The position numbers and the translations under genes were made by a program. From positions 41,148,429 to 41,212,428 of the forward strand of contig CM067372.1 of NCBI GenBank assembly GCA_034401795.1: 64,000 bases of DNA. The letters run 5' to 3'. Below, in pieces: positions 1-64,000 of the stretch. The stretch is from Chaetoderma sp. LZ-2023a. Taxonomy: Eukaryota; Mollusca; Caudofoveata; Chaetodermatida; Chaetodermatidae. Numbering within the stretch: position 1 is the first letter of the stretch; each line of letters opens with the position of its first letter. The notes beneath the pieces were generated by a model. The model saw only the letters and a program-made list of their open reading frames with translations, did no database searches and was not told where the DNA came from.

Positions 1-984
1 CAGAGAGGAAAAATATGAAAATAAAAAATCTTGTAATTACGGTAATACAGACAGGGTGTTAAAATTATGAATTTCCAGTTGTGGGTCCATAAACCGGCGA
101 CCGCTTATCAAAACACATGGTTTCCGCTGTGTCAAGGTGTGATAACGTTATGCGCACACCTTCACTTCAGCATATATAACCTCCAAAAGGGACTCAATTG
201 TCTTTGTAATTGGAAGAGAATTTGAATAGATGCAAATTTATATATTTTTATGAAAAATGAAATTGTGTTGGCTATTTTAATCTGACACTGAATACATAAT
301 AAAATTAGCATAATCACTCTACAGCTTTCCAACTCTGGACCAGCCTACCACGATACTATAATCTTGTTAAGAGGCATTTTTCGCATTGTTACCGCAGAGT
401 AATAAAATGTGAAAGTTAGCACTATGCAAGAATTCTTAATATAATCAGTTTTTGCCGAAATGTTGTAACATCAGTTTCGTGGTAATTAATATGTATTTCG
501 TTGATCGGTGTATGATCTTTTCTGCAGAGTGCATTTCTGTTTTGGTTTTCCAAATTGGTCTCTAAATATTGATAATAATCACCTATCTAATGCTTGGTTA
601 TGTTATTGAGGTACCCTGCTTACCCCGATTACATATCCGAATGACCGAGAATAAAATCAAGTATCACATCGTACAAATTTGTATCACGTCGTACAAATTC
701 TACTCAATTACACCTGCTTCAAGCAAAAGTGTAAGGGTGCACATGTGTAGATAGGAAAGCAACCATGTGATACTTCCGAAACCGAATTCAACCTATGCCT
801 GATAATGTTGCAACACCAATAAAAAACATGGTTCAAGGGAGGTCATATGTATAAGCGATACAGAAAGTTGTCCGTTTTTTTAAGAAATGTGATAATATGT
901 GCATTGCAAATCAATAACAAATTTGAATCCAAAACTGTAACTAACAATGTACTCAGACAATACAGGATGACTATTTAAAAATTG

Positions 985-1105
985 TATCTTTGCAATGACT
1001 GGTTTGATAACTGAGCCAATCATTCCAGTGGCAAAATTTAATTAATAGACTTCTCTTGCCTTTTCAAATGAAGTTGCATTTTGCTTAAAATCATGCGTTT
1101 TGTTG
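985..1105. repeat. FB1 foldback repeat, degraded copy
   Basis: It matches the centre and right arm of the FB1 family: TGGTTTGATAACTGAGCCA, then CATTCCAGTGG and a CTTCTCTTG arm. The left arm is worn away. Confidence 0.55.
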
Positions 1106-1261
1106 CTATTTTAATCACTACTAAACTACTCAAGGGTTTCTCAAACTACTGAAAATCAGTTACTGAAAGGGTGTGTGAAACTACTGAAGATCATTTTTTT
1201 TCGCCTCATATTAACACTCACTGACAAATCCCTGGAAAAGTAAATTCTTTACAATGTAAAA

Positions 1262-1372
1262 CTTATTCTGTTGAATATTATTAAATAAATTTTACTGGAA
1301 GCTGTTGTTGCCTTGCCTAAGGCAGAAATGAATTCCACTCAAATTAATTTCAAAATATTCAAGTTTTTTTGG
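1262..1372. repeat. FB2 foldback repeat
   Basis: Inverted arms TGTTGAATATT and AATATTCAAG flank a GGAAGCTGTTGTTGCC core. This is the FB2 hairpin family found at least eleven times in the window. The copy is diverged. Confidence 0.6.
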
Positions 1373-1489
1373 GTGGTTGCCTTGAAATTGAGATATCGGG
1401 AATTCATCAGTGAACGGGTTAATGTCAAAGGTCAAGATCAGTGAAAACGTTTTTTCTGGTTTAACATAACTCTTTCATGCTCATATTTG

Positions 1490-1701
1490 TTCAAGAAAAT
1501 TTCAATTTTCTCATAGAAAATGTCCATTTTCAGACCAAGAGAAGACAGTTATCAAAAATTTACCATTGAAATAACTGGCTCAGTTATCGAGCCAGGCATT
1601 CGAGTGGTAAATTAAAAAAAATAGTCATCTTTGTCTGCAAATGAACATTTCTCAAGACCACTGCAGAAGCCATTTTTGGCTGGTATGAGTATTAAAGGGT
1701 T
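1490..1701. repeat. FB1 foldback repeat, nearly full
   Basis: A long imperfect inverted repeat: ATGTCCATTTTCAGACCAAG on the left, and TTTGTCTGCAAATGAACAT then ATTAAAGGGTTAA on the right. The centre is GGCTCAGTTATCGAGCC. It has no coding capacity. Confidence 0.7.
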
Positions 1702-1926
1702 AATATATTACTTCATCCCAGGATTGGTTTATCCTTTTGGACACATTCTTACCTACTGTACAGCTCGTAAATAAGTGAACATGTTTCCAAAACAGAAGCA
1801 CAAAGTTAGTTATTACAAAATGTTCTGTTTCATATTTTGAACTTAGTTGTATTGAGACATTGTTGCCTTGTGCAGCAATTTGTTCCTATCCAATTATGTT
1901 CAAAATATTCAACAGTACATTTTGTT

Positions 1927-2330
1927 AACTCACCTGGCCAGGAGGTTTTTCTTTAAGCGGCTTCTCAAGAACTAGTGGGCCGATTTAAATTAGATTTTTC
2001 TCCAGAACCGCTGAACAGATGGGGCTGAAATTTGGGAGATATGATTAGGGCTGAAATTCCATTAAAATTTGTCCGTTAAAAGCTGATACGTAAAAAAAAC
2101 CATGGCTGGTGTGTATAAATCAAAATTTAACGTGTTTGTCGCTCCATGTATCTTGGATTTTCTGACAAATTCATATAAGACTATTTATTAAAACGGCCAA
2201 TTTTAATCAAATTTAACTAAACCTTTGCAGAAATTAGATTGGTAAATTTTTCTAGTGGTCATCTCGTTTTGTTCATTTGTACCAGTGGCCAATAATTCCA
2301 GGTCAGCAATAGTGAGCCCTTGGACCTCTT
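1927..2330. repeat. fragment of GAGGCCC/GAGCTAA-type dispersed repeat
   Basis: It begins TTAACTCACCTGGCC, the terminal sequence of the large non-coding dispersed family best seen at 52331-53677. It keeps the phrases about an 'agaaccgctgaac' motif, but most of the body is diverged. Confidence 0.5.
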
Positions 2331-2436
2331 GTTTTGGAACATGTTACGTTATTTCTGAGCTGTACTGTATGTTAGTATTTTGCTAATACCCAGTCAGTGT
2401 ACCACTGATGTTTCTTTTCTAATTCTTAACCTTCAG

Positions 2437-2580
2437 ATGTTGTGTATGATGCGTCAATCATACCGGCGTTAGTCTCAGTGCTTCAACATTTCCTGGCATC
2501 GGAGAGCTGCTGTAAATCTGCATACATTGCCTCGACCGTGCGAAATGAGGAAACACAAGAGCAGTTTGTCTCGGCTCTAG
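2437..2580 (+). CDS. EEF2KMT: internal exon of FAM86/EEF2KMT-like protein-lysine methyltransferase
   Basis: The 144-bp exon lies between a good 3' splice site (TTCTTAACCTTCAG) and a good 5' splice site (CTAG then GTATGT). Read in phase (two bases, 47 codons, one base) it has no stop. It gives VVYDASIIPALVSVL at the start and AYIASTVRNEETQEQF near the end. In the class-I methyltransferase fold of FAM86 proteins this is the segment after the SAM-binding core: an acidic-aromatic DVVY motif, a helix, then a strand ending (T/S)xRN-xET. FAM86A/EEF2KMT trimethylates a lysine of translation elongation factor 2 in the cytosol. I could not find the flanking exons, which may lie across long repeat-filled introns or outside the window. 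Another METTL-family member is the main alternative. The symbol is given by family resemblance. Confidence 0.7.
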
Positions 2581-3654
2581 GTATGTAATGACCTAACATG
2601 ACTAAGTACAGTATTAGATCTATACTCCTATGCATCTGACCTAATTTGTACATCTGGACCATTCTCATCAAAGGAAACATAAATGAGATACATGCATATC
2701 TTGATTACTCTTTGTAGGCAAGTTGTCTTGCTCAATTCCATGTGTAGGTTTTATAACTTCAGAGTTGAATGTTTGATAGGGTGATTATCTATCACTTGAA
2801 TATGCATACCTTGAGTGTACACCACCAGTCATACTCCCCCCATCCATTACATGATGACCATGTTTCTCATAATCTTGTGCATATCTGAGTGCTGAAGCCA
2901 TCAGTTGCATGCCACAAGGACAGGTCCTATTTCAACCCACATATTAAAGTTCTGGATTATCATCAATGTCTGAAAATCCTTATTTATTGTAACAATATCT
3001 CGTGTGGTTAAAGTTGAACCAAATCTGGTCAGAGGTTTCTGCGATAAAGATATCGCGACACATGCATGCAGGCTTGCATGTACACAGGCACGCATGCACA
3101 CACTATAAACAACCCCAGAGAAATATTTATATACAGCTCCCGCTCAAGACTACTGGCTCAAGACCACCAGCCTCGGACCATCTGATCAAGGCCACCTGTA
3201 TTAGACCAGCCAGTCTTGACAGATCTGGAGGATGTGGTCTGGAGTTTACATTTATATTTCAGAATTGCTTAATACTACCAGAACTAACCTTGGACACATG
3301 GTTCTCTTAACCATTAGAAAGCTGCCTTCTGATAGTGCCATCACACGGTCATGGGCATCATACCATTCATGTTTCACATCTGTCATGTCTGTATTTCCAA
3401 TGTTACGTCTTTGAATGTAGCAAATCATATTTGCCTATATTTTATGATTGCTTAATCCTACTAGAATCGAACTTGGACATATGGTTGCCTATGCCCTAAG
3501 GAGGCAGCATGATGATATTTAGGTAAAGGGTCAAGGTCAGTCTGACTAAATGAAAAATAATGCAATAGTATTTAGGCAATTGGATGCGCTTTCCAATGAA
3601 GTATGACTTCAACACCCATGAGTGAGGCTCGCCTGGACCATTAATATTTGAACC
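2581..3654. other. non-coding DNA, probable intron
   Basis: No exon is recognised. It contains an alternating purine-pyrimidine stretch (about 3061-3100, many ATGCATGC/CACACA steps) and fragments of the repeat found again near 7.2 and 14.4 kb (a TGCTTAATCCTACT phrase near 3450). Confidence 0.5.
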
Positions 3655-4440
3655 ATTTGCATTTAAATAGACATGATGGATAATTTTGGAAAATCCAAGA
3701 TGGCCACCAAATAAATTGACCAATCAAGATTCTCATTTAATATGTTGAAGTCTATCATCATAAGATGGCCACCCAAGTTTTGTTGGAATCTGGCCATTGA
3801 TTCCAACAAATGTAAATGTTTTTAAATGTTTCCGGAAAACTTTCAGAAAATCAAAGGTGGCTGCTAAAACATTGGCCAATCTAAATTCTGAATACAAGCT
3901 CTGGAGCACACCACTCTAGGACCCTCCAGCTGAGCTTTCTTGAAATCGTGCAAGCGGTTAATGAGGAGTAGCATTTTAACTGATTTCCCAAATTTTCAGG
4001 AAATCCAAGATAGCTGCCAGAAAAAACTGACCAATCAAAATTATGTATACAAGTTCTGAAACCTACCAGCCTAGTATCCTTCCAGCCAAGTCTGGTTGAA
4101 ATTGCCCAAGAAGTTAATGAGGAGTGGCATTTTAAATGACTTCCCGCCATTTTTTTCGGAAATATTGACCAATTAAAATCAGAACTGTTAAAGCATAGAA
4201 TTAGTCCACCCAAGTTTCGTTGAAATCGGGCCACTTATTTTGGAGGAGTAGCGTTTTAAATAATTTCTAGATAATTTTTGGAAAGTCCAAGATGCGCACC
4301 AGAAAAATTGACCAATCAAAATTCTGATCATAAAATCCTTCCAGCCAATTTGGTTGAAATCGATCAACGCATAAAGGAGGAGATGCGATTTGATGGATGA
4401 CATACTGCCCAATGGCGTAAGCTCTCTTGGTGAGCTAATA
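3655..4440 (+). repeat. dispersed repeat, array of 'ATGGCC..ACCAATCAAAATT' units
   Basis: Successive 120-170-bp units each carry a 'ccaagatggc' phrase, 'gaccaatcaaaatt', 'acaagttctg' and 'gaggagtagcatttta'. The end at about 4430-4440 is GGTGAGCTAATA, the terminal sequence of the family. The same units run in the opposite orientation at 18.4-20.1 kb. Confidence 0.65.
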
Positions 4441-6659
4441 ATATTATGATGATCCCCACGTCTTTCGAAGAAAAGTGGGAATGTGGAGTGGATGAGCATT
4501 TGTCCCAACCCACAGGGGTGGGTAGGGGACTAGATCAAAAGGTCAAGAAATCGATTGTAGCTCAACTCCTGTGAAATCACTGGACGGAATTCAACCAAAG
4601 TTGTTGTGCGAGTTAGCCATATCAATATGGAGTGCATGAGCACATTTAGATTTGGCTCTGCCCCCAGGGGGTGGGGCCCAGGGGATGGGGGATGGGTCAA
4701 CGGTTCATGAAATTGATTTTAATGAAACTCCTCTGACACCGGTGGATGAAAATTTAACCAAATTCTGTATGTGATTGCTGAGTGTAAGAGGACATTTACA
4801 TTTATGATTGCTTAGAGCATTTCACATGACATGTGCGTAGCATGATTTCACCCACCATCTTTCCCGGCAACTGGTCATAATTTATTCAAATTGTTAAACA
4901 TATCTAACAGCTGTTATCTGATAGCGTCACTTGCAATTTTCCATTTGATGTGTGTAGTCTGGTATGGGTGGTCTCTAGTACATGGTTTTGCGTGGCTGAT
5001 GGATATCAGATGGTCTAGAGTTGCTGATGTGTAACAGATAGTTTGGAACAAATAATCTGTAGCATTTGTGGATCAATTGATCGCCATCAATTGGTTAGCA
5101 TGAGGCGGTCTGGATCATGTAATCTTATGAGTCATGGGTGGGTGGTCTTAACACGTGATCTAGATCGGATTTAACGTTGGTTGTCTCGAGGAGTTGAATA
5201 TAATTTTCTCTTGCTCCATCGTAGAAGTGAGGCTGGGTTTGTACTATATAATGCAGAGGTGCAATCTACATCATTGGCAGTATAAATTTTGTGTGTGGTT
5301 AAAGTTTTTCGGTGTGTGTGGTTATAGTTTTTCGGTGTGTGGTTAATGTTTTTCATTATTCTTATTCATCAACAAGGTCTCTTTTAATTTCAATGAACCT
5401 TATGGTAACAAAGGCAGTGATGAAGATTAGCAGTAGCCCATGGCGATTAGATTTTAGGTTGATGTTCCAAAATTTCAAACTTACTAGCCCAGGGGACAAC
5501 CTAAATCTTTCCCTTCATATTGTACAGTTGTGAACAGAAAATCATTTTATGTATCTGACAACCCTATTGCGGGTTGAGCAAGTTTCAGTAACCAATTTTT
5601 CAAAAATACATTTTTTATGATGTTAATTTCAAAATATTCAACAGATTTTCTGTTTGTTTGCCGTGAAATTGAGATGCATGTAATTTTATTGGTGAAAGTG
5701 TTAAGCGTAAAAGCAATGTAGTAAATTAGTAAATCATGAATTAGTCTATTCTGTGTTTCTAATTTGGGACCCTGTGCACAGGTGGATCATAATAAGATTG
5801 TGCCCTTGAAAAATTGACTGCTTTTAATGGCCCAGGTGGCTACATTGTTAAAAAGCTAAAGCTTTATCGCTGAACAGAAGTATTCTATATAGTACAGACA
5901 CATCATTCCCAGTATAAATTCTGATTATCATCCTTAACAACTAATGATCATTACATGATAAGTAGCCAGGAGGTGTGTGGGTGAGGCATATCTCGTGGTC
6001 ACGTTCTTGTCTTTCTAATTATTTTATCATTGGCTTTCAGCATCTGCTGGCCTGCAATATGAAAATGTCACCCCACCTTGCAAACGGACATTCCATTATG
6101 ACAGATCGGTACCAATTGAGATTATCAAAATATTCTAAGGAGGGAGTCTCCTGCTGCAGTTTTCTAGGATCCATGTACGGAGTAGTAATACCAGGTGCAT
6201 ATTTGACAAATGTTTGCTAAAGAGAAGCCGTTGACATTGATATAAAGTAACAGCTTTCAGAGAACAATTTTCCAAGTGACTAAATGACCACTAACGAGAA
6301 CTAAAACCTGACAATCCAGCCACAAAATTTAAATTGCTCAAAACAAACTGTATTGCTACATTATTAGTAGACGTAATAGTCTTCTGTTCCTGACATTTTC
6401 ATCTCTGTCATTGATAAAATTACTGATTTTGATTAGATATCAATTAACAACAAGTGATTCATAAATGAACGGGGAAAATTACTTGAAGCCATTTTAATAG
6501 AGATTTAATTGCTTTTCAAGATTCTTAATGGACCTTTCCATTGTTAGCTATGCCCCGCCCATCACTAGCTACGCTCCACCCACACCTCGCCGTGTTGGGA
6601 TTTATCGATCCCAGAATGCCCTAGCTATCAATTTCCTGAAAACTATGCAGGGAAGCTAT
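4441..6659. other. non-coding DNA
   Basis: No supported gene. A short tandem repeat of GTGTGTGGTTAAAGTTTTTC-type units (about 20-26 bp) lies near 5288-5352. The rest is AT-rich with worn dispersed repeats. Confidence 0.5.
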
Positions 6660-6752
6660 TGAATATTTTGTAACTAATTTGACTGGGTGTTGTTGCTGCC
6701 TATGGCAGCAACAGCGCCCAGTCAAATTAGTTTCAAAATATTCAACAGAATA
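6660..6752. repeat. FB2 foldback, near-perfect hairpin
   Basis: The arms TTGAATATTTTGTAACTAAT and its near reverse complement ending ATTCAACAG enclose a GCTGCCTATGGCAGC centre. It is one of the best-preserved FB2 copies. Confidence 0.75.
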
Positions 6753-7134
6753 TTTATTAAATAGTAAAAGCAAACAATTTGTACAACAAGGCATAGACCA
6801 TCTTCAAATATGCATTCGTGACGTACTTATCGACATCATTCTTGACGTCATTCATTATGATGTCATTGTACACATCGCGCAGTTCATTATGACATCATAT
6901 GATGGGTAGGTACTCTGGAAAGGTGAATTCTTTTCGATTATTTGTATCAGGTAAATCCGTAACAGGATATAATTATTAGTAAAATATATTTCCTTCTCAT
7001 TAGTTAATTAAAATCTTGATTTAATGCGTCCAATATGGCTTGCTATCATAGTAAAAAATAAATGTCACGTAAATTTCACAAAAGGCCACAAATATACGGG
7101 ATTAATGTGTAATTTTATGTTTGAGTGAAAAATA

Positions 7135-7500
7135 ATGACAATTTTTGTCTCCCCTGCAAAGTAGAAAGCGAGACATATGTATCACTTTTCCCGATGATGA
7201 CAATGATGGCGGTGTTGCCTATGTTTTTAGGAGTGCTTAATCCTACTGGAACCAACCTTGGACACATGCCTAGATGCCAGCATTATGCTAGTCCAACAGT
7301 AAGCTTTTGCGTTTTGAAAAAATCATCTACATTTCTCTTTCAAAATTCATTAATCCTATTGGAATTAAACTTGGATACCTATGTTTACCTATGATGTTAG
7401 GAAGCAGCATAACGACAATGAGGTCACAAGGTCAAAGGTCGAGGTCCCTGTGACAAAGAGGAGACAGGCAAGATATTTAATTCAGTGGAATTCTTGTCAT
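7135..7500 (+). repeat. dispersed repeat F5 ('cctgcaaagtagaaagcgagac')
   Basis: It shares an ordered set of phrases with 14340-14775: a GCAGAAAGC-like head, 'tatcacttttc', 'attgcttaatcctactgg', 'cttggacacatg', 'aggtcac', and a tail 'acaaagaggagacaggcaag' then 'tttaattcagtggaattcttgtc'. No coding capacity. Confidence 0.65.
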
Positions 7501-8087
7501 TATTGAACTTAACTTAGAGCTCATCCTGTCTCAAATTTTCTTGGCCAATTCTTGATGAAGTAAATAAGTTTTTAGCTATGAGAAATGATAATGTATGGTA
7601 ACACTGTCCTATTGACCAGACAATTTGTAGTGTTCATTTTCTTGAAATGGAGCATTCCCATCTCAAATATGTGAGAATAATAAGAGAATATAAAATTTGG
7701 TCTCGAAGCATTTACTTTGGCATTTTGTTTTTTTATAAATTATTTCTTATAATTTCAGTTTTTGACTTTGTTTTTATAATTAATTAAAATATTATTGGAC
7801 TTTTTCCCCTTATTACTTCTGTCATTTCCAATTTATATCTTGTAATTTTGTTTTGCATCTATGACCAAGGGATCTCCTTATATTTACTTACCATTTTGTT
7901 ATAGGGTAATGTGTGTAAATTTACAATTGTTATGAACACATGGTATCTGGAGAAACTTATAATTTTGCCATGCTTGCCGATAAATATAATATTTGACTCA
8001 CCTGTCTTGAAAGGTCAGGTGATGTTATGCCATGGTGACCATCCATCCTTTGTTTATCACGTGTCTATTGGCAACACTTTGCTTTAG
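7501..8087. other. non-coding AT-rich DNA
   Basis: Nothing is recognised apart from a TTGACTCACCTGTC boundary near 7993, like the end of the GAGCTAA-type repeat. Confidence 0.45.
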
Positions 8088-8280
8088 CCCTTTAATGGTC
8101 ATTCCGGCCTCTGTTATGGCCTTGTGGAATCGCCATTTACAGGCCGAGAGAATACCATTTTTTGAAAGTTTACCACTAGAATGGCTGGCTCGATAATTGT
8201 ATTCTCTCGGCCTGTAAATGGAGATTCAATAAGAAAATATTAACATTTTCTTGACCCAATCAGACCACTAAAGGGTTAAA
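8088..8280. repeat. FB1 foldback repeat
   Basis: It starts CCCTTTAATGGTC and ends CACTAAAGGGTTAA. The inner inverted arms (CATTTACAGGCCGAGAGAATA against TATTCTCTCGGCCTGTAAATG) are almost perfect, with CACTAGAATGGCTGGCTCGAT at the centre. Confidence 0.75.
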
Positions 8281-8850
8281 CAAATTCTCAAAAGTTACTG
8301 GTCTGATTTCAATTCAGTTTGGCAGGAAGCATCCTTAGGGCATAAAGATCAACGATTGTTCAAACGAAGGTGATTGTGTGGGAGCCATATAGGAGTTTTC
8401 ACTATTGCTAGAAATATAGTTTTAATGGTTTTGCAAAACCGTCTCTAGAACCGGTGAATGGATCGGGCTGAACCGTAGGAAATATCATTAGGATATTTTT
8501 ATTCTTTGATGGCAAAAATTGCTTTTTTATCAATTTATAGGCATGGCGATGTCAAATTTTACATTTGCTTTTGTAGGATAAATAAACCGGTGGGCAGGCT
8601 GGATTATTTCCCTCTAAACCTCAAATAGGAAAAGAATGGTAGTTTCAAACAACTTCTTGAGAACCACTTGTCTGATTTCAAATAGATTTGACAGGAAGCA
8701 GGATCAAAGATTTGGTACGATTCATCTGGAGATCTTCCCTGCTAAACATAGTTTTAGTTTATATCAGTCCAACTATTCAGTGGCCATCTTGGATGACCTA
8801 CTGTTGACAAAAATGTCTTCGAATCCACTGCTGTCTGGGAGATGATGAAC
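8281..8850. repeat. fragments of GAGGCCC/GAGCTAA-type repeat
   Basis: Two partial copies: 'ctgatttcaattcagtttggcaggaagcatcctta' near 8309 and 'aaccacttgtctgatttcaaatagatttgacaggaagc' near 8661 are versions of the same 3' segment (compare 53530-53580). Confidence 0.5.
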
Positions 8851-11289
8851 TTGATTAGCTGTTTTGGAGTTTGTTTGATTAAAAAAATCTATTCAACCAT
8901 CCATTTTATGGTTCATCTCACTAAGCAAATATGGCCTGGTGAGCGATACAGCTGGATTGAGCTCTTCTCTGTTTGCAATTACTGAAACTAGTTATTGTAC
9001 TACATAATAATACAAAGTTGGGTTTTTTTTATAATAGCACAGATTTCTTATTGTTTGGTGATTTTTCATAAGTTATGTTTTGAGTTGTGTTTGATCTTTG
9101 TTTTTCTGTCATTGTTTTGTTTATGTTTTTGTTTAAGCATATTTTTATTTCTGTAATGGTAGTGAGTCTATGCTGTTTAAAATATTGTCTTAGCTCACAT
9201 TAAATGTTTCCAATAAAGGATATGGAAGATAGGGAGATAAGATAGTGATTCGACACATGGTCATTTGGCCATGACCAGACTTGAAGAAACTCCATCTCAC
9301 AACCACAGGGCATGTGATCATTATTAACAGATTTGGTTATACAGGTATCAGTTAATGCATCCAAAAATATATGGATCTAATGTGTCACTCAAGTATCTGA
9401 TGTCATAATCAAATATGTCAAATGTTAGCCGACGTCACAATCAAAATGATGTAGCTAAAATATACAAATTATATGCCTTTGGTAAATTTACACTTTAATA
9501 AACATTCCGGTGAATATTTTGAAACTATTTGGACTTGGGCTGCTTTTAGTTAATTTCAAAATATTCAACAACTTAACGGTACAAGTTAACCGAGTATAAC
9601 TTTGGATCCACAATCATTTAACCCCAATTCCCCTCTGTTCTGCCTTTAACCCCAGCCACCATGCCACCCTGACAGTATACATGGTTCGTAAATTTAAAAA
9701 GCAGGTTTGGCATCAATACCTTGGCATCAAGGGGAAAGTGCTAGAATTTGAAATTTGCCTTGAAAAATCCTTTAAAATGGCAGCAAAGCCTTGAGAGCTA
9801 CTTGAAAATGGCAGTTAGGCCTTGAAAAGTACTTGAAAATGTGTGTTTTCCATTATAGGCAAATGTTGCATACAATATAAGGCTGCTGATTATCATTTAT
9901 CACTCAACACTGCAGGAGGTGGCATTTCAGAACATCTAATTTGGAAGATTTTCTGCACCCCTAAAGATAGCCCAGATTTTGAGTCCTTGATGAGAGACAG
10001 TCCTTGTAAAGTCCTTGAATGAATCTGTCAAATTCCTGTATAGACCATATTATAACCCTACCTGCATGGTTACCTTGGCATTTAATGACTTTGTCTAGAG
10101 ATCTTGTCACACTCTGGCATACTACACAGTGGTTGAACATTTAATCTCTCACACAATTTACTGAGATATGGGTATCTGGTTGAGGAAAGATGGTGTACGT
10201 CTCTAGTCATTATTATCGTTTATCTATTTACTTCTGAATTGTGAGTCTGCTATTCCAGTCCTTTTTACATGCTAACCCATGTTCTGTTTATAATTTATCT
10301 TTGCACACTTTGGTGCTCTGTAAGACAGCAACAAATATTTTTATCATGCAGAATACTGATATTTGCCTGCTGGGCTAAAATGGTTAAAAATGTTTAAGTA
10401 CAATAATCCATTTGTGTATCCAAATAATTGCATTTCACCACACATATGGCTCTTTAATACTCATTTGTTATGCATCCAGTATGACTGCATAGGATTGAGT
10501 TATAGGTACTTCACACAACTTCAGTAATGGTGAAAAAAATGCTATTGAATTCTATTTCTGATGAATTATTGTAAATATGCTTGTTTTAATAATGGAATAC
10601 ATTTATAATCAGAGGTGTTCATAACTAAAACCATGATTCTTTAAAAAGTACTTCTGTTAATCAGATAATATTATACTGAAGATATTTATACATTTTTGGG
10701 ACCATTTTCTTTTAATGTTTAAAAGGTATGTATCTTGTGTTCTATTGGCATCACAGCATTACATGTCTGTTTAATCATTTATTTCAGTTTAGTGAGGTAT
10801 GATTACTGTAATTATATTGTATAGTGTATTTCATATGTGCACGTATGATGGAGTATCTTGAGTTCTTGATTATGGTTGTCATATAATGAACGTTCACATT
10901 TTGAGCCTTTGTGTCTTGAACTCTCCTGAGTTCCTTACTTTGAGATATTAGCCAGTTTTAACTCATCTCTTTTATAAAAATGGTTTTCTATAGCAATTAT
11001 CTATCTCATGTATTTTGTATATATTTTGAAATATAATCAAGTGATTTACTCCATCGCTGTTTTCGCTCAGGTGACTTGTCATCAATGATAGAGGTGTATT
11101 TTGTTTGTAGTTTGATTCAAACTAAACTGTCTGGATGCTGCTGGGTCTGGATGCTGCTATGCACACCTAATATATACAGTTAAATTAGGTTTATTCTGTT
11201 TTTGGCCTAGCTAAGAGTGCTCAGTAATAATTCTTAAGTATTGGAAACAGTGGAGAAAGGTCATAATGCACTTGTACCTTTCATGATAT
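8851..11289. other. non-coding AT-rich DNA
   Basis: No exon or RNA gene is supported in this 2.4 kb. One FB2 copy is listed separately. 'Ccttgaaaat' is repeated several times near 9760-9840. Confidence 0.5.
9508..9577. repeat. FB2 foldback, short copy
   Basis: The arms GAATATTTTGAAACTA and TAATTTCAAAATATTCAAC are close together; most of the core hairpin is lost. Confidence 0.65.
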
Positions 11290-11932
11290 GTTAAGCGCAA
11301 AATCCAAGATGACCGTTGACAGAATCGACCAATCAGCTTTAGTTGAAATCTTATCCAAATTCGAATTTACCCGCCAACAAAACTTTATCACCACTCACAA
11401 AATCCATCAACTAACAAACGCTTAATTTTAATTGGTTGATGGTGGCCATGGTTTTTCGCATGCCATCTTGAACAAACTTGATTAGCCCTTAGTCCCTAAT
11501 TATATTTACCCAGTTTCAGCATGATTCCTTTCGCTGTTTCGGGAAGAGGAGTAGTTTTTGTGAGGACTAGGTCATCTAAAGTGTTTGCCAGACAATTCGA
11601 CCAATCAGGTTTTCATGAACAAACTTCATTTAGCCTGTGCCCTTGATGAAGTTTCTTTGGTTTCAAATTGGGTGGTTTTGTTTAAATGTGTTTATAACAA
11701 TAGTGCAAAATCCAAGCTAGCCACCCCACTCCCCGCAAATAGACTAGCCCGCTTCATCTGAACAATCACTGAGCTCTTGTCCCTAAGGATGATTCCTGCA
11801 AAATCCAACTGAAATCGAGGGGTTCTTAAAAAGAAGTCATTTAATGGAAAATGTTGATGAGTGCAAACAGACAAAAGATGGTCAACATGGCGTAGGCTCA
11901 CTTGTCATTTTTGGCCAAGTGAGCTAATAAAT
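11290..11932 (+). repeat. GAGCTAA-terminated dispersed repeat
   Basis: It carries 'aaatccaagatgaccg', 'accaatcag', 'cccttagtccctaat', and the family 3' end GGCTCACTTGTC..GGCCAAGTGAGCTAATAA at about 11887-11932. It is 5'-truncated relative to 52331-53677. Confidence 0.65.
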
Positions 11933-12249
11933 TCTAAATGATTATTATTCATTGCAAAGAGGTAGAATCACAAATTTGGTACATCCATTCATATTGTGGT
12001 TGTTTATAATACTCCTCACTCGTGTATAATCTTAATACTCATAATTATTATTATGACACCCACCCCCTCCCCTGCTGCCCTCTATATCCTACTCCTCAGC
12101 CATGTATAATCTTAATACTTGTAATTATTATTATATATAAATATGTGGGTATATAGCAGGTTTCGACTGGTCATGAAAGCTAAAGATTTTCTAATGCTGA
12201 TCAGTTGGATCGAAATCCGAATGTCAGTGCAGTGTTTTGTGCCTGCTTT

Positions 12250-12535
12250 TATACTCTCAGGCCGGTTACAGTTGCTCCTTGGTGTAACCGGGACGAGTAA
12301 AAATCCGGGTACATGTAACTGGAATTTCATGCTTGTAACCGGAAATGTTGATTTTGTAACCGGATTTTACATCTTGTAACCGGAATTTACCAATTATCTG
12401 TTTGTTGGTAACCGGAAATCTTTGACTTCTGGATTGTGTAACCGTTAAAATCACGTTTTGTGTAACCAGAAAATTATAATAGTTGTTTTCTAGGTTACGT
12501 GTAACCGTAAAAAACTTGTGATGTAACCGGAAAAA
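12250..12535 (+). repeat. irregular array of TGTAACCGGAAA-type motifs
   Basis: The octamer GTAACCGG or a one-base variant occurs about ten times between 12284 and 12530, spaced 20-40 bp. One inverted copy (CCGGTTAC) lies at the left edge. The intervening sequence is not repeated, so this is not a simple tandem array. It precedes the Penelope-like endonuclease remnant, but a link is unproven. Confidence 0.6.
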
Positions 12536-12972
12536 TAAAGTTTTATATAAGCATTTTACCCAGTAGCCAAGAGTGACTCTTTGACTGAGTATTTTGTGGT
12601 TCTTTAATATCCCAATGTGGCGGGAATTTATGGGGTATAAATAGCATTTGATAGACACGGGTTTCCATTTTGTTGGATAACCTTAAGTGGAATGATTCGG
12701 ATTTATGGCATTTCGTACTTTGTGTGGTTATACTCATCAGAGAAAAATAGAAGTCAGATTAGTTTATCCTGTATGAAGGTTTAAAAGAGTAAGTGTTGAG
12801 TGCGTTTAAGCTTACCTCTCGACGGGTCAGTTCCCCAGTCTGTGACTAGACGTGGTTCTAGTCCAGGAGTGAGGTATGTTACTGTGTCGGTTAAACAAGT
12901 TTCGACAAAGAGAAATGAGAAGAGTTCATCGTCTGTTGTGTTACTGGTGCACGGTATACTACCCTCAGGAAT

Positions 12973-13326
12973 ATGAATTACGAACTGCGTGTGGATGTGG
13001 TCGGCCTCCTCGATACATGCAATGTTATTTACCTACTCACATGCACACACTGTCACAAACAGTATGTGGGGGAAACAAAACGTGAGTTCCACGTACGAGT
13101 GAAAGAACATTTAAGGGATATTAAAAAACACAAAGTTACCCTTGTTGCAAAACATTTTAATTTACCCAACCATACTGGACAAAACGTGTCCTATAAAATT
13201 ATACATGTTCTCCCTCATGATCCTGAGGACATTGATAAAACTTATATCAGGAAAGAACAAGAGAAGTACTGGATACACCAACTACACACGTTGGACCCCA
13301 TAGGGATTAATCATGCAGATTGGTGA
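12973..13326 (+). pseudogene. Penelope-like element: C-terminal GIY-YIG endonuclease domain
   Basis: The 117-residue frame contains a cysteine-flanked GIY-YIG signature: VIYLLTCTHC (about 18-27), then QYVGETKREF (about 30-39), HVRVKEH (40-46), a KHFNLPNH stretch, and YWIHQLHTLDPIGIN near the end. In Penelope-like retroelements this nuclease domain follows the reverse transcriptase and makes the target nick. No RT is found upstream: the frame has no RT motifs and upstream frames are closed, so the copy is 5'-truncated. The first 15 residues are probably out of the native frame. A stand-alone host GIY-YIG gene is less likely, given a second relic at 20.3 kb. Confidence 0.75.
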
Positions 13327-13394
13327 TTCCAAAATCTGAGTTGTTCTTTATGTGGGTATATAGCGTTTGCTTTCTCTGCGTGTCTGTCTGGGCA

Positions 13395-14130
13395 GCTATA
13401 TGAAAGTGATTTTCATCCAACATTTATGAGGGTTTATGCTTTGAGGCACTGATGTTCGTTTCAAACGGACATGGTCATATTGATACAGTATGACCCAGTT
13501 AAGGGCATTACGTTGCAGTTCTAGATAGTAACAAGTTCCTAAGTGGGAGGATGATCTGAAGAGCTGTATACATTTTGTGGTCAAAAGTATGATATCAGGG
13601 TGACCCAATTAAGCAAATTTTGTTTCATTTCTGTATGATAGCTAAAGTTCACACGAAATGTCTGTAGAACCTATTGATTTTGGGGTCAAAAGATCATGGT
13701 TGTGGTACCCCAATTAAGTTTTGTGTTACATTTCTGGAGGAGAACTCAAACTTTACTCGAGTGATCATCACATGGTGGTAGGTTTCCCTCGAGAGTCCAA
13801 AGTACCCTACGGATATTTTTGGGGTCAAAGGTCAGGATGACCTTGTTGCTGAAGTTTTACTTCATTTCTTGATGAAAGCTCAAATTCTCCCGAATAAATA
13901 TTCATCAACAAGGCGGAGGTTGGCCATGGCTGTCCAATGAAGCCTATTGATTTGGGATAGAACAAGTCGGGGTAATGATCACCAAATTATGTAAATTGTG
14001 TCATGTTTCCAGATGATAGGTTTTTGTTCTACTGAGGGGATCGTAGCTCATCTTGGCCTTATAATTAATCCCCTTCACTGTACAACCCTACTCATTTTGG
14101 CATCAAAGGTCAAAGTTCAGTTATGAAAAT
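13395..14130 (+). repeat. diverged tandem repeat with GGTCAAAGGTCA and CCCAATTAAG motifs
   Basis: Four or so units of roughly 130-190 bp share 'tggggtcaaaggtca', 'gaccCaattaag', 'catttct..gatgaaagctc' and 'cctattgatttgg'. They are too diverged for an exact period. No coding potential. Confidence 0.5.
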
Positions 14131-14339
14131 TCTATTGCTGATGCTTTGGGCAGGCCATTGATTTCAGGAATCTGTTGTTGTTTGTCTGTACTACTGATAA
14201 TCCACTGGTTTTATTTCTGTTAACATTTTTAGATATACATGTATCTTAAAAATCCATTTAATATTATTTTATTTCTATTAAAATTAATATATTTCACTAT
14301 TCAGCTTGAACTTGTAATATACAAAATTGGTGTTTTAGT

Positions 14340-14775
14340 TTTGCCTGCGAAGCAGAAAGCATAGAACATAGGTATCACTTTTCAGATGACGGTGGCAGAG
14401 TCAACGTTAAGTTTCTGCGTTTAGAAAATAATCTTTGCCTATATTTAGGATTGCTTACTCATACTGGAACCAAACTTGGACACATGTTGCCTATACAATA
14501 CGGAGCCAGCATGATGATAGCGAGGTCACACGGTTAAAGCTCACGGTCACTGTCATTGATATTTAGCTTCTGCTTTTCTACCATTACATTTTTGCGTTTA
14601 GCAAATCATTTACAAATATATTTTCATATATTGGAACTAAAGCTGGATGCTTAGTTACATATAATCTTAAGAAAACAGCATGATGACATAGAGATCACAA
14701 GGTCAAAGGTCAATGTCACTGTGACAAAGAGGAGACAGACAAGACATTTAATTCGGCAGAATTCTTATCTATAGA
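14340..14775 (+). repeat. dispersed repeat F5, second copy
   Basis: It begins GCCTGCGAAGCAGAAAGC and ends 'acaaagaggagacagacaagacatttaattcggcagaattc'. It is collinear with 7135-7500 and has an internal duplication of the 'tctgcgtttag' segment. Confidence 0.65.
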
Positions 14776-14994
14776 ATGAAGATCGCCAATGATCATACTG
14801 AGAGATTGTGTTGCTTACCAATGTTGTTATCCAACAGCAACAGTTTTCAAGCATCTGATGTCATAATTACCAAAATTACGTCACTAATTAGCTGATGTCA
14901 CAATTATATTAACCTATAGCTCTGTCACTAAAATTGAAAAGTCCATTCCTAGTGTGCGAATTGTATGTCTGATAAATTTACAATTTATTAAACA

Positions 14995-15140
14995 TTCTGT
15001 TGAATATTTTGAAATGAATTTGACTGGGAACTGTTCCTGCCATTGGCACCAACATACACCAGTCAAGTTATTTTCAAAATATTCAACAGCTTAGCTGTCG
15101 AGTTGCCTTGAAATTTAGATTATGGGAATTCAGGTTTAAA
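14995..15140. repeat. FB2 foldback with flanks
   Basis: It has a TTCTGTTGAATATTTTGAAA left arm, a GACTGGGAACTGTTCCTGCC core and a CAAAATATTCAACAG right arm. A conserved flank follows (CCTTGAAATTTAGATTATGG), also found after other FB2 copies, so the mobile unit is longer than the hairpin. Confidence 0.7.
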
Positions 15141-15364
15141 AGTTTCAAATCGATTACAACATTCCTAGAAAGTGCGCCGACCTTAGGTAGAAATGGACGA
15201 GGCATAGCTAGAGACAGATCCCCCCCCCCATAAGAATTGTGTAAAACATTGCAGAATAGTGTGAACTGTCAATTTAATGGCAACACATATAAAGGTTTAA
15301 ATACTATCTTGCCTGCACAACATAAATAGAGACATCACTCAAATAGACACCATAAAGGTTCTTT

Positions 15365-15505
15365 AAACTCTTTAAATGTTCAAAATTGTTTGCCGACCAA
15401 GAGATTATTTTGAAAATTTATCACTGGAATGACTGGCTCATTTATAGAGCCAGTCATTCCCGTGATAAGTTTAAAAAAATAAATGAGCTTGTGTGTTTAA
15501 GGGTC
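15365..15505. repeat. FB1 foldback repeat
   Basis: TATCACTGGAATGACTGGCT, then CATTTATAGAGCCAGTCATTC, and a diverged CCAAGAGATTATTTTGAAAA outer arm on the left only. Confidence 0.65.
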
Positions 15506-16017
15506 AACCATCTTATTGAACAATCAATGTTCAAATTTTAATGGAGCTTTTTAGTAGTGTCCTATGCAATGCATTATTATTAACTTGAAATTTTACAAAT
15601 TTTTCATGGTATTAGAAATGGTTCCAAAACATTTTTATTAGTCATTATTACTCAACGATTACTTATAAGATTTGGATGAAATTTTTCCGGAAGGGCTCTA
15701 TACCATGCAAAGCTACCATATTTCTAGTTTACATCTTTGTTATTGTTTTGTTTAGGTTTGGACGTTTTGACTGATTACCTTCCACCTCAGGTTTCAAACA
15801 AAATGTACAACAATGATCCTTTCTGAATAAACAGTCGTAAGAAATGGAGGTATCCAATCTGTAATTCAGGTATCTGGTGTGAGTGACATCATAATCAATT
15901 CCATCACTAGGTATCTGATGTTGCAATCATAATGATGTATAGATCCATGACAAAAATTGAAAAATCAATCGCTAGCGCACGAATTGAATGGCTTTCTTGA
16001 ATCTACAATTTAATAGA
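15506..16017. other. non-coding DNA
   Basis: No gene is recognised. The right part carries 'gtatctgatgt..caatcataatgatgta..gctagcgcacgaatt', which also precedes FB2 copies near 9.4 and 14.9 kb, so it belongs to the extended FB2 repeat. Confidence 0.5.
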
Positions 16018-16150
16018 CATTATGTTAAATATTTTGAAAATAATTTGACTGGGGGGTGGTTGCTGTTGCCAAATTTGTTTCAAAATATTCCACAGCTTAC
16101 TTGTATAATAACCTTGGAATTTAGATTATGGGAGTTCAGGTTTCAAATTG
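16018..16150. repeat. FB2 foldback with flanks
   Basis: TAAATATTTTGAAAATAATTT left arm, GACTGGGGGGTGGTTGCTGTTGCC core, CAAAATATTCCACAG right arm, then the conserved 'ccttggaatttagattatgggagttcagg' flank. Confidence 0.65.
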
Positions 16151-16401
16151 ATTTCAACACACCAAAAAAGTGACTAGAGCTTAGATAGAAACGGGTGGCC
16201 CACATATTATGATTTCACATATTGGTCTTAATACGAATAAATCCCAACAAAAGTAGGAATGGGAGGATTGGCAACCTGATTATCAGTGATCTTTGTCAAA
16301 CATAGATTCAGTCTTCATAACATGGTGTAGCGTTCATTCTTTGTCATCAGTTTAACCCCTTCAACTATATAGGCCAGATACCACCAATTCAGTGTAAAGT
16401 A

Positions 16402-17645
16402 AACAAGAGGCCCAATGGGCCTGTGTCGCTCACCTGGGCTCCTGGAGCACTAATTTTTTGACAGGTTGTTTAGGAATAGTCTTTTAAATGAGTTTGTGGA
16501 CATTTTTGCAAGTCCAATATGGCCGCCAAACACGCTTCATTTTGATTGGTACACTGCGGCCATTTTTGTTACGTAGCTCCTTCCCTTGAACAAACCTTAA
16601 TGGCACTCGGAGGCTAATATCTCCCAGATTATGGCTCAATCCATTCAGTGGTTCTGGAGTTGTTTTGGCAAAAAATAGGTTATCCAAAATGGCCGCCAAA
16701 CCATTTGGCCAATCAAGTTCCCTTGAACAAACGATGCACCTCTTGCCCTAGATGATATTTCATGCGTTTTGAATTGATCCCCCAAGCGGTTTCGGAGACT
16801 TTTAAAGACATTTCATTTCCGATCGGCTTTGTTTGAACAAACATGGACCTCTATGCCCTCAGAATGCTTCCTGCCAAATATACTTGAAATCGGTCCAGTG
16901 GTTCTTGAGAAGGCATTTTTAATTTCCCATTGCTTATAGCTTTTAGTATGGGAATTTTTGGCAGGAAAAAGATCCAAAATCTTGAGCCAAACCATTTATC
17001 CAACAGTTTAAAAAATGGCAAATATGAAATCAGAATACCCACAAACATGATTATATAAAACCAATTTCGACCTCAAAATCCATCAAATAAAAAAATCAAT
17101 TATGGCCGCCAAACACGCTATATTTTTATTAGCCCACAGCAGTCATGTTTTTTGACAGTTCAACTTCCCTTGATCAAACTTTAATGGCCCTTAGTCCCTA
17201 ATCATATCTGCCAAATTACAACACGATCCCTTCAGCGGTTCTGGAGACATTGTTTTCGCTAAAACTAGGTCAACCAAGATGGCCACCGAACCATTTGACC
17301 AATCAACTTCCCTGAACAAACTTGTTTCAGTTCTTGCCCTAGATCATATTTCATGAGGTTTGCATCAATCCCACAAACGGTTTCAGAGAATATTTTTGAA
17401 GACGTTTCCTAGAATCGGCCAAAATCCAAGATGACCGCCGGCCAAATTGGCCAATCGGCTTCATTTCAACAAACTTGGATCCCTATGTCCTCAGGATGCT
17501 TCCTGCCAAATATAATTTAAATCAGCCCTGTGGTTCTTGAGAAGTCGTTTAAGGAACAAGTTGATGGATGGACGGATGGACACACGATGGACGGTCGCCA
17601 TGGCATAAGCTCACTTGGCCTTTCAGGCCAGATGAGCTAATAATA
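16402..17645 (+). repeat. GAGGCCC element, full-length-like copy A
   Basis: The head is AACAAGAGGCCCAATGGGCC then TCGCTCACCTGGG. The tail is CCATGGCATAAGCTCACTTG, then GGCCTTTCAGGCC and GATGAGCTAATAAT. Head and tail hold inverted GCTCACCTGG/CCAGATGAGC sequence. The body carries repeated 'aagatggccgccaaa', 'tgaacaaac' and 'ggttctggaga' blocks and a GACGGATGGACACACGATGG stretch before the tail. No ORF of note. Confidence 0.75.
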
Positions 17646-18395
17646 ATTTGTTCGATTACTTTGAATATAATTTGACTGACAAATTGACAGTTGAATTAAT
17701 TTCAAAATAGTCAATAGCTTACCTTTGTTGCTTGAAATTAACATCCATGTGTACTATGATTTCATGATCTAAAGAATTAGTACTGCGGTGTGTAGGATAA
17801 CCTGTCATTTACTCATACTGTGGTGCAAATACCTGATAACTCATGTTCACTTTTATATGATTTATCTATTATTGTTATTGTTGTTGTTGTTGTATCATCA
17901 AAGTCTAATAAAATACATACGAGACCAGTCCGTTTGTTACAATGTTTTAACCGTCAAAATTGGTCAGAAAAATCCAAGAGTTTTGCTTGATCAATGTCCA
18001 TTTGCAGATTAAGAGGACTCCTTTACTGCGGTACTCATAGATTACTGATATGCATCTCCTGATAACCAATTTAACAGTTTTGTCACCACAAACTTGACTA
18101 TGGGAATATGTGGATAGAAAATGACTCGTAGTGCACCACCTACAGCAAAGGCTTGACCTGCCAGAGATGTTGCCTATTGACGGTTATGCAAATTATTCTT
18201 TACTTTATGCTATTCTCTGTAAATCTTATTCTGTAAATATGCAAAGCTATAATTCTTTCCACAAACCGTATAGAAACTGATTTTTACACGTTAAATCATG
18301 AAATGATCAATGGTAACTGATGACATTTTGACGAATACATCATGTGTACATTGACACACAATCATATGTTTAGTACTATTGCAATGTTAAATTTG
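17646..18395. other. non-coding DNA with FB2 remnant and small (GTT)n
   Basis: A worn FB2 hairpin lies at about 17650-17715 (TTTGACTGACAAATTGACAG core). A short TTGTTGTTGTTGTTG run is near 17876. No gene. Confidence 0.5.
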
Positions 18396-20110
18396 TTAGC
18401 TCACCTGGCCACTCATGCCATGGTGGCCATCCGTCATCCATCAAATCGTATCTCATTTATGCATTGACCGATTTCAACCAAATTTGGCTAGAAGGATCCT
18501 ATGGTGGTAGGCTCCAGAACATGTATTCAGAATTCTGATTGGTCAATCTTTCTGGCTGCCACCTTGGATTTTCCCAAAAATTTCCGGCAAGCATTTAAAA
18601 TGCTACTCCTCAAATATAAATGGCCTCAACTTCAGCGAAACTAATTATATATTGGTAGGCTTCAATACATCTAACGAGAATTCTGATTTGTCGGTATTTC
18701 TGGCAGCTATCTTGGATTTTCTGAGAATTTCTTGAAATCAGTTAAAAACCTACTCCACATTAACCACTTGGCAGATTTCAAGCAAACTTGTTTGGGATGA
18801 CCCTTCAGAACATGTATACAGAATTTTGGTCTATTTTTTCATTGGCCATCTAGAATTTTCCAAAAAATGGCGGGAAATCGTTTAATGCGCTACTCTTCAT
18901 TAACTGCTTGGGAAATTTCAACCAGACATGGCTGGAAGGATACTAGGCTGGTAGGTTCAGAACATGTACACAGAATTTTGAATGGTCCATTTTTCTGGTG
19001 GCCATCTGGGATTTCTTAACATTTCTGGAAATCAGTTAAACCCCTACTTCTCATTAACCACTTTGCTGATTTCAAGCAAACTCGTTTGGAAGAACCCTAG
19101 AGTTGTATACTTCAGAAGGTATATATAGAATTTTGATTGGTCAATTTTTTGGGCACCCATCTTGAATTTTCTGAAAAATGACAGAAAATCGTTTAGAACG
19201 CTACTCATTAACTGCTTGGGCAATTTGAACCAGACTTGGATGGAAGAATACTAGGCTGCTCAGTTTCAGAACATTTTGATTGGTCAATTTTTCTGGCGGC
19301 TATCTTGGATTCTCTGCACACTTCCAGAAATCAATTAAAATGCTACTCCTCATTAACCGCTTGAATGATTTTAAAAGCAAACTGTGTTTGGAGAACCCTA
19401 GAGTGGTATGCTTCAAAAGTTGTATACAGAATTTTTATTTGTCTATTTTTTCAGCGGTCATCTTGAATTTTCCGAAAAATCTCGGGAAATCCTTTAAACG
19501 GCTACACTTCATTAACTGCTGGGACATTTTCAACCAGACGTGACTGGAAGGATACTAGGCTGTTATGTTTCAGAACATGTACAGAATTTTGATTGGTCAA
19601 TTTTTCCGGCACCCATCTTGGATTCTCTGAACATTTCCGGAAATCAGTTAAAATGTTACTTCTCATTAACCGCTTGAACGATTTTAAGCAAACTGTGATG
19701 GGAGGACCCTAAAGTGGTATGCTTCAAAAGTTGTATACATAATTTGTATTAGTCCTTTTTTTCAAATGGCATCATGAATTTTCCATAGTCTCAGGAAATC
19801 GTTTAAACGTTACTCCTTATTAACTGCATGAACAATTTCAACCAGACAAGGCTAGAAGGATGCTAGGCTGGTAGGTTTCTGAAATTGTATACAGAAATTT
19901 GATTGGTCAAATTTTTCTGCCGGCTATCTTGGATTTTCCTCATTAACCACTTGGCTGACTTCAAGTAAACTCGGTTGATGTGGTGTGCTTCAGAGCTTGT
20001 ATACAGAATTTTGAATGGTCAATTTATTTGGCGGCCATCTAGGTTTTTCCAAAAAATGTCTGGAAATAATTTTAAATGCTACTCCACATTAACCGCTTGT
20101 TCAACAACAT
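18396..20110 (-). repeat. GAGCTAA-type repeat array, reverse orientation
   Basis: It opens with TTAGCTCACCTGGCC at 18397-18411 and CCATGGTGGCCATCCGTC, the reverse complement of the family tail. About ten imperfect units of roughly 150-170 bp follow, carrying 'gaattttgattggtcaattttt', 'atcttggattttc', 'cattaaccgcttg' and alternating 'ctaggctggtaggtttc'/'accctagagtggtatgcttc' blocks. This two-type alternation suggests a dimeric unit. The array stops near 20.1 kb without a clear head. Confidence 0.65.
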
Positions 20111-20284
20111 ACATGACACTTTATAATGATGAAGACACAGTGTCCGGTTATAACATTGTACACTTGATATTATGTTGCGATATATATATTCATAAAACAT
20201 AGAAAACAAACCTTTATCATGGGAGTAGACTGATCCCTGATTACTAAGCAATAATCCCTGCTGATGTTGGATAAGTAGGAATGG

Positions 20285-20632
20285 GTATTTTATGTGGATG
20301 AAACTAAGCGGAAGTTTAGAAGCAAGATAAAAGAGCATGTTAGAGTCATGTGTGATAACCAAGAGACACCAGTAGCCAGACACTTAAACATAGCTAATCA
20401 CTCCAAATGTCATGTCTCCTACCACAATACAGGTCCTATGCATAGATCCCATAGTGTAGTAGGCCTATTAGAAGCCGAGATTACACAATCAGATAGATTG
20501 TACAATAAGTTGTACGATCTGTCGCATGCAGATTGCACAAGCGTTCACACGATACATGTTTTAGCCATCCGATGGCACACAACAGACATCTGTGCTACCT
20601 GTATACGTGGTATCTTAACGATCGCTTCTTGA
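20285..20632 (+). pseudogene. Penelope-like element: second GIY-YIG endonuclease remnant
   Basis: In frame from about 20285 it reads FYVDETKRKFRSKIKEH followed by PVARHLNIANHSKCH. This matches the second half of the GIY-YIG domain seen at 12973-13326 (YVGETKREF..VKEH..HFNLPNH). The first half of the motif is missing, and the conserved glycine after YV is Asp. The remaining about 60 residues have no recognisable match and end at a stop at 20630-20632. It is a 5'-truncated, probably dead copy of a different Penelope-like subfamily, given the low identity. Confidence 0.6.
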
Positions 20633-21627
20633 CCAAAAAGAAGGAACACAGAGAGACTCCTGAACGTTTGTACAGGGTGCACATCGAAACTGGGGCAGGG
20701 CAGGCTGTGGTATGGTGGGGTGGGGCTAATGAGGGAATGGATGAAAGGGGATTCGCGCATACACTGCCACTTGGATGATTACATCCACATAGAATCGAGG
20801 ATGGGAGCGCATGATGATGATGATGTCTAGAAATATGCTAGACAGATGGCTGATGCTGTGTCATCTGAGGACCCTGGCCTATGCCTCTCTTGCTCCGCAA
20901 TAATGCCATGTCATGAAAGAAATAATTTAGCGATCGCAACTGCAGCCACAACTATTTGAGATGTGTGTTGGAAAAAAACCTGATCGTTGTGGTGTCATCA
21001 ATTTTTGTTGAAGAAACAATCTTCATTCGGATTTGTGCAACGCTCTGACATCCATGTACTATGCTGACAGTAAAGCAGACAAACGAACAGACAAGAATAG
21101 TCATGCCGAAACTACATGGTGCCACAAATAGTTGTATGGGATTAACATGTAGAGAAATCAGACACAGTCTGTTTAAGTTAAACATTATTTAAAAATTAGA
21201 GAACCTTTTTGAAAATCATATTCATATTGATGCATCTTGGTTCATTACACTCCGAAGAGCAATTGAATTAATTTGTGAATAACTTACTGGAAACTGAGGA
21301 ATACGAATCTAGATACTTATTCCCATTTAACTAAGAACTGGGAACTGGAATGAGTGGCTAACCTTGCGGAATTGATGAACAATAATGCAAATTAAAACGC
21401 TGACCAAAGAAAATATGAAACATAGGCTAATTCCAGTGATGGCACCAGGCTATGTTTGTTAGGGTGGGGGGCGGGGGAGTGAGAGTGCAACTCTGTTACA
21501 TAGGGTTGGTGCAATGTTGATGGAGAGGGTAGCACTCTTACAAAAGGTGGGGGTATGTTGTGGTCCAGGGGTTCTTCCCTGGGAAATTGTAAAAATTAGA
21601 TGCTCTATTAAGCCACTTTCCTTATTA
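20633..21627. other. non-coding DNA with G-rich patches
   Basis: No supported gene. A (GAT)n run lies near 20810-20825. A G-rich patch (GGGTGGGGGGCGGGGGAG) is near 21460. The first part may be 3' sequence of the Penelope-like remnant. Confidence 0.45.
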
Positions 21628-21889
21628 GTCCCCTACCGGTAAAACCGGGGGGACTATAGGTTTGCACTCTGTCTGTCCGTCTGTCGCAGTTGGTTTTCCG
21701 CACTTTTTTCCGCTGTCCAAGGTATTCAACTGAGAATTGGTTTATTGCTTTGTTATGAGAAGTTACAGACCAAGTTCGAGTTTCAGGCGTATGCATCAAT
21801 TTTTGATGGAGTTATGCCCCCTTTCGGCTTTCCGCACTTTTTCCGCACTCCTTCAAGTAATTTAAGTGAAAATCGGTGCATCGCTTTAG
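21628..21889 (+). repeat. satellite-like repeat, left flank of the interrupted array
   Basis: The head TAGTCCCCTACCGGTAAAAC then ACCGGGGGGACTATAGG and CTGTCTGTCCGTCTGTC is followed by about one and a half units of 'tttccgcacttttt..gagttatgccccctttcg..aagttcgagtttcagg'. The same units resume at 36385, so the DNA between looks like an insertion. Confidence 0.7.
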
Positions 21890-22079
21890 TACACGTAGTC
21901 TCTGCCAGAGTTGCATCAGCATGATGGGACCACCCATAGTGGCTTCCATCTACGTTGACAACGCTCACCTGGGAGGAGGCTAAAGGGATTAGCATGTGAA
22001 CCACGGCAGACTCTGGCATGTTCACATGTTACGCAGAGAATCTGGTGCTGAGCAGGAGTCTCCAGCAGACAACCATGGC

Positions 22080-22286
22080 CTACCCTTTCCACCCCATAGA
22101 AGTGGCAGACAGACTTGATCTCTTCACGTGGGTGAAAGCGGTCGTAAATGTTTGCAAGGGGTCGACCCAAGGATTGTACTGGGGGTCATCTGGGAAGTGG
22201 GCCCACTTGGCATCCAATATCATGGCAGTCTCAGCGCCCTGTGCCACTGATGTAGACGCCAGCACGACCAGTATGATGAGAATCAT
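22080..22286 (-). CDS. small secreted or membrane protein, 68 codons, possibly truncated
   Basis: Function unknown. The N-terminus is a clean signal peptide: hydrophobic ILIILVVLAS then small residues TSVAQGA, a likely signal-peptidase site. It is followed by a Trp/Asp/Pro-rich stretch (KWAHFPDDPQYNPWVDPL). The start is supported by an element promoter motif: GTTTAAC at 22308-22302 and TATATA at 22296-22291, just before GCC-ATG. The frame stops at 22080. A neighbouring frame stays open to about 21916 with a Cys/His-rich sequence, so the native protein may have been longer and broken by a frameshift. It is the leftmost recognisable gene of the element. Confidence 0.5.
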   Translation of the reverse strand: MILIILVVLASTSVAQGAETAMILDAKWAHFPDDPQYNPWVDPLQTFTTAFTHVKRSSLSATSMGWKG

Positions 22287-22288
22287 GG

Positions 22289-23260
22289 CTATATATGAAG
22301 AGTTAAACTGAACAGAGTGAACCCCTCGAAAAATGTTTGTGCCAGATCGAGCCCTGTTCCATCTGGATCGATAGTGATCTTCAACCCCGCAGGGGCTAGC
22401 TGCTTCACTCTGCCGCCGGCTAAGAAACGTAGCTCTAGGACTATATGAGTCATTTCCGGGCTAGTGAGTCCGACTCGCTGAAGCAGTTTAACAGCACCCT
22501 TGACTTTGGAGACATGTGACACACCATCTACCCGTAGGGTGCCCTCCTGGAGGTTAACAGCTTCTTCTGGTCCATCGAATGGACGACACAGCAGGAGCTT
22601 TCCACCTGTAACCCCAATCTGGTGACCCACCCTCGTCAGGGAGACACATTCACCTATGTAGGTGAGGAAGGATGATCCCCGAGTGTAGAGCTTTCGAACT
22701 GTCCCATCCTTTTTCACAACAGTGGAGAGGGGAGTAACCTCTATGTCAATAACTGCGGGAGGCCTATATAGGGGCAACCATGTTTGCCATTCACCTCCAG
22801 GTCCAGCGAGGTACCACACTTCATTCTTCTCAAATATGAACTGCAGGTTTTTTGCCATGGTCAATAGCAGGCCATCATGGGTCATCGGCGGTGCACCGCT
22901 CGAATAGGGTTTGACCAGATGAAAGCTGAGGTAATTATTTAGGGTGTTGATGTCTCCCACCTCTGTATCTGAGAGGTCAATCAATGGCTCGAGGATGTAC
23001 TTCCTCTTCGGAAAATCATACCGAAACACGATCTTGTGGCCATCTATGTTGCGACCCATGCGCTCCTTCGACACATCCTTGAGGTCTGTGAGCAGCTCCA
23101 CCCCATCACCACCAATGGGGTGGAGGGAGAATGCCTTTGAGTTTGCTTCGTACTGTAGGGCGAATGACTTGCCATCGCTCTGTTCTACCTTGGCAGCATC
23201 AACTGCGTACACATCTGCCAGGTCAGCAAGACAAGTCGAGTGAGCAAATATGGGTTCCAT
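22289..23260 (-). CDS. conserved-looking 323-residue element protein, function unknown
   Basis: This is the largest intact ORF of the element. It appears mixed alpha/beta to beta-rich, with no signal peptide or membrane segment. Landmarks are NIDGHKIVFRYDFPKRKY (about 71-88), GGEWQTWLPLYRPPAVIDIE (about 155-175) and a C-terminal ITIDPDGTGLDLAQ segment. Its length fits the minor capsid or penton range of Polintons, but I see no diagnostic motif and do not claim it. The start at 23260 is fixed by the shared GTTTAAAC-N7-TATA promoter with the divergent gene at 23299. It ends 2 bp before the ATG of the 68-codon gene downstream, a very tight arrangement. No lesions are seen. Confidence 0.7.
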   Translation of the reverse strand: MEPIFAHSTCLADLADVYAVDAAKVEQSDGKSFALQYEANSKAFSLHPIGGDGVELLTDLKDVSKERMGRNIDGHKIVFRYDFPKRKYILEPLIDLSDTEVGDINTLNNYLSFHLVKPYSSGAPPMTHDGLLLTMAKNLQFIFEKNEVWYLAGPGGEWQTWLPLYRPPAVIDIEVTPLSTVVKKDGTVRKLYTRGSSFLTYIGECVSLTRVGHQIGVTGGKLLLCRPFDGPEEAVNLQEGTLRVDGVSHVSKVKGAVKLLQRVGLTSPEMTHIVLELRFLAGGRVKQLAPAGLKITIDPDGTGLDLAQTFFEGFTLFSLTLHI

Positions 23261-23298
23261 AGCATGCTATAGGAGGGGTTTAAACAGGAGGTATAACC
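23261..23298. promoter_or_regulatory. shared bidirectional promoter with palindromic GTTTAAAC
   Basis: The 38-bp gap between divergent start codons holds GTTTAAAC (23278-23285). On each side TATA begins exactly 14 nt from the G: TATA at 23292-23295 on +, and TATA (23271-23268) on minus. AGGAGG flanks the palindrome on both sides of the + strand. The arrangement gives both genes the same GTTTAA-N8-TATA signal. Confidence 0.65.
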
Positions 23299-23676
23299 AT
23301 GCCGATTGTCCGACTGCTGCTCTCCGGTGGTGAGAACATAATCTCACCCTCTCTAGAGGGGAGACGGGTGGTACAGTACCATGTAGAATGGGTCCTCTTC
23401 GAGGTGCCCCAGCAGGGCACAACATACATACACGCCGATGTGCTACATCAACCTCCGGCCAGTGCGCACAGCAGTTCACTGGTAGAAGTCGGCCGGGACG
23501 TGATAGAGTATCTCCCAGGCGCCAACAGCAACCTGTGGAAAGCTATCAATCCTAGCCTGTTCACACCTGTAAATCACCTGTTTGACAGCCCCTCCATTAA
23601 CATATATGCCAGCACGGATGGGATATCAGATGCCCATTTAGAGTTTACACTCTTATTACTCATTGACCTGACATGA
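23299..23676 (+). CDS. 125-residue element protein, beta-rich, unknown function
   Basis: The ORF is intact, with alternating hydrophobic residues suggesting beta strands (VVQYHVEWVLFEV; SINIYASTDG; LEFTLLLLIDL). The hydrophobic C-terminus is too strand-like for a sure membrane anchor. A compact all-beta fold such as a single jelly roll is possible but unproven. It starts 21 nt after the shared GTTTAAAC motif. Its TGA overlaps the next ATG as ATGA at 23673-23676, suggesting co-transcription and coupled translation, unusual for a gene resident in an animal genome. No homologue is recognised. Confidence 0.65.
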   Translation: MPIVRLLLSGGENIISPSLEGRRVVQYHVEWVLFEVPQQGTTYIHADVLHQPPASAHSSSLVEVGRDVIEYLPGANSNLWKAINPSLFTPVNHLFDSPSINIYASTDGISDAHLEFTLLLLIDLT

Positions 23677-24313
23677 TATCATACCAGGAATATCTGACCT
23701 TTGCCGAGATGATGAAGAGCCTGCTACAGTGTTACCCCTTCATGACCCCTGCACAGATAAAGGCCTTAAACGAACAGATGCTCACACTGCAACAAGTAGG
23801 AGAGCGACTACAGCGGGAGAGCTGGTATCAACAGAACGCAAGCCTTGCAAGGAGGCGAAGGAACAGTGAAGGTTCCCGATACTGGCAGGCCCTCCTGGAA
23901 GAGAGTAAGCGGGACGATGCCTTAACATACGACGATGAGCCAGATGTAGCGGAGACAGTGGACGATGCAGCGGAGACCACAGACGAGGATGAGCCAGAGA
24001 GTAAGCAGGACGATGAGCCAGATGTCTTCACATACGACGATGAGCCAGGTGTCTTCACAGATGAGGATGAGCCAGATGTCATACAGAGGGAAGAGGAGAT
24101 GGTGCAGAAGTGTAAGACCAGCGGCGGACCTACTATCTTGGTCATAAGGTGAAAGTCCAGGTGTCACGTCTCAGAAAGCTACTGGCACCCGATATAGTGC
24201 TGGATGACCTCTGTCTAAGAGACGTCTTTCTCAAAACCAACAAGCTGGCACGGTTCACCAGGCTCTCCAAAATGTACCCTTCTAGGACTCATGAGCAGGT
24301 GATGCAGGTTTAA
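23673..24313 (+). pseudogene. acidic-repeat protein, broken by one frameshift near 24.12 kb
   Basis: The first frame (23673-24152) gives a helical N-terminus (MMKSLLQCYPFMTPAQIKAL) and a basic stretch (LARRRRNSEGSRYW). A long acidic region follows, built from repeated DDEPDV/DEDEPDV and AETxDDAAETTDEDE units (about residues 85-145). Near 24120 the coding sense passes to another frame: YYLGHKVKVQVSRLRKLL, then LAPDIVLDDLCLRDVFLKTN, ending at a TAA at 24311-24313. I infer one 1-nt indel and an original length of about 213 codons. The terminal TAA sits inside the next gene's GTTTAA motif. The acidic AET-DE repeat recurs in the minus-strand gene at 28318-29191. Function unknown; a DNA- or core-associated role would be speculation. 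Confidence 0.55.
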
Positions 24314-24327
24314 TCTCCAGGTATACT
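24308..24327 (+). promoter_or_regulatory. element promoter motif GTTTAA-N8-TATA
   Basis: GTTTAA at 24308-24313 and TATA at 24322-24325, with ATG at 24328. The GTTTAA contains the stop codon of the previous gene. Confidence 0.6.
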
Positions 24328-25375
24328 ATGGCAAAATCAGAGTGGTGGAAGCAACCAGAAATATACCCCACCCTGACGGCTGACGAGGGCGGTACCATCC
24401 ACGGCTGGTGTCTCCAGCAGATAGATACCATCAGACAGAATCTCGGCCATGAGGCAGAAAAGTACAGCAGAACGTGCAGGCGATATAAGACAGCCTACAA
24501 CGTCCTCGCACGTACAACCACTGCTGCGGGTGTGATTGGAGCCAGTGCTGGGGTGGCAGCTGTGGCCACTCTCGCTACAGGGGTGGGGGCCATCGTCGCC
24601 ATCCCACTGGGTGGTGTGACACTAGCCGCCACTGTCTTGGCCACGGGCTTGTGGGTGAGGCAGCGGCAGATCACAAGGAGGCTGGAGAAGCATGCTAAGT
24701 ATGTGTCACTGGCACAGAGTATGCTACAGGCTATCGACAAGCCTCCCTGATACAAACACCTTTGACCCACAGCTCAACAGTCATAGCGTCTCAGCGGCCA
24801 GCGGACTACAGAGAGAGTTCCGCGCTCACCTAGACTATCAGTGGCATGGTGGTGACAACAGCAGTCATGGGGTTATGTACGGTGACCTGAGACATGACTA
24901 CTCAGGATTCCCCTATCGAACCCCCCGATGAGTAGGCCGTCGGAAGACAGCGACATTCTTGTTTGATCCAGACTCTGACCCTGGAGCATTGGTGCAAAAT
25001 AAGCACATCACTGGCTTGCGGCAGGACTATCCAGATGTGTGGAAGTACTTTGTCCCACACACCACCTCAGGCCTCACACCAACAGGGATCGTTCGGATCA
25101 ACCAGTCCCTGGAAGCACTGTGCTACTGCCTCCTTACGGCACAGACCCAGCTGTGGCATTCCATAGATGCTGTCAGCAGAGCAGAGGTCCAGGCCATGTT
25201 CATCAGTCTCGTTGAGGCTATGATCATCGTGGCAGATACCAGTAGTCTTATTGCTAAGTTCCAGCAGGGGTTGCAGAAGTCCCGTCACAAACTTGACTGC
25301 TATTTCGCCACACCTACGGTTGATTCCAAGAAACATGATCGTGAACATCGAGGACCTCCATGTCAGTGGTTATAA
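24328..25375 (+). pseudogene. membrane protein with TM hairpin plus helical domain, split by a frameshift and an in-frame TGA
   Basis: The first 140 codons are intact. A Trp-rich start (SEWWKQPEIYP) leads to a helical region, then about 50 residues of Gly/Ala/Val (ATTAAGVIGASAGVAAVATL onward), a likely two-segment membrane hairpin (about 72-122), and a basic RQRQITRRLEKHAKY tail. The TGA at 24748-24750 is followed in another frame by coding-like sequence (NTFDPQLNSHSVSAASGLQR; DLRHDYSGFPYRTPR). One in-frame TGA (24929-24931) then precedes a longer domain (FDPDSDPGALVQNKHITGL; CYCLLTAQTQLWHSIDAV; FISLVEAMIIVADTSSLIAK) ending at 25375. No start codon or promoter motif precedes the second part, so I read one gene of about 345 codons with two lesions. 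Two separate genes are possible. Function unknown, perhaps virion membrane. Confidence 0.5.
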
Positions 25376-25619
25376 CAACATGATGGTCGAGGGGAGTTCC
25401 CCCAGTGCCCACTTCGGATTCAACACTGCCATCAACGCACCTACGCGTAGTATGAGCCATACAGTCGTTCCGACCCTGACACTGCAGCCAGTTGACACGG
25501 CAGCTCCAGGCGCCCCGGCACTGCAGCCAGTCGACACGACACCGCTTCCCATGGTAGCTCTATGTGTGGTGTCAGGCCTAGCTATCATGGCACTCGGGAT
25601 CAGCCTACTCCGCCGCTAG
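25338..25619 (+). CDS. 93-residue tail-anchored membrane protein
   Basis: Starting at the ATG in 'aaacATGatcg', the protein has a polar N-terminal part (NIEDLHVSGYNNMMVEG) and two near-identical LQPVDT blocks (LQPVDTAAPGAPALQPVDTT). The C-terminus is a membrane span, MVALCVVSGLAIMALGISLL, with an RR tail. This topology puts the bulk of the protein in the cytosol or virion interior. It overlaps the preceding frame by 38 bp. A longer open frame extends upstream to 25251, but it lies in the previous gene's coding sequence and I reject that start. No family is recognised. Confidence 0.6.
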   Translation: MVNIEDLHVSGYNNMMVEGSSPSAHFGFNTAINAPTRSMSHTVVPTLTLQPVDTAAPGAPALQPVDTTPLPMVALCVVSGLAIMALGISLLRR

Positions 25620-25635
25620 CAAATCAACTATAAGA

Positions 25636-25818
25636 CTATCCTGACTCTACAGTAGCAGTGGGGACCACGGTGAGACACTGAACCAGCTTGGCATGCCCTA
25701 CAGCCCCTATACCTGCTGCCAACATGCACATCCAAGGGCTGGAGGGTTCGGCAGCACATCCATTTTCCAGCTTGTAGTATCGCAGAGCCTTGTTCAGCTC
25801 TGAGTCCAGTGAAGCCAT
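25636..25818 (-). CDS. 60-residue Cys-containing small protein
   Basis: The start ACCGCC-ATG-G is an excellent Kozak context. The N-terminus is helical and charged (ASLDSELNKALRYYKLENG), followed by a hydrophobic stretch (WMCMLAAGIGAVGHAKLVQC) that may be a short membrane segment. It lies 6 nt after and in the same frame as the 91-codon gene upstream (26100-25825), separated only by a TAG. It could be the second half of that protein after a nonsense change or readthrough. The Kozak start favours an independent cistron. Function unknown. Confidence 0.5.
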   Translation of the reverse strand: MASLDSELNKALRYYKLENGCAAEPSSPWMCMLAAGIGAVGHAKLVQCLTVVPTATVESG

Positions 25819-25824
25819 GGCGGT

Positions 25825-26100
25825 CTACAACTGCTGGAACACATCTGACGGATACTCCCGATCCTTGTAGAAACCTTTAGCTCGCAGGAGCTGCTCGACG
25901 ATACTCCCGCCCATGATAAGGTATTCGGGGAGGCAGATCTGTCCATTGCCAAATCCTAGATAGAGCTTCACAGCTGTCAGCTCCTCTGTCAGCTCAGCAC
26001 CAGAGAGCTGAGCGAGCTCATCTGGTGTCTTCTGCTTGTAGTCCTTCAACTCCCTCTGGAAGACATCATAGTACTTCTCGCATAGCGTGACCCCGGACAT
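25825..26100 (-). CDS. 91-residue helical soluble protein
   Basis: An intact ORF with high charge and helical character: CEKYYDVFQRELKDYKQKTP, LAQLSGAELTEELTAVKLYL, and YLIMGGSIVEQLLRAKGFYK. No membrane segment. The ATG is preceded directly by TTAAAC, as at 26242 and 29190, but no full GTTTAA-N8-TATA is seen. It is divergent from the gene at 26242 across 141 bp. No homologue is recognised. Confidence 0.6.
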   Translation of the reverse strand: MSGVTLCEKYYDVFQRELKDYKQKTPDELAQLSGAELTEELTAVKLYLGFGNGQICLPEYLIMGGSIVEQLLRAKGFYKDREYPSDVFQQL

Positions 26101-26208
26101 GTTTAAGATGGCTCAATAGAGAGATGAATATTCCTGAGTACCAACCCGGCCACCTGGCAGTTGCAGACTGGGAAGATCTTATTAGCTCTCTCGACAGGGG
26201 ACGCAGAT

Positions 26209-26241
26209 GTTTGACCGCGTTGTATACTCAGTGCTTAAACA
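26209..26241 (+). promoter_or_regulatory. element promoter motif GTTTGA-N8-TATA plus CTTAAAC
   Basis: GTTTGA at 26209-26214, TATA at 26223-26226, then GCTTAAACA directly before the ATG at 26242. The 14-nt offset is the same as at other genes. The rest of the 141-bp divergent gap (26101-26208) shows nothing recognisable. Confidence 0.6.
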
Positions 26242-26643
26242 ATGACGTCAATGGTGCAGATCGTGAAGCAACTGCCTGAGAGCCAGGCGAGTCTTCAGAA
26301 GGTGGAGAACCTGCTGCGAACCAAGACACAGAAGTTACTGACCAAAGCAAAACCTCTGGCAGTCCATGTCGCCAGTAACGTGGTGGCGAATGTGGCCGTG
26401 GTGAAGATGACAAGGGGAAGTGAGGTTCTTCCTGCCACCACTGCGGCTGTCCTTGCTACAGTGGTGAGTGTGGTGGACGGGCACTGTCTCGGAATAACTC
26501 ACCCCATCCCAAAGATCGCCCTCAGTGGTGCCTCCTACACTGTTGCTGCCAAGATCATGGTTGAACGTGTTACACTAATGGAGGCCACGGTTCTATGGCT
26601 AGAAGCGAGTGCAATGGCTGAGATCATCGTCGCCTACATTTAA
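26242..26643 (+). CDS. 133-residue hydrophobic protein
   Basis: The intact ORF opens with an amphipathic, coiled-coil-like N-terminus (LPESQASLQKVENLLRTKTQ, about 11-30). A basic stretch (KLLTKAKP) and several small-residue hydrophobic segments follow (VHVASNVVANVAVV; TTAAVLATVVSVV; SYTVAAKIMVERV; and a C-terminal AMAEIIVAYI). Two to four membrane segments are plausible, though each is short. It could equally be a helical virion protein. The stop TAA forms part of the next gene's ATTTAA-N8-AATA motif. Function unknown. Confidence 0.6.
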   Translation: MTSMVQIVKQLPESQASLQKVENLLRTKTQKLLTKAKPLAVHVASNVVANVAVVKMTRGSEVLPATTAAVLATVVSVVDGHCLGITHPIPKIALSGASYTVAAKIMVERVTLMEATVLWLEASAMAEIIVAYI

Positions 26644-26662
26644 CGCCTCTGAATAGTGAGAG

Positions 26663-26872
26663 ATGGATCACGAGACCCCTGCAGCATATGAGGCATGGCG
26701 TGCCGGAGGGCAGTTTGTAGCCCATAGTCGAGCACACGTACTGAGGCTCGCCAATGCCTGGGAATGGTGGACCACCGGCAGAGAGGGCCAGTACCCTGAG
26801 CACTGCTACCTATTCACTTGGCCGACTGTGTGGTCCTACTATGCCCAACTATTTCACTGGGGGTATGACTAG
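26663..26872 (+). CDS. 69-residue Trp/Tyr-rich small protein
   Basis: It is small and strongly aromatic: AWEWWTTGREGQYPEHCYLF then WPTVWSYYAQLFHWGYD at the C-terminus. It starts 20 nt after the previous stop. A variant promoter motif (ATTTAA at 26638-26643, AATA at 26652-26655) keeps the 14-nt offset. No family is recognised, and the short length makes it moderately uncertain. Confidence 0.5.
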   Translation: MDHETPAAYEAWRAGGQFVAHSRAHVLRLANAWEWWTTGREGQYPEHCYLFTWPTVWSYYAQLFHWGYD

Positions 26873-26875
26873 TAG

Positions 26876-26903
26876 GTTTAAGCCGTCTGTATATATATTA
26901 TAT
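26876..26903 (+). promoter_or_regulatory. element promoter motif GTTTAA-N8-TATA with extended TATATA tract
   Basis: GTTTAA at 26876-26881 and TATATATATTATAT from 26890 run up to the ATG at 26904. The preceding gene's stop lies 2 bp before the motif. Confidence 0.6.
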
Positions 26904-27358
26904 ATGACTCTGTCACTCACAGACCTAGAAAGGAGGGCTAGGCGATCTTGCTCACTTGGGCGAGGCATGCCTCGGTTCAGAGGACACTGTTGCCCCTATC
27001 TCCTTCCTAGACTTCGATGAGAAGGGAGACCTGCGGGAGATCCAAGGTACCATCACAGCCCGAGATCTCATTGGGAACACTGATACGGTAGGACAATCGG
27101 TCATTAACAAGGGCGACGATGTGAGATATGCTCGGAGTCGATGAGGCTGGAGCCATCAAGTCCTATGCACAGGATCTGGTTAAGGATCTCCTGAAACCAC
27201 GGAGCTCATTCCGACAGGATGGAGAGAATCTCAAGATAGGCACCCTCGGCCTGAGCCATATCACTGTTGACAGCCAAACAGGTGCTACCGCCAGCCTCCG
27301 GCTACCAGAGGTGATGAAGTCAGGCTTCTTTGGTTTACCGTTTAAGACCACAAGATAG
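26904..27358 (+). pseudogene. about 150-residue element protein, broken by two frameshifts
   Basis: The ATG at 26904 follows a clear promoter motif and reads MTLSLTDLERRARR. Around 26950 the coding sense moves to the next frame (EDTVAPISFLDFDEKGDLRE; GTITARDLIGNTDTVGQSVI). Near 27128-27144 it moves again (GAIKSYAQDLVKDLLKPRSS; GTLGLSHITVDSQTGATASL), ending with PFKTTR at 27358. The two downstream frames have no promoter motif of their own, and the three parts abut without gaps. I therefore infer one gene with two indels; separate small genes are the alternative. Beta-rich, unknown function. The next gene's promoter motif lies in its last codons. Confidence 0.5.
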
Positions 27359-27360
27359 CC

Positions 27361-27636
27361 ATGGCTTCCCGTGCATGTATCATACAGATACTGGATGTAC
27401 TAGACACTGTGGGTGCTGACACAGGCCCTCTACACTATCTTCTGAGCTGCTGCTGGGATTTCATACTTGATGCCTCCATCGCATCCTTCGTATCCGCCAG
27501 AGGTGCAGGATTCCCCGCTCTGCAGGCGAAAGAGCTGGTGCAGGAAGTACTGCCATTTAGTCTCCCAAATATAGACGAGGCTACCGCCGACCAGGTGCTA
27601 CCCATCCTCTGCACGCATGTCTGTACCGTTCGATAG
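27361..27636 (+). CDS. 91-residue helical Cys-rich protein
   Basis: An intact ORF starting GCC-ATG-GC, 21 nt after GTTTAA (27340-27345) with GATA at the usual TATA position. It is helical and hydrophobic with several cysteines: CIIQILDVLDTVGADTGPLH, YLLSCCWDFILDASIASFV, and a C-terminal LPILCTHVCTV. It overlaps the ATPase start (27617) by 20 bp, so the two are probably expressed together. No homologue is recognised. Confidence 0.6.
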   Translation: MASRACIIQILDVLDTVGADTGPLHYLLSCCWDFILDASIASFVSARGAGFPALQAKELVQEVLPFSLPNIDEATADQVLPILCTHVCTVR

Positions 27637-28275
27637 TAGGCCGGCTGATGCTGACCAGGTGGTGCTGATCATTGCCCCGTCAGGACACAGGAAAAACATC
27701 TTGCTGCGGGCTCTCCTGGCCGAACATCTACACTCTCAATACATCCTTCTGGTGTCTGACTCCGCCGCTGAGGCGGTTGGTTGACAGTAATGATCAATGG
27801 TACAATGGCCCAATCACCAAGACACAGAACCTGCAAGCACTGATGGAGAAGCTGCTGGCAGCCCGACTGACAGAACCACTTGTTCTAGTTATCGATGACC
27901 CTGCAATGGAACAGTCACCTACCTCAGCAACATCACCAGGCACATCCGGCACACAAAGATAACTGTCGTCATCCTCTTTCAGAAGTACACCCACGAGATC
28001 TCACCAGACATCTGCCACAATGGCGGGTTGCTATACTTCAGCTCCAAGTGTGGGTGTGCCCTGCTCGAGACCATATGCGACAGCCTAACCCTCAAGGAGA
28101 CCACAGGGGACTTTATCGCAGGTGTACAGAGGGCAGCTGAGCTGTACCGCTTCATCTTCAGCAACAAGGAGACAGGTGAGCTGTCACATTCAAGCCATCT
28201 CTGGAAAAGGCACAGACCTTCACCTGCAAGCTGAATCCAGCCAGGAAACTAGCCCGCTCTAAGCGTCATCGCTGA
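27617..28275 (+). pseudogene. FtsK/A32-like genome-packaging ATPase, broken
   Basis: In Polintons this P-loop ATPase pumps DNA into the capsid. In the first frame, residues 15-23 read VVLIIAPSG, a Walker A lead-in. The loop itself reads GHRKN, so the GK-[ST] core is lost except Lys26; an adjacent frame reads DTGKT at the same place, which suggests paired nearby indels. After LLVSDSAAEAVG a stop intervenes. The sense continues in a second frame with Walker B (LVLVIDDPAME, near 27880-27910), then returns to the first frame (NITRHIRHTKITVVILFQKY; GGLLYFSSKCGCALLE; IFSNKETGEL). A further shift near 28190 gives a basic C-terminus ending at 28275. At least three frameshifts, so non-functional. Confidence 0.75.
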
Positions 28276-28317
28276 CAGACTGAGCAGAGACTGCGACGTC
28301 TCCACTGCAACTTTTTT

Positions 28318-29191
28318 TCATTCATCTGCTACTTCATCTGCTCTCTCCGCTACTTCGTCCGCGGTCTCCGCTGCATGAGGACCTTCATCAGCGGTCTCTG
28401 CTGCTACTTCGGCAGTTTTGTCAAGTCCGTACTGTCGCCGAAACTCTACCCACTGGTCCGTGTCTAGGACTCCTCTTATGGAACTTCTCATGGAAGATCC
28501 ACTTTGTCCATGCGCGACGAGCATCTGATTTGCAAGCGGATTTGATGAGGTAGTCCTGGTAGTTATCTGGGAATTTCAGAAATGCTGGCAGATTACTGGC
28601 CAATCTCCTGCGACCTCTTTCATTGAAGATGTGCTCAGCCTCCTTGCGGCCAACAGTGAACCCCTCCTGAGTACCTTCTGCATGACTGGTGTCATGGGTC
28701 TCCGCTACAGTGGTACTGACCTCCTCCCTGAAGTAGTTATTTGCTCCAGACTGGAGGCTATCCAGCATATCTCGCTCTTCCTGGCTATGGAGGCTAAATA
28801 CGGCAGCCCACTTCCCGACCGTTAGTAGATCTTTGGGGTCGACCCTCGCCCATTGGAGAGCTAGGATAACAGGACTGTTGGTTTGGGCCACAGGAGGTAG
28901 GTCGAGTGTCCTGCCCTGGTTGCTGTCAAACTTCCGGTAGAGTATCCGAGTCAGGAGTTCTTTTGTACTATGAGCTGGCGCTCCTTCCTCTATGGCGGCC
29001 AGTATCTCCGCATCAGATGGAGGTGTGACCTTGGCTCGCTCGTGGATAATGTTGATGTCACGAAGCAGTCCTCGGACCCTGTCATAGTGGGACAGTGCAC
29101 GCCTTGTCCTGCTACCTATAGACAATCTGCTGGATAACTTTACCAAACATGGCAGCCGTTTAACCCCTCTATATACCCAGACCTTAAACAT
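28318..29191 (-). pseudogene. about 290-residue element protein with acidic C-terminal repeats, one frameshift
   Basis: From the ATG at 29191 the first frame reads FKVWVYRGVKRLPCL, then a helical body (SDAEILAAIEEGAPAHSTKE; LTVGKWAAVFSLHSQEERDM) and NLPAFLKFPDNYQDYLIKSA. Near 28490-28520 the sense passes into another frame: GVLDTDQWVEFRRQYGLDKT, then an AAETADE/AERADEVADE acidic repeat ending at 28318. A longer upstream open frame to 29386 lies over the + strand gene and is rejected. The repeat is alike at the DNA level to that in the gene at 23673. The start codon overlaps the ATG of the + strand gene in a CATG. Unknown function. Confidence 0.5.
29158..29189 (+). promoter_or_regulatory. element promoter motif GTTTAA-N8-TATA plus CTTAAAC
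   Basis: GTTTAA at 29158-29163, TATA at 29172-29175 within TATATA, and CTTAAAC abutting the ATG at 29190. The motif lies inside the N-terminal codons of the divergent minus-strand gene. Confidence 0.6.
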
Positions 29192-29405
29192 GCTGCAGTA
29201 TGTGCAACATCCAGATGGGGCCATTGAAGCTGCGACATCACACCGCACTGATCCTCGGAAGGACTGCCTGATGGTCATTCGACCTAGTATAAACGATGAG
29301 AACCTGTTGTCCGCTGCTGGGAAGTACATTGACTTTGCAATCTCGGCACAGATCCACGAGATCAAGAGCATGACACTCGAGTTCAAGCTTCAGAGCACAA
29401 CATAA
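29190..29405 (+). CDS. 71-residue element protein, or N-terminal part of the next gene
   Basis: The start is fixed by the promoter motif. It reads QYVQHPDGAIEAATSHRTDP, then a helical or strand segment AGKYIDFAISAQIHEIKSM, and stops with TAA at 29403-29405. The next ORF begins three bases later in the same frame, so the two may have been one 270-codon gene interrupted by a nonsense change, or two adjacent cistrons. Nonsense changes are common in other genes of this copy, which makes the first option credible. Function unknown. Confidence 0.5.
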   Translation: MLQYVQHPDGAIEAATSHRTDPRKDCLMVIRPSINDENLLSAAGKYIDFAISAQIHEIKSMTLEFKLQSTT

Positions 29406-29408
29406 CAG

Positions 29409-29999
29409 ATGGTAGAGGACCCGCAGGTCCTGAACTGGCGGGAGATCGTGCAGAGCAACAGCACCGTGGACACCAGCTATGTGAACGATGAGTACCGAGT
29501 CCTAGGTCCGCTGGCTCGTGGCCCAACCTTCTATGCGAAGGGAAAGGGGTACTACGCTGTGGGGTGCAATGAGGGGTTCACGGAATTCGAACTATGGACA
29601 GGTGTCGAGAAGCCTGTGGCAGTTCCACTCTTAACCCTCCTCGGGAACACACACATGAATCCGGCTGCCATGCAGGATAGGCTGTTCCTCCGGGTGTACA
29701 ATGAGCAGCTCGCAGATGCGACGATGAATGCTCCAAGACTTCATGTCTGGCCTGACGAGAATGACCAGGAGCTGAAGCAAACTGGTTCCAAACAGCAGAT
29801 TATGCATGTGCAGCGAGAACACCAGCAGGTCCAAGCCACAGCTAACCAACGGGTAGAGCTGACATTGCATCATGGTGCATTGGACTGTGTCGCTGTTGCG
29901 GTCCTGGTTCAGAAGGGAGGAGCCATCCAGCAGGTGGATAAGCTAGACGACTTCAAGCTTGTGGTTGCTGGGACCAATCTTCTTGGTGAGGTACGTTAG
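29409..29999 (+). CDS. 196-residue beta-rich element protein, unknown function
   Basis: An intact ORF directly after an in-frame TAA. It is aromatic and beta-rich (RVLGPLARGPTFYAKGKGYY; GFTEFELWTGVEKPVAVPLL). A charged Gln-rich stretch follows (QREHQQVQATANQRVELTLH), and the end is hydrophobic (DFKLVVAGTNLLGEV). No membrane span or catalytic motif. Size and composition would suit a structural protein such as a jelly roll, but nothing proves it. It lies between the acidic-repeat gene (minus) and the integrase block. A fold prediction would be decisive. Confidence 0.6.
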   Translation: MVEDPQVLNWREIVQSNSTVDTSYVNDEYRVLGPLARGPTFYAKGKGYYAVGCNEGFTEFELWTGVEKPVAVPLLTLLGNTHMNPAAMQDRLFLRVYNEQLADATMNAPRLHVWPDENDQELKQTGSKQQIMHVQREHQQVQATANQRVELTLHHGALDCVAVAVLVQKGGAIQQVDKLDDFKLVVAGTNLLGEVR

Positions 30000-30059
30000 C
30001 TGGCTGATTGTTAACTCTACAGACAGAAAAAAAGTCATATGCACTTCTGCGCCTAACCA

Positions 30060-30323
30060 GTGGAAGCAACGACCACGAGTCGGCACTCGTACAACCTGGT
30101 CAAGTCCCTTAACTTCCGAGGGTTGGTCGATAAACTACTATTCAGTGAGGATCCAACAGAGATTAGACGCCAGTGTATGGAGGTGTTTGAGGAGGTCTTC
30201 AGTGATGGTCAAATGAATGACGGCCGTCTGTTCGTCTGTTTAGAGTTCACCCAGGCCGTGCATGACAGGACGGGAGTAGATGTCAGTGATGAAATCCGGG
30301 AGTTTATCAACCGTCTTTCTTGA
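30060..30323 (+). CDS. 87-codon helical protein upstream of the integrase, start codon uncertain
   Basis: The open frame reads RHSYNLVKSLNFRGLVDKLL, then ECMEVF-like helices (RRQCMEVFEEVFSDGQMNDG) and VDVSDEIREFINRLS at the end. Its first possible start is GTG at 30060 just after an in-frame TAA; the first ATG is at 30177. The native ATG may be mutated. It overlaps the integrase frame by about 44 bp. The sequence 29999-30060 has no promoter motif. Small helical proteins at this position are not something I can assign. Confidence 0.45.
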   Translation: MEATTTSRHSYNLVKSLNFRGLVDKLLFSEDPTEIRRQCMEVFEEVFSDGQMNDGRLFVCLEFTQAVHDRTGVDVSDEIREFINRLS

Positions 30324-30899
30324 GGAACTCTACTATCAGCCTGGTGAATATTACCGTGAGCGCCCTCAACTACTCGAGGCTGCACGTCGCAAGGGCCACA
30401 ACTTCACATTGGAGACAGTTAGCCAGTGGCTCAGCCACCAGACGATGTGGCAGATATACAGACCTCGTCCAGGGCACATCAGGCATGCCCATTTCGAGGA
30501 AACTGTCCCAAACAGAGTTCAGCAGGCAGATGTTCTATTACTTCCACATGACTCGGTTGGTCGTAAGACCTACAAGTATGTCCTCACCATCGTCGATGTC
30601 GCCAGTAGGTATAAGGCGGCAGTACTGCTCACAGACAAGTCAGCTAGCCAGGTGGCCCATAGCATTCCAGGGTGTCTACGAGGCTTCGAAAAATCCCCTC
30701 CAGTGGCCGGAATTATTGCAATTGGATGAATGAGGGTAAGGAGTTCAGAGGGGAGACTGCAGCCCTCATGCGGAAACATGGTGTGGCAGTTAGGCGAGGC
30801 GAGGTAGGGCATCAGCATGCCCAGGCTATCATTGAGCGGTGGAATCGGACACTGGCAGAGAGACTGTTCCCACACCAATACACCCAGGAAATGGCCTAG
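30280..30899 (+). pseudogene. retroviral-type (rve) DDE integrase of the Polinton, broken
   Basis: The integrase joins element DNA to the host chromosome. The first frame holds the N-terminal region (EYYRERPQLLEAARRKGHNF) and the start of the catalytic core: QQADVLLLPHDS, with the first catalytic Asp, then YKYVLTIVDVASRYKAAVLL. Near 30655 the sense shifts to a second frame (WPELLQLDE, second Asp). At 30726-30733 a tandem ATGA-ATGA duplication shifts it to a third frame (GKEFRGETAALMRKHG; AIIERWNRTLAERL, catalytic Glu). The second Asp and Glu are separated by about 34 residues, as expected for D,D-35-E. A TAG at 30897 truncates the protein, and no chromodomain-like C-terminus is seen. The gene is convergent with PolB. 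Dead as it stands. Confidence 0.85.
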
Positions 30900-30996
30900 C
30901 CGAGTGAACATTCTAGAGTATGGGTGAGAGGGCTGCGGAGTGCCTAGATGACCACTTGTTGTAGAAGAGCTTCAGCTAGTCCCTGAAGCCACACAG

Positions 30997-33900
30997 CTAC
31001 CACCCTAGTGTGCTAACATGATACTCGATGAGCTCGGTATGGATCCCTTCTGGCAGCACATGGCACTTATCATAGTAAGCGGGGAGTCCGAATTTTTCCT
31101 GCGCATATGTCACCATACCCTGGTTGCCCATGCGTTTGCCTCGGTTTTTAGCTCTGTCTACCCCGCCATGTAGGGCACTGTAGAACCTCTGCCAAGAGAC
31201 TTCATTCTGCCGCTTTGACATTCCCTTAGCCGAGCACTTACTTGCAGCTGCGCTCTCCATGTAGTAGCATTTAGAGCAGAGAGTGATGCTACGAGAGCCT
31301 TCGAACTCGAGCTTGAACAGTCCCGAAGTCCGTCCAGACCATTTGTCCCAAGCTAGCCAGTCCTGCTTATTAGCCTGTTACTCTGCTTGCATCTCAGGGC
31401 GAATGACGTCGTCAAGGTTGGAGCCTGCTATAGTGATATACGCAGAGTCAGTGTTCATCTGCAGGTACTCAAAGCCGTCATGAGCTATGTAGCGATTGAG
31501 GAAGTCATAGTAGAACTCCAGCATTCGTAGCTTCGCGAGCTCATAAACGGCTATCCCCACCTGGAAGGGCCTTCAAATTCTGATTCTCGGCTTGCGACCC
31601 TGGAGCTCGTATGACTCACTGATCTCCTCGAGATCTTCGAACCATGCACTACATAGGGCCTTATCTATCACGCGTTCATCCTTCATGAAGCTGGTGTTGC
31701 TATGATGTTCGAGGGCCTCGATAAGCTTCTCGTAGGCACTGTTGCCGAGGAGTTTGAAGAGATCTGCCAAGAGTGCTTTGCTCTTATCTACATCTCCCGA
31801 GCGGTGAGCCTCCATAACATTCTCCATGAACCACTCGAATGGGCGCTTGGCCTCATGGTCTATGGTGCGGTATACAGCAGTGATCTCCAGGCCATGGGTT
31901 ATATACCACTTGAGGGTCGGGGCGTACAGCAGCCGCTTCTTGCCAGAGAGGGCACCGACCAGCTTCTGGGTGGTGGGCCGCTTCCTCCCTGTTCGCCCTA
32001 GATATGCCAGCATCTCAGATGAGATTGCCTCTACCGGGATCTCGTGGTTGTAGAAGAGAGGAAGCATTTCCTCGAACTTTGCCCACAGAGCCTTGGGGAC
32101 CTCTATATCCACCTCAGCAAACCCAAACCAGCTGTCTGCTAGGAGAGCCTCCTTAAAGCTAGCTATCCCACTGGCACCGGACCAATCGCGCACTTTCTCC
32201 TTACCACATGACATCTCTTTGGCCATCGTTGACAGGTACAGAGCATTTGTGCCATAGCCGAGTAGACGTTGGCAGACACGCTCACTCTGGCGGATTTGAG
32301 TCACACCGGCCTCATGGTATCTGGTGAACATGATGCTGGGACCGCCAACAACAGCACCCTTCAGCATCTCGTAGGCTTCCTTGTCCGGTGAATAGAGGCT
32401 AACATCCGGCATGTGCTGAGCGGTTCCACATAGGAGATACTGCAGTGACACACCTGGGAGAGACACCGCGTATTTGAGGATGTCTGTTTCTCATTCTGTG
32501 TAGAACTCCCGCATCCGTTCTAGGGCTTCGATGAATGGACTGACGTCCAGGTTGTTGTAGTATCGCAGCCAGTCGGCGAATGTCCGCATTCCATGCTCAC
32601 TGAATGTTTGGTTACACTGTTCCCACTCTGTTCGCGTCAAGAGGTAGCCACCCTTGAGCTTAGATGTTCATCCTGAGCAGTCAGGAAGCCTTGGATAGTT
32701 GAGCTTCTCATGTGTGTCAAAGCACCCGTAAGCTTTGACCCATACCTCGTATGAGACTCATGGGCCGAGGTAGTTCAGCACATCGAGAAACCATAGTTCA
32801 GGTGTAATGAGGAACATCGTCTGACTAGCCTTCTTGGCGACTTTCACTGTACCTGTACTGTCAGTCAGCTCATCGACAAAGTACTTCTTGATGAGGTTCA
32901 GGTCATACCGCCCAGAGTTGAACCCCAGTACAGGCACTTGGTCACACCACTCGTTGATCAGTCGCTGCTGTCGCTTTGGGAGCTTGTCCAGGTTTGTCGG
33001 TATGTACTGTACCCTAACCCTTGTCCGGAATAGAGATGCTCGCCGTTGGATCTCCAGCATGAACTCTCTGATCAATTCATTGGGGTCAGGATTGCAGAGG
33101 TGAGTGGGCTCACTCGTGGCGCCCTCTAAGGAGCAGCCAACTGACACAGAGATAGGTATGTGAGTACTCTCGATCGTGAGAGTCTCCGTAGGATGAGTCT
33201 TGATACCATCTAGGAGTGCTTAGAAGTCGTAAACTATGAAGTGTGGGTATGGGACAGTCCGAACTCGTTTAGAGACGCTTGGGCAGCATTTTATACAGCA
33301 CTCGCACTGTACCATAAGCGTGCATCCAGAGGCTCTCAGCTTCTCCTCTCTCAGGACTGTCTTGCTGTATCTTTGTTCGGCATCCTCACCTAGCTGGTGT
33401 TGTGGACACCCGTGCCAGTGACAGCCATGGAACTGGCAAACGGTGTTGGTGGTCGGATCATAACCATCTACGGGAGCGCCCTCGATCCAACGCTCGCCAC
33501 CGTGCCCACACTCTACATGTTGTATGTGCATGCCTCTGTTTCTCGACTCATACTCGATCCACCGAGTAGCCACTGAACTGGATGGTTGGGGCAGATAGAA
33601 GGCTTTATCATGCGCAGACTGTGGTGCCTAAACCTTCTTGCCAGGACACACAATTTTTGTTTTTCTGCCTGTACAGTGATCAGCATGGCATTGAAGATTG
33701 CATGCCTGTGTAAACTTCTGCTGGCAGTGACTGCAGACGAGTATGTGCCAGCTTGGAGATGTTCTTGATGTAGAAGGTGCGGTGGTCCCAGACTCCGATG
33801 GTCATGGTATTATGGTAGTGAGCCACTTGCCTGATCATGTGCCAGGTGCCCTCTTCGGTTGGTTCATACACGCAAATCTCAATCTTGGCGAAGAACCCTA

Positions 33901-34912
33901 CCTTATCCAGCTGATCCAACGCGGTCTTGCGGACATCATGTACTGTCTTGCCGTAGAACTGTGTGGCAAGCTCTCGTGCAGGAGCTGTACTTCTATCAGC
34001 TCTCGCTCCTCGGTGGACTGCTAGACATCTCCAGAGACACATGTTGTCCCTGTATGTGTCGAGGGCAGTCATACTCTTCTTCTGGCATAGCCAGTCTGGG
34101 AGGTGGCCTGTGCCAAGCAGAGGTTGGTGGTCGATGACAGCCCTGACCTCAACGTTGATTGATTGAACGAAAGTGCACTTGGTGTTGGGTCGATCGATAT
34201 TTTCTGTATCGAGGCGGGCTTGCTCTCTTGCTGCCACCCAGTCCTGAGCTGCTCCTATCGTGTTGAGCCACGGGCTCCCTAGAGCATTCTTGTGGAAGAG
34301 CATCACCCTACCATCTTCGATGTGACGGATGCGATAGGTATGGGTGTAGCGGAGGTAGAAGGCATTCTAGACAGTCTGCTGGCTCTTTTGCATGATCTGG
34401 CCTGTGAGGTCTCCTTCTAGACCTCTGAAGAATGTCCAGCATATTGACCGGCATCCTCTATCCTCTGTCTCCCTTTCGCCGAAACGCTGGTCGAGAATGT
34501 GTTCACCTTCTTGCCTCATGCTCCGGGCTAAGGGTTCAGACCTCGGCCCCCTTATGCTCCAGGCTGGGCTAAGACCTCGGTATTGCTTAACGATCCTGCG
34601 TTTGAGGGTTAAGCACTCCAGTGGATGGGCCTCCATCCGCCTCGCTACAGTCTTGGCTCGCAAGCTAGCAGTCACCTCCTCGTCCAACTGACGATGCTCA
34701 CGTATCGGCTGTGCTTTCTTGTGGGGATTCCAAGGATCCTCTTTGGTAAGCGCTGGAAACCTTCCCATATTCATTGCTTGGGAGAGTCGCTTCTGCCACT
34801 CCTCAGCACGGATCTGGTCGATCATCTGGAGCAGGTCGACTTTCTTGGCCTTAAAGTAGCCTCTAAGGCCGAATTGCTTTGCAATAGCGTGAATCTGTGC
34901 AACAGTACTCAT
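30997..34912 (-). pseudogene. Polinton-type protein-primed DNA polymerase B, extensively inactivated
   Basis: About 1300 codons read from 34912 downwards. An N-terminal SAP-like helix pair (IHAIAKQFGLRGYFKAKKVD) is followed by an OTU-like DNMCLWRCLAVHRG segment, a CSHCQQKFTQACNLQCHADHC-like zinc finger and an FHGCHWHGCP motif. The 3'-5' exonuclease comes next: Exo I VYDF then a stop, Exo II FNSGRYDLNL, Exo III YYNNLDVSPF. The palm follows: motif A GYGTNALYL, B KLLGNSAYEK, C QMNTDSAY, then LAWDKWSGRTSGLFKLEFEG. In-frame stops lie at 34367, 33628, 33220, 32758, 32668, 32491, 31573 and 31378, and there is a frameshift near 33740. Three palm motifs carry substitutions at invariant residues. Its upstream reads TTTAAAG..CTATACACC-ATG. 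Confidence 0.9.
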
Positions 34913-35415
34913 GGTGTATAGCCCTGTGGATGCCTGTCTTTAAATGTGCGTTCAGTCCCTATTATGTGTGGTGATCAGTACCTGTGAATGCCTGTCTGGG
35001 CGTTCAGACCTATTATGTGTGGTGCTGGCGATCAGTACCTGTGGGTGGATGCCTGTCTCTAAATGGGCGGGCAGAACCTATTATGTGTGGCGATCAGTAC
35101 CTGTGGGTGGATGCCTGTCTGATCGTTCAGACCCTATTATGGGTGGTGTATATCCCTGTGGATGTCTGTCTCTAAATGGGTGTTCAGACCCTATTATGTG
35201 TGGCGATCAGTACCGTGGGTGGTGTATAACCCTGTGGATGCCTGTCTGGGTGTTCAGACCCTATTGTGTGTGGTGATCACTACCTGTAGGTGGTGTATAT
35301 CCCTGTCTCTAAATGGCCGTTCAGACCCTATTATGTGTGGTGCTGGCGATCAGTACTGGGGGTGTATATCCCTGTGGGTGTCTGTCTCTAAATGGGCGGT
35401 GTGCATGCATGCCCA
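34913..35415. repeat. subterminal tandem array carrying PolB upstream sequence
   Basis: Seven to eight irregular copies, about 60-75 bp each, share AGACCCTATTATGTGTGG, GATCAGTACCTGTGGGTGG, GGTGTATATCCCTGTGGATG and CCTGTCTCTAAATGGGCG. Copies differ by presence or absence of the GGTGTATA and CTAAATGGGCG blocks. On the minus strand the first copy is the sequence directly upstream of the PolB ATG. No coding capacity. Confidence 0.75.
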
Positions 35416-35654
35416 CTGGATAGGATAGTACGCGTGCGTGTATAAAGCCCTATGAGAGAGGTATGGCTAAGTCCGTAAGAACGCGTAGCACGCATGCGCA
35501 CGTGTCAGATCCACATGTCAGTATTGTGAGAGTGTATGCTTATATTGTACCGAGAAATCACTTCATTCTCGTCGTTCTTGACACCGATTAGGACCGGAAT
35601 GAAGCGAGAATTTCAAAACTGTTTACCATTTTCAAATCGGACCAGAAATGGCCG
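35416..35654. other. CpG-rich putative terminal sequence, then a dispersed repeat
   Basis: 35425-35515 is unusually CpG-rich (GTACGCGTGCGTGTATAAAG; AACGCGTAGCACGCATGCGC) and may be the true right end of the element. From about 35560 there is a repeat (GAATGAAGCG, GTTTACCATTTTCAAATCGG, AGAAATGGCCGAGTTA). It reappears inverted near 44095-44155. Confidence 0.5.
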
Positions 35655-35770
35655 AGTTAGCCACAAATGCTGATAGTGAGATTTGAACCTGTGAGTTTAA
35701 GTTTGCTAATAAACACAAAACAAGGATCTCCCGCATTAACTACCTGGGCCATGTATGCATTAGTAATTAT
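35655..35770 (-). repeat. tRNA-like SINE head, reverse orientation
   Basis: On the minus strand an A-box-like TGGCCCAGGTAGTTAATGCG is followed about 45 nt later by a B-box-like GGTTCAAATCTC. The spacing is long for a tRNA, and no acceptor stem pairs cleanly, so it is read as a tRNA-derived repeat, not a gene. Confidence 0.4.
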
Positions 35771-35904
35771 AGCTGATAAGTTATGTGTTCTCATTGCTGT
35801 TACTGCGTTATCTCGAAGTGACGTCATGATCTAGAGGGACTGATAAGCGCAGTAACAGCAATTTTACAACTCATGCTCAGAGATAAGATTACTAAGAAGC
35901 AAGA

Positions 35905-36000
35905 TTTTAGTGGTGTTGTGGTGGGTCAATCAATAGAGTATTGAATTGCATAGGATTCCCAGGCTGCAGACTGGGGTTCAAATCTGCTCAAAAGACATCG
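35905..36000 (+). repeat. tRNA-like SINE head
   Basis: An A-box-like GGTGGGTCAATCAATAGAGT precedes the B-box-like GGGTTCAAATCTGC by about 40 nt. No complete cloverleaf was found by eye. Confidence 0.35.
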
Positions 36001-36205
36001 CTAGAACTTACCTGAAATTTCGAAACTAGGTAAGACACTATGGCCGGGGTAATATGACCAGGTTAGATAAAGACCCACCACGATACTCTCCTGTGTGGGG
36101 TCAAAGCACCACAGGCACACACACCAGCTGGCTGGAATAGCAACAGGGTGGGTAGGAGATAGGTGGGTGGGATAGGTAGAAAAGTGTCTCACAGATAGAA
36201 AAACC

Positions 36206-36267
36206 TCCTCAGGATACTGGTCAGAATAGAGAGAGAGGCCGGCCACTGGCCGGTATCCTGAGGAGGT
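36206..36267. repeat. strong hairpin, 19-bp arms
   Basis: AACCTCCTCAGGATACTGG pairs with CCGGTATCCTGAGGAGGTT with a single mismatch. The loop holds a GA run and GGCCGGCCACTGGCCGG. It lies inside the inserted segment, near its right edge. Confidence 0.65.
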
Positions 36268-36384
36268 TCTCCCGGACAGAGGGATCTGCACGGGAGTTTT
36301 ATATTCGCCACAGCCTTCCATGGCCACAGATCACCGAACGGCGGTCAGTTGAGGGAGGTGGTATCATTTTAATTCCGACACTTC

Positions 36385-37440
36385 TACACAGAGCAAGTTC
36401 GAGTTTCAGACATTTTCGTAAATTTTTCATGGAGTTATGCCCCCTTTCAACTTATGAAATACAAAATATATTAGTTTTCTGCACTTTTTTCACAGTCTCA
36501 AAATATTATACTGAGAACTGCTACATTGCTTTGTTATGAGAATTTACAGACCAAGTTGGAGTTTCAGGCATATGTGTAAATCTTTGATGGAGTTATGCCC
36601 CCTTTCGACTTCGGAAATACGAAAAATATCAGCTTTCCGCACTTTTTTTCGCACTCCTTCAAGATATTTAAGCCAAAATCGGTGCATCGCTTTAGTATAA
36701 GGAGTTACAGAGCAAGTTCGAGTTTCAGACATTTTTGTCAATTTTTCATGGAGTTATGCCCCTTTTCGACTTATGCAATACGAAAAATATTAGTTTTCCG
36801 CACTATTTTTCGCAGTATTTCAAGATATTATACTGAGAATTGCTACATTGCTTTGTTATGAGAAGTTACAGACCAAGTTCGAGTTTCAGGCATATACGTA
36901 AATTTTTGATGAAGTTATGCCCCCTTTCGACCTATAAAATACGAAAAATATCAGCTTTCCGCACTTTTTTTCGCACACCTTCAAGATATTTAAGCGAAAA
37001 TCGGTGCATCGCTTTAGTATAAGGAGTTACAGAGCAAGTTCGAGTTTCAGACATTTTCGTCAATTTTTCATGGAGTTATGCCCCTTTCGACCTATGAAAT
37101 ACGAAAAATATTAGTTTTCCGCCCTTTTTCTCGCATTCTTTCAAGATATTCAACTGAGAATTGGTACATTACTTTATTATGAAAAACTACAAACCAAGTT
37201 CGGGTTTCAGGTATTAGCGTCATCTTTGGATGGAGTTATGCCCCCTTTCGACTTATGAAATACAAAAATATCAGCTTTCAAGACTTTTTCCTTCTCCTTC
37301 ACCATATATAACTGAGACTTGGTTTATTGCTATGTTATGAGAAATTACAGATCATGTTCGAGCTTCAGCTGCTTTTGACAATTTTTAATGAAATTTTTTA
37401 CAGTCAATCTCTAAAGATTTATATCACCAGGTAGGGGATA
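36385..37440 (+). repeat. satellite-like repeat, right flank of the interrupted array
   Basis: About seven half-units alternate between two types. Each has 'caagttcgagtttcag', 'tttttcatggagttatgcccc', 'gaaatacgaaaaatat' and 'ccgcactttttt'. Half-units differ by 'attgctttgttatgag' versus 'catcgctttagtataagg', so the real unit is a dimer of about 300 bp. It ends at AGGTAGGGGATATG, a reverse-complement match to the CCCCTACC head at 21633, so the whole repeat has short terminal inverted repeats. Confidence 0.7.
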
Positions 37441-39474
37441 TGTATTGCAAAGCAATACTTACAGATTGCTTGTTTTGTTTGTTTATTAAGATAACTATAT
37501 GAATTATCTCAGCAACCAACCCCAAACCGTGCCGCCGCCACTGCGCAATTCTGGGAAATATTTAAATTGTCCAAAAAGGCAAAGCAATAATGATACATGT
37601 GCATTGCATAAACGTCGTCTGTAAAGTTTCCCTGAAATCAGAAGAGTTTTTGCTGAATAAATAAAGCAATTGGACAACTGGAACGATGCCGACCCCAATA
37701 TCGGCAACGTCACCGGAAAGAAAAACCTCACATCTTTACAAAGACTATTCAAAATCTGAAAATAAGGTGATCGGCATTAACAAGGACACACACCATCAGC
37801 ATCAGCGTTACAGTGTTGTTACACACACACTCTCACTCAACTCTTCTAATCTTTTCTCTCGCCAGCCAGCACACCCACAACCCCAACTTCATCTCTATCC
37901 ACCTTTCTCGTTCTCCCTCGCCCCCACTCTACGCCCTCTCCCACAACCCCGCCCTGTCCACGATCTCGCTCCTCAGAAAAATAATTGTATTGACCCAACG
38001 TAGTTTTCCTCATTTACATCACATTGCCAGAATACATACATGATTTCATTGGCCCAAAGTTGGCGTTAAGTTGGAAGTTTCATAATAAATTAGTTACATT
38101 GAACAAACGTTGCATTTAGGCCTACCTTTGTTGGCTAATAGTTAGTTATGTACATTGAACTAACGTTGTAGATACATCTATGCACAATACTCTATGATAC
38201 GTTGTGCCAAGATATACCCAATGAGCATAATTATGTTAAGTCAACGAATAAGTATATGTTGACATAACGTTGACCCGACATAGCTGTGTGTGTTGGACCT
38301 GTGTCATGCTCTCTCCCTCCCTCTCTTTCTCATCTTCCCTCCCACTCTCCATCCACCTCCCTCTATATCCCCTCTCCCCTCCCTATCTACACCACCAGGG
38401 GTGGGTGTTCTTAGAAAACATTGAAATCTGGATATTCTCAGAAAGCTTCTCCTGGATTTCTGGAGGTGAGTACGAATCATCAGATGCTGTTAAATTATTA
38501 TTTTATTTTTTTTACCAATTGTGCTATTTTTTTCTTTTTCAACAACATTTTATTTTTTATACCACACCAAATGAAAATGAAGGGGTATTATGTAATGGTG
38601 TAGTCCGGGCGGGAGGGTGCGTGGATGGGCAGAGTGGTTTCCGGATGATAACGCCATTCCCACTTATCAGATTGCTTTCAAACTTCATAGGACGCTTGGA
38701 CTCGGACTGGGGAATTCCGAACGACAACTCCATTTCATCTGAGGAGGAAACCTAGGGTTAAGATGATCCGAAATCCAATATGGCTGACAGCCACCGGCGG
38801 TCATCTTGAAAATTGGTTTCCGGACAATAACTCCATGACCTTTTAGCAGATCACTTTGAGACTTCATAGGATGACAGGTATATGTCTGAGGAAGAAGTCG
38901 CTATTTTCTGAAAGCTCTCATTCATTGGTTTGTCATCAGGGCGGGGTATTATGTTCCGTTAGCGGAGATCTTGTTTCCTTTTTATTGCAATAGTAGTGGA
39001 ACTCAGCCTGGGGGTGGGGTGGGTGGGGTGCCCCTAGACTACGGGCCCGCCATCTCCCCCATCTCATCTCTTCCTCCCTCCCGCCATTCCGCTCTGTCAC
39101 TCTCATGCATCAACAACACCATGAGTGTTGGGGAATATGTGGGTTTGGTGTAGGGGTGGTGGGACCGTGGATGAAGACTTGCTCTAGACTAGTTTAGATA
39201 GAATATGAAATACATGTTACATTTGAGATTTATTAATCAGTCCCCCCCACCCCACCCCCATTTTGGTGCACAATATACTTCAACAAACCATTTTCAAATA
39301 TGCTTTGAAACTGCTATTCAAATGTAATTCTGTGTAGTTTAGTCACCGCTTATGCGAATAATAAATTTAACTTGGTGCTCGTCATTTTAAACAAAGTGCT
39401 GATATTTCACCCTACTTGTGGAGCACCGATTGGTTATTCCATCCAACAGATTGTACAAATCGTCGTATGAATAG
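37441..39474. other. non-coding DNA, pyrimidine-rich tracts and a duplicated repeat
   Basis: CT-rich tracts lie at about 37830-37970 and 38305-38390. AACGTTG-containing phrases recur at 38105, 38163 and 38266. The segment 'ggtttccggatgataacgccatt..agattgctttcaaacttcatagga' at 38634 is repeated at 38814. No gene is supported; the long frames reflect low-complexity sequence. Confidence 0.5.
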
Positions 39475-39720
39475 AACAGGTTCTATTCGTCAGATCTCTC
39501 GGACACTCGCCATTTTGATCGGATGGCTGTAGCTGGGGAGCACAGGGTGTTTCGGGACCGGTCTGCTGTCAAAGGATGTCATATAGCAAAATGATCCCTG
39601 CCCCATGGGGAATGTCATCCTACTAGACATCCTTGCGGATCTGGATGTTAAAGGTCACAATGACCTTGAAATTTTGGCCAAGGTCACGATTGTAAACAAA
39701 TCACTGTATTTCGCGTCTAC
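39475..39720 (+). repeat. dispersed repeat F6
   Basis: 'Gggaccggtctgctgtcaaaggatg', 'ctactagacatccttgcggatctgg' and 'aaggtcac..tgaccttgaaattttggcc' recur in inverted orientation at 49950-50185. Confidence 0.65.
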
Positions 39721-39740
39721 ATTCCTTTAGAGAGTACGTG

Positions 39741-39742
<2 letters not shown>

Positions 39743-39836
<94 letters not shown>
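39743..39836. repeat. (TA)n microsatellite, about 94 bp
   Basis: Uninterrupted TA dinucleotides. The apparent Ile-Tyr open frame through it is an artefact. Confidence 0.95.
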
Positions 39837-39838
<2 letters not shown>

Positions 39839-40587
39839 TTCCAGCTGAATAATAATATGTTCTATGATGACATAGATATAATAGGCCAATACTCAGATTA
39901 ACCCTTTTAATACCGTAAGCCAGATTCTGCGTATTACTTGCAAAATATGAACTGCTGTGTTGAATACTTTGAAACACGTGTGTGTTTGACATTTCCGCCA
40001 AAACTAAATCATTAACAACTTCCCATCAAATTAGTTAAACTAGTCAATGCTGTTCCTGTATGGTTGAACTGAAATTAAATTCCGGAATTTCAGGAATGAA
40101 AGGGTTAAATGCATTAACTATGCAGAATTTCCAATGCCTGTACTAAGAACTAAATTGTATTCAACATAAATTTCATACTTCCACACAATATATTTAGTTT
40201 TTCGCCAATTATTTACACAAACTAAAACGTATTTTAGACTGTCTCAATCCTTCCATTTGTTAATGGTATAACACAGTCCTTGTTCAAACTATCAAGGAAA
40301 GCTGAAAGAGAAATGATACCATCACTAATCGGACTAATCGCAAAATGTATTAATTATCTTGGCATTGCTATTTTATATTGGCTACTAGAAACACCACCAA
40401 TTAACATAAAAGCATGAATCACGTGACACAATGACTTTCTCAGACTATGCATACAAACTAAAACAAAGGTTTATCAACTGTCCCAGTGCTAATATTTGCC
40501 ATGGTTTCAAAACTCAGACCATATGTAAAACACCGAAGTGAAAGTTGAAACAAAGAAAATCTGATCACTGCTGTCAGATTCATAAAC
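39837..40587. other. non-coding AT-rich DNA
   Basis: No gene is recognised. An FB2-like 'tgttgaatactttgaaacacg' fragment is near 39958. Confidence 0.45.
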
Positions 40588-40797
40588 ATGCGTTATTCGG
40601 ACACAGATCCATTTCACAATGGATCCTGTGCACTTGCATGCAACATTGCAGGAATGCCCAGCTTCATTTACAAGAAGTTTATTTTAGAGCTTTTGCCAGA
40701 CATACAAGCGAACGTAATTCCCGTCTTTGCTGACCATGCAACCAATGTTGTCGCAATAGGACAAGTTTTGTTGTTTCGAAGTTTCCAGCCATACTAA
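40588..40797 (+). other. 69-codon open frame, possible gene relic, unidentified
   Basis: The frame from ATG 40588 reads SDTDPFHNGSCALACNIAGM, then FIYKKFILELLPDIQANVIP and FADHATNVVAIGQVLLF. The composition is more protein-like than other short frames here, and the frame is open upstream to about 40551. No splice sites or family are identified, so it may be chance. Confidence 0.25.
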
Positions 40798-41761
40798 GTA
40801 AACGATGGTAGATCTAGTTGTGATATGTGGGCACATTTATCAACAAGTGTGGTATGAGTATGCTTCAAGTGCGCAATAAATGAATCTTTACCAATTTGAT
40901 ATGGAAAAGTAGATGTATAATCTCTGCAGCGTGCTATGTGGAAATGAATTAAGGACAGGGAGTGTTTGATATTTCATGAATTGCAAGATAGTTGTCTTGC
41001 TCTGCACACCAGATTGGAAAAGAGTGCTGCCGTGGATAGCAAAATTAGCAATGTCTTCCGATCAAATTCAAAATATTTAACGGTACGTCTTTTGTAAGTT
41101 TCTGGATGATGTGTCGACAGTCATGACAGTGTAGTCGGTTATCATGCATATAACATCATGGTCATTGCTACATGTTAACATTATCTTTGCATTGTCTTCC
41201 CTTGCAGTATAACGTGTATGAAGAATGGCATGCTAATCCGCCTCTCCATGTGTAGTCATTAGGCATGGGACTGATTAAGCACAGATGTTAGTGACTTTAG
41301 CTGTTTCAGGTTTTATCACTGGATCCACCAGCCAAGTACGACAGAATATACAAGTCCATACACTCAGTAGACAATGTTGGAGAAAGTTGACATTATTTAT
41401 GGAAACTACGAAGAAACCATTTGGATTGGGAGCAGAAAAATCATCCATGACTTCGTAGGTTTTCAACAGTTTTAAATCCAATGTTGACTCACGCTTTCCT
41501 TCAAACTGATCTATTCATATCAGTCACCACAGAAATAAAGGATTATTGTTTCACATGGGAAGGTTGTTAGAAGCTTTGCTTGTTTGCGATTGTGTCATGC
41601 AGTTTGCCCTTAAAGAATAATGACCATATCCGAACTAGATACATAGCATCTATAACAACAACTGTTTTGCAGTCTTCTTCGGATAATCCATACAACACAC
41701 GTGATTCAGTCTATCTATATTGTTTAACAAAGCTTAACTTTATGCCATCTGACTGTCGTTT
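40798..41761. other. non-coding or relic DNA
   Basis: A good acceptor (TTGTCTTCCCTTGCAG, about 41191-41206) is followed by a short frame (YNVYEEWHANPPLHV) that stops within 50 bp. Nearby frames give scattered protein-like pieces, so this may be a decayed multi-exon gene, but I cannot name it with confidence. Confidence 0.35.
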
Positions 41762-41989
41762 GTGAAGAGCAGAGTGCACTGCGTTGCATTCATGTTCAAC
41801 AAGGACATGGAATACACCAGCTTGTCGACCGCATGTGACATAAAATCTGTGCCATTATTATCACGTGTGAGGTCTCCCTTTCTCAGAGATCTAACAATAT
41901 TCACCATTCTATTCTTATGTAGTTTTCAATATGCTGAATTAGTAGTTGCCGCTTTTATTTATGCGGGCCTTCTTCTATGCCTCAACTAA
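41762..41989 (+). pseudogene. possible IFI44-like GTPase relic fragment
   Basis: The first residues, KSRVHCVAFMFNKDMEY, resemble the segment of IFI44/IFI44-like proteins that follows the GTP-binding loop, where a 'hydrophobic-HCV-[AV]-F-hydrophobic' strand is typical. IFI44-like genes are interferon-responsive in vertebrates and expanded in bivalves. The next residues lose the resemblance, no ATG or P-loop is present, and the upstream frame is closed. It is at best a decayed fragment. Confidence 0.25.
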
Positions 41990-43469
41990 TATCTAGTTTT
42001 TAGAGACAAGAACCATTTTAGGCCGCAAATGGCTGGCGTCTACCTAGCTTTTAGATACGGCTGCCATTGAAAACGGATGCCCTAAGACATCAATACTGAA
42101 GACAGCGTGCATACATGTTACTTCGCAAGATCTCCGAACTGGGTAAGAATCCGGACATCTTGCTCCGTAACCACATAAAACGCCACAGGACATTGGTTAC
42201 TTTTCACAAAAGCATTTTTTAGGCAACTGATCTATCGTTATGGTGGGGGCAAGAGAGACGAATACCCACCATGAATGTCCTTCCCGTGAGGGCGTGGCAG
42301 ATCTTAATATCATGCCCAGACATTCTTACGTAATTCGGTGGGGATGCGCATCTCGCCCGTCACCAGGTCCTACGGAGCTCTCTTTTTAACCTGACGTTAG
42401 GTTTAAACGCAAGTTTCCCAGTTCTGCACTGCGGTGCGGGAGGGTTGTCCAGCAGATAAAAGAAAATAATAATTAAGATGTTTTCGCAGTGCTTCCTAAC
42501 TTGGCACGGGTAACTAACTACTAAGTATCCGAAAATATGCGGGAAATGTGTGTGACACCATACCCTGGCCATCACCGCTCGGAAACCCCAATAGTTTCCC
42601 AGGGTTGGATCAGTCCATGGTGCGGATAGGGTCAACCAAACAATTAAAAAGCCACAAGGCTTAGTGGAACATGAAGAGAGACAATAACCTAGAAATATGA
42701 GGCCCATTAGGTATGTTGGCCAATCTTACACAACCTTGCCGGAGTGCGGTGCTAAATTATCGCAACTACCGGAAAACAGGTGTACACTATGTCTCCTAAT
42801 GAAGAAATTGTCTCTAATCATATTAAACCTATCCCATTGAGCTGAATAGAAAGGTTTTTAGTCAGTTGCAAGCCGGGCTAAACAGAGTTATAGCACGGAC
42901 AGCGACCTCAGTGAAAAATTGTTGGTGGCGGGAGAACGTGCTGCATATATAAATGTTGCTGTATAGTGTTTCCTATGTGCACTGCAGTCCTATATTTTTT
43001 TTCTATAAATAAACAAAACATATAACCTGATGGCTACTTGCCATATATATAACTAACCAGAACAAGTAATACAATGTGAAATGATTAGAATAATATATAA
43101 AGCACATGTTGAGAAACCTACTATGGTGTGGTTAGTAAAAAGACCTCACAGAATATAAGAATAACTATAAACAGATACAAAAATTATAACTAGGGGTCCT
43201 AAGACCGTTACGTTTCCTTTTAGTCATCGGGACCATTTATACAGACAAAGTATAATTATTAAAGCTGTAATTAACAGAAGAATTAAAATGTTAAGTATAG
43301 TTACTTGAATAATCGGTAGCCATTCTTAATCATGAACTATCGTGTTACTGAAATTGATACGTCATCCTAGGTTTGACGTGAGTTGACGCGTTCTCTGGAA
43401 GCTGGAAAGTTCCCGCATACCGGTTCCCGCAAACAGGATTTCCGCATGTAGTCCAGGACGGGAGCGGAT
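41990..43469. other. non-coding DNA
   Basis: Nothing is recognised. GTTTAAAC occurs at 42404-42411 but without a TATA at the element spacing. Confidence 0.45.
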
Positions 43470-43565
43470 CGAACTCAGGACCGTAATCACAATATAGAAT
43501 GTCAAACGAGTAGTCAGCAAAAGATACAATAACACTACTGCTAAGACGAAAGTTCCCGTACACCG
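43470..43565 (-). repeat. tRNA-like SINE head, reverse orientation
   Basis: The minus strand has a B-box-like GAGTTCGATCCGC at about 43460-43475. Roughly 60 nt before it is an A-box-like TTAGCAGTAGTG. The spacing is atypical, so a functional tRNA gene is not claimed. Confidence 0.35.
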
Positions 43566-44409
43566 ATGGTACGGATGGAAGTTAATAACAACCCGTTCAT
43601 AAACGGGGGTTGTTGAATACGGATGAAGATACATAACTAAGCTTAACGGTGCTGGGTATGTCAGTTAGCTCTCAAGACGTACCGGGCAGTTTACTTGCTG
43701 TGGTCAAAAAGTTTAAATAAACCTGCACAACATCAGTGCGGGATGGTTGAATAACCACCTTTTGGTGTGGCCGGCAGATCCGGCGAGTCATCCACCAAAG
43801 AACATTGTTGCCTTTACATCTGTAGAATCACATATTCAGGCCGGGAAAGACCTCACCGCAAGTTTTGCATTCCGAGTTAGTTCTTGAGATATTCGTGAAC
43901 AATATTCAAAAGTTCCAAAAAAGCTCCCGTACAATTGGGAGATACAAAATTGATCTAGTGCGGTCGGTTGGATTGCTGCTGGAGCGTGTAGGTAATAATA
44001 ACGCAGTCGAATGTTCTAGAACATTCTAGAAGTTCTGCGTACACGTGGTTACGACGTCACGGCAATATTTTGAAGATAATCAAGGGGTTTTCCGTGGATA
44101 ACTCAGCCATTTCTTAACCGATTTTGAAATGGTTTACAGCTTCGGAACGCCCGTCGAATTCTGGTCTTGATTAATGCCATATTCGGCGGGAACAAGTAAT
44201 GAGAAAGGATTACAAGGTACCTATTCGGTACACTAAAAGCGCCATCCTATCTTGGTCATGAAATACGCATTCTGTCGGAATAGTATTAAGCGTGCGCATG
44301 TCGGAATAGTATTAAGCGTGCGCATGCGCGCTATACGCTTTAACGAACTTAGTCGTTTTTACAACGCGATCTCTTTCATAGGCCCATATACGCTTATAGC
44401 TCTACTCAC
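43566..44409. other. non-coding DNA with a 25-bp tandem duplication
   Basis: GGAATAGTATTAAGCGTGCG-type units (25 bp) occur twice in direct tandem at about 44275-44325. The inverted copy of the 35.56-kb repeat is at about 44095-44155. No gene. Confidence 0.5.
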
Positions 44410-44428
44410 GGGGGGGGGGGGGGGGGGG
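44410..44428. repeat. poly-G run, 19 bases
   Basis: An uninterrupted G run marks the edge of the DIRS-like element; length may be affected by sequencing. Confidence 0.9.
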
Positions 44429-44471
44429 CGTGTTCAGGGAATGAATCCAGGACGGGCGGTGCGCACCCAGC

Positions 44472-45070
44472 TTAGCTGGTACGGCCGGCACCTGACCGGT
44501 CGATCCGAACTACAATCCCTCTCCAGCTTATCGCCAGACCGTCTGTATCGACAGCATTTGGATCTGGAATCAGCGAGACATAAGTCATGATCTGAGCATT
44601 TTCCTTTGTGACGAACAAGTCCATGTTGGGTTTGCCCCAATGCTCGAAGATCCTGTAAAGAACTGGAGGGTTGAGAGACCATTCTGTTGGCAGAACTCTC
44701 TGTCTCTGAGACAAAGCATCCGCCAGAATGTTCAATCGCCCAGGAATGCGAGCTGCTTTCAAAACAACCAAGTAATTCCTGCACCATTGAATCAAGTGCC
44801 ACACTTTCATACATAGAGTGGGTGACTTGGTCCCGCCGTGGCGATTTATGTATGATACTACTGTCGAGTTGTCCGACCGTATCAATATCGCCTCGCCCCT
44901 GACTTTTGGAAGAAACTTTTCCAAAGCCAGTTCCACTGCCATCATTTCCAACAGATTGATATGCAGCTGGCTCTCTTGGAGAGTCCATGTGCCCGAGACC
45001 GGGTGTTCTCCCAGGCAGGCACCCATCCCTCCAGCGATGCATCCGTGTATACGGACAGCTGGGGTGGGGT
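44472..45070 (-). pseudogene. DIRS-like RNase H domain
   Basis: RNase H removes RNA from the replication hybrid. Its catalytic set is visible: Asp in VYTDASLEGW (in the neighbouring frame, about 45030-45060), Glu in LHINLLEMMAVELAL, Asp in ILIRSDNSTVVSYIN and Asp in ILADALSQ. The first Asp lies one frame away from the rest, so a frameshift splits the domain near 45030. The C-terminal PNMDLFVTKENAQ..VSLIPDPNAVDTDGL is typical of the region before the DIRS recombinase. Confidence 0.75.
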
Positions 45071-45199
45071 AGGTGCAGCGAAACCCCTACTAGGAGATTC
45101 TGACGCTTTTTCCACCATACAAGATGCGACATTAATGGCTCCAAAACTGGCAAGAGCTTTGACAGGGGTTCTGCTCTCTGTTTCCACAGAGACATCAGA

Positions 45200-46040
45200 T
45201 ACAACTGAATAGGTCTTTGCATCAGAGCACCGTACGGGATTACCTGCTCCATGGAGACCATCATGCCCAGCATCTGAAGAAACCGCCTCACCTGAATGTG
45301 GTTTCCCAATCGAAAACTCTTGAGAATGGCCAACAGAGACACCACTCTGGGCTCTGACGGGTAAACCCTGCCCTCCTCGTGATCGAATCGCATCCCTAAA
45401 TAAAGCGGGTGTCAACTCGGATTTCTCCTTGTTGACTATCCAGCCTAGATCTGAAAGTAACCAGTCAGAGCAGTATCCACCTATAACTTGGCTGGAGTGT
45501 CTGCCTTGATAAGCCAATCGTCTATGTAGGTGTGAAGCGCCATATTCTCTCTTCTGAGAAACGCTGTCACCGCAAGGACCACTCTGGCAAAAACCTGTGG
45601 AGCTGTCGACAGGCCAAATGGCAGGACTACAAACTCCCACACCTGATTCTGAAATGCAAATCTCAGAAACCTGTGACAACTCCTGTTCATTGGAATGTGG
45701 ATATATGCATCTTTCAGATTGATCGATACACACCACATTCCCTTCCTCAATCCTGCCATTACTGACCTCGGAATTTCCATCTGAAACCGAGGCGTATGGA
45801 TAAACCAATTTAATGGCCTGAGACTGAGTACGGGCCCCCCCCCCCCCACCACCCCTGTGCTCTTGGGGACAAGGAACATGTTTGAATAGACGCCTGGAGT
45901 GTTCTGGTTTGCTGGTTTTATTGCTCCCTTCAGAAGCAAACCTGACACGTCGTTTTGAATGGCTTCTAACTTGTCTGGTTCCTTTGGGACAGGTGTCCAG
46001 ACAGGTCCCAGACAGATTTTGTGGTGGAAAATCCCACCAC
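45200..46040 (-). pseudogene. DIRS-like reverse transcriptase, broken
   Basis: The RT copies element RNA into DNA. The main frame (about 46035-45481) shows PVPKEPDKLEAIQNDVSGLL, SNMFLVPKSTG, LRPLNWFIHTPRFQME, CVSINLKDAYIHIP, LRFAFQNQVWEFVVLPFGLS, TAPQVFARVV and the catalytic YIDDW. A C-run (45837-45847) has expanded the residues after KSTG. Beyond a TAG at 45481 the sense continues one frame away (CSDWLLSDLGWIVNKEKSEL). It then returns (GMRFDHEEGRVYPSEPRVVS) with the thumb or connection region down to about 45100. At least two frameshifts. The LKDAYxHIP and DDWL pattern separates DIRS from Ty3 and BEL. Confidence 0.8.
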
Positions 46041-46117
46041 TCCGTCATGTACACCTGGTATAACCATCCCAGGACCAGACTGTCTGATGTCACACCTCGC
46101 CAAAACGCATGAGCTTT

Positions 46118-47490
46118 TCACCCACTATAGACACATTGACGCTTAATGCGGGTGTCTGGCTCGCGATCCGCTCCCCACCCCCTTCTCATGATGAGAGAGA
46201 GAGAGACGAAGGGAGCCCTCGTACCCTCAGGTATGATCCGCTCCCTTCTTTCCTCCCTTCGAGGACTTACACTTCCCTTTCCGCCTCTCGGGCGATCAGG
46301 AGCAACATTGGGGTGGGTAGGAGCCTCCACAACCTTCTTGGCCTTCTTCGCCGGAGAAGACCCAGTAGAAGCAGAAGCAGCACTAGGCTTGGCTTTCGCC
46401 TTGCTTTTATGCTTTTTCTGCTTCTTAGAAGGCTGCCCGGTTAGTGGGTCCACCCTGGCTAGCCAAGCCAGAGCCTCCGACCAGTCTGTCTCCGAAGAGG
46501 ACACTCCCATGAACACGTCACCCGTTGACGTGCTCACGGCCCTACCAGCAACGGCCTCCCGGCTAGGAGCCATTGCTGATATGCCAGGAACTCCGGTACT
46601 GTACGGTTCCGCCGCCACCACCCCATGGAAAACACCAGTCCATGGAGTAGGTAACGGTTGAGGAACCATGCCGAAGCACAGGCGCCAACGGCACCCTACC
46701 GCTGGACCAGGCAAGATAGGTGTATACCACGCCTGGCCAGCCACACCAGTCACCGTGTCGGTTGGCGGCAAACCAACCATCATGGGACCAGTGCCTGGTA
46801 CCGGAGTGGCCTCAACCACGGGCGGAGCCGCTGTCCTGCGCCAAGTCAGACAGATGGAAGGCAGTTCCGTCCAGGATGGAATCGACCTCCATGCTCTCCA
46901 CCCGCGGCATCTCAGGCCACAGCAATCGCTCCTCCTCGGCCTCCTCGTCTTGACTCCGAAGTCATCACGAGACGTGGAAACACTGGAGCCATCCTGGCGG
47001 ACGGCTCCCATGCCTGACGGACCGGCCAACGCTACTGGACCACACGGAGGTGGCCGCAGAGTGACAGAACCCATCAGGAAGGAGCCCGACGGGGCTGCCA
47101 GGGAGCCGTACGAGATGGCTCCCATGGTGGCCAGTCCACAACCCTGTCCAAGGACAGGGTCCGTACCAAGCACGGGAAGAGACTGCCCTACAACTTTTGG
47201 AAGCAGGGACGACACCAGCGTAGGCAGGACGCTATGCAAGAAGTCGCAGACGTGGAGCGCCCCCAGGGGCCGAAACGGACACTCCACGATTTACTTTCAG
47301 ACCACCTGACCCCGTGTCAGACCCTGCCAAGTCCTTCTGGGCAAGGAACTTGACCATCATATCGGACGACCACACTGCACAAATGTTACACCTAATATCA
47401 AGATTACAATTTGTACATCTAAAGCAGACATGGTCCTTAAACAGAACCCTCACATACTTATGGCACTGGTCACATGATGGTGGGGCTAGC
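46118..47490 (-). pseudogene. DIRS-like gag/ORF1, frameshifted
   Basis: The first frame (about 47500-47232) has a Cys cluster: CDQC, then CFRCTNCNLDIRCNICAVW, a zinc-binding ribbon at the N-terminus. A frameshift near 47250 leads to a 389-codon frame rich in Gly, Pro and Ala. It has a Lys-rich nuclear-localisation-like run (KKQKKHKSKAKAK) and an Arg-rich end. The zinc-ribbon start and basic tail fit the nucleic-acid-binding ORF1 of DIRS elements. A TTTACAG before the Cys cluster resembles a 3' splice site, so the initiator could lie upstream. Confidence 0.55.
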
Positions 47491-47505
47491 TTGGCCTGTA
47501 AATAA

Positions 47506-48477
47506 GCACAAACCTACAATAAGCAAGCGGAACGAAACAGGAATGGAAGGCAGACAAATAATTTTCAAATAATTTGATCATAAATTAAATATTAACCCTC
47601 CCGCACCCAATACCACAACGTTACAGCAAAGATCGCATTGATTAAGATGACAAGAACGAAGCGGGCAATATACACCCATAAACTGATCCTCAAGGATGTA
47701 TAAACGGAACCAGGAACCATATCGCATAGCATTCGGGGTATATTTACTAATCAATATAAATTATACTCCTAACGAAGGCCAAAATGATATGTGAAGAAGC
47801 AGCAAAATAACAAAAAACAAACTGCTGTAGCACACGATAAAACCGCAGACCACACATCTAAATCAAGAATTTTGAAACTACCGATCATTGCAAACAGATT
47901 GTGATAACACGCAGAACTTGAAAATTACAAAGTTTTTCTGGTACCAATACAGTACGCAGCACCCAGAATCAGATGCGCGAATTAATGAAACATTTTCTTC
48001 ACATAAAAACCCTGAGATAACTCGGGTGTGACGTCACCCGCTCGGATCATACGGAGAACGACGTCAGCCGATTTTGGTGTTAAACACCGTATAGCCAACA
48101 CCTTATTTCATATCTGCCGATCGCCTATTGGGGTTAAATGAAGGCGATCAATCTGGTATATTTCGTTGTTAACACACATCCCAGATTCGGGGTCAGAAAT
48201 TGGAACATGCGACACAGACAAAATTTTGAAGACCTACTAAGTCTTTTAACTATGTAATAACATGGAAATATACAACCTGGATATCATCGGCTCCTTCCAT
48301 GGTAAACCAAATACTCCTTAGAGAGCAAACACAAAGCTATCACAATCACAGAAAAAGACTTAGAAAACTCTTTTCTAAAGAGCATGTAGCTCTTGTTGCT
48401 ATACAAACAAGAATGAGCTTCAAGGCAAATGGGTAGTCGGCAGTTGGGAGCCGAGTATCCGGTAAAGCTTACTAAGT
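47506..48477. other. non-coding DNA
   Basis: No gene is recognised. Near 48013-48045 there is an imperfect inverted sequence around GTGTGACGTCACCCG. Confidence 0.5.
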
Positions 48478-48750
48478 CTATAGTCCTAGGCCCCAGCTAT
48501 CTAGGATAGCTTGTATCAGAAGTAATAGAATGGTGAGTATTGATTGAACGAGAAGTGTCCAGATTTGCAATTTTCGTTCCATGGACCACGCACGGTCTGG
48601 GTCAGAGCCAAGTGTTTCCTGGAGGCATGTGGCATCAAAATTGATTAGGTCATTCTGTACTTGGTCGTCAGTAATTGCACCAGTGCGGTTATTGATTAGG
48701 TGTGCTATGGGCCCTTTGAATGGACTGATTTCACAACTACTATGACTTGT
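48478..48750 (-). other. 90-codon open frame without early ATG, C-terminal membrane span
   Basis: The minus frame is open from a TAA at 48751 to a TAG at 48478. It reads CEISPFKGPIAHLINNRTGA, ITDDQVQNDLINFDATCLQE, then a hydrophobic end LQIWTLLVQSILTILLLLIQ. The first Met is at residue 57. It could be a terminal exon (an AG lies just upstream, but the pyrimidine tract is weak) or a relic. No family is recognised. Confidence 0.3.
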
Positions 48751-49949
48751 TTAATGTAAGTCTTTTCTGTTGTTGGTGGTTTTGCTACTACCATGGTATA
48801 TGTGTGTCAGATCCTACATGGAGCATATTCTTTACCCAACCTTACTTGTATATCTATTTTGCTTGTGCTGCCACATTGAGGGGTATGCGATCCAAGCCAC
48901 TTTCTTCCTTAGCATCCGCATGTCAGCATGGCATGTCTGCCTTAACAGCATGTCTGGTGATATGCCGTTGTGGTTTCTCTCTGCCCACCTCCATGCAAAG
49001 CCCCACCCATAATTACATTATGAGCTAAATGGCCAATTATTGGTAGCTGTTTAATTTCCCGCAACTAGAGACTGCTGGTCCAATGGCCGCTGTGAGATAT
49101 GGTAACATCTTGTCAGCTCCTTTCCAATTTTCCTCCCGCTCATAGAACAGGACTCTTTATTAATTATCAGCCACCAGACCTATTAACCATAAGATGGCGG
49201 TTGGGTTATCATTAATTGACGCTGTTGTCAAAGGAATGCATGGATGATTGCCTCTATTCTATGTTAGCTTGTATACCACCTCGTGTATCTAAATGCTAAT
49301 TTGCCATTATATTCCTTGCTACAAACTATCTTAGAACATACTCAGTATCGCCATCACACACACACATCTGCCATTTTAATGTAACCACTCTTCGAACGCC
49401 CCTAATTGCAATGAGCTGAATATTAAGTCCACAAGAGCGAGTTTTGCCACAAATAACACACAACATTTAGCATGCAAGGCATTTGCTTTGTCAGCGTGTC
49501 AGATATGCATTGTTGATATACGTTTATCTGTAGATTTAATATTATCTAGAGGTTCAGTTCTGCGTCGAGTCCGACATAGTACATATTTTTTCATAATCGG
49601 TCTTTGGTTTGTAATTTGGATACTGTCTTGTCTTTTGCAGCAGCCTGTGGAATCCCTTGACCGTTTTGTGGCAATTTAAAACAAGAACATACACACATAT
49701 CAAATATATGGATTTGTCTATGGCAGTAACAAACATCAAAACCAAAATCTTCAGCATGTATAAGTGTGGTATCCACTACCCAAAAACATTGCGTCTATTT
49801 CCTTTACAATAATTAAAATTTTAACTTTAATGGAAGCCAAATACATTACCCTATGTTGAATTCGAGCATAAAAATATATATTCTGTAATTCAGTTGATAC
49901 GATAAGTTAAAGGATGGTGCTTAAATCTGATTTTCAAGGCAGATACACA
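48751..49949. other. non-coding DNA
   Basis: No gene is supported. The short frames here lack coding character. Confidence 0.5.
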
Positions 49950-50185
49950 TGATTCTTTACAATTACGACTTTGACCTACATTTCAAGGCCAAAATGACCT
50001 TTCATCCAGATCCGCAAGGATGTCTAGTGAGATGGTATTCGGCATGGCTCAAGGATCATTTTGGTATATACCATCCTTTGACAGCAGACCGGTCCGAAAA
50101 TTCCAAATTTTGGGCACCTTGCTCCCCAGGTAACTGGTTGATTTCTAGGTTGTATCCGATGCCACATGCGATAGATCTGATCGTG
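49950..50185 (-). repeat. dispersed repeat F6, inverted copy
   Basis: 'Ccagatccgcaaggatgtctagt' and 'atcctttgacagcagaccggtcc' are the reverse complement of phrases at 39540-39690. Confidence 0.65.
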
Positions 50186-50284
50186 TAAACTAGGCTTTAG
50201 TCATGGAGATTGTGATATTGATTGTGACCAGTGGATATCATTGCATTTGCATGATGTCGACACAAACGCAGTCATCATTAAATC

Positions 50285-52235
50285 TTTTAACACTCAAACC
50301 GGCCAAAAATCGCTTCTGTCTTGAAAAATGTTCAACCCAAGGCAATTTTTGAAAATGTAGAACTGGACTCGATAATTGAGCCAGTCATTTCAGTGGTAAA
50401 GTTTCAAAAGTAGTCTTCTCTTGGTCTGTAAAATGACATTTTCTTTGAGAAAATTAAAATTTTCTTTAACAAATTTAAGGGCCAAATGATCTGTTGTGTC
50501 TTCTCCATTTATACTTTGTCAACAGGAATATTTCTCATGGCAAGGGGATCTGAATAACAACGAAGACAAAGTATTTATTTAATACACAATGGTAGTCACC
50601 ATTATTCTCAATATTGGAATAAATATGTACAGGTACACAATCAGTAATTAAGAAACATATGTACATATATACAGAATGCCTGATATTAACAGACATATTC
50701 TCGCAAATGGAAGTAATTACCAATATTTAAATATAAGTGTTCAAGTATATAATTATTCCAAAAAGATATAGCCCAAATATTTAACCCTTTAATGGTCAAA
50801 TTTGGTTAAAAAATTGTAAATATTTTCTTATTGAATGTCCATTTACAGGCCAAGAGAATACAATTTTAGAAAGTTTACTACTGGAATGATTGGCTCGATA
50901 ACAGAGCCAATCATTCCAGTGGTAAATTTTCTAAAATTGTATTTTCTTGGCCTGTAAATGGACATTCCACAAGACCATAGCAGCGGCCAGTTTTGGATGG
51001 TGTGACCATTAAAGGGTTAATGGTCAAGTCGGCCAAAAACGGGCTCTGCAGTCGTCTTAAGGAATGTCCATTTACAGGTCAAGAAATTATTTTTGAAAAT
51101 TTACCACTGGAATGACTGGCTTGATAATCGAGCCAGTCATTCCAGTCCTATATTGTCACAAATAGTTTTTCTTGGCCTGGAAATGGAGTCATTAAACGCA
51201 GATCTAGGTTTTTTTTGACCAGTCTTGACCATTAAAGAGATAATGGTCAAAATTTGTAAGGAAAATAAGTTTTTGCTCAGTGAATGTCAATTTGCAGGCC
51301 AAGAGAATACTATTTTGAAATTTACCACTGAAATGACTTGCTCACTAATCGAGCAAGGCACTTCAATCGTAAATTTCTCTTTTAAAGTTATCACAGTCTA
51401 CAAATGACCATTCCGAAAGATAGCTGCAGAGGTCAGTTTTGATCAGCTTGACCATTAGAGTTAACATGATTGAATGCTCATTCTACAGGATTCAGTACCA
51501 ACTGCCAACAGTAACAAAGTCTTAACAATAAATCTCCCTTTTAAGTATCTCACCATTAGGATTCAGAGTATTGATATTTTATGCCAAAACAAGTTTAACC
51601 GTTCTCACTTGCAAAAAAAGTCATTTAGCAGGCTCACACCGTGGGTATGGCTGCTAACAGACTGTTCAATGCAATGATCTTTTTATACATGTAGTGGCCG
51701 ACGACAATAATTAGTACAAGCAATAACAGCACTCTTAACCCAACCAGCTATAGCACCCAGCTCCTCTAGTGCTTTTGAGAAATGTTGATTTCCAGACCAA
51801 GAGAAGACAATTTTTGAAAATATACAACTGGAATGACTGGCTCGATAACCGAGCCAGTCATTCCAGTGGTAAATTTTCAAAAATAGTCTTCTCTTGGTCT
51901 GCAAATTGACATTTTCATTGAGAAAACTGAAACTTTCTTAAACAAATTTAAGGCTTAAATGGTTAATGATGATTTACAGATAGGGAACATTTTTCTGTAA
52001 TATCATTGTGTGAGCGCTAGTATATGCTAATAGTAGATCTTTTGTCAGACCAATCTTTTATCAGACCAAGAGATTATTTTTTCAAAATTAAGTGCTGGAA
52101 TTACCGGCGGCTCGCTTATCGAGCCAATTATTCCAGTGGTAAATTTTCAAAGATAGTATTCTCTTGGCCTGTACATGAACATTCATCAAGACCACTGCAA
52201 AATCTGATTTTAGCCAGATTGAGCATTCAATAATT
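50285..52235. repeat. cluster of six FB1 foldback MITE-like copies
   Basis: Copies lie at about 50285-50490, 50780-51020, 51020-51245, 51240-51465, 51765-51965 and 52040-52235. Each has the palindromic GGCTCGATAATCGAGCC-like centre flanked by ACCACTGGAATGACT and AGTCATTCCAGTGGT, with outer arms around a CAGGCCAAGAGAATA motif. Adjacent copies 2-4 abut at ATTAAAGGGTTAATGGTCAA, so left and right ends share TTAA. Confidence 0.8.
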
Positions 52236-52330
52236 AAAGACGCATCTTATTTGGCTCCATAAAGCTATAATACTATAGCAAATCACTGACTAACTCTCAC
52301 AGAACTGACACATTTTTTATCATATTTATT

Positions 52331-53677
52331 AACAAGAGGCCCAAGGGGCCTGTATCGCTCACCTGGACAATAGGCATTTCAACTAGAACACTCTTTATTA
52401 ACAAGATGGCCAGCAAACCATTTATCCGACAGTTTCGAAAATTGCAAATTTGAGATCAGAATACCCAAAAACACATAAAAACTATTTCGGCCTCAAAATC
52501 CATCAAATAAAAAAATCCAATATGGCCACCAAACATGCTATATTCTGATTGGTCAACGGCGGCCATGTTTTTTGACGGATCAACTTCTCTTGAACAAACT
52601 TTAATGGCCCTTAGGCCCTAATCATATCTGCCAAATTTCGGCCCGATCTCTTCAGCGCTTCTGGAGAATAAGTCATTTTCACTACAACTAGGTCAACCAA
52701 GATGGCCGCTGAACCATTTGACCAATCAAGTTCCCTTGCCATAAATCATATTTCATGAGGTTTGCATCAATCCCGCAAGCCGCTTCGGAGAAGATTTTTA
52801 GGTTTCCTAAAATCGGCCTAAATCCAAGATGGCCGCCGGGCAAATTGGCCGATCGGGTTCATTTGAACAAACTTAGATCTCTATGCCCTATGAATGCTTC
52901 CTCCTAAATATAATTGAAATCGGCCCAGTGGTTCTTGAGAAGTCGCTTAAAGAATTCCCCATTGCTTTACTATGGGCCCACTGCTTTACTAAGGGAGCCT
53001 TTGGCGGGAAAACAAACCAAGATGGCAGCCAAAGCGTTTATCCGACAGTCTCGAAAGTGGCATATTTGAACTCGCCACACTGATAAGCATATATAAAGCA
53101 ATTTTCGCCATCAAAATACATCAAATACAAAAAAGCCAATATGACCTAGAAACGCTGAATTTTGATTGGTGGATGGCGGTCAAGTTTTTTAACGTACGAA
53201 CTTCCCTTGAACAAAGTTGAATGGACCTTGGTCCCTAAGCATATTTACAAAATTTCAGCTCTATCCCTTCAGCGGTTCGGGAGATGAAGTCGTTTTCGCG
53301 AAAACTAGGTCATCCAAGATGGCCACCAAGCAAATCGGCCAATCAGGTTGCCTTGAACAAACTTGGGTCTACCGCTGCCACAGATGATGTGTTATGAGTT
53401 TTGAATCAATTCCTCCAGCGGTTTCGGAGATTTTTTTTAAGTGTTTCTAAAAATCGGCTATTTTGGCCATCTTCGATTTTGGCCGATCAGCTTCATTTGA
53501 ACAAACTTGAATCTCTATGCCCTAGGGATGCTTCCTGCCAAATATAATTGAAATCGGCCCAGTGGTTTTTGAGAAGTCGTTTTAAAGGAAAAGTTGACGG
53601 ACGGATGGACGATGGACACACGACGGATGGTCGCAACGACATAAGCTCACTTGGCCTTTCAGGCTAGGTGAGCTAAT
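52331..53677 (+). repeat. GAGGCCC element, copy B
   Basis: The head is AACAAGAGGCCCAAGGGGCC then TGTATCGCTCACCTGG. The tail is ACATAAGCTCACTTGGCC, TTTCAGGCTAGG and TGAGCTAATAATTATT. The body repeats 'aagatggccgcc', 'cttgaacaaac', 'ggttcttgagaagtcg' and ends in GACGGACGGATGGACGATGG. The first 310 bp nearly match the copy beginning at 63688. No ORF. Confidence 0.8.
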
Positions 53678-53697
53678 AATTATTATGTAAAGAATAT

Positions 53698-53790
53698 TCT
53701 GTTAAATATTTTGGAACTACTTCGACTGGGAGCTGTTGCTGCTTATGGCAAATTATCAACAGCGTCTAGTCATATTTCTTTCCAAAATCA
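53698..53790. repeat. FB2 foldback
   Basis: GTTAAATATTTTGGAACTAC left arm, GACTGGGAGCTGTTGCTGC core, diverged right arm. It lies 20 bp after the GAGGCCC element. Confidence 0.6.
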
Positions 53791-53987
53791 GGTGTTTTTC
53801 GGAAATATTGTTTCTGTCTGTAATGGATAGATCATGTGACAATCAACAGAGGGGTCCCTATCTAGCTGCACACCACCTACATCTATCTACGCTCCACCCA
53901 CCTTGTACGCGCATTTGAATCAATTTTAACACTTTGAAGCTTGAATTCCCAGAATACCACTTTCAAGGTAACTAAAACTGTACAAGT

Positions 53988-54095
53988 AATTTGTGGAGTA
54001 TTTTGAAACTTCTATGGCTGGGAGCTGCTGCTGCCTATAGCAGAAACAGCTCCCAATCAAATTAATTTCAAAACATTCAATAGAATGTTTATTCA
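53988..54095. repeat. FB2 foldback, well preserved
   Basis: GGAGTATTTTGAAACT and AATTTCAAAACATTCAATAG arms around GGGAGCTGCTGCTGCC and CAGAAACAGCTCCC. Confidence 0.7.
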
Positions 54096-54574
54096 ATTGT
54101 AAATTCACCAAAGCCATACAATTTAAACGGTGACTGTCTGACCGTTACCATCTTCTTGATGGACCTCTGTCATTTTGATAGGAATGTCAGATAGCAAGTG
54201 ACATAGTTCGCTTATGACATCAAATACTTAATTGACAGATTGGATGCCTCCATTACATTGTCTGCTCCGAGGGCCTAAGAAAGGTTCTTAAAAACATTAA
54301 TAAACTTTGTATTGCTTCACCGTAGCAATGACCTCCTAATTATTTTCTAAGATAGACTGAAAGTGTTAATAAAATAGCTTTGAAAATTAGAGTTAATTTA
54401 AGAACTAGAACACTTATCCTTTGTATTTCATTCTTAGTCATGACATTAACTATTTTATAGATAAATTTCCTATATCTCATTATCAAGGCACCACTACAGG
54501 AAAATTGTGTGTTGGGATCATTTATATACTTTGAACCCTGAATTCCAAGAATCCCAATTTCCCGGTAACATGAC

Positions 54575-54655
54575 AGGTAAATTGTTCAATATTTTGAAAC
54601 TGACTGGACGCTATCAGTCAAATCATTTCACAATATTCAACAGAATGTTGATTAA
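54575..54655. repeat. FB2 foldback, short core
   Basis: CAATATTTTGAAACTGACTG and CAAATCATTTCACAATATTC arms with the core hairpin mostly deleted. Confidence 0.6.
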
Positions 54656-55015
54656 ACTGTAAATTCATCAGACATACAATTCGTAGACTTGACAAGTTTT
54701 CCAGCTTCATGACGGAATTATAATACGTCATCAGGATTATGACATCAGCTTACATGTGATATGATTGATTAAGATGTCACGTACTGGAGTGGCAGATCGG
54801 ATCCCTTAATACATGAAATGAACTAATTTGAAACTATGTACCAAATTTCACATGAATCAATGCCATGCATTTCAAAGCCTTGAAATGGGTTTCGTAGAAT
54901 TCCATACACTTCCAGACTTTCCATGTACTCGAGTATGAGCCTCAACCCTTACCAGTCAATATTCTATCTTTTACTATGCCAGCAGGGAAGAAACTGGTGT
55001 ACATCTTTCAACAAT

Positions 55016-55068
55016 TTTGGTGGACGATGTTGCTGTCTGTCATAGACAGCAACATCTTCCACCAAATT
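55016..55068. repeat. near-perfect hairpin, FB2-like variant
   Basis: TTTGGTGGACGATGTTGCTG and CAGCAACATCTTCCACCAAA pair with one mismatch across a TCTGTCATAGA loop. Position and core (TGTTGCTG) suggest an FB2 relative. Confidence 0.65.
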
Positions 55069-55189
55069 TTTTTTTAAAAAGAAGAGCAGTTTATCTCTTA
55101 ATTTTCATTTGAAAATTTTAAATCTTTACACAAGTGGTAATGGTTAATTATTCATAACTTCAGGTACTATATAGTACAACATGGAACAA

Positions 55190-55866
55190 AACCCATTCTG
55201 CTACATGTACAGCGGACCTGGAGTCAAACATACCGGGCCTGGAGTTGAACATACCTGGTCTCGAGTCAAACATACCAGGTCTCGAATCAAACATACCTGG
55301 TCTCGAGTCAAACATACCGGGCCTCAAGTCAAACATACCGGGCCTCAAGTCAAACATACCGGGCCTCAAGTAAAAAATACCAGGCCTCAAGTCAAACGTA
55401 CCGCCGATGATACCAGGCCTCGAGTCAAACATATCAGGCCTCGAGTCAAACATATCGGGCCTCGAGTCAAACATATCGGGACTCGAGTCAACCATACCGG
55501 GCCTCGAGTCAAACATACCAGGCCTCGAGTCAAACATACCGGGCCTCGAGTCAAACATACTGGGCCTCCAGTCAAACATACCGGGCCTCGAGTCAAACAT
55601 ACTGAGCCTCGAGTAAAACATACTGAGCCTCGAGTCAAACATACCGGGTCTCGAGTTAAACATACCGGGCCTCGAGTCAAACATACCGGGCCTCGAGTCA
55701 AACATACCGGGCCTCCAGTCAAACATACCGGCCCTCCAGTCACGAGTCAAACATACCAGCCCTCGGGTCAAACATACCGGGCCTCGAGTCAACCATACCA
55801 GGCCTTGCGTCAAACATACTGGGCCTCGAGTGAAACATACCGGGCCTCGAGTCAAACATACTGGGT
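55190..55866. repeat. 21-bp minisatellite, about 32 copies
   Basis: The unit GGGCCTCGAGTCAAACATACC contains an XhoI site (CTCGAG). Variants replace GGG with AGG or TGG, and CTCGAG with CTCAAG or CTCCAG. Because 21 is divisible by 3, both strands show long repetitive frames (KHTGPRV and FDSRPGM repeats). These are not taken as genes. Confidence 0.9.
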
Positions 55867-56639
55867 ACAGACAGTACAAATATATAATTGAAACCAGGCA
55901 TGTTCAGCACAAATACAATTATTACTCAAATATAATACAATTATCTATAATTAGTGTCGTTTCAATTAATCGATTTGATGGGTGATTGATTGGTTTACGT
56001 GTCCAACCAACAGATCGATCATGATTTAAGAAATTGAGTTTGGCTGTTTATCAATTGACTAGATTATCTGTACTGGTAAAGCTAGAAAACAACTGCAGAT
56101 GATGATTAATTGTTGGCAAAACCATTTAAAAATAATTTCTACACCTATATACGATAGTATTACTCCATAATTTCAAAACTACTATACCAATAACCTGTTT
56201 AATATTTTGAAACCAATTTAACTGGAAGTTGTTGCTGGCTGCTTTCAAACGATTATGTCTTAAATTATTAAGAATCTGTCATACCTGCGACTTGGGTTGA
56301 AGGGGTTAAATATCCAGGAATGTGCTTTAATTATTGCATTCAAAATTTCAGAATGGGTAACATATGAGACATTGCTATGGTCAATCATTACGTGATCATC
56401 CATCGGTTAGTACGGAAAACCAATCATCAATCACAAAACAGTACCAATTCCCACCACTATCTATAATAGCCACAATCAAGTATGGAATAAAACATTGGCT
56501 TATGGAGGAGCTTCACATCGTACAGCAGCAAAAGAAAGCCTGGTGTACATTTCCCTAACGATTTGCTGAAAGCTGTTGCGAATACCAGCCTTCTGTTTGA
56601 TAGGCGAGTCAGATAAAGACCCTTTAACAATCAACCTGG
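55867..56639. other. non-coding DNA
   Basis: An FB2 half-element is at about 56195-56250. No gene. Confidence 0.5.
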
Positions 56640-56835
56640 CAAAAAATGTCTTTTGCGGCGGTCCTAAAAAATGCTGATTTGCAGACCAATACTATTTTTG
56701 AAAATTTAATACTGGAATAACAGGCTCGATAACCGAGCCAGTCATTTCAATGAAAAATTAAAAAAAATAATCTGTCTGCAAATCGACATTTTCTACGACA
56801 ATTGAATTTGTAAAAAAAGATTTAGGATTAAAAGG
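56640..56835. repeat. FB1 foldback
   Basis: GGCTCGATAACCGAGCCAGTC centre with AATGCTGATTTGCAGACC and GTCTGCAAATCGACATTTTC arms. Confidence 0.7.
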
Positions 56836-57118
56836 TAAAATATCGCTCCATAATAGTGGAATTTCAGAACAAAATGTTTTTAAAAAGTGCTTTACACCCC
56901 AGTATCTTTGCAAGATATGTTTATGATGCAATATGGCTATGACATATGATGGGGCTTCATGTGTAATAATTAATAAGAAATAGGCGTGATGCATAGCATT
57001 GCACAAATTCAGCAACCAGACAGTTAATTGTCAATTCTTATTTCTGCTGATCAAAATAATGTATAACCAATAATTGTTTATGTACTTTAGATACTTACAT
57101 TTACATAGCCAGAGATGT

Positions 57119-57134
57119 GGGGGGGGGGGGGGGG
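57119..57134. repeat. poly-G run, 16 bases
   Basis: An uninterrupted G run followed by TGTGTGTG. Confidence 0.9.
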
Positions 57135-57463
57135 TGTGTGTTTCATACACATTTTATAAATACCATCTTGTATCACTAGGATGCATTTGTATCAACTCCA
57201 TTGCTACTAACATTAGAAATTTCTGAATTATATTCCCTTACATATATGATACCTGTCATTATCTGGTGGCTTTTTCGGAAAGAGAAGTGCCCTATGAAAA
57301 TCACCTCTCCTTTCGAACAGTTAAGAGTGTTTTGTTTGGGGTCTCTTCCATTTTATGAAGCATGTTTGGAGGTGATTCGTAGAAACAAAATAGTATTACT
57401 GTAATGAAGAGGTTTTTACCTGTGATGTAGACTACAATTTTCATGGAGTTTAAATCTGAATGT

Positions 57464-57556
57464 ATGTGGAATATTTTGAAAACAATTTGACTCAAAGTTG
57501 TTGGTGTTTAAGCCACCAGCAACTTTCAGACAAATTGTTTTGAAAATATTCAGCTT
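57464..57556. repeat. FB2 foldback
   Basis: GGAATATTTTGAAAACAATTTGAC left arm, GTTGTTGGTGTTTAAGCCACCAGCAAC centre, and a right arm ending GAAAATATTCAGC. Confidence 0.7.
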
Positions 57557-57794
57557 TAGTTTCAGCAGTTCCAGAGTAATTGTCTGTTGAAATTATTGTC
57601 TGGTGGCATGCAGAATGTAGACATTAAAGGAAGCCCAGTTCAGGGATGGGGTCAATTCTATTTTATCAATTCCAATTCCACCTCAATTCATTTTATCAAT
57701 TCCAATTCCACCCAGAAAAGTTCAATTCCAATTCCAATTTATCAATTCCAAGTCCAATTCCATACCAATATTTACTTGAGATCAACATTGTTAT

Positions 57795-58035
57795 ATTTTA
57801 ACCCTTTAATGCCCAAATTTGGCCAAGAAAAACTAGATTTATCATTAGCAAATGTCCATTTGCAGGATAAGAAGACAATTTTTTTAAATTTAAAAATGCA
57901 TTGACTGTCTCAGCTATGGAATCAGACATTCCACTGGTAAAATTTTCAAAAATAGTCTCTTAGCATACATATATATGATCGTTCCTCAAGACCAGGGCAG
58001 AGGGCATTTTTGGCTGGCTTCTGTTAATATTTAAA
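57795..58035. repeat. FB1 foldback, nested
   Basis: ACCCTTTAATGCCCAAATTTGG start, TGACTGTCTCAGCTATGGAATC centre, GACCAGGGCAGAGGGC on the right. Worn. Confidence 0.6.
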
Positions 58036-58779
58036 ACAATTAGAATAAAGATTGTTGTTGCCAATAGGTAGTTATATCTTTCAGTCAAAATATTGTCCAA
58101 AAAGTCACCATTGAGCAGATCTTATTTTTAGTTCATTTGAACTAATTATAGCTTAATGCCAAGTTATTTTCTGATGAATAGGGCTAAAGGTTAATGCCAT
58201 GTCTATTTATTATAGATACATGTAAACTTTGCTATATAAATGTTGCATTAAAAAGCATTAGAATACAATGTATATAGTACAGTACTGAGTGAGAGTACTG
58301 AGCACATGTATGTAGAGTTTGAATAACACCTCTAGTTCAGGTGTCTGTGTTTTAAAAGCTGAGACATTTCACAGAGGGGGGTTGTTCAATGATTCCATTG
58401 TTTTGCAATTATCTTGTAATGTACTGCTTTCTTCACCTATTTCATTCCATGCAGATGATAGTTATTCCTTTACTGAACACTATTGCTAACATCTTGATGA
58501 ATAATTTTAACACAATTTGGTTAACTTGGTTCTACTTTATATATTTGAAATCATTTTAACTAATTTGTATGATTTTAAGATGGCATGATATCATAGAGAT
58601 GAACCCCTGTTTCCAGGGAATGCAGAATGAAATAAGTTCAAGTGTCTTTGATTGAATAAAGGAGGTACAAAGCTCCCATAGGATAAAAAGGTTAATTGGT
58701 CACTGGTCATAGAGAATTGAGTTAATTCAATAATGTATTAAAGTTCATAGCATTTATCTGATCTTTATTTTGTCAATTC

Positions 58780-58930
58780 AGAGTCGGAGATTATTTCTGA
58801 AAATTTACCACTGGAATTACTGGCTCAGTCGTAAATTAAAAATTTAAATAGTCTTCCATTGGACTGCCAATGAACATTTCTCAAACTCATTGCAGAAGGT
58901 GTTTTGGCCGGCTTAGGCGTTAAAGGGTTA
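58780..58930. repeat. FB1 foldback, partial
   Basis: AATTTACCACTGGAATTACTGGCTC on the left and GGCTTAGGCGTTAAAGGGTTAA on the right; the centre is deleted. Confidence 0.6.
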
Positions 58931-59519
58931 AGGGCTAACTTGCTCATCACTGAATTATCAGTATCTCAAATTCCAAGTCTTCATATAACTAAGTTTTCAA
59001 GATTTATTTTAATAAAAACTGTTGCAGCCATAGGAGACAAAAGTATTCAACCAAATAAACTGTAAAATATTCAGTAGAGGATCTAAAAACACCTGGCATA
59101 ATAAATATCATCAACCTGCATATATAATGAAATGTGGTAAATGGTATCATATAGATCATTTAGGATGAAATGCATAAAGGGCATATAAACAGCAGTGTAT
59201 AATTTACAGATATTACATGTACATTTTGTAGCCAACAATGTTCAGTAAATCTATGACAAATATGACGGGAATTGATTGGAATTGAATTGGAATTTATCAA
59301 TTCCGGTCAATTCAAATTATCAATTCCAAATCCAATTCCAATTCCGGTGTCTTAAAATTTATCAATTCCAATTCCGGAATCCTCAGATTGATCAATTCCA
59401 ATCCAATTACAAAATCGAATTGGAATTGACTGATCAATTCCAATCGGAATTGACCCCAACCATGGTCCAGTTTTTCAGATGTGGTTAGATAATACTAACA
59501 TTACATATTCCATTTGTGG

Positions 59520-59670
59520 AGATCAATTTCCTAGCTAAGAGAATACTATTTATGAAAAATTTATCACCGGAATTACTGACTCCGTCGTCGAATCAGACAT
59601 CCATGTGATAAATTTTCAAAAAGTATTCTTTTGGTCTGCAAATGGACATGCCTCAGGGACATACTGCACG
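59520..59670. repeat. FB1 foldback, diverged
   Basis: TTTATCACCGGAATTACTGAC and ATCAGACATCCATGTGATAAAT arms around GTCGTCGAATC. Confidence 0.6.
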
Positions 59671-60289
59671 TAACTTAGTCGCCAGTCACCCCCTTCATGA
59701 AACCTGGTCCGTGAAGCTCAGTTCAAGAGTAATATGAAAGAAAGACATTTCTGCCTAAATATATGTAAGCAATGTTCACAAAATATTTATCAGATTTTGT
59801 ACTTATTACTCATGAAACATTGTAAAAAATGTGTATCCCGGCCGGCCGGGGCTACTGCACATTTGGTCTACAGTGCTTCGTGTTGATTTTTGGAGTTAGT
59901 TTAGTGCTGTGATGCACGAAAATTAACATTCTATCAGGGAATGAGGAAGAAAATATGACAATATCTACAGAATGAGCCTCTAAAGTTTATGACAAATTTT
60001 GGTTGATGACTCCAGCTCGTGTCTATTGATACAAATTTAACAAGAAACCCCAGCGCCTGTGACGCTCATCTGGACCATTATGATTTGAACCATTTACATT
60101 TAAATAGACATGATGTATACATTTCCCGAAAATCCAAAATGGCCACCAAAAAAAATTAACCAATCAAACTTCTTGGTTGATATGTCGAAGCCTCCCGCCA
60201 TACAATCGCTACACCCAAGTAACATGTTTTAAACACAAAACCAGAAAGATGTTAGTTTGTACACATTCTGAATACGGTGGAAGAAATGT
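59671..60289. other. non-coding DNA with a GAGCTAA-type fragment
   Basis: About 60038-60230 carries 'caagaaaccccagcgcctgtgacgctcatctgg', 'aaaatccaaaatggccacca' and 'accaatcaaac', a head fragment of the GAGGCCC family. GGCCGGCCGGGG is near 59841. No gene. Confidence 0.5.
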
Positions 60290-60370
60290 TCTGTTGAAGA
60301 TTTGGAATCAATTTGATTGAAAACCAATGGGTTCCAATTAGATTAACTCCACAATATTCAACAGTATGTT
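60290..60370. repeat. FB2 foldback, diverged
   Basis: TGTTGAAGATTTGGAATCAATTTGA and ATTAGATTAACTCCACAATATTC arms. Confidence 0.55.
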
Positions 60371-60504
60371 TAATCCTGTTTTTGAAACCTGATAAGTTAT
60401 TTCTGAGCTGTATTGTAGCAAGGAGAAATTTCTGTGGAATGTAGGTTAACCCTTTTAACTCTTACATACCAGAAATGACAAAATCTTTTTACTGTAAGGA
60501 ATAT

Positions 60505-60585
60505 GCTGTTAAATATTTTGAAACCAATTTGACTGGGAACTGTTGCTGCCTATCAAATTAGTTTCCAAACATTCAACATCTTTCC
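60505..60585. repeat. FB2 foldback
   Basis: GCTGTTAAATATTTTGAAACC left arm, GACTGGGAACTGTTGCTGCC core, CAAACATTCAACATC right arm. Confidence 0.65.
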
Positions 60586-60822
60586 AGTATAAGTGTTTTG
60601 AAACTGAGATGTGTTAAAGTCTAGTTAAATGTGTTTAGTCGCTTGGTGATACTGTTCAGAGATGCTATAGGAACTAACACAATAGGAATGATTAGCAATG
60701 ACGAGTTGTGATATCACATCATACATTTCCAGAGAAACTACTATAAGTTTAAGTATTAAGAGACTATTTCCCTGAAACAAATTTCCAATTCTAACCGTTA
60801 TTGTTGAAGGCACTATTTCTGC

Positions 60823-62655
60823 AGAGTGGTTGTGTATGAAATACAATGCATGATTTATGCAGAGTGGCTGTGTATGAAATACAATGCATGATATATGCAG
60901 TGTCTGTGTATGAAATACAATGCATGATTTATGCAGAGTGTCTATGTATGAAATACAATGCATGATATATGCAGTGTCTGTGTATGAAATACAATGCATG
61001 ATTTATGCAGAGTGTCTGTGTATGAAATACAATGCATGATTTATGCAGTGTCTGTGTATGAAATACAATGCATGATTTATGCAGTGTCTGTGTATGAAAT
61101 ACAATGCATGATTTATGCAGTGTCTGTGTATGAAATACAATGCATGATTTATGCAGTGTCTGTGTATGAAATACAATGCATGATTTATGCAGTGGTTGTG
61201 TATGAAATACAATGCATGATTTATGCAGAGTGTCTGTGTATGAAATACAATGCATGATTTATGCAGTGTCTGTGTATGAAATACAATGCATGATTTATGC
61301 AGAGTGGATGTGTATGAAATACAATGCATGATTTATGCAGAGTGGTTGTGTATGAAATACAATGCATGATTTATGCAGTGTCTGTGTATGAAATACAATG
61401 CATGATTTATGCAGTGTCTGTGTATGAAATACAATGCATGATTTATGCAGTGGTTGTGTATGAAATACAATGCATGATTTATGCAGTGGTTGTGTATGAA
61501 ATACAATGCATGATTTATGCAGTGTCTGTGTATGAAATACAATGCATGATTTATGCAGAGTGTCTGTGTATGAAATACAATGCATGATTTATGCAGTGTC
61601 TGTGTATGAAATACAATGCATGATTTATGCAGAGTGGCTGTGTATGAAATACAATGCATGATTTATGCAGTGTCTGTGTATGAAATACAATGCATGAATT
61701 ATGCAGTGTCTGTGTATGAAATACAATGCAGAAGTTAAGCAGAGTGTCTGTGTATGAAATACAATGCATGAATTATGCAGTGTCTGTGTATGAAATACAA
61801 TGCAGAAGTTAAGCAGAGTGTCTGTGTATGAAATACAATGCATGAATTATGCAGTGTCTGTGTATGAAATACAATGGATGACTTATGCAGAGTGTCTGTG
61901 TATGAAATACAATGGATGACTTATGCAGTGGTTGTGTATGAAATACAATGCACTATTTATGCAGTGGCTGTGTATGAAATACAATGCATGATTTATGCAG
62001 TGTCTGTGTATGAAATACAATGCATGATTTATGCAGTGGCTGTGTATGAAATACAATGCATGATTTATGCAGTGGCTGTGTATGAAATACAATGCATGAT
62101 TTATGCAGTGGCTGTGTATGAAATACAATGCATGATTTATGCAGAGTGTCTGTGTATGAAATACAATGCAGAAGTTAAGCAGAGTGTCTGTGTATGAAAT
62201 ACAATGCAGAAGTTAAGCAGAGTGGCTGTGTATGAAATACAATGCATGATTTATGCAGAGTGGTTGTGTATGAAATACAATGCATGATTTATGCAGTGGT
62301 TGTGTATGAAATACAATGCATGATTTATGCAGAGTGTCTGTGTATGTAATACAATGCATGATTTATGCAGTGTCTGTGTATGAAATACAATGCAGAAGTT
62401 AAGCAGAGTGTCTGCGTATGAAATACAATGCATGATTTATGCAGAGTGGCTGTGTATGAAATGCAATGCATGATCTATGCAGAGTGTCTGTGCATGAAAT
62501 ACAATGGATGACTTATGCAGTGGTTGTGTATGAAATACAATGCACTATTTATGCAGTGGCTGTGTATGAAATACAATGCACTATTTATGCAGAGGCTGTG
62601 TATGAAATACAATGCATGATTTATGCAGAGTGGCTGTGTATGAAATACAATGCCA
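60823..62655. repeat. 36/38-bp minisatellite, about 50 copies
   Basis: The unit TGTGTATGAAATACAATGCATGATTTATGCAG plus 4-6 variable bases is either 36 bp (AGTGTC or AGTGGT) or 38 bp (AGAGTG..). Nearly every copy has ATGCAT. Unit types recur in blocks: one block repeats at an offset of 330 bp (61003 and 61333), another at 592 bp (61874 and 62466). Long Met-His-Cys-Ile frames on both strands result from the 36-bp period. Confidence 0.92.
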
Positions 62656-62818
62656 GGTGGGCTTTTGTCTCAAAGTTGCAACAAAAGATCAAGTAGTTAT
62701 TAAGATCAAAGTACGAAGACACCTAAACAGTCAGATGTAATTAATTGTAAATAGTTATAATATATGTTGTCCTAATTATAAAATTAGCAAGATAATAATT
62801 AGAATTGTGTACACATGG

Positions 62819-62934
<116 letters not shown>

Positions 62935-63137
62935 ATAACAGCCATCTTTGATATACAATATATATCTGCATACCAATGAGCCTATACTGATTGAAAACAT
63001 AGCTTTACTGGAAAATGGAAACTGTCACATATATTCCTGCCAATAACAGCTGAACAGTAATTCCTGTCCTGGCTGTATAAGAAAATTCTGGTAACAGTTG
63101 CTTATATGTTTTCTATTATCTAAATCACTTAATAAGA

Positions 63138-63331
63138 TTATTTTTCTGGATCTTTCTTTTCACTTTTTCTCTTGTCTGAAGCGTAGTACATCTCCAATGG
63201 CCTGTTCACTTTCCAGAATTTTTCATTCACTTGGTTTAGAGTCATTGTGCCTGACAGTGGCGTGAAATTTCCTGGAGCATTTGCAATAAAGATTGAATAC
63301 TTATCCTCAACTAACTGTGAGTTACCAGGAC
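63138..63331 (-). CDS. terminal coding exon of an unidentified host gene
   Basis: Read on the minus strand, a good acceptor (GCTTATCTTGCAG) is followed by an open frame of 63 codons in one phase to a TAA at 63138-63140. It contains GNSQLVEDKYSIFIANAPGN, then TMTLNQVNEKFWKVNRPLEM and a lysine-rich C-terminus (YYASDKRKSEKKDPEK). The clean splice site, unbroken frame, protein-like composition and charged C-terminus support a real exon. The rest of the gene should lie beyond 64000. I do not recognise the family. The partial codon at the 5' edge has two bases in this exon. Confidence 0.6.
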
Positions 63332-63687
63332 CTGCAAGATAAGCATAATTAACAGGTCAAATACACAATAGGTATCATGGGGTGAAGTTATATGGGCATG
63401 ATCCGCAACTAAACCAATTAAATTGGAATTATATGGGTAGCTCACATAACAAATTTGTTTGAATTCAACCAAACGATTGCAGAGGAAATAGCATTTAGTA
63501 CCACCATGATGGGACCCTTTTTAGCTTTTGACTCCATCTGTGGTCTTCCAGGGACACAGCCAAATATAATTGCCATCACGATATTATTATTATTTAACCA
63601 GATTTATATAAAGCATTCTATTCTTACATTAAGCAGGTTCTAAAATGCTTTACAACGTATATTATTAAAAAGATAAAATTCCTTAAA
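63332..63687. other. intron sequence, nothing recognised
   Basis: It lies upstream (minus strand) of the terminal exon and is probably intron of that gene. Confidence 0.5.
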
Positions 63688-64000
63688 ACAAGAGGCCCAA
63701 GGGGCCTGTATCGCTCACCTGGACAATAGGCATTTCAACTAGAATGCTCTTTATCAACAAGATGGCCAGCAAACCGTTTATCCGACTGTTTCGAAAATTG
63801 CAAATTTGAGATCAGAATACACAAAAACACACATAAAACCAATTTCGGCCTCAAAATCCACCAAATAAAAATATCCAATATGGCCACCAAACATGCTATA
63901 TTTTGATTGACCCGCGGCGGCCATGTTTTTTGACGGATCAACTTCTCTTGAACAAACTTAATGGCCCTTAGGCCCTAATCATACCTGCCAAATTTCGGCC
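63688..64000 (+). repeat. GAGGCCC element, copy C, cut by the window end
   Basis: AACAAGAGGCCCAAGGGGCC onward is nearly identical to 52331-52645 with only scattered differences, so one source was active fairly recently. It lies in the probable intron of the minus-strand host gene. Confidence 0.8.

What the first reader, a model, noticed from the sequence alone, without database searches (positions are those of the whole stretch)
22284..29192. Constant-spacing motif GTTT(A/G)A-N8-(T/G)ATA placed directly before element ORFs: a possible element-specific promoter code
Seen directly at seven ORFs: 23260(-), 23299(+), 24328(+), 26242(+), 26904(+), 27361(+, GATA variant) and 29190(+). In each, the T (or G) of TATA begins exactly 14 nt after the first G of GTTTRA. 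22286(-) has GTTTAAC with TATATA at 13 nt, and 26663(+) has ATTTAA-N8-AATA at 14 nt. A 10-base specification should occur by chance only about once per megabase of random sequence. The TATA ends 2-17 nt before the ATG, so a normal TATA box with initiation 25-30 nt downstream would start transcription inside the gene. Either transcripts are leaderless or this is a different, virus-type late or initiator signal. It also acts as a start-codon predictor: internal frames without it look like frameshifted continuations.
Basis: seen in the sequence. Interest (0 to 1): 0.9.

Follow-up and report, generated by a model that had tools for sequence, protein, structure and literature searches.

The report
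Two-part gene-start motif in Polintons
A fixed two-part DNA signal sits just before several genes of a virus-like mobile element with very many copies in this genome, and its closeness to the start codons suggests a virus-type promoter rather than an ordinary TATA box.

Summary
GTTTRA-N8-KATA occurs 9 times in the window (0.83 expected; 0 of 100 shuffles reach 9), all inside a GC-rich Polinton-like element. Seven are the listed ORF starts; two are reverse halves of exact palindromes. The element is a large family: 3125 palindromes genome-wide against 59 for the reversed pattern. In 40 copies picked by protein match, the divergent units before the 323-aa and 125-aa genes are exact in 33 and 32. 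In the 37 rows without indels, motif cells change in 11 of 592 and spacer cells in 62 of 444, so the motif bases are constrained. At five genes protein homology reaches the first codon, 2-15 nt after KATA, so a TATA box 25-30 nt upstream of the start site cannot make these mRNAs. [quoted passage not shown] There is no RNA evidence; the polymerase is unknown. Against: the reverse halves have no clear gene, decayed relatives keep 3 of 10 units, and the PolB start lacks the hexamer in 2 of 2 copies. No DNA of these genes from another species was reached.

The parts
22290..22308 (-). S1: GTTTAA with TATATA at 13 nt, before ATG 22286(-); in some copies TATA at 15 nt
   Evidence: sequence, (5 of 20 loci aligned there)
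23268..23285 (-). S2: GTTTAAAC-N6-TATA unit, 7 nt before ATG 23260 of the 323-aa gene
   Evidence: exact in 33 of 40 motif-blind copies
23278..23295 (+). S3: divergent unit sharing GTTTAAAC with S2, 3 nt before ATG 23299 (125 aa)
   Evidence: exact in 32 of 40 motif-blind copies
24308..24325 (+). S4: unit 2 nt before ATG 24328 (140 aa, hydrophobic stretch)
   Evidence: exact in 10 of 20 loci; kept in divergent L149
26101..26118 (+). S5: GTTTAA-N8-AATA, 5 nt before ATG 26124 (51 aa); read the other way its TTAAAC abuts ATG 26100(-)
26209..26240 (.). S6, palindrome A: GTTTGA-N8-TATA-N8-TTAAAC, then A and ATG 26242(+)
   Evidence: it lies inside the 26124 ORF (and reading)
26638..26655 (+). S7: weak variant ATTTAA-N8-AATA before ATG 26663
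   Evidence: sequence
26876..26893 (+). S8: unit 10 nt before ATG 26904; the TATA-ATG distance varies among copies
   Evidence: 12 of 20 loci exact
27340..27357 (+). S9: GATA variant 3 nt before ATG 27361, overlapping the end of the preceding ORF
   Evidence: (8 of 20 loci exact)
29158..29189 (.). S10, palindrome B: GTTTAA-N8-TATA-N8-TTAAAC, then ATG 29190(+)
22000..34920 (.). Polinton-like element: block with the motif to about 30 kb, integrase piece 30280-30729, broken PolB-like ORFs 30997-34912(-)
   Evidence: GC 0.50-0.54 here against 0.33-0.42 in most of the window (0.49-0.52 at 44-48 kb); integrase PF00665 E 6.1e-5; 17 integrase relatives; PolB assignment is my reading of motifs

Best explanation
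GTTTRA-N8-(T/G/A)ATA is the core promoter of a class of genes, probably the morphogenesis (late) genes, of a Polinton-like element. GTTTRA is an upstream core element and TATA, 14 nt downstream and 2-15 nt before the ATG, is the initiator at or beside which transcription starts, giving very short leaders. Shown: the motif, its fixed spacing, its place at real start codons of five genes, and constraint on the specified bases but not on the spacer at the one junction tested blind. Inferred: that it is a promoter, that initiation is at TATA, and that the gene class is late. Unknown: the polymerase and factor.
For: Excess and single spacing in the element and in 20 further copies (126 matches there against 1.0 expected; 117 TATA at gap 8, whose total of 135 adds the window's 9). 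In 40 motif-blind copies the units are exact in 33 and 32; specified bases change in 11 of 592 cells, spacer bases in 62 of 444, Fisher p 2.8e-14 (37 of 40 rows used; copies are related, so p is only a guide). Over ten units in 20 loci, hexamer offsets 1-5 (0.024-0.041) and offsets 14-17 (0.030-0.077) are lower than the spacer (0.095-0.172), though some flank columns are as low and offset 0 is not (0.089). Protein homology to two copies 66.4% and 71.5% alike in DNA begins at residue 1 at 23260(-), 23299(+), 24328(+), 26242(+) and 27361(+), so the transcript must start upstream of those ATGs, within 15 nt of TATA or before it. At 23260/23299 two units sit back to back between divergent genes, which gives the unit a direction. 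The PolB ATG has no GTTTRA-N8-TATA in the window or in L159. [quoted passage not shown]
Against: No RNA data. The reverse halves of palindromes A and B have no clear gene start on the minus strand, and the long minus ORF at B has its only nearby in-frame ATG at 29191, upstream of that TATA. Palindromes A and B lie in plus-strand frames that read alike ((C/R)LTxLYTQxLN), so part of their conservation could be coding, although changes there are often non-synonymous (26 against 16 at A, 15 against 5 at B, rows mostly chosen for the palindrome). In the two divergent copies only 3 of 10 unit sites that I could read and had not selected for are exact (L150: S3, S11; L149: S4). Single sites are noisy: S4 hexamer 11/90, S8 TATA 11/64, S9 KATA 10/64. 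The PolB start has a TATA 4 nt before its ATG in the window (CATA in L159) without the hexamer, so TATA alone is not class-specific. Integrase starts could not be read. No polymerase or initiation factor was recognised among 20 ORF pieces scanned (one weak Rho_N match, E 0.0093).
Confidence: 0.6

Rival explanations
1. Host RNA polymerase II with an element- or host-encoded activator that binds GTTTRA (and the palindromes as a dimer); TATA is part of that site or a weak core element, and transcripts start upstream of the motif, so that the motif lies in the 5' leader.
For: Animal Polintons are not known to carry an RNA polymerase (recalled). Palindromes with a shared centre suit a dimeric factor.
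Against: By my reading several units abut or overlap the preceding gene (S8 follows its stop codons, S9 overlaps its last codons, S6 lies inside an ORF, and S4 would supply the stop of a frame-shifted one), leaving little room for separate start sites. The fixed 14-nt spacing to TATA is not needed for a plain activator. No AATAAA on either strand in 22000-34920, about 1.6-2 expected by scaling, so weak; ATTAAA is not depleted.
Confidence: 0.22
2. Virophage-like use of a helper: the motif is the late promoter of a co-infecting large DNA virus with its own RNA polymerase, as mavirus and CroV share TCTA. This is a special case of the best explanation that names the polymerase.
For: [quoted passage not shown] Mavirus-type elements carry the late promoter motif of their giant virus (PMC8547959, passages). 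An asfa-like virus of abalone is reported (search listing with starts of abstracts).
Against: No helper genome was examined (the one search for a viral late factor did not complete); the hexamer letters differ (GTTTRA against TATTT); the host species is not verified; no helper of an animal Polinton is known to me.
Confidence: 0.15
3. The motif is a by-product: recent common ancestry of very many copies plus coding constraint at the palindromes, with no regulatory role.
For: 18 of 20 fetched copies are 85-89% like the window, so much conservation is passive. Palindromes A and B encode a like peptide.
Against: Six gene junctions of the window carry exact units; spacer and motif columns differ about seven-fold in change rate at a non-coding junction.
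Confidence: 0.04

Closest known systems
[quoted passage not shown]
   Same: Two blocks, first bases 14 nt apart, a TATA block, short distance to the ATG (PMC5294985 and PMC7163114, passages read)
   Different: GTTTRA instead of TATTT; no polymerase found here; start sites not mapped; element of about 52% GC
Poxvirus intermediate/late promoters (core plus TAAAT initiator)
   Same: Core plus initiator close to the ATG; three genes here have TTAAAC(A)ATG, recalling TAAAT(G)
   Different: Sequence and spacing differ; no such polymerase shown
Yeast linear-plasmid upstream conserved sequence (ATNTGA)
   Same: Short element-specific signal before each ORF of a linear element (PMC6211774, passages)
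   Different: Those elements carry their own polymerase; signal 20-40 nt before the start codon
Mavirus/EMALE promoter motifs
   Same: Conserved motif upstream of ORFs in integrated Polinton relatives (PMC8547959, passages)
   Different: TCTA in AT-rich context for the mavirus type, protist hosts, known helper

Membership tests
Polinton/Maverick (adintovirus-like) element | rve integrase | tested here: met
   PF00665 E 6.1e-5, below the curated cut-off; 17 homologues, E 6e-24 to 6e-12
Polinton/Maverick (adintovirus-like) element | protein-primed family B DNA polymerase | tested here: inconclusive
   No Pfam hit for the 279-aa piece; motif reading by eye only; L121 and L122 pair the integrase with ORFs that read as PolB
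Polinton/Maverick (adintovirus-like) element | packaging ATPase and capsid proteins | tested here: inconclusive
   Pox_A32 E 0.058 on 27899-28231; no capsid match in the scans made; structure models unusable
Polinton/Maverick (adintovirus-like) element | terminal inverted repeats | tested here: not met
   No long inverted repeat at the ends in 19000-37000; this copy may be truncated, and ends of other copies were not tested
NCLDV (asfarvirus-type) late promoter | two blocks 14 nt apart, the second a TATA close to the start of genes | tested here: met
   against PMC5294985
NCLDV (asfarvirus-type) late promoter | transcription starts in the TATA block | not testable with these tools
   no RNA data
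NCLDV (asfarvirus-type) late promoter | read by a virus-encoded multisubunit RNA polymerase | tested here: inconclusive
   20 ORF pieces of the element scanned against Pfam, no RNA polymerase; a helper was not searched
Canonical Pol II TATA box | start site about 25-30 nt downstream and upstream of the ATG | tested here: not met
   KATA ends 2-15 nt before the ATGs, which homology supports as starts at 5 genes

The most novel reading that the evidence does not exclude
A Polinton family with very many copies in an animal genome carries a core-plus-initiator late promoter of giant-virus type on its capsid-side genes, meaning that these elements are, or recently were, virophage-like and are switched on by the polymerase of a co-infecting large DNA virus.
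Probability: 0.17. Interest if true: 0.92.

Novelty: new variant of a known kind. Interest (0 to 1): 0.62.

Why it matters
How animal Polintons express their genes is, as far as I know, open. A motif that marks gene starts gives a concrete, testable promoter, helps gene calls in decayed copies, and turns the question whether animal Polintons depend on a helper virus into one that 5'-end mapping can answer. Five library searches on promoters of Polintons or adintoviruses (listed 7 of 7, 4 of 4, 12 of 335, 12 of 51 and 10 of 49 papers) showed no such motif for animal Polintons in titles and abstract starts; only the passages cited were read.

Tried and rejected
Relatives in IMG/VR by PolB piece, 196-aa protein, A1, integrase, A2 and A3: none. 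A degenerate PolB pattern gave one record; its held 3447 bases show no PolB-like ORF by my reading, and the whole record has 0 motif matches. GTDB contigs: A1 none; A2 gave two contigs with integrase and PolB-like ORFs and no GTTTRA-N8-NATA; they hold no capsid-side genes that I recognise, so they do not test the motif. Palindrome scan of IMG/VR: 120 stretches, scan stopped at its limit; 91 of 120 hold only the palindrome's own two matches in the DNA kept, so they look like chance. Phage records with the PolB piece: none. Structure models had mean pLDDT 29.0 and 34.4 and were not searched. PDB sequence search: best E 0.5, and none. Poly-T and poly(A) signals: weak. Trans-splicing acceptor: rejected, no constant AG before the ATGs (reading).
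Full report
Observation. The exact pattern occurs nine times in the window, where 0.83 are expected, and all nine lie at 23268-29189 inside a block of 50-54% GC; most of the window has 33-42%. Seven are the listed ORF starts. The two others complete palindromes GTTTRA-N8-TATA-N8-TYAAAC at 26209-26240 and 29158-29189, the only exact ones in the window. The spacing is the striking point: 8 of 20 GTTTRA of the element have TATA exactly 8 nt further on, against 0 of 109 in the flanks. Relaxed forms stand at 22308(-), 26101(+) and 26638(+).

What carries it. The block is a degraded Polinton-like element: a piece with integrase similarity (PF00665, E 6.1e-5, below the cut-off; 17 homologues), minus-strand ORFs that I read as family B polymerase (no Pfam hit for the 279-aa piece), and a weak Pox_A32 ATPase piece. 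No terminal inverted repeat was found in 19000-37000. The genome is held: 2.44 Gb, 2753 contigs, no name. That it is a mollusc was not checked.

Copies. The palindrome occurs 3125 times genome-wide against 59 for the pattern read backwards. A protein search with the 323-aa protein gave 9543 first-look candidates; the 124 scored are 86-91% alike apart from the window itself. I fetched twenty 10-kb stretches placed by palindromes from the listed part. They hold 126 motif matches where 1.0 is expected; 117 TATA stand at gap 8, the next gaps being 6 (24), 10 (22), 17 (14) and 9 (11), the first two partly from TATATA. By my count the exact units at sites not used for the choice are: S2 in 9, S3 in 13, S4 in 10, S8 in 12 and S9 in 8 of 20 loci; could align 16, 16, 15, 14 and 16 of 20 loci there. 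An extra unit (S11, such as GTTTAAAGCTACTATATA) lies past palindrome B in 9 loci, and a like one in L150; it is missing from the window copy.

Constraint. Because copies are young, presence alone could be inheritance. So I took 40 of the 124 protein matches, from the top of the list, blind to the motif; the window and three rows whose match did not span 1-323 were skipped. Between the divergent genes 23260(-) and 23299(+) the S2 unit is exact in 33 of 40 and the S3 unit in 32 of 40. Three rows with indels were dropped before the column count: L160, which keeps S2, and L181 and L184, which keep neither unit. In the other 37 the 16 motif columns differ from the majority in 11 of 592 cells and the 12 spacer columns outside GTTTAAAC in 62 of 444. 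Adjacent coding columns change in 40 of 1073 and 8 of 259 cells, so the motif is at least as constrained as they are. Over ten units in the 20 loci, offsets 1-5 and 14-17 are lower than the spacer; S6 and S10 there are biased by selection, and single sites are noisy.

Start codons. Against L149 and L150 (66.4% and 71.5% alike over the aligned DNA) the proteins align from residue 1 at 23260(-) and 26242(+) in both, at 23299(+) in L150 only, at 24328(+) in L149 only, and at 27361(+) in both; the L149 starts of 24328 and 27361 read TTG. So these ATGs are likely real, and mRNAs must begin before them, that is at most 2-15 nt past KATA. A TATA box working 25-30 nt upstream of the start site is therefore excluded for full-length products.

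Geometry. Two arrangements occur: GTTTRA-N8-KATA-N2..10-ATG (S2, S3, S4, S8, S9), and GTTTRA-N8-TATA-N8-TTAAAC-N0..1-ATG at S6 and S10. The string TYAAAC(N)ATG occurs three times in 22000-34950, each at a gene start: 26100(-), 26242(+), 29190(+). Whether the reversed hexamer is a second core for the other strand or a downstream part of the plus promoter is open, because the minus direction of S6 has no gene start nearby and that of S10 has none in frame. Both palindromes also lie in plus frames reading (C/R)LTxLYTQxLN; changes there are often non-synonymous, which fits DNA-level constraint, but coding constraint is not excluded.

Mechanism. I commit to a core-plus-initiator promoter (0.6). The African swine fever virus late promoter is reported to have its two essential blocks with first bases 14 nt apart, the second at the start site (PMC5294985, passages), and late leaders of median 9 nt (PMC7163114, passages). 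The match is one of architecture, not of letters, and I compared few promoter types, so the coincidence should be discounted. The same geometry without a polymerase found in the element would suit a helper, as for mavirus and CroV (PMC8547959, passages), but nothing here shows a helper. The PolB start has no GTTTRA-N8-TATA in the window or in L159, though it has TATA (window) or CATA (L159) 4 nt before the ATG; two copies are few. The integrase start is not readable in the window.

Limits. All constraint data come from one genome and one recent family plus two decayed relatives, in which 3 of 10 unit sites that I could read and had not selected for are exact (L149: S2, S3, S4, S5, S9; L150: S2, S3, S5, S9, S11). 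The own-genome search with P0001 did not complete.

Noticed in passing
window 30057-30320 (+): 88-aa open stretch with a weak Bcl-2 family match (PF00452, E 0.0012, below cut-off); a like ORF is in L150 5750-6088.
   Followed up: no
L150 6567-8522: The divergent copy has the same motif-bearing block next to polymerase ORFs that read like those of L121, not like the window's: possible recombinant element.
   Followed up: partly
window 26208-26243 and 29157-29192: The palindromes read CLTALYTQCLNN and RLTPLYTQTLNM in a plus-strand frame.
   Followed up: partly
window 22000-34920: No AATAAA on either strand; 6 in 146 kb of copies where Markov models give 18-23, while ATTAAA (20) is not depleted. 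Weak, since copies are related.
   Followed up: partly
G000, e.g. C8:12392195-12392226: About 6 of 15 YTATAR palindromes look alike (GTTTAATCTGTCTTTATAGAGATACCTTAAAC and kin) and may be another repeat; the total of 15 is below the reversed control of 42.
   Followed up: no
L121, L122: Polinton-type contigs binned into an Oligoflexia and a Nitrososphaeraceae genome: probable contamination of those assemblies.
   Followed up: no
window 34940-35430: Imperfect repeats around CCTATTATGTGTGG at the right end of the element, also in L159.
   Followed up: no
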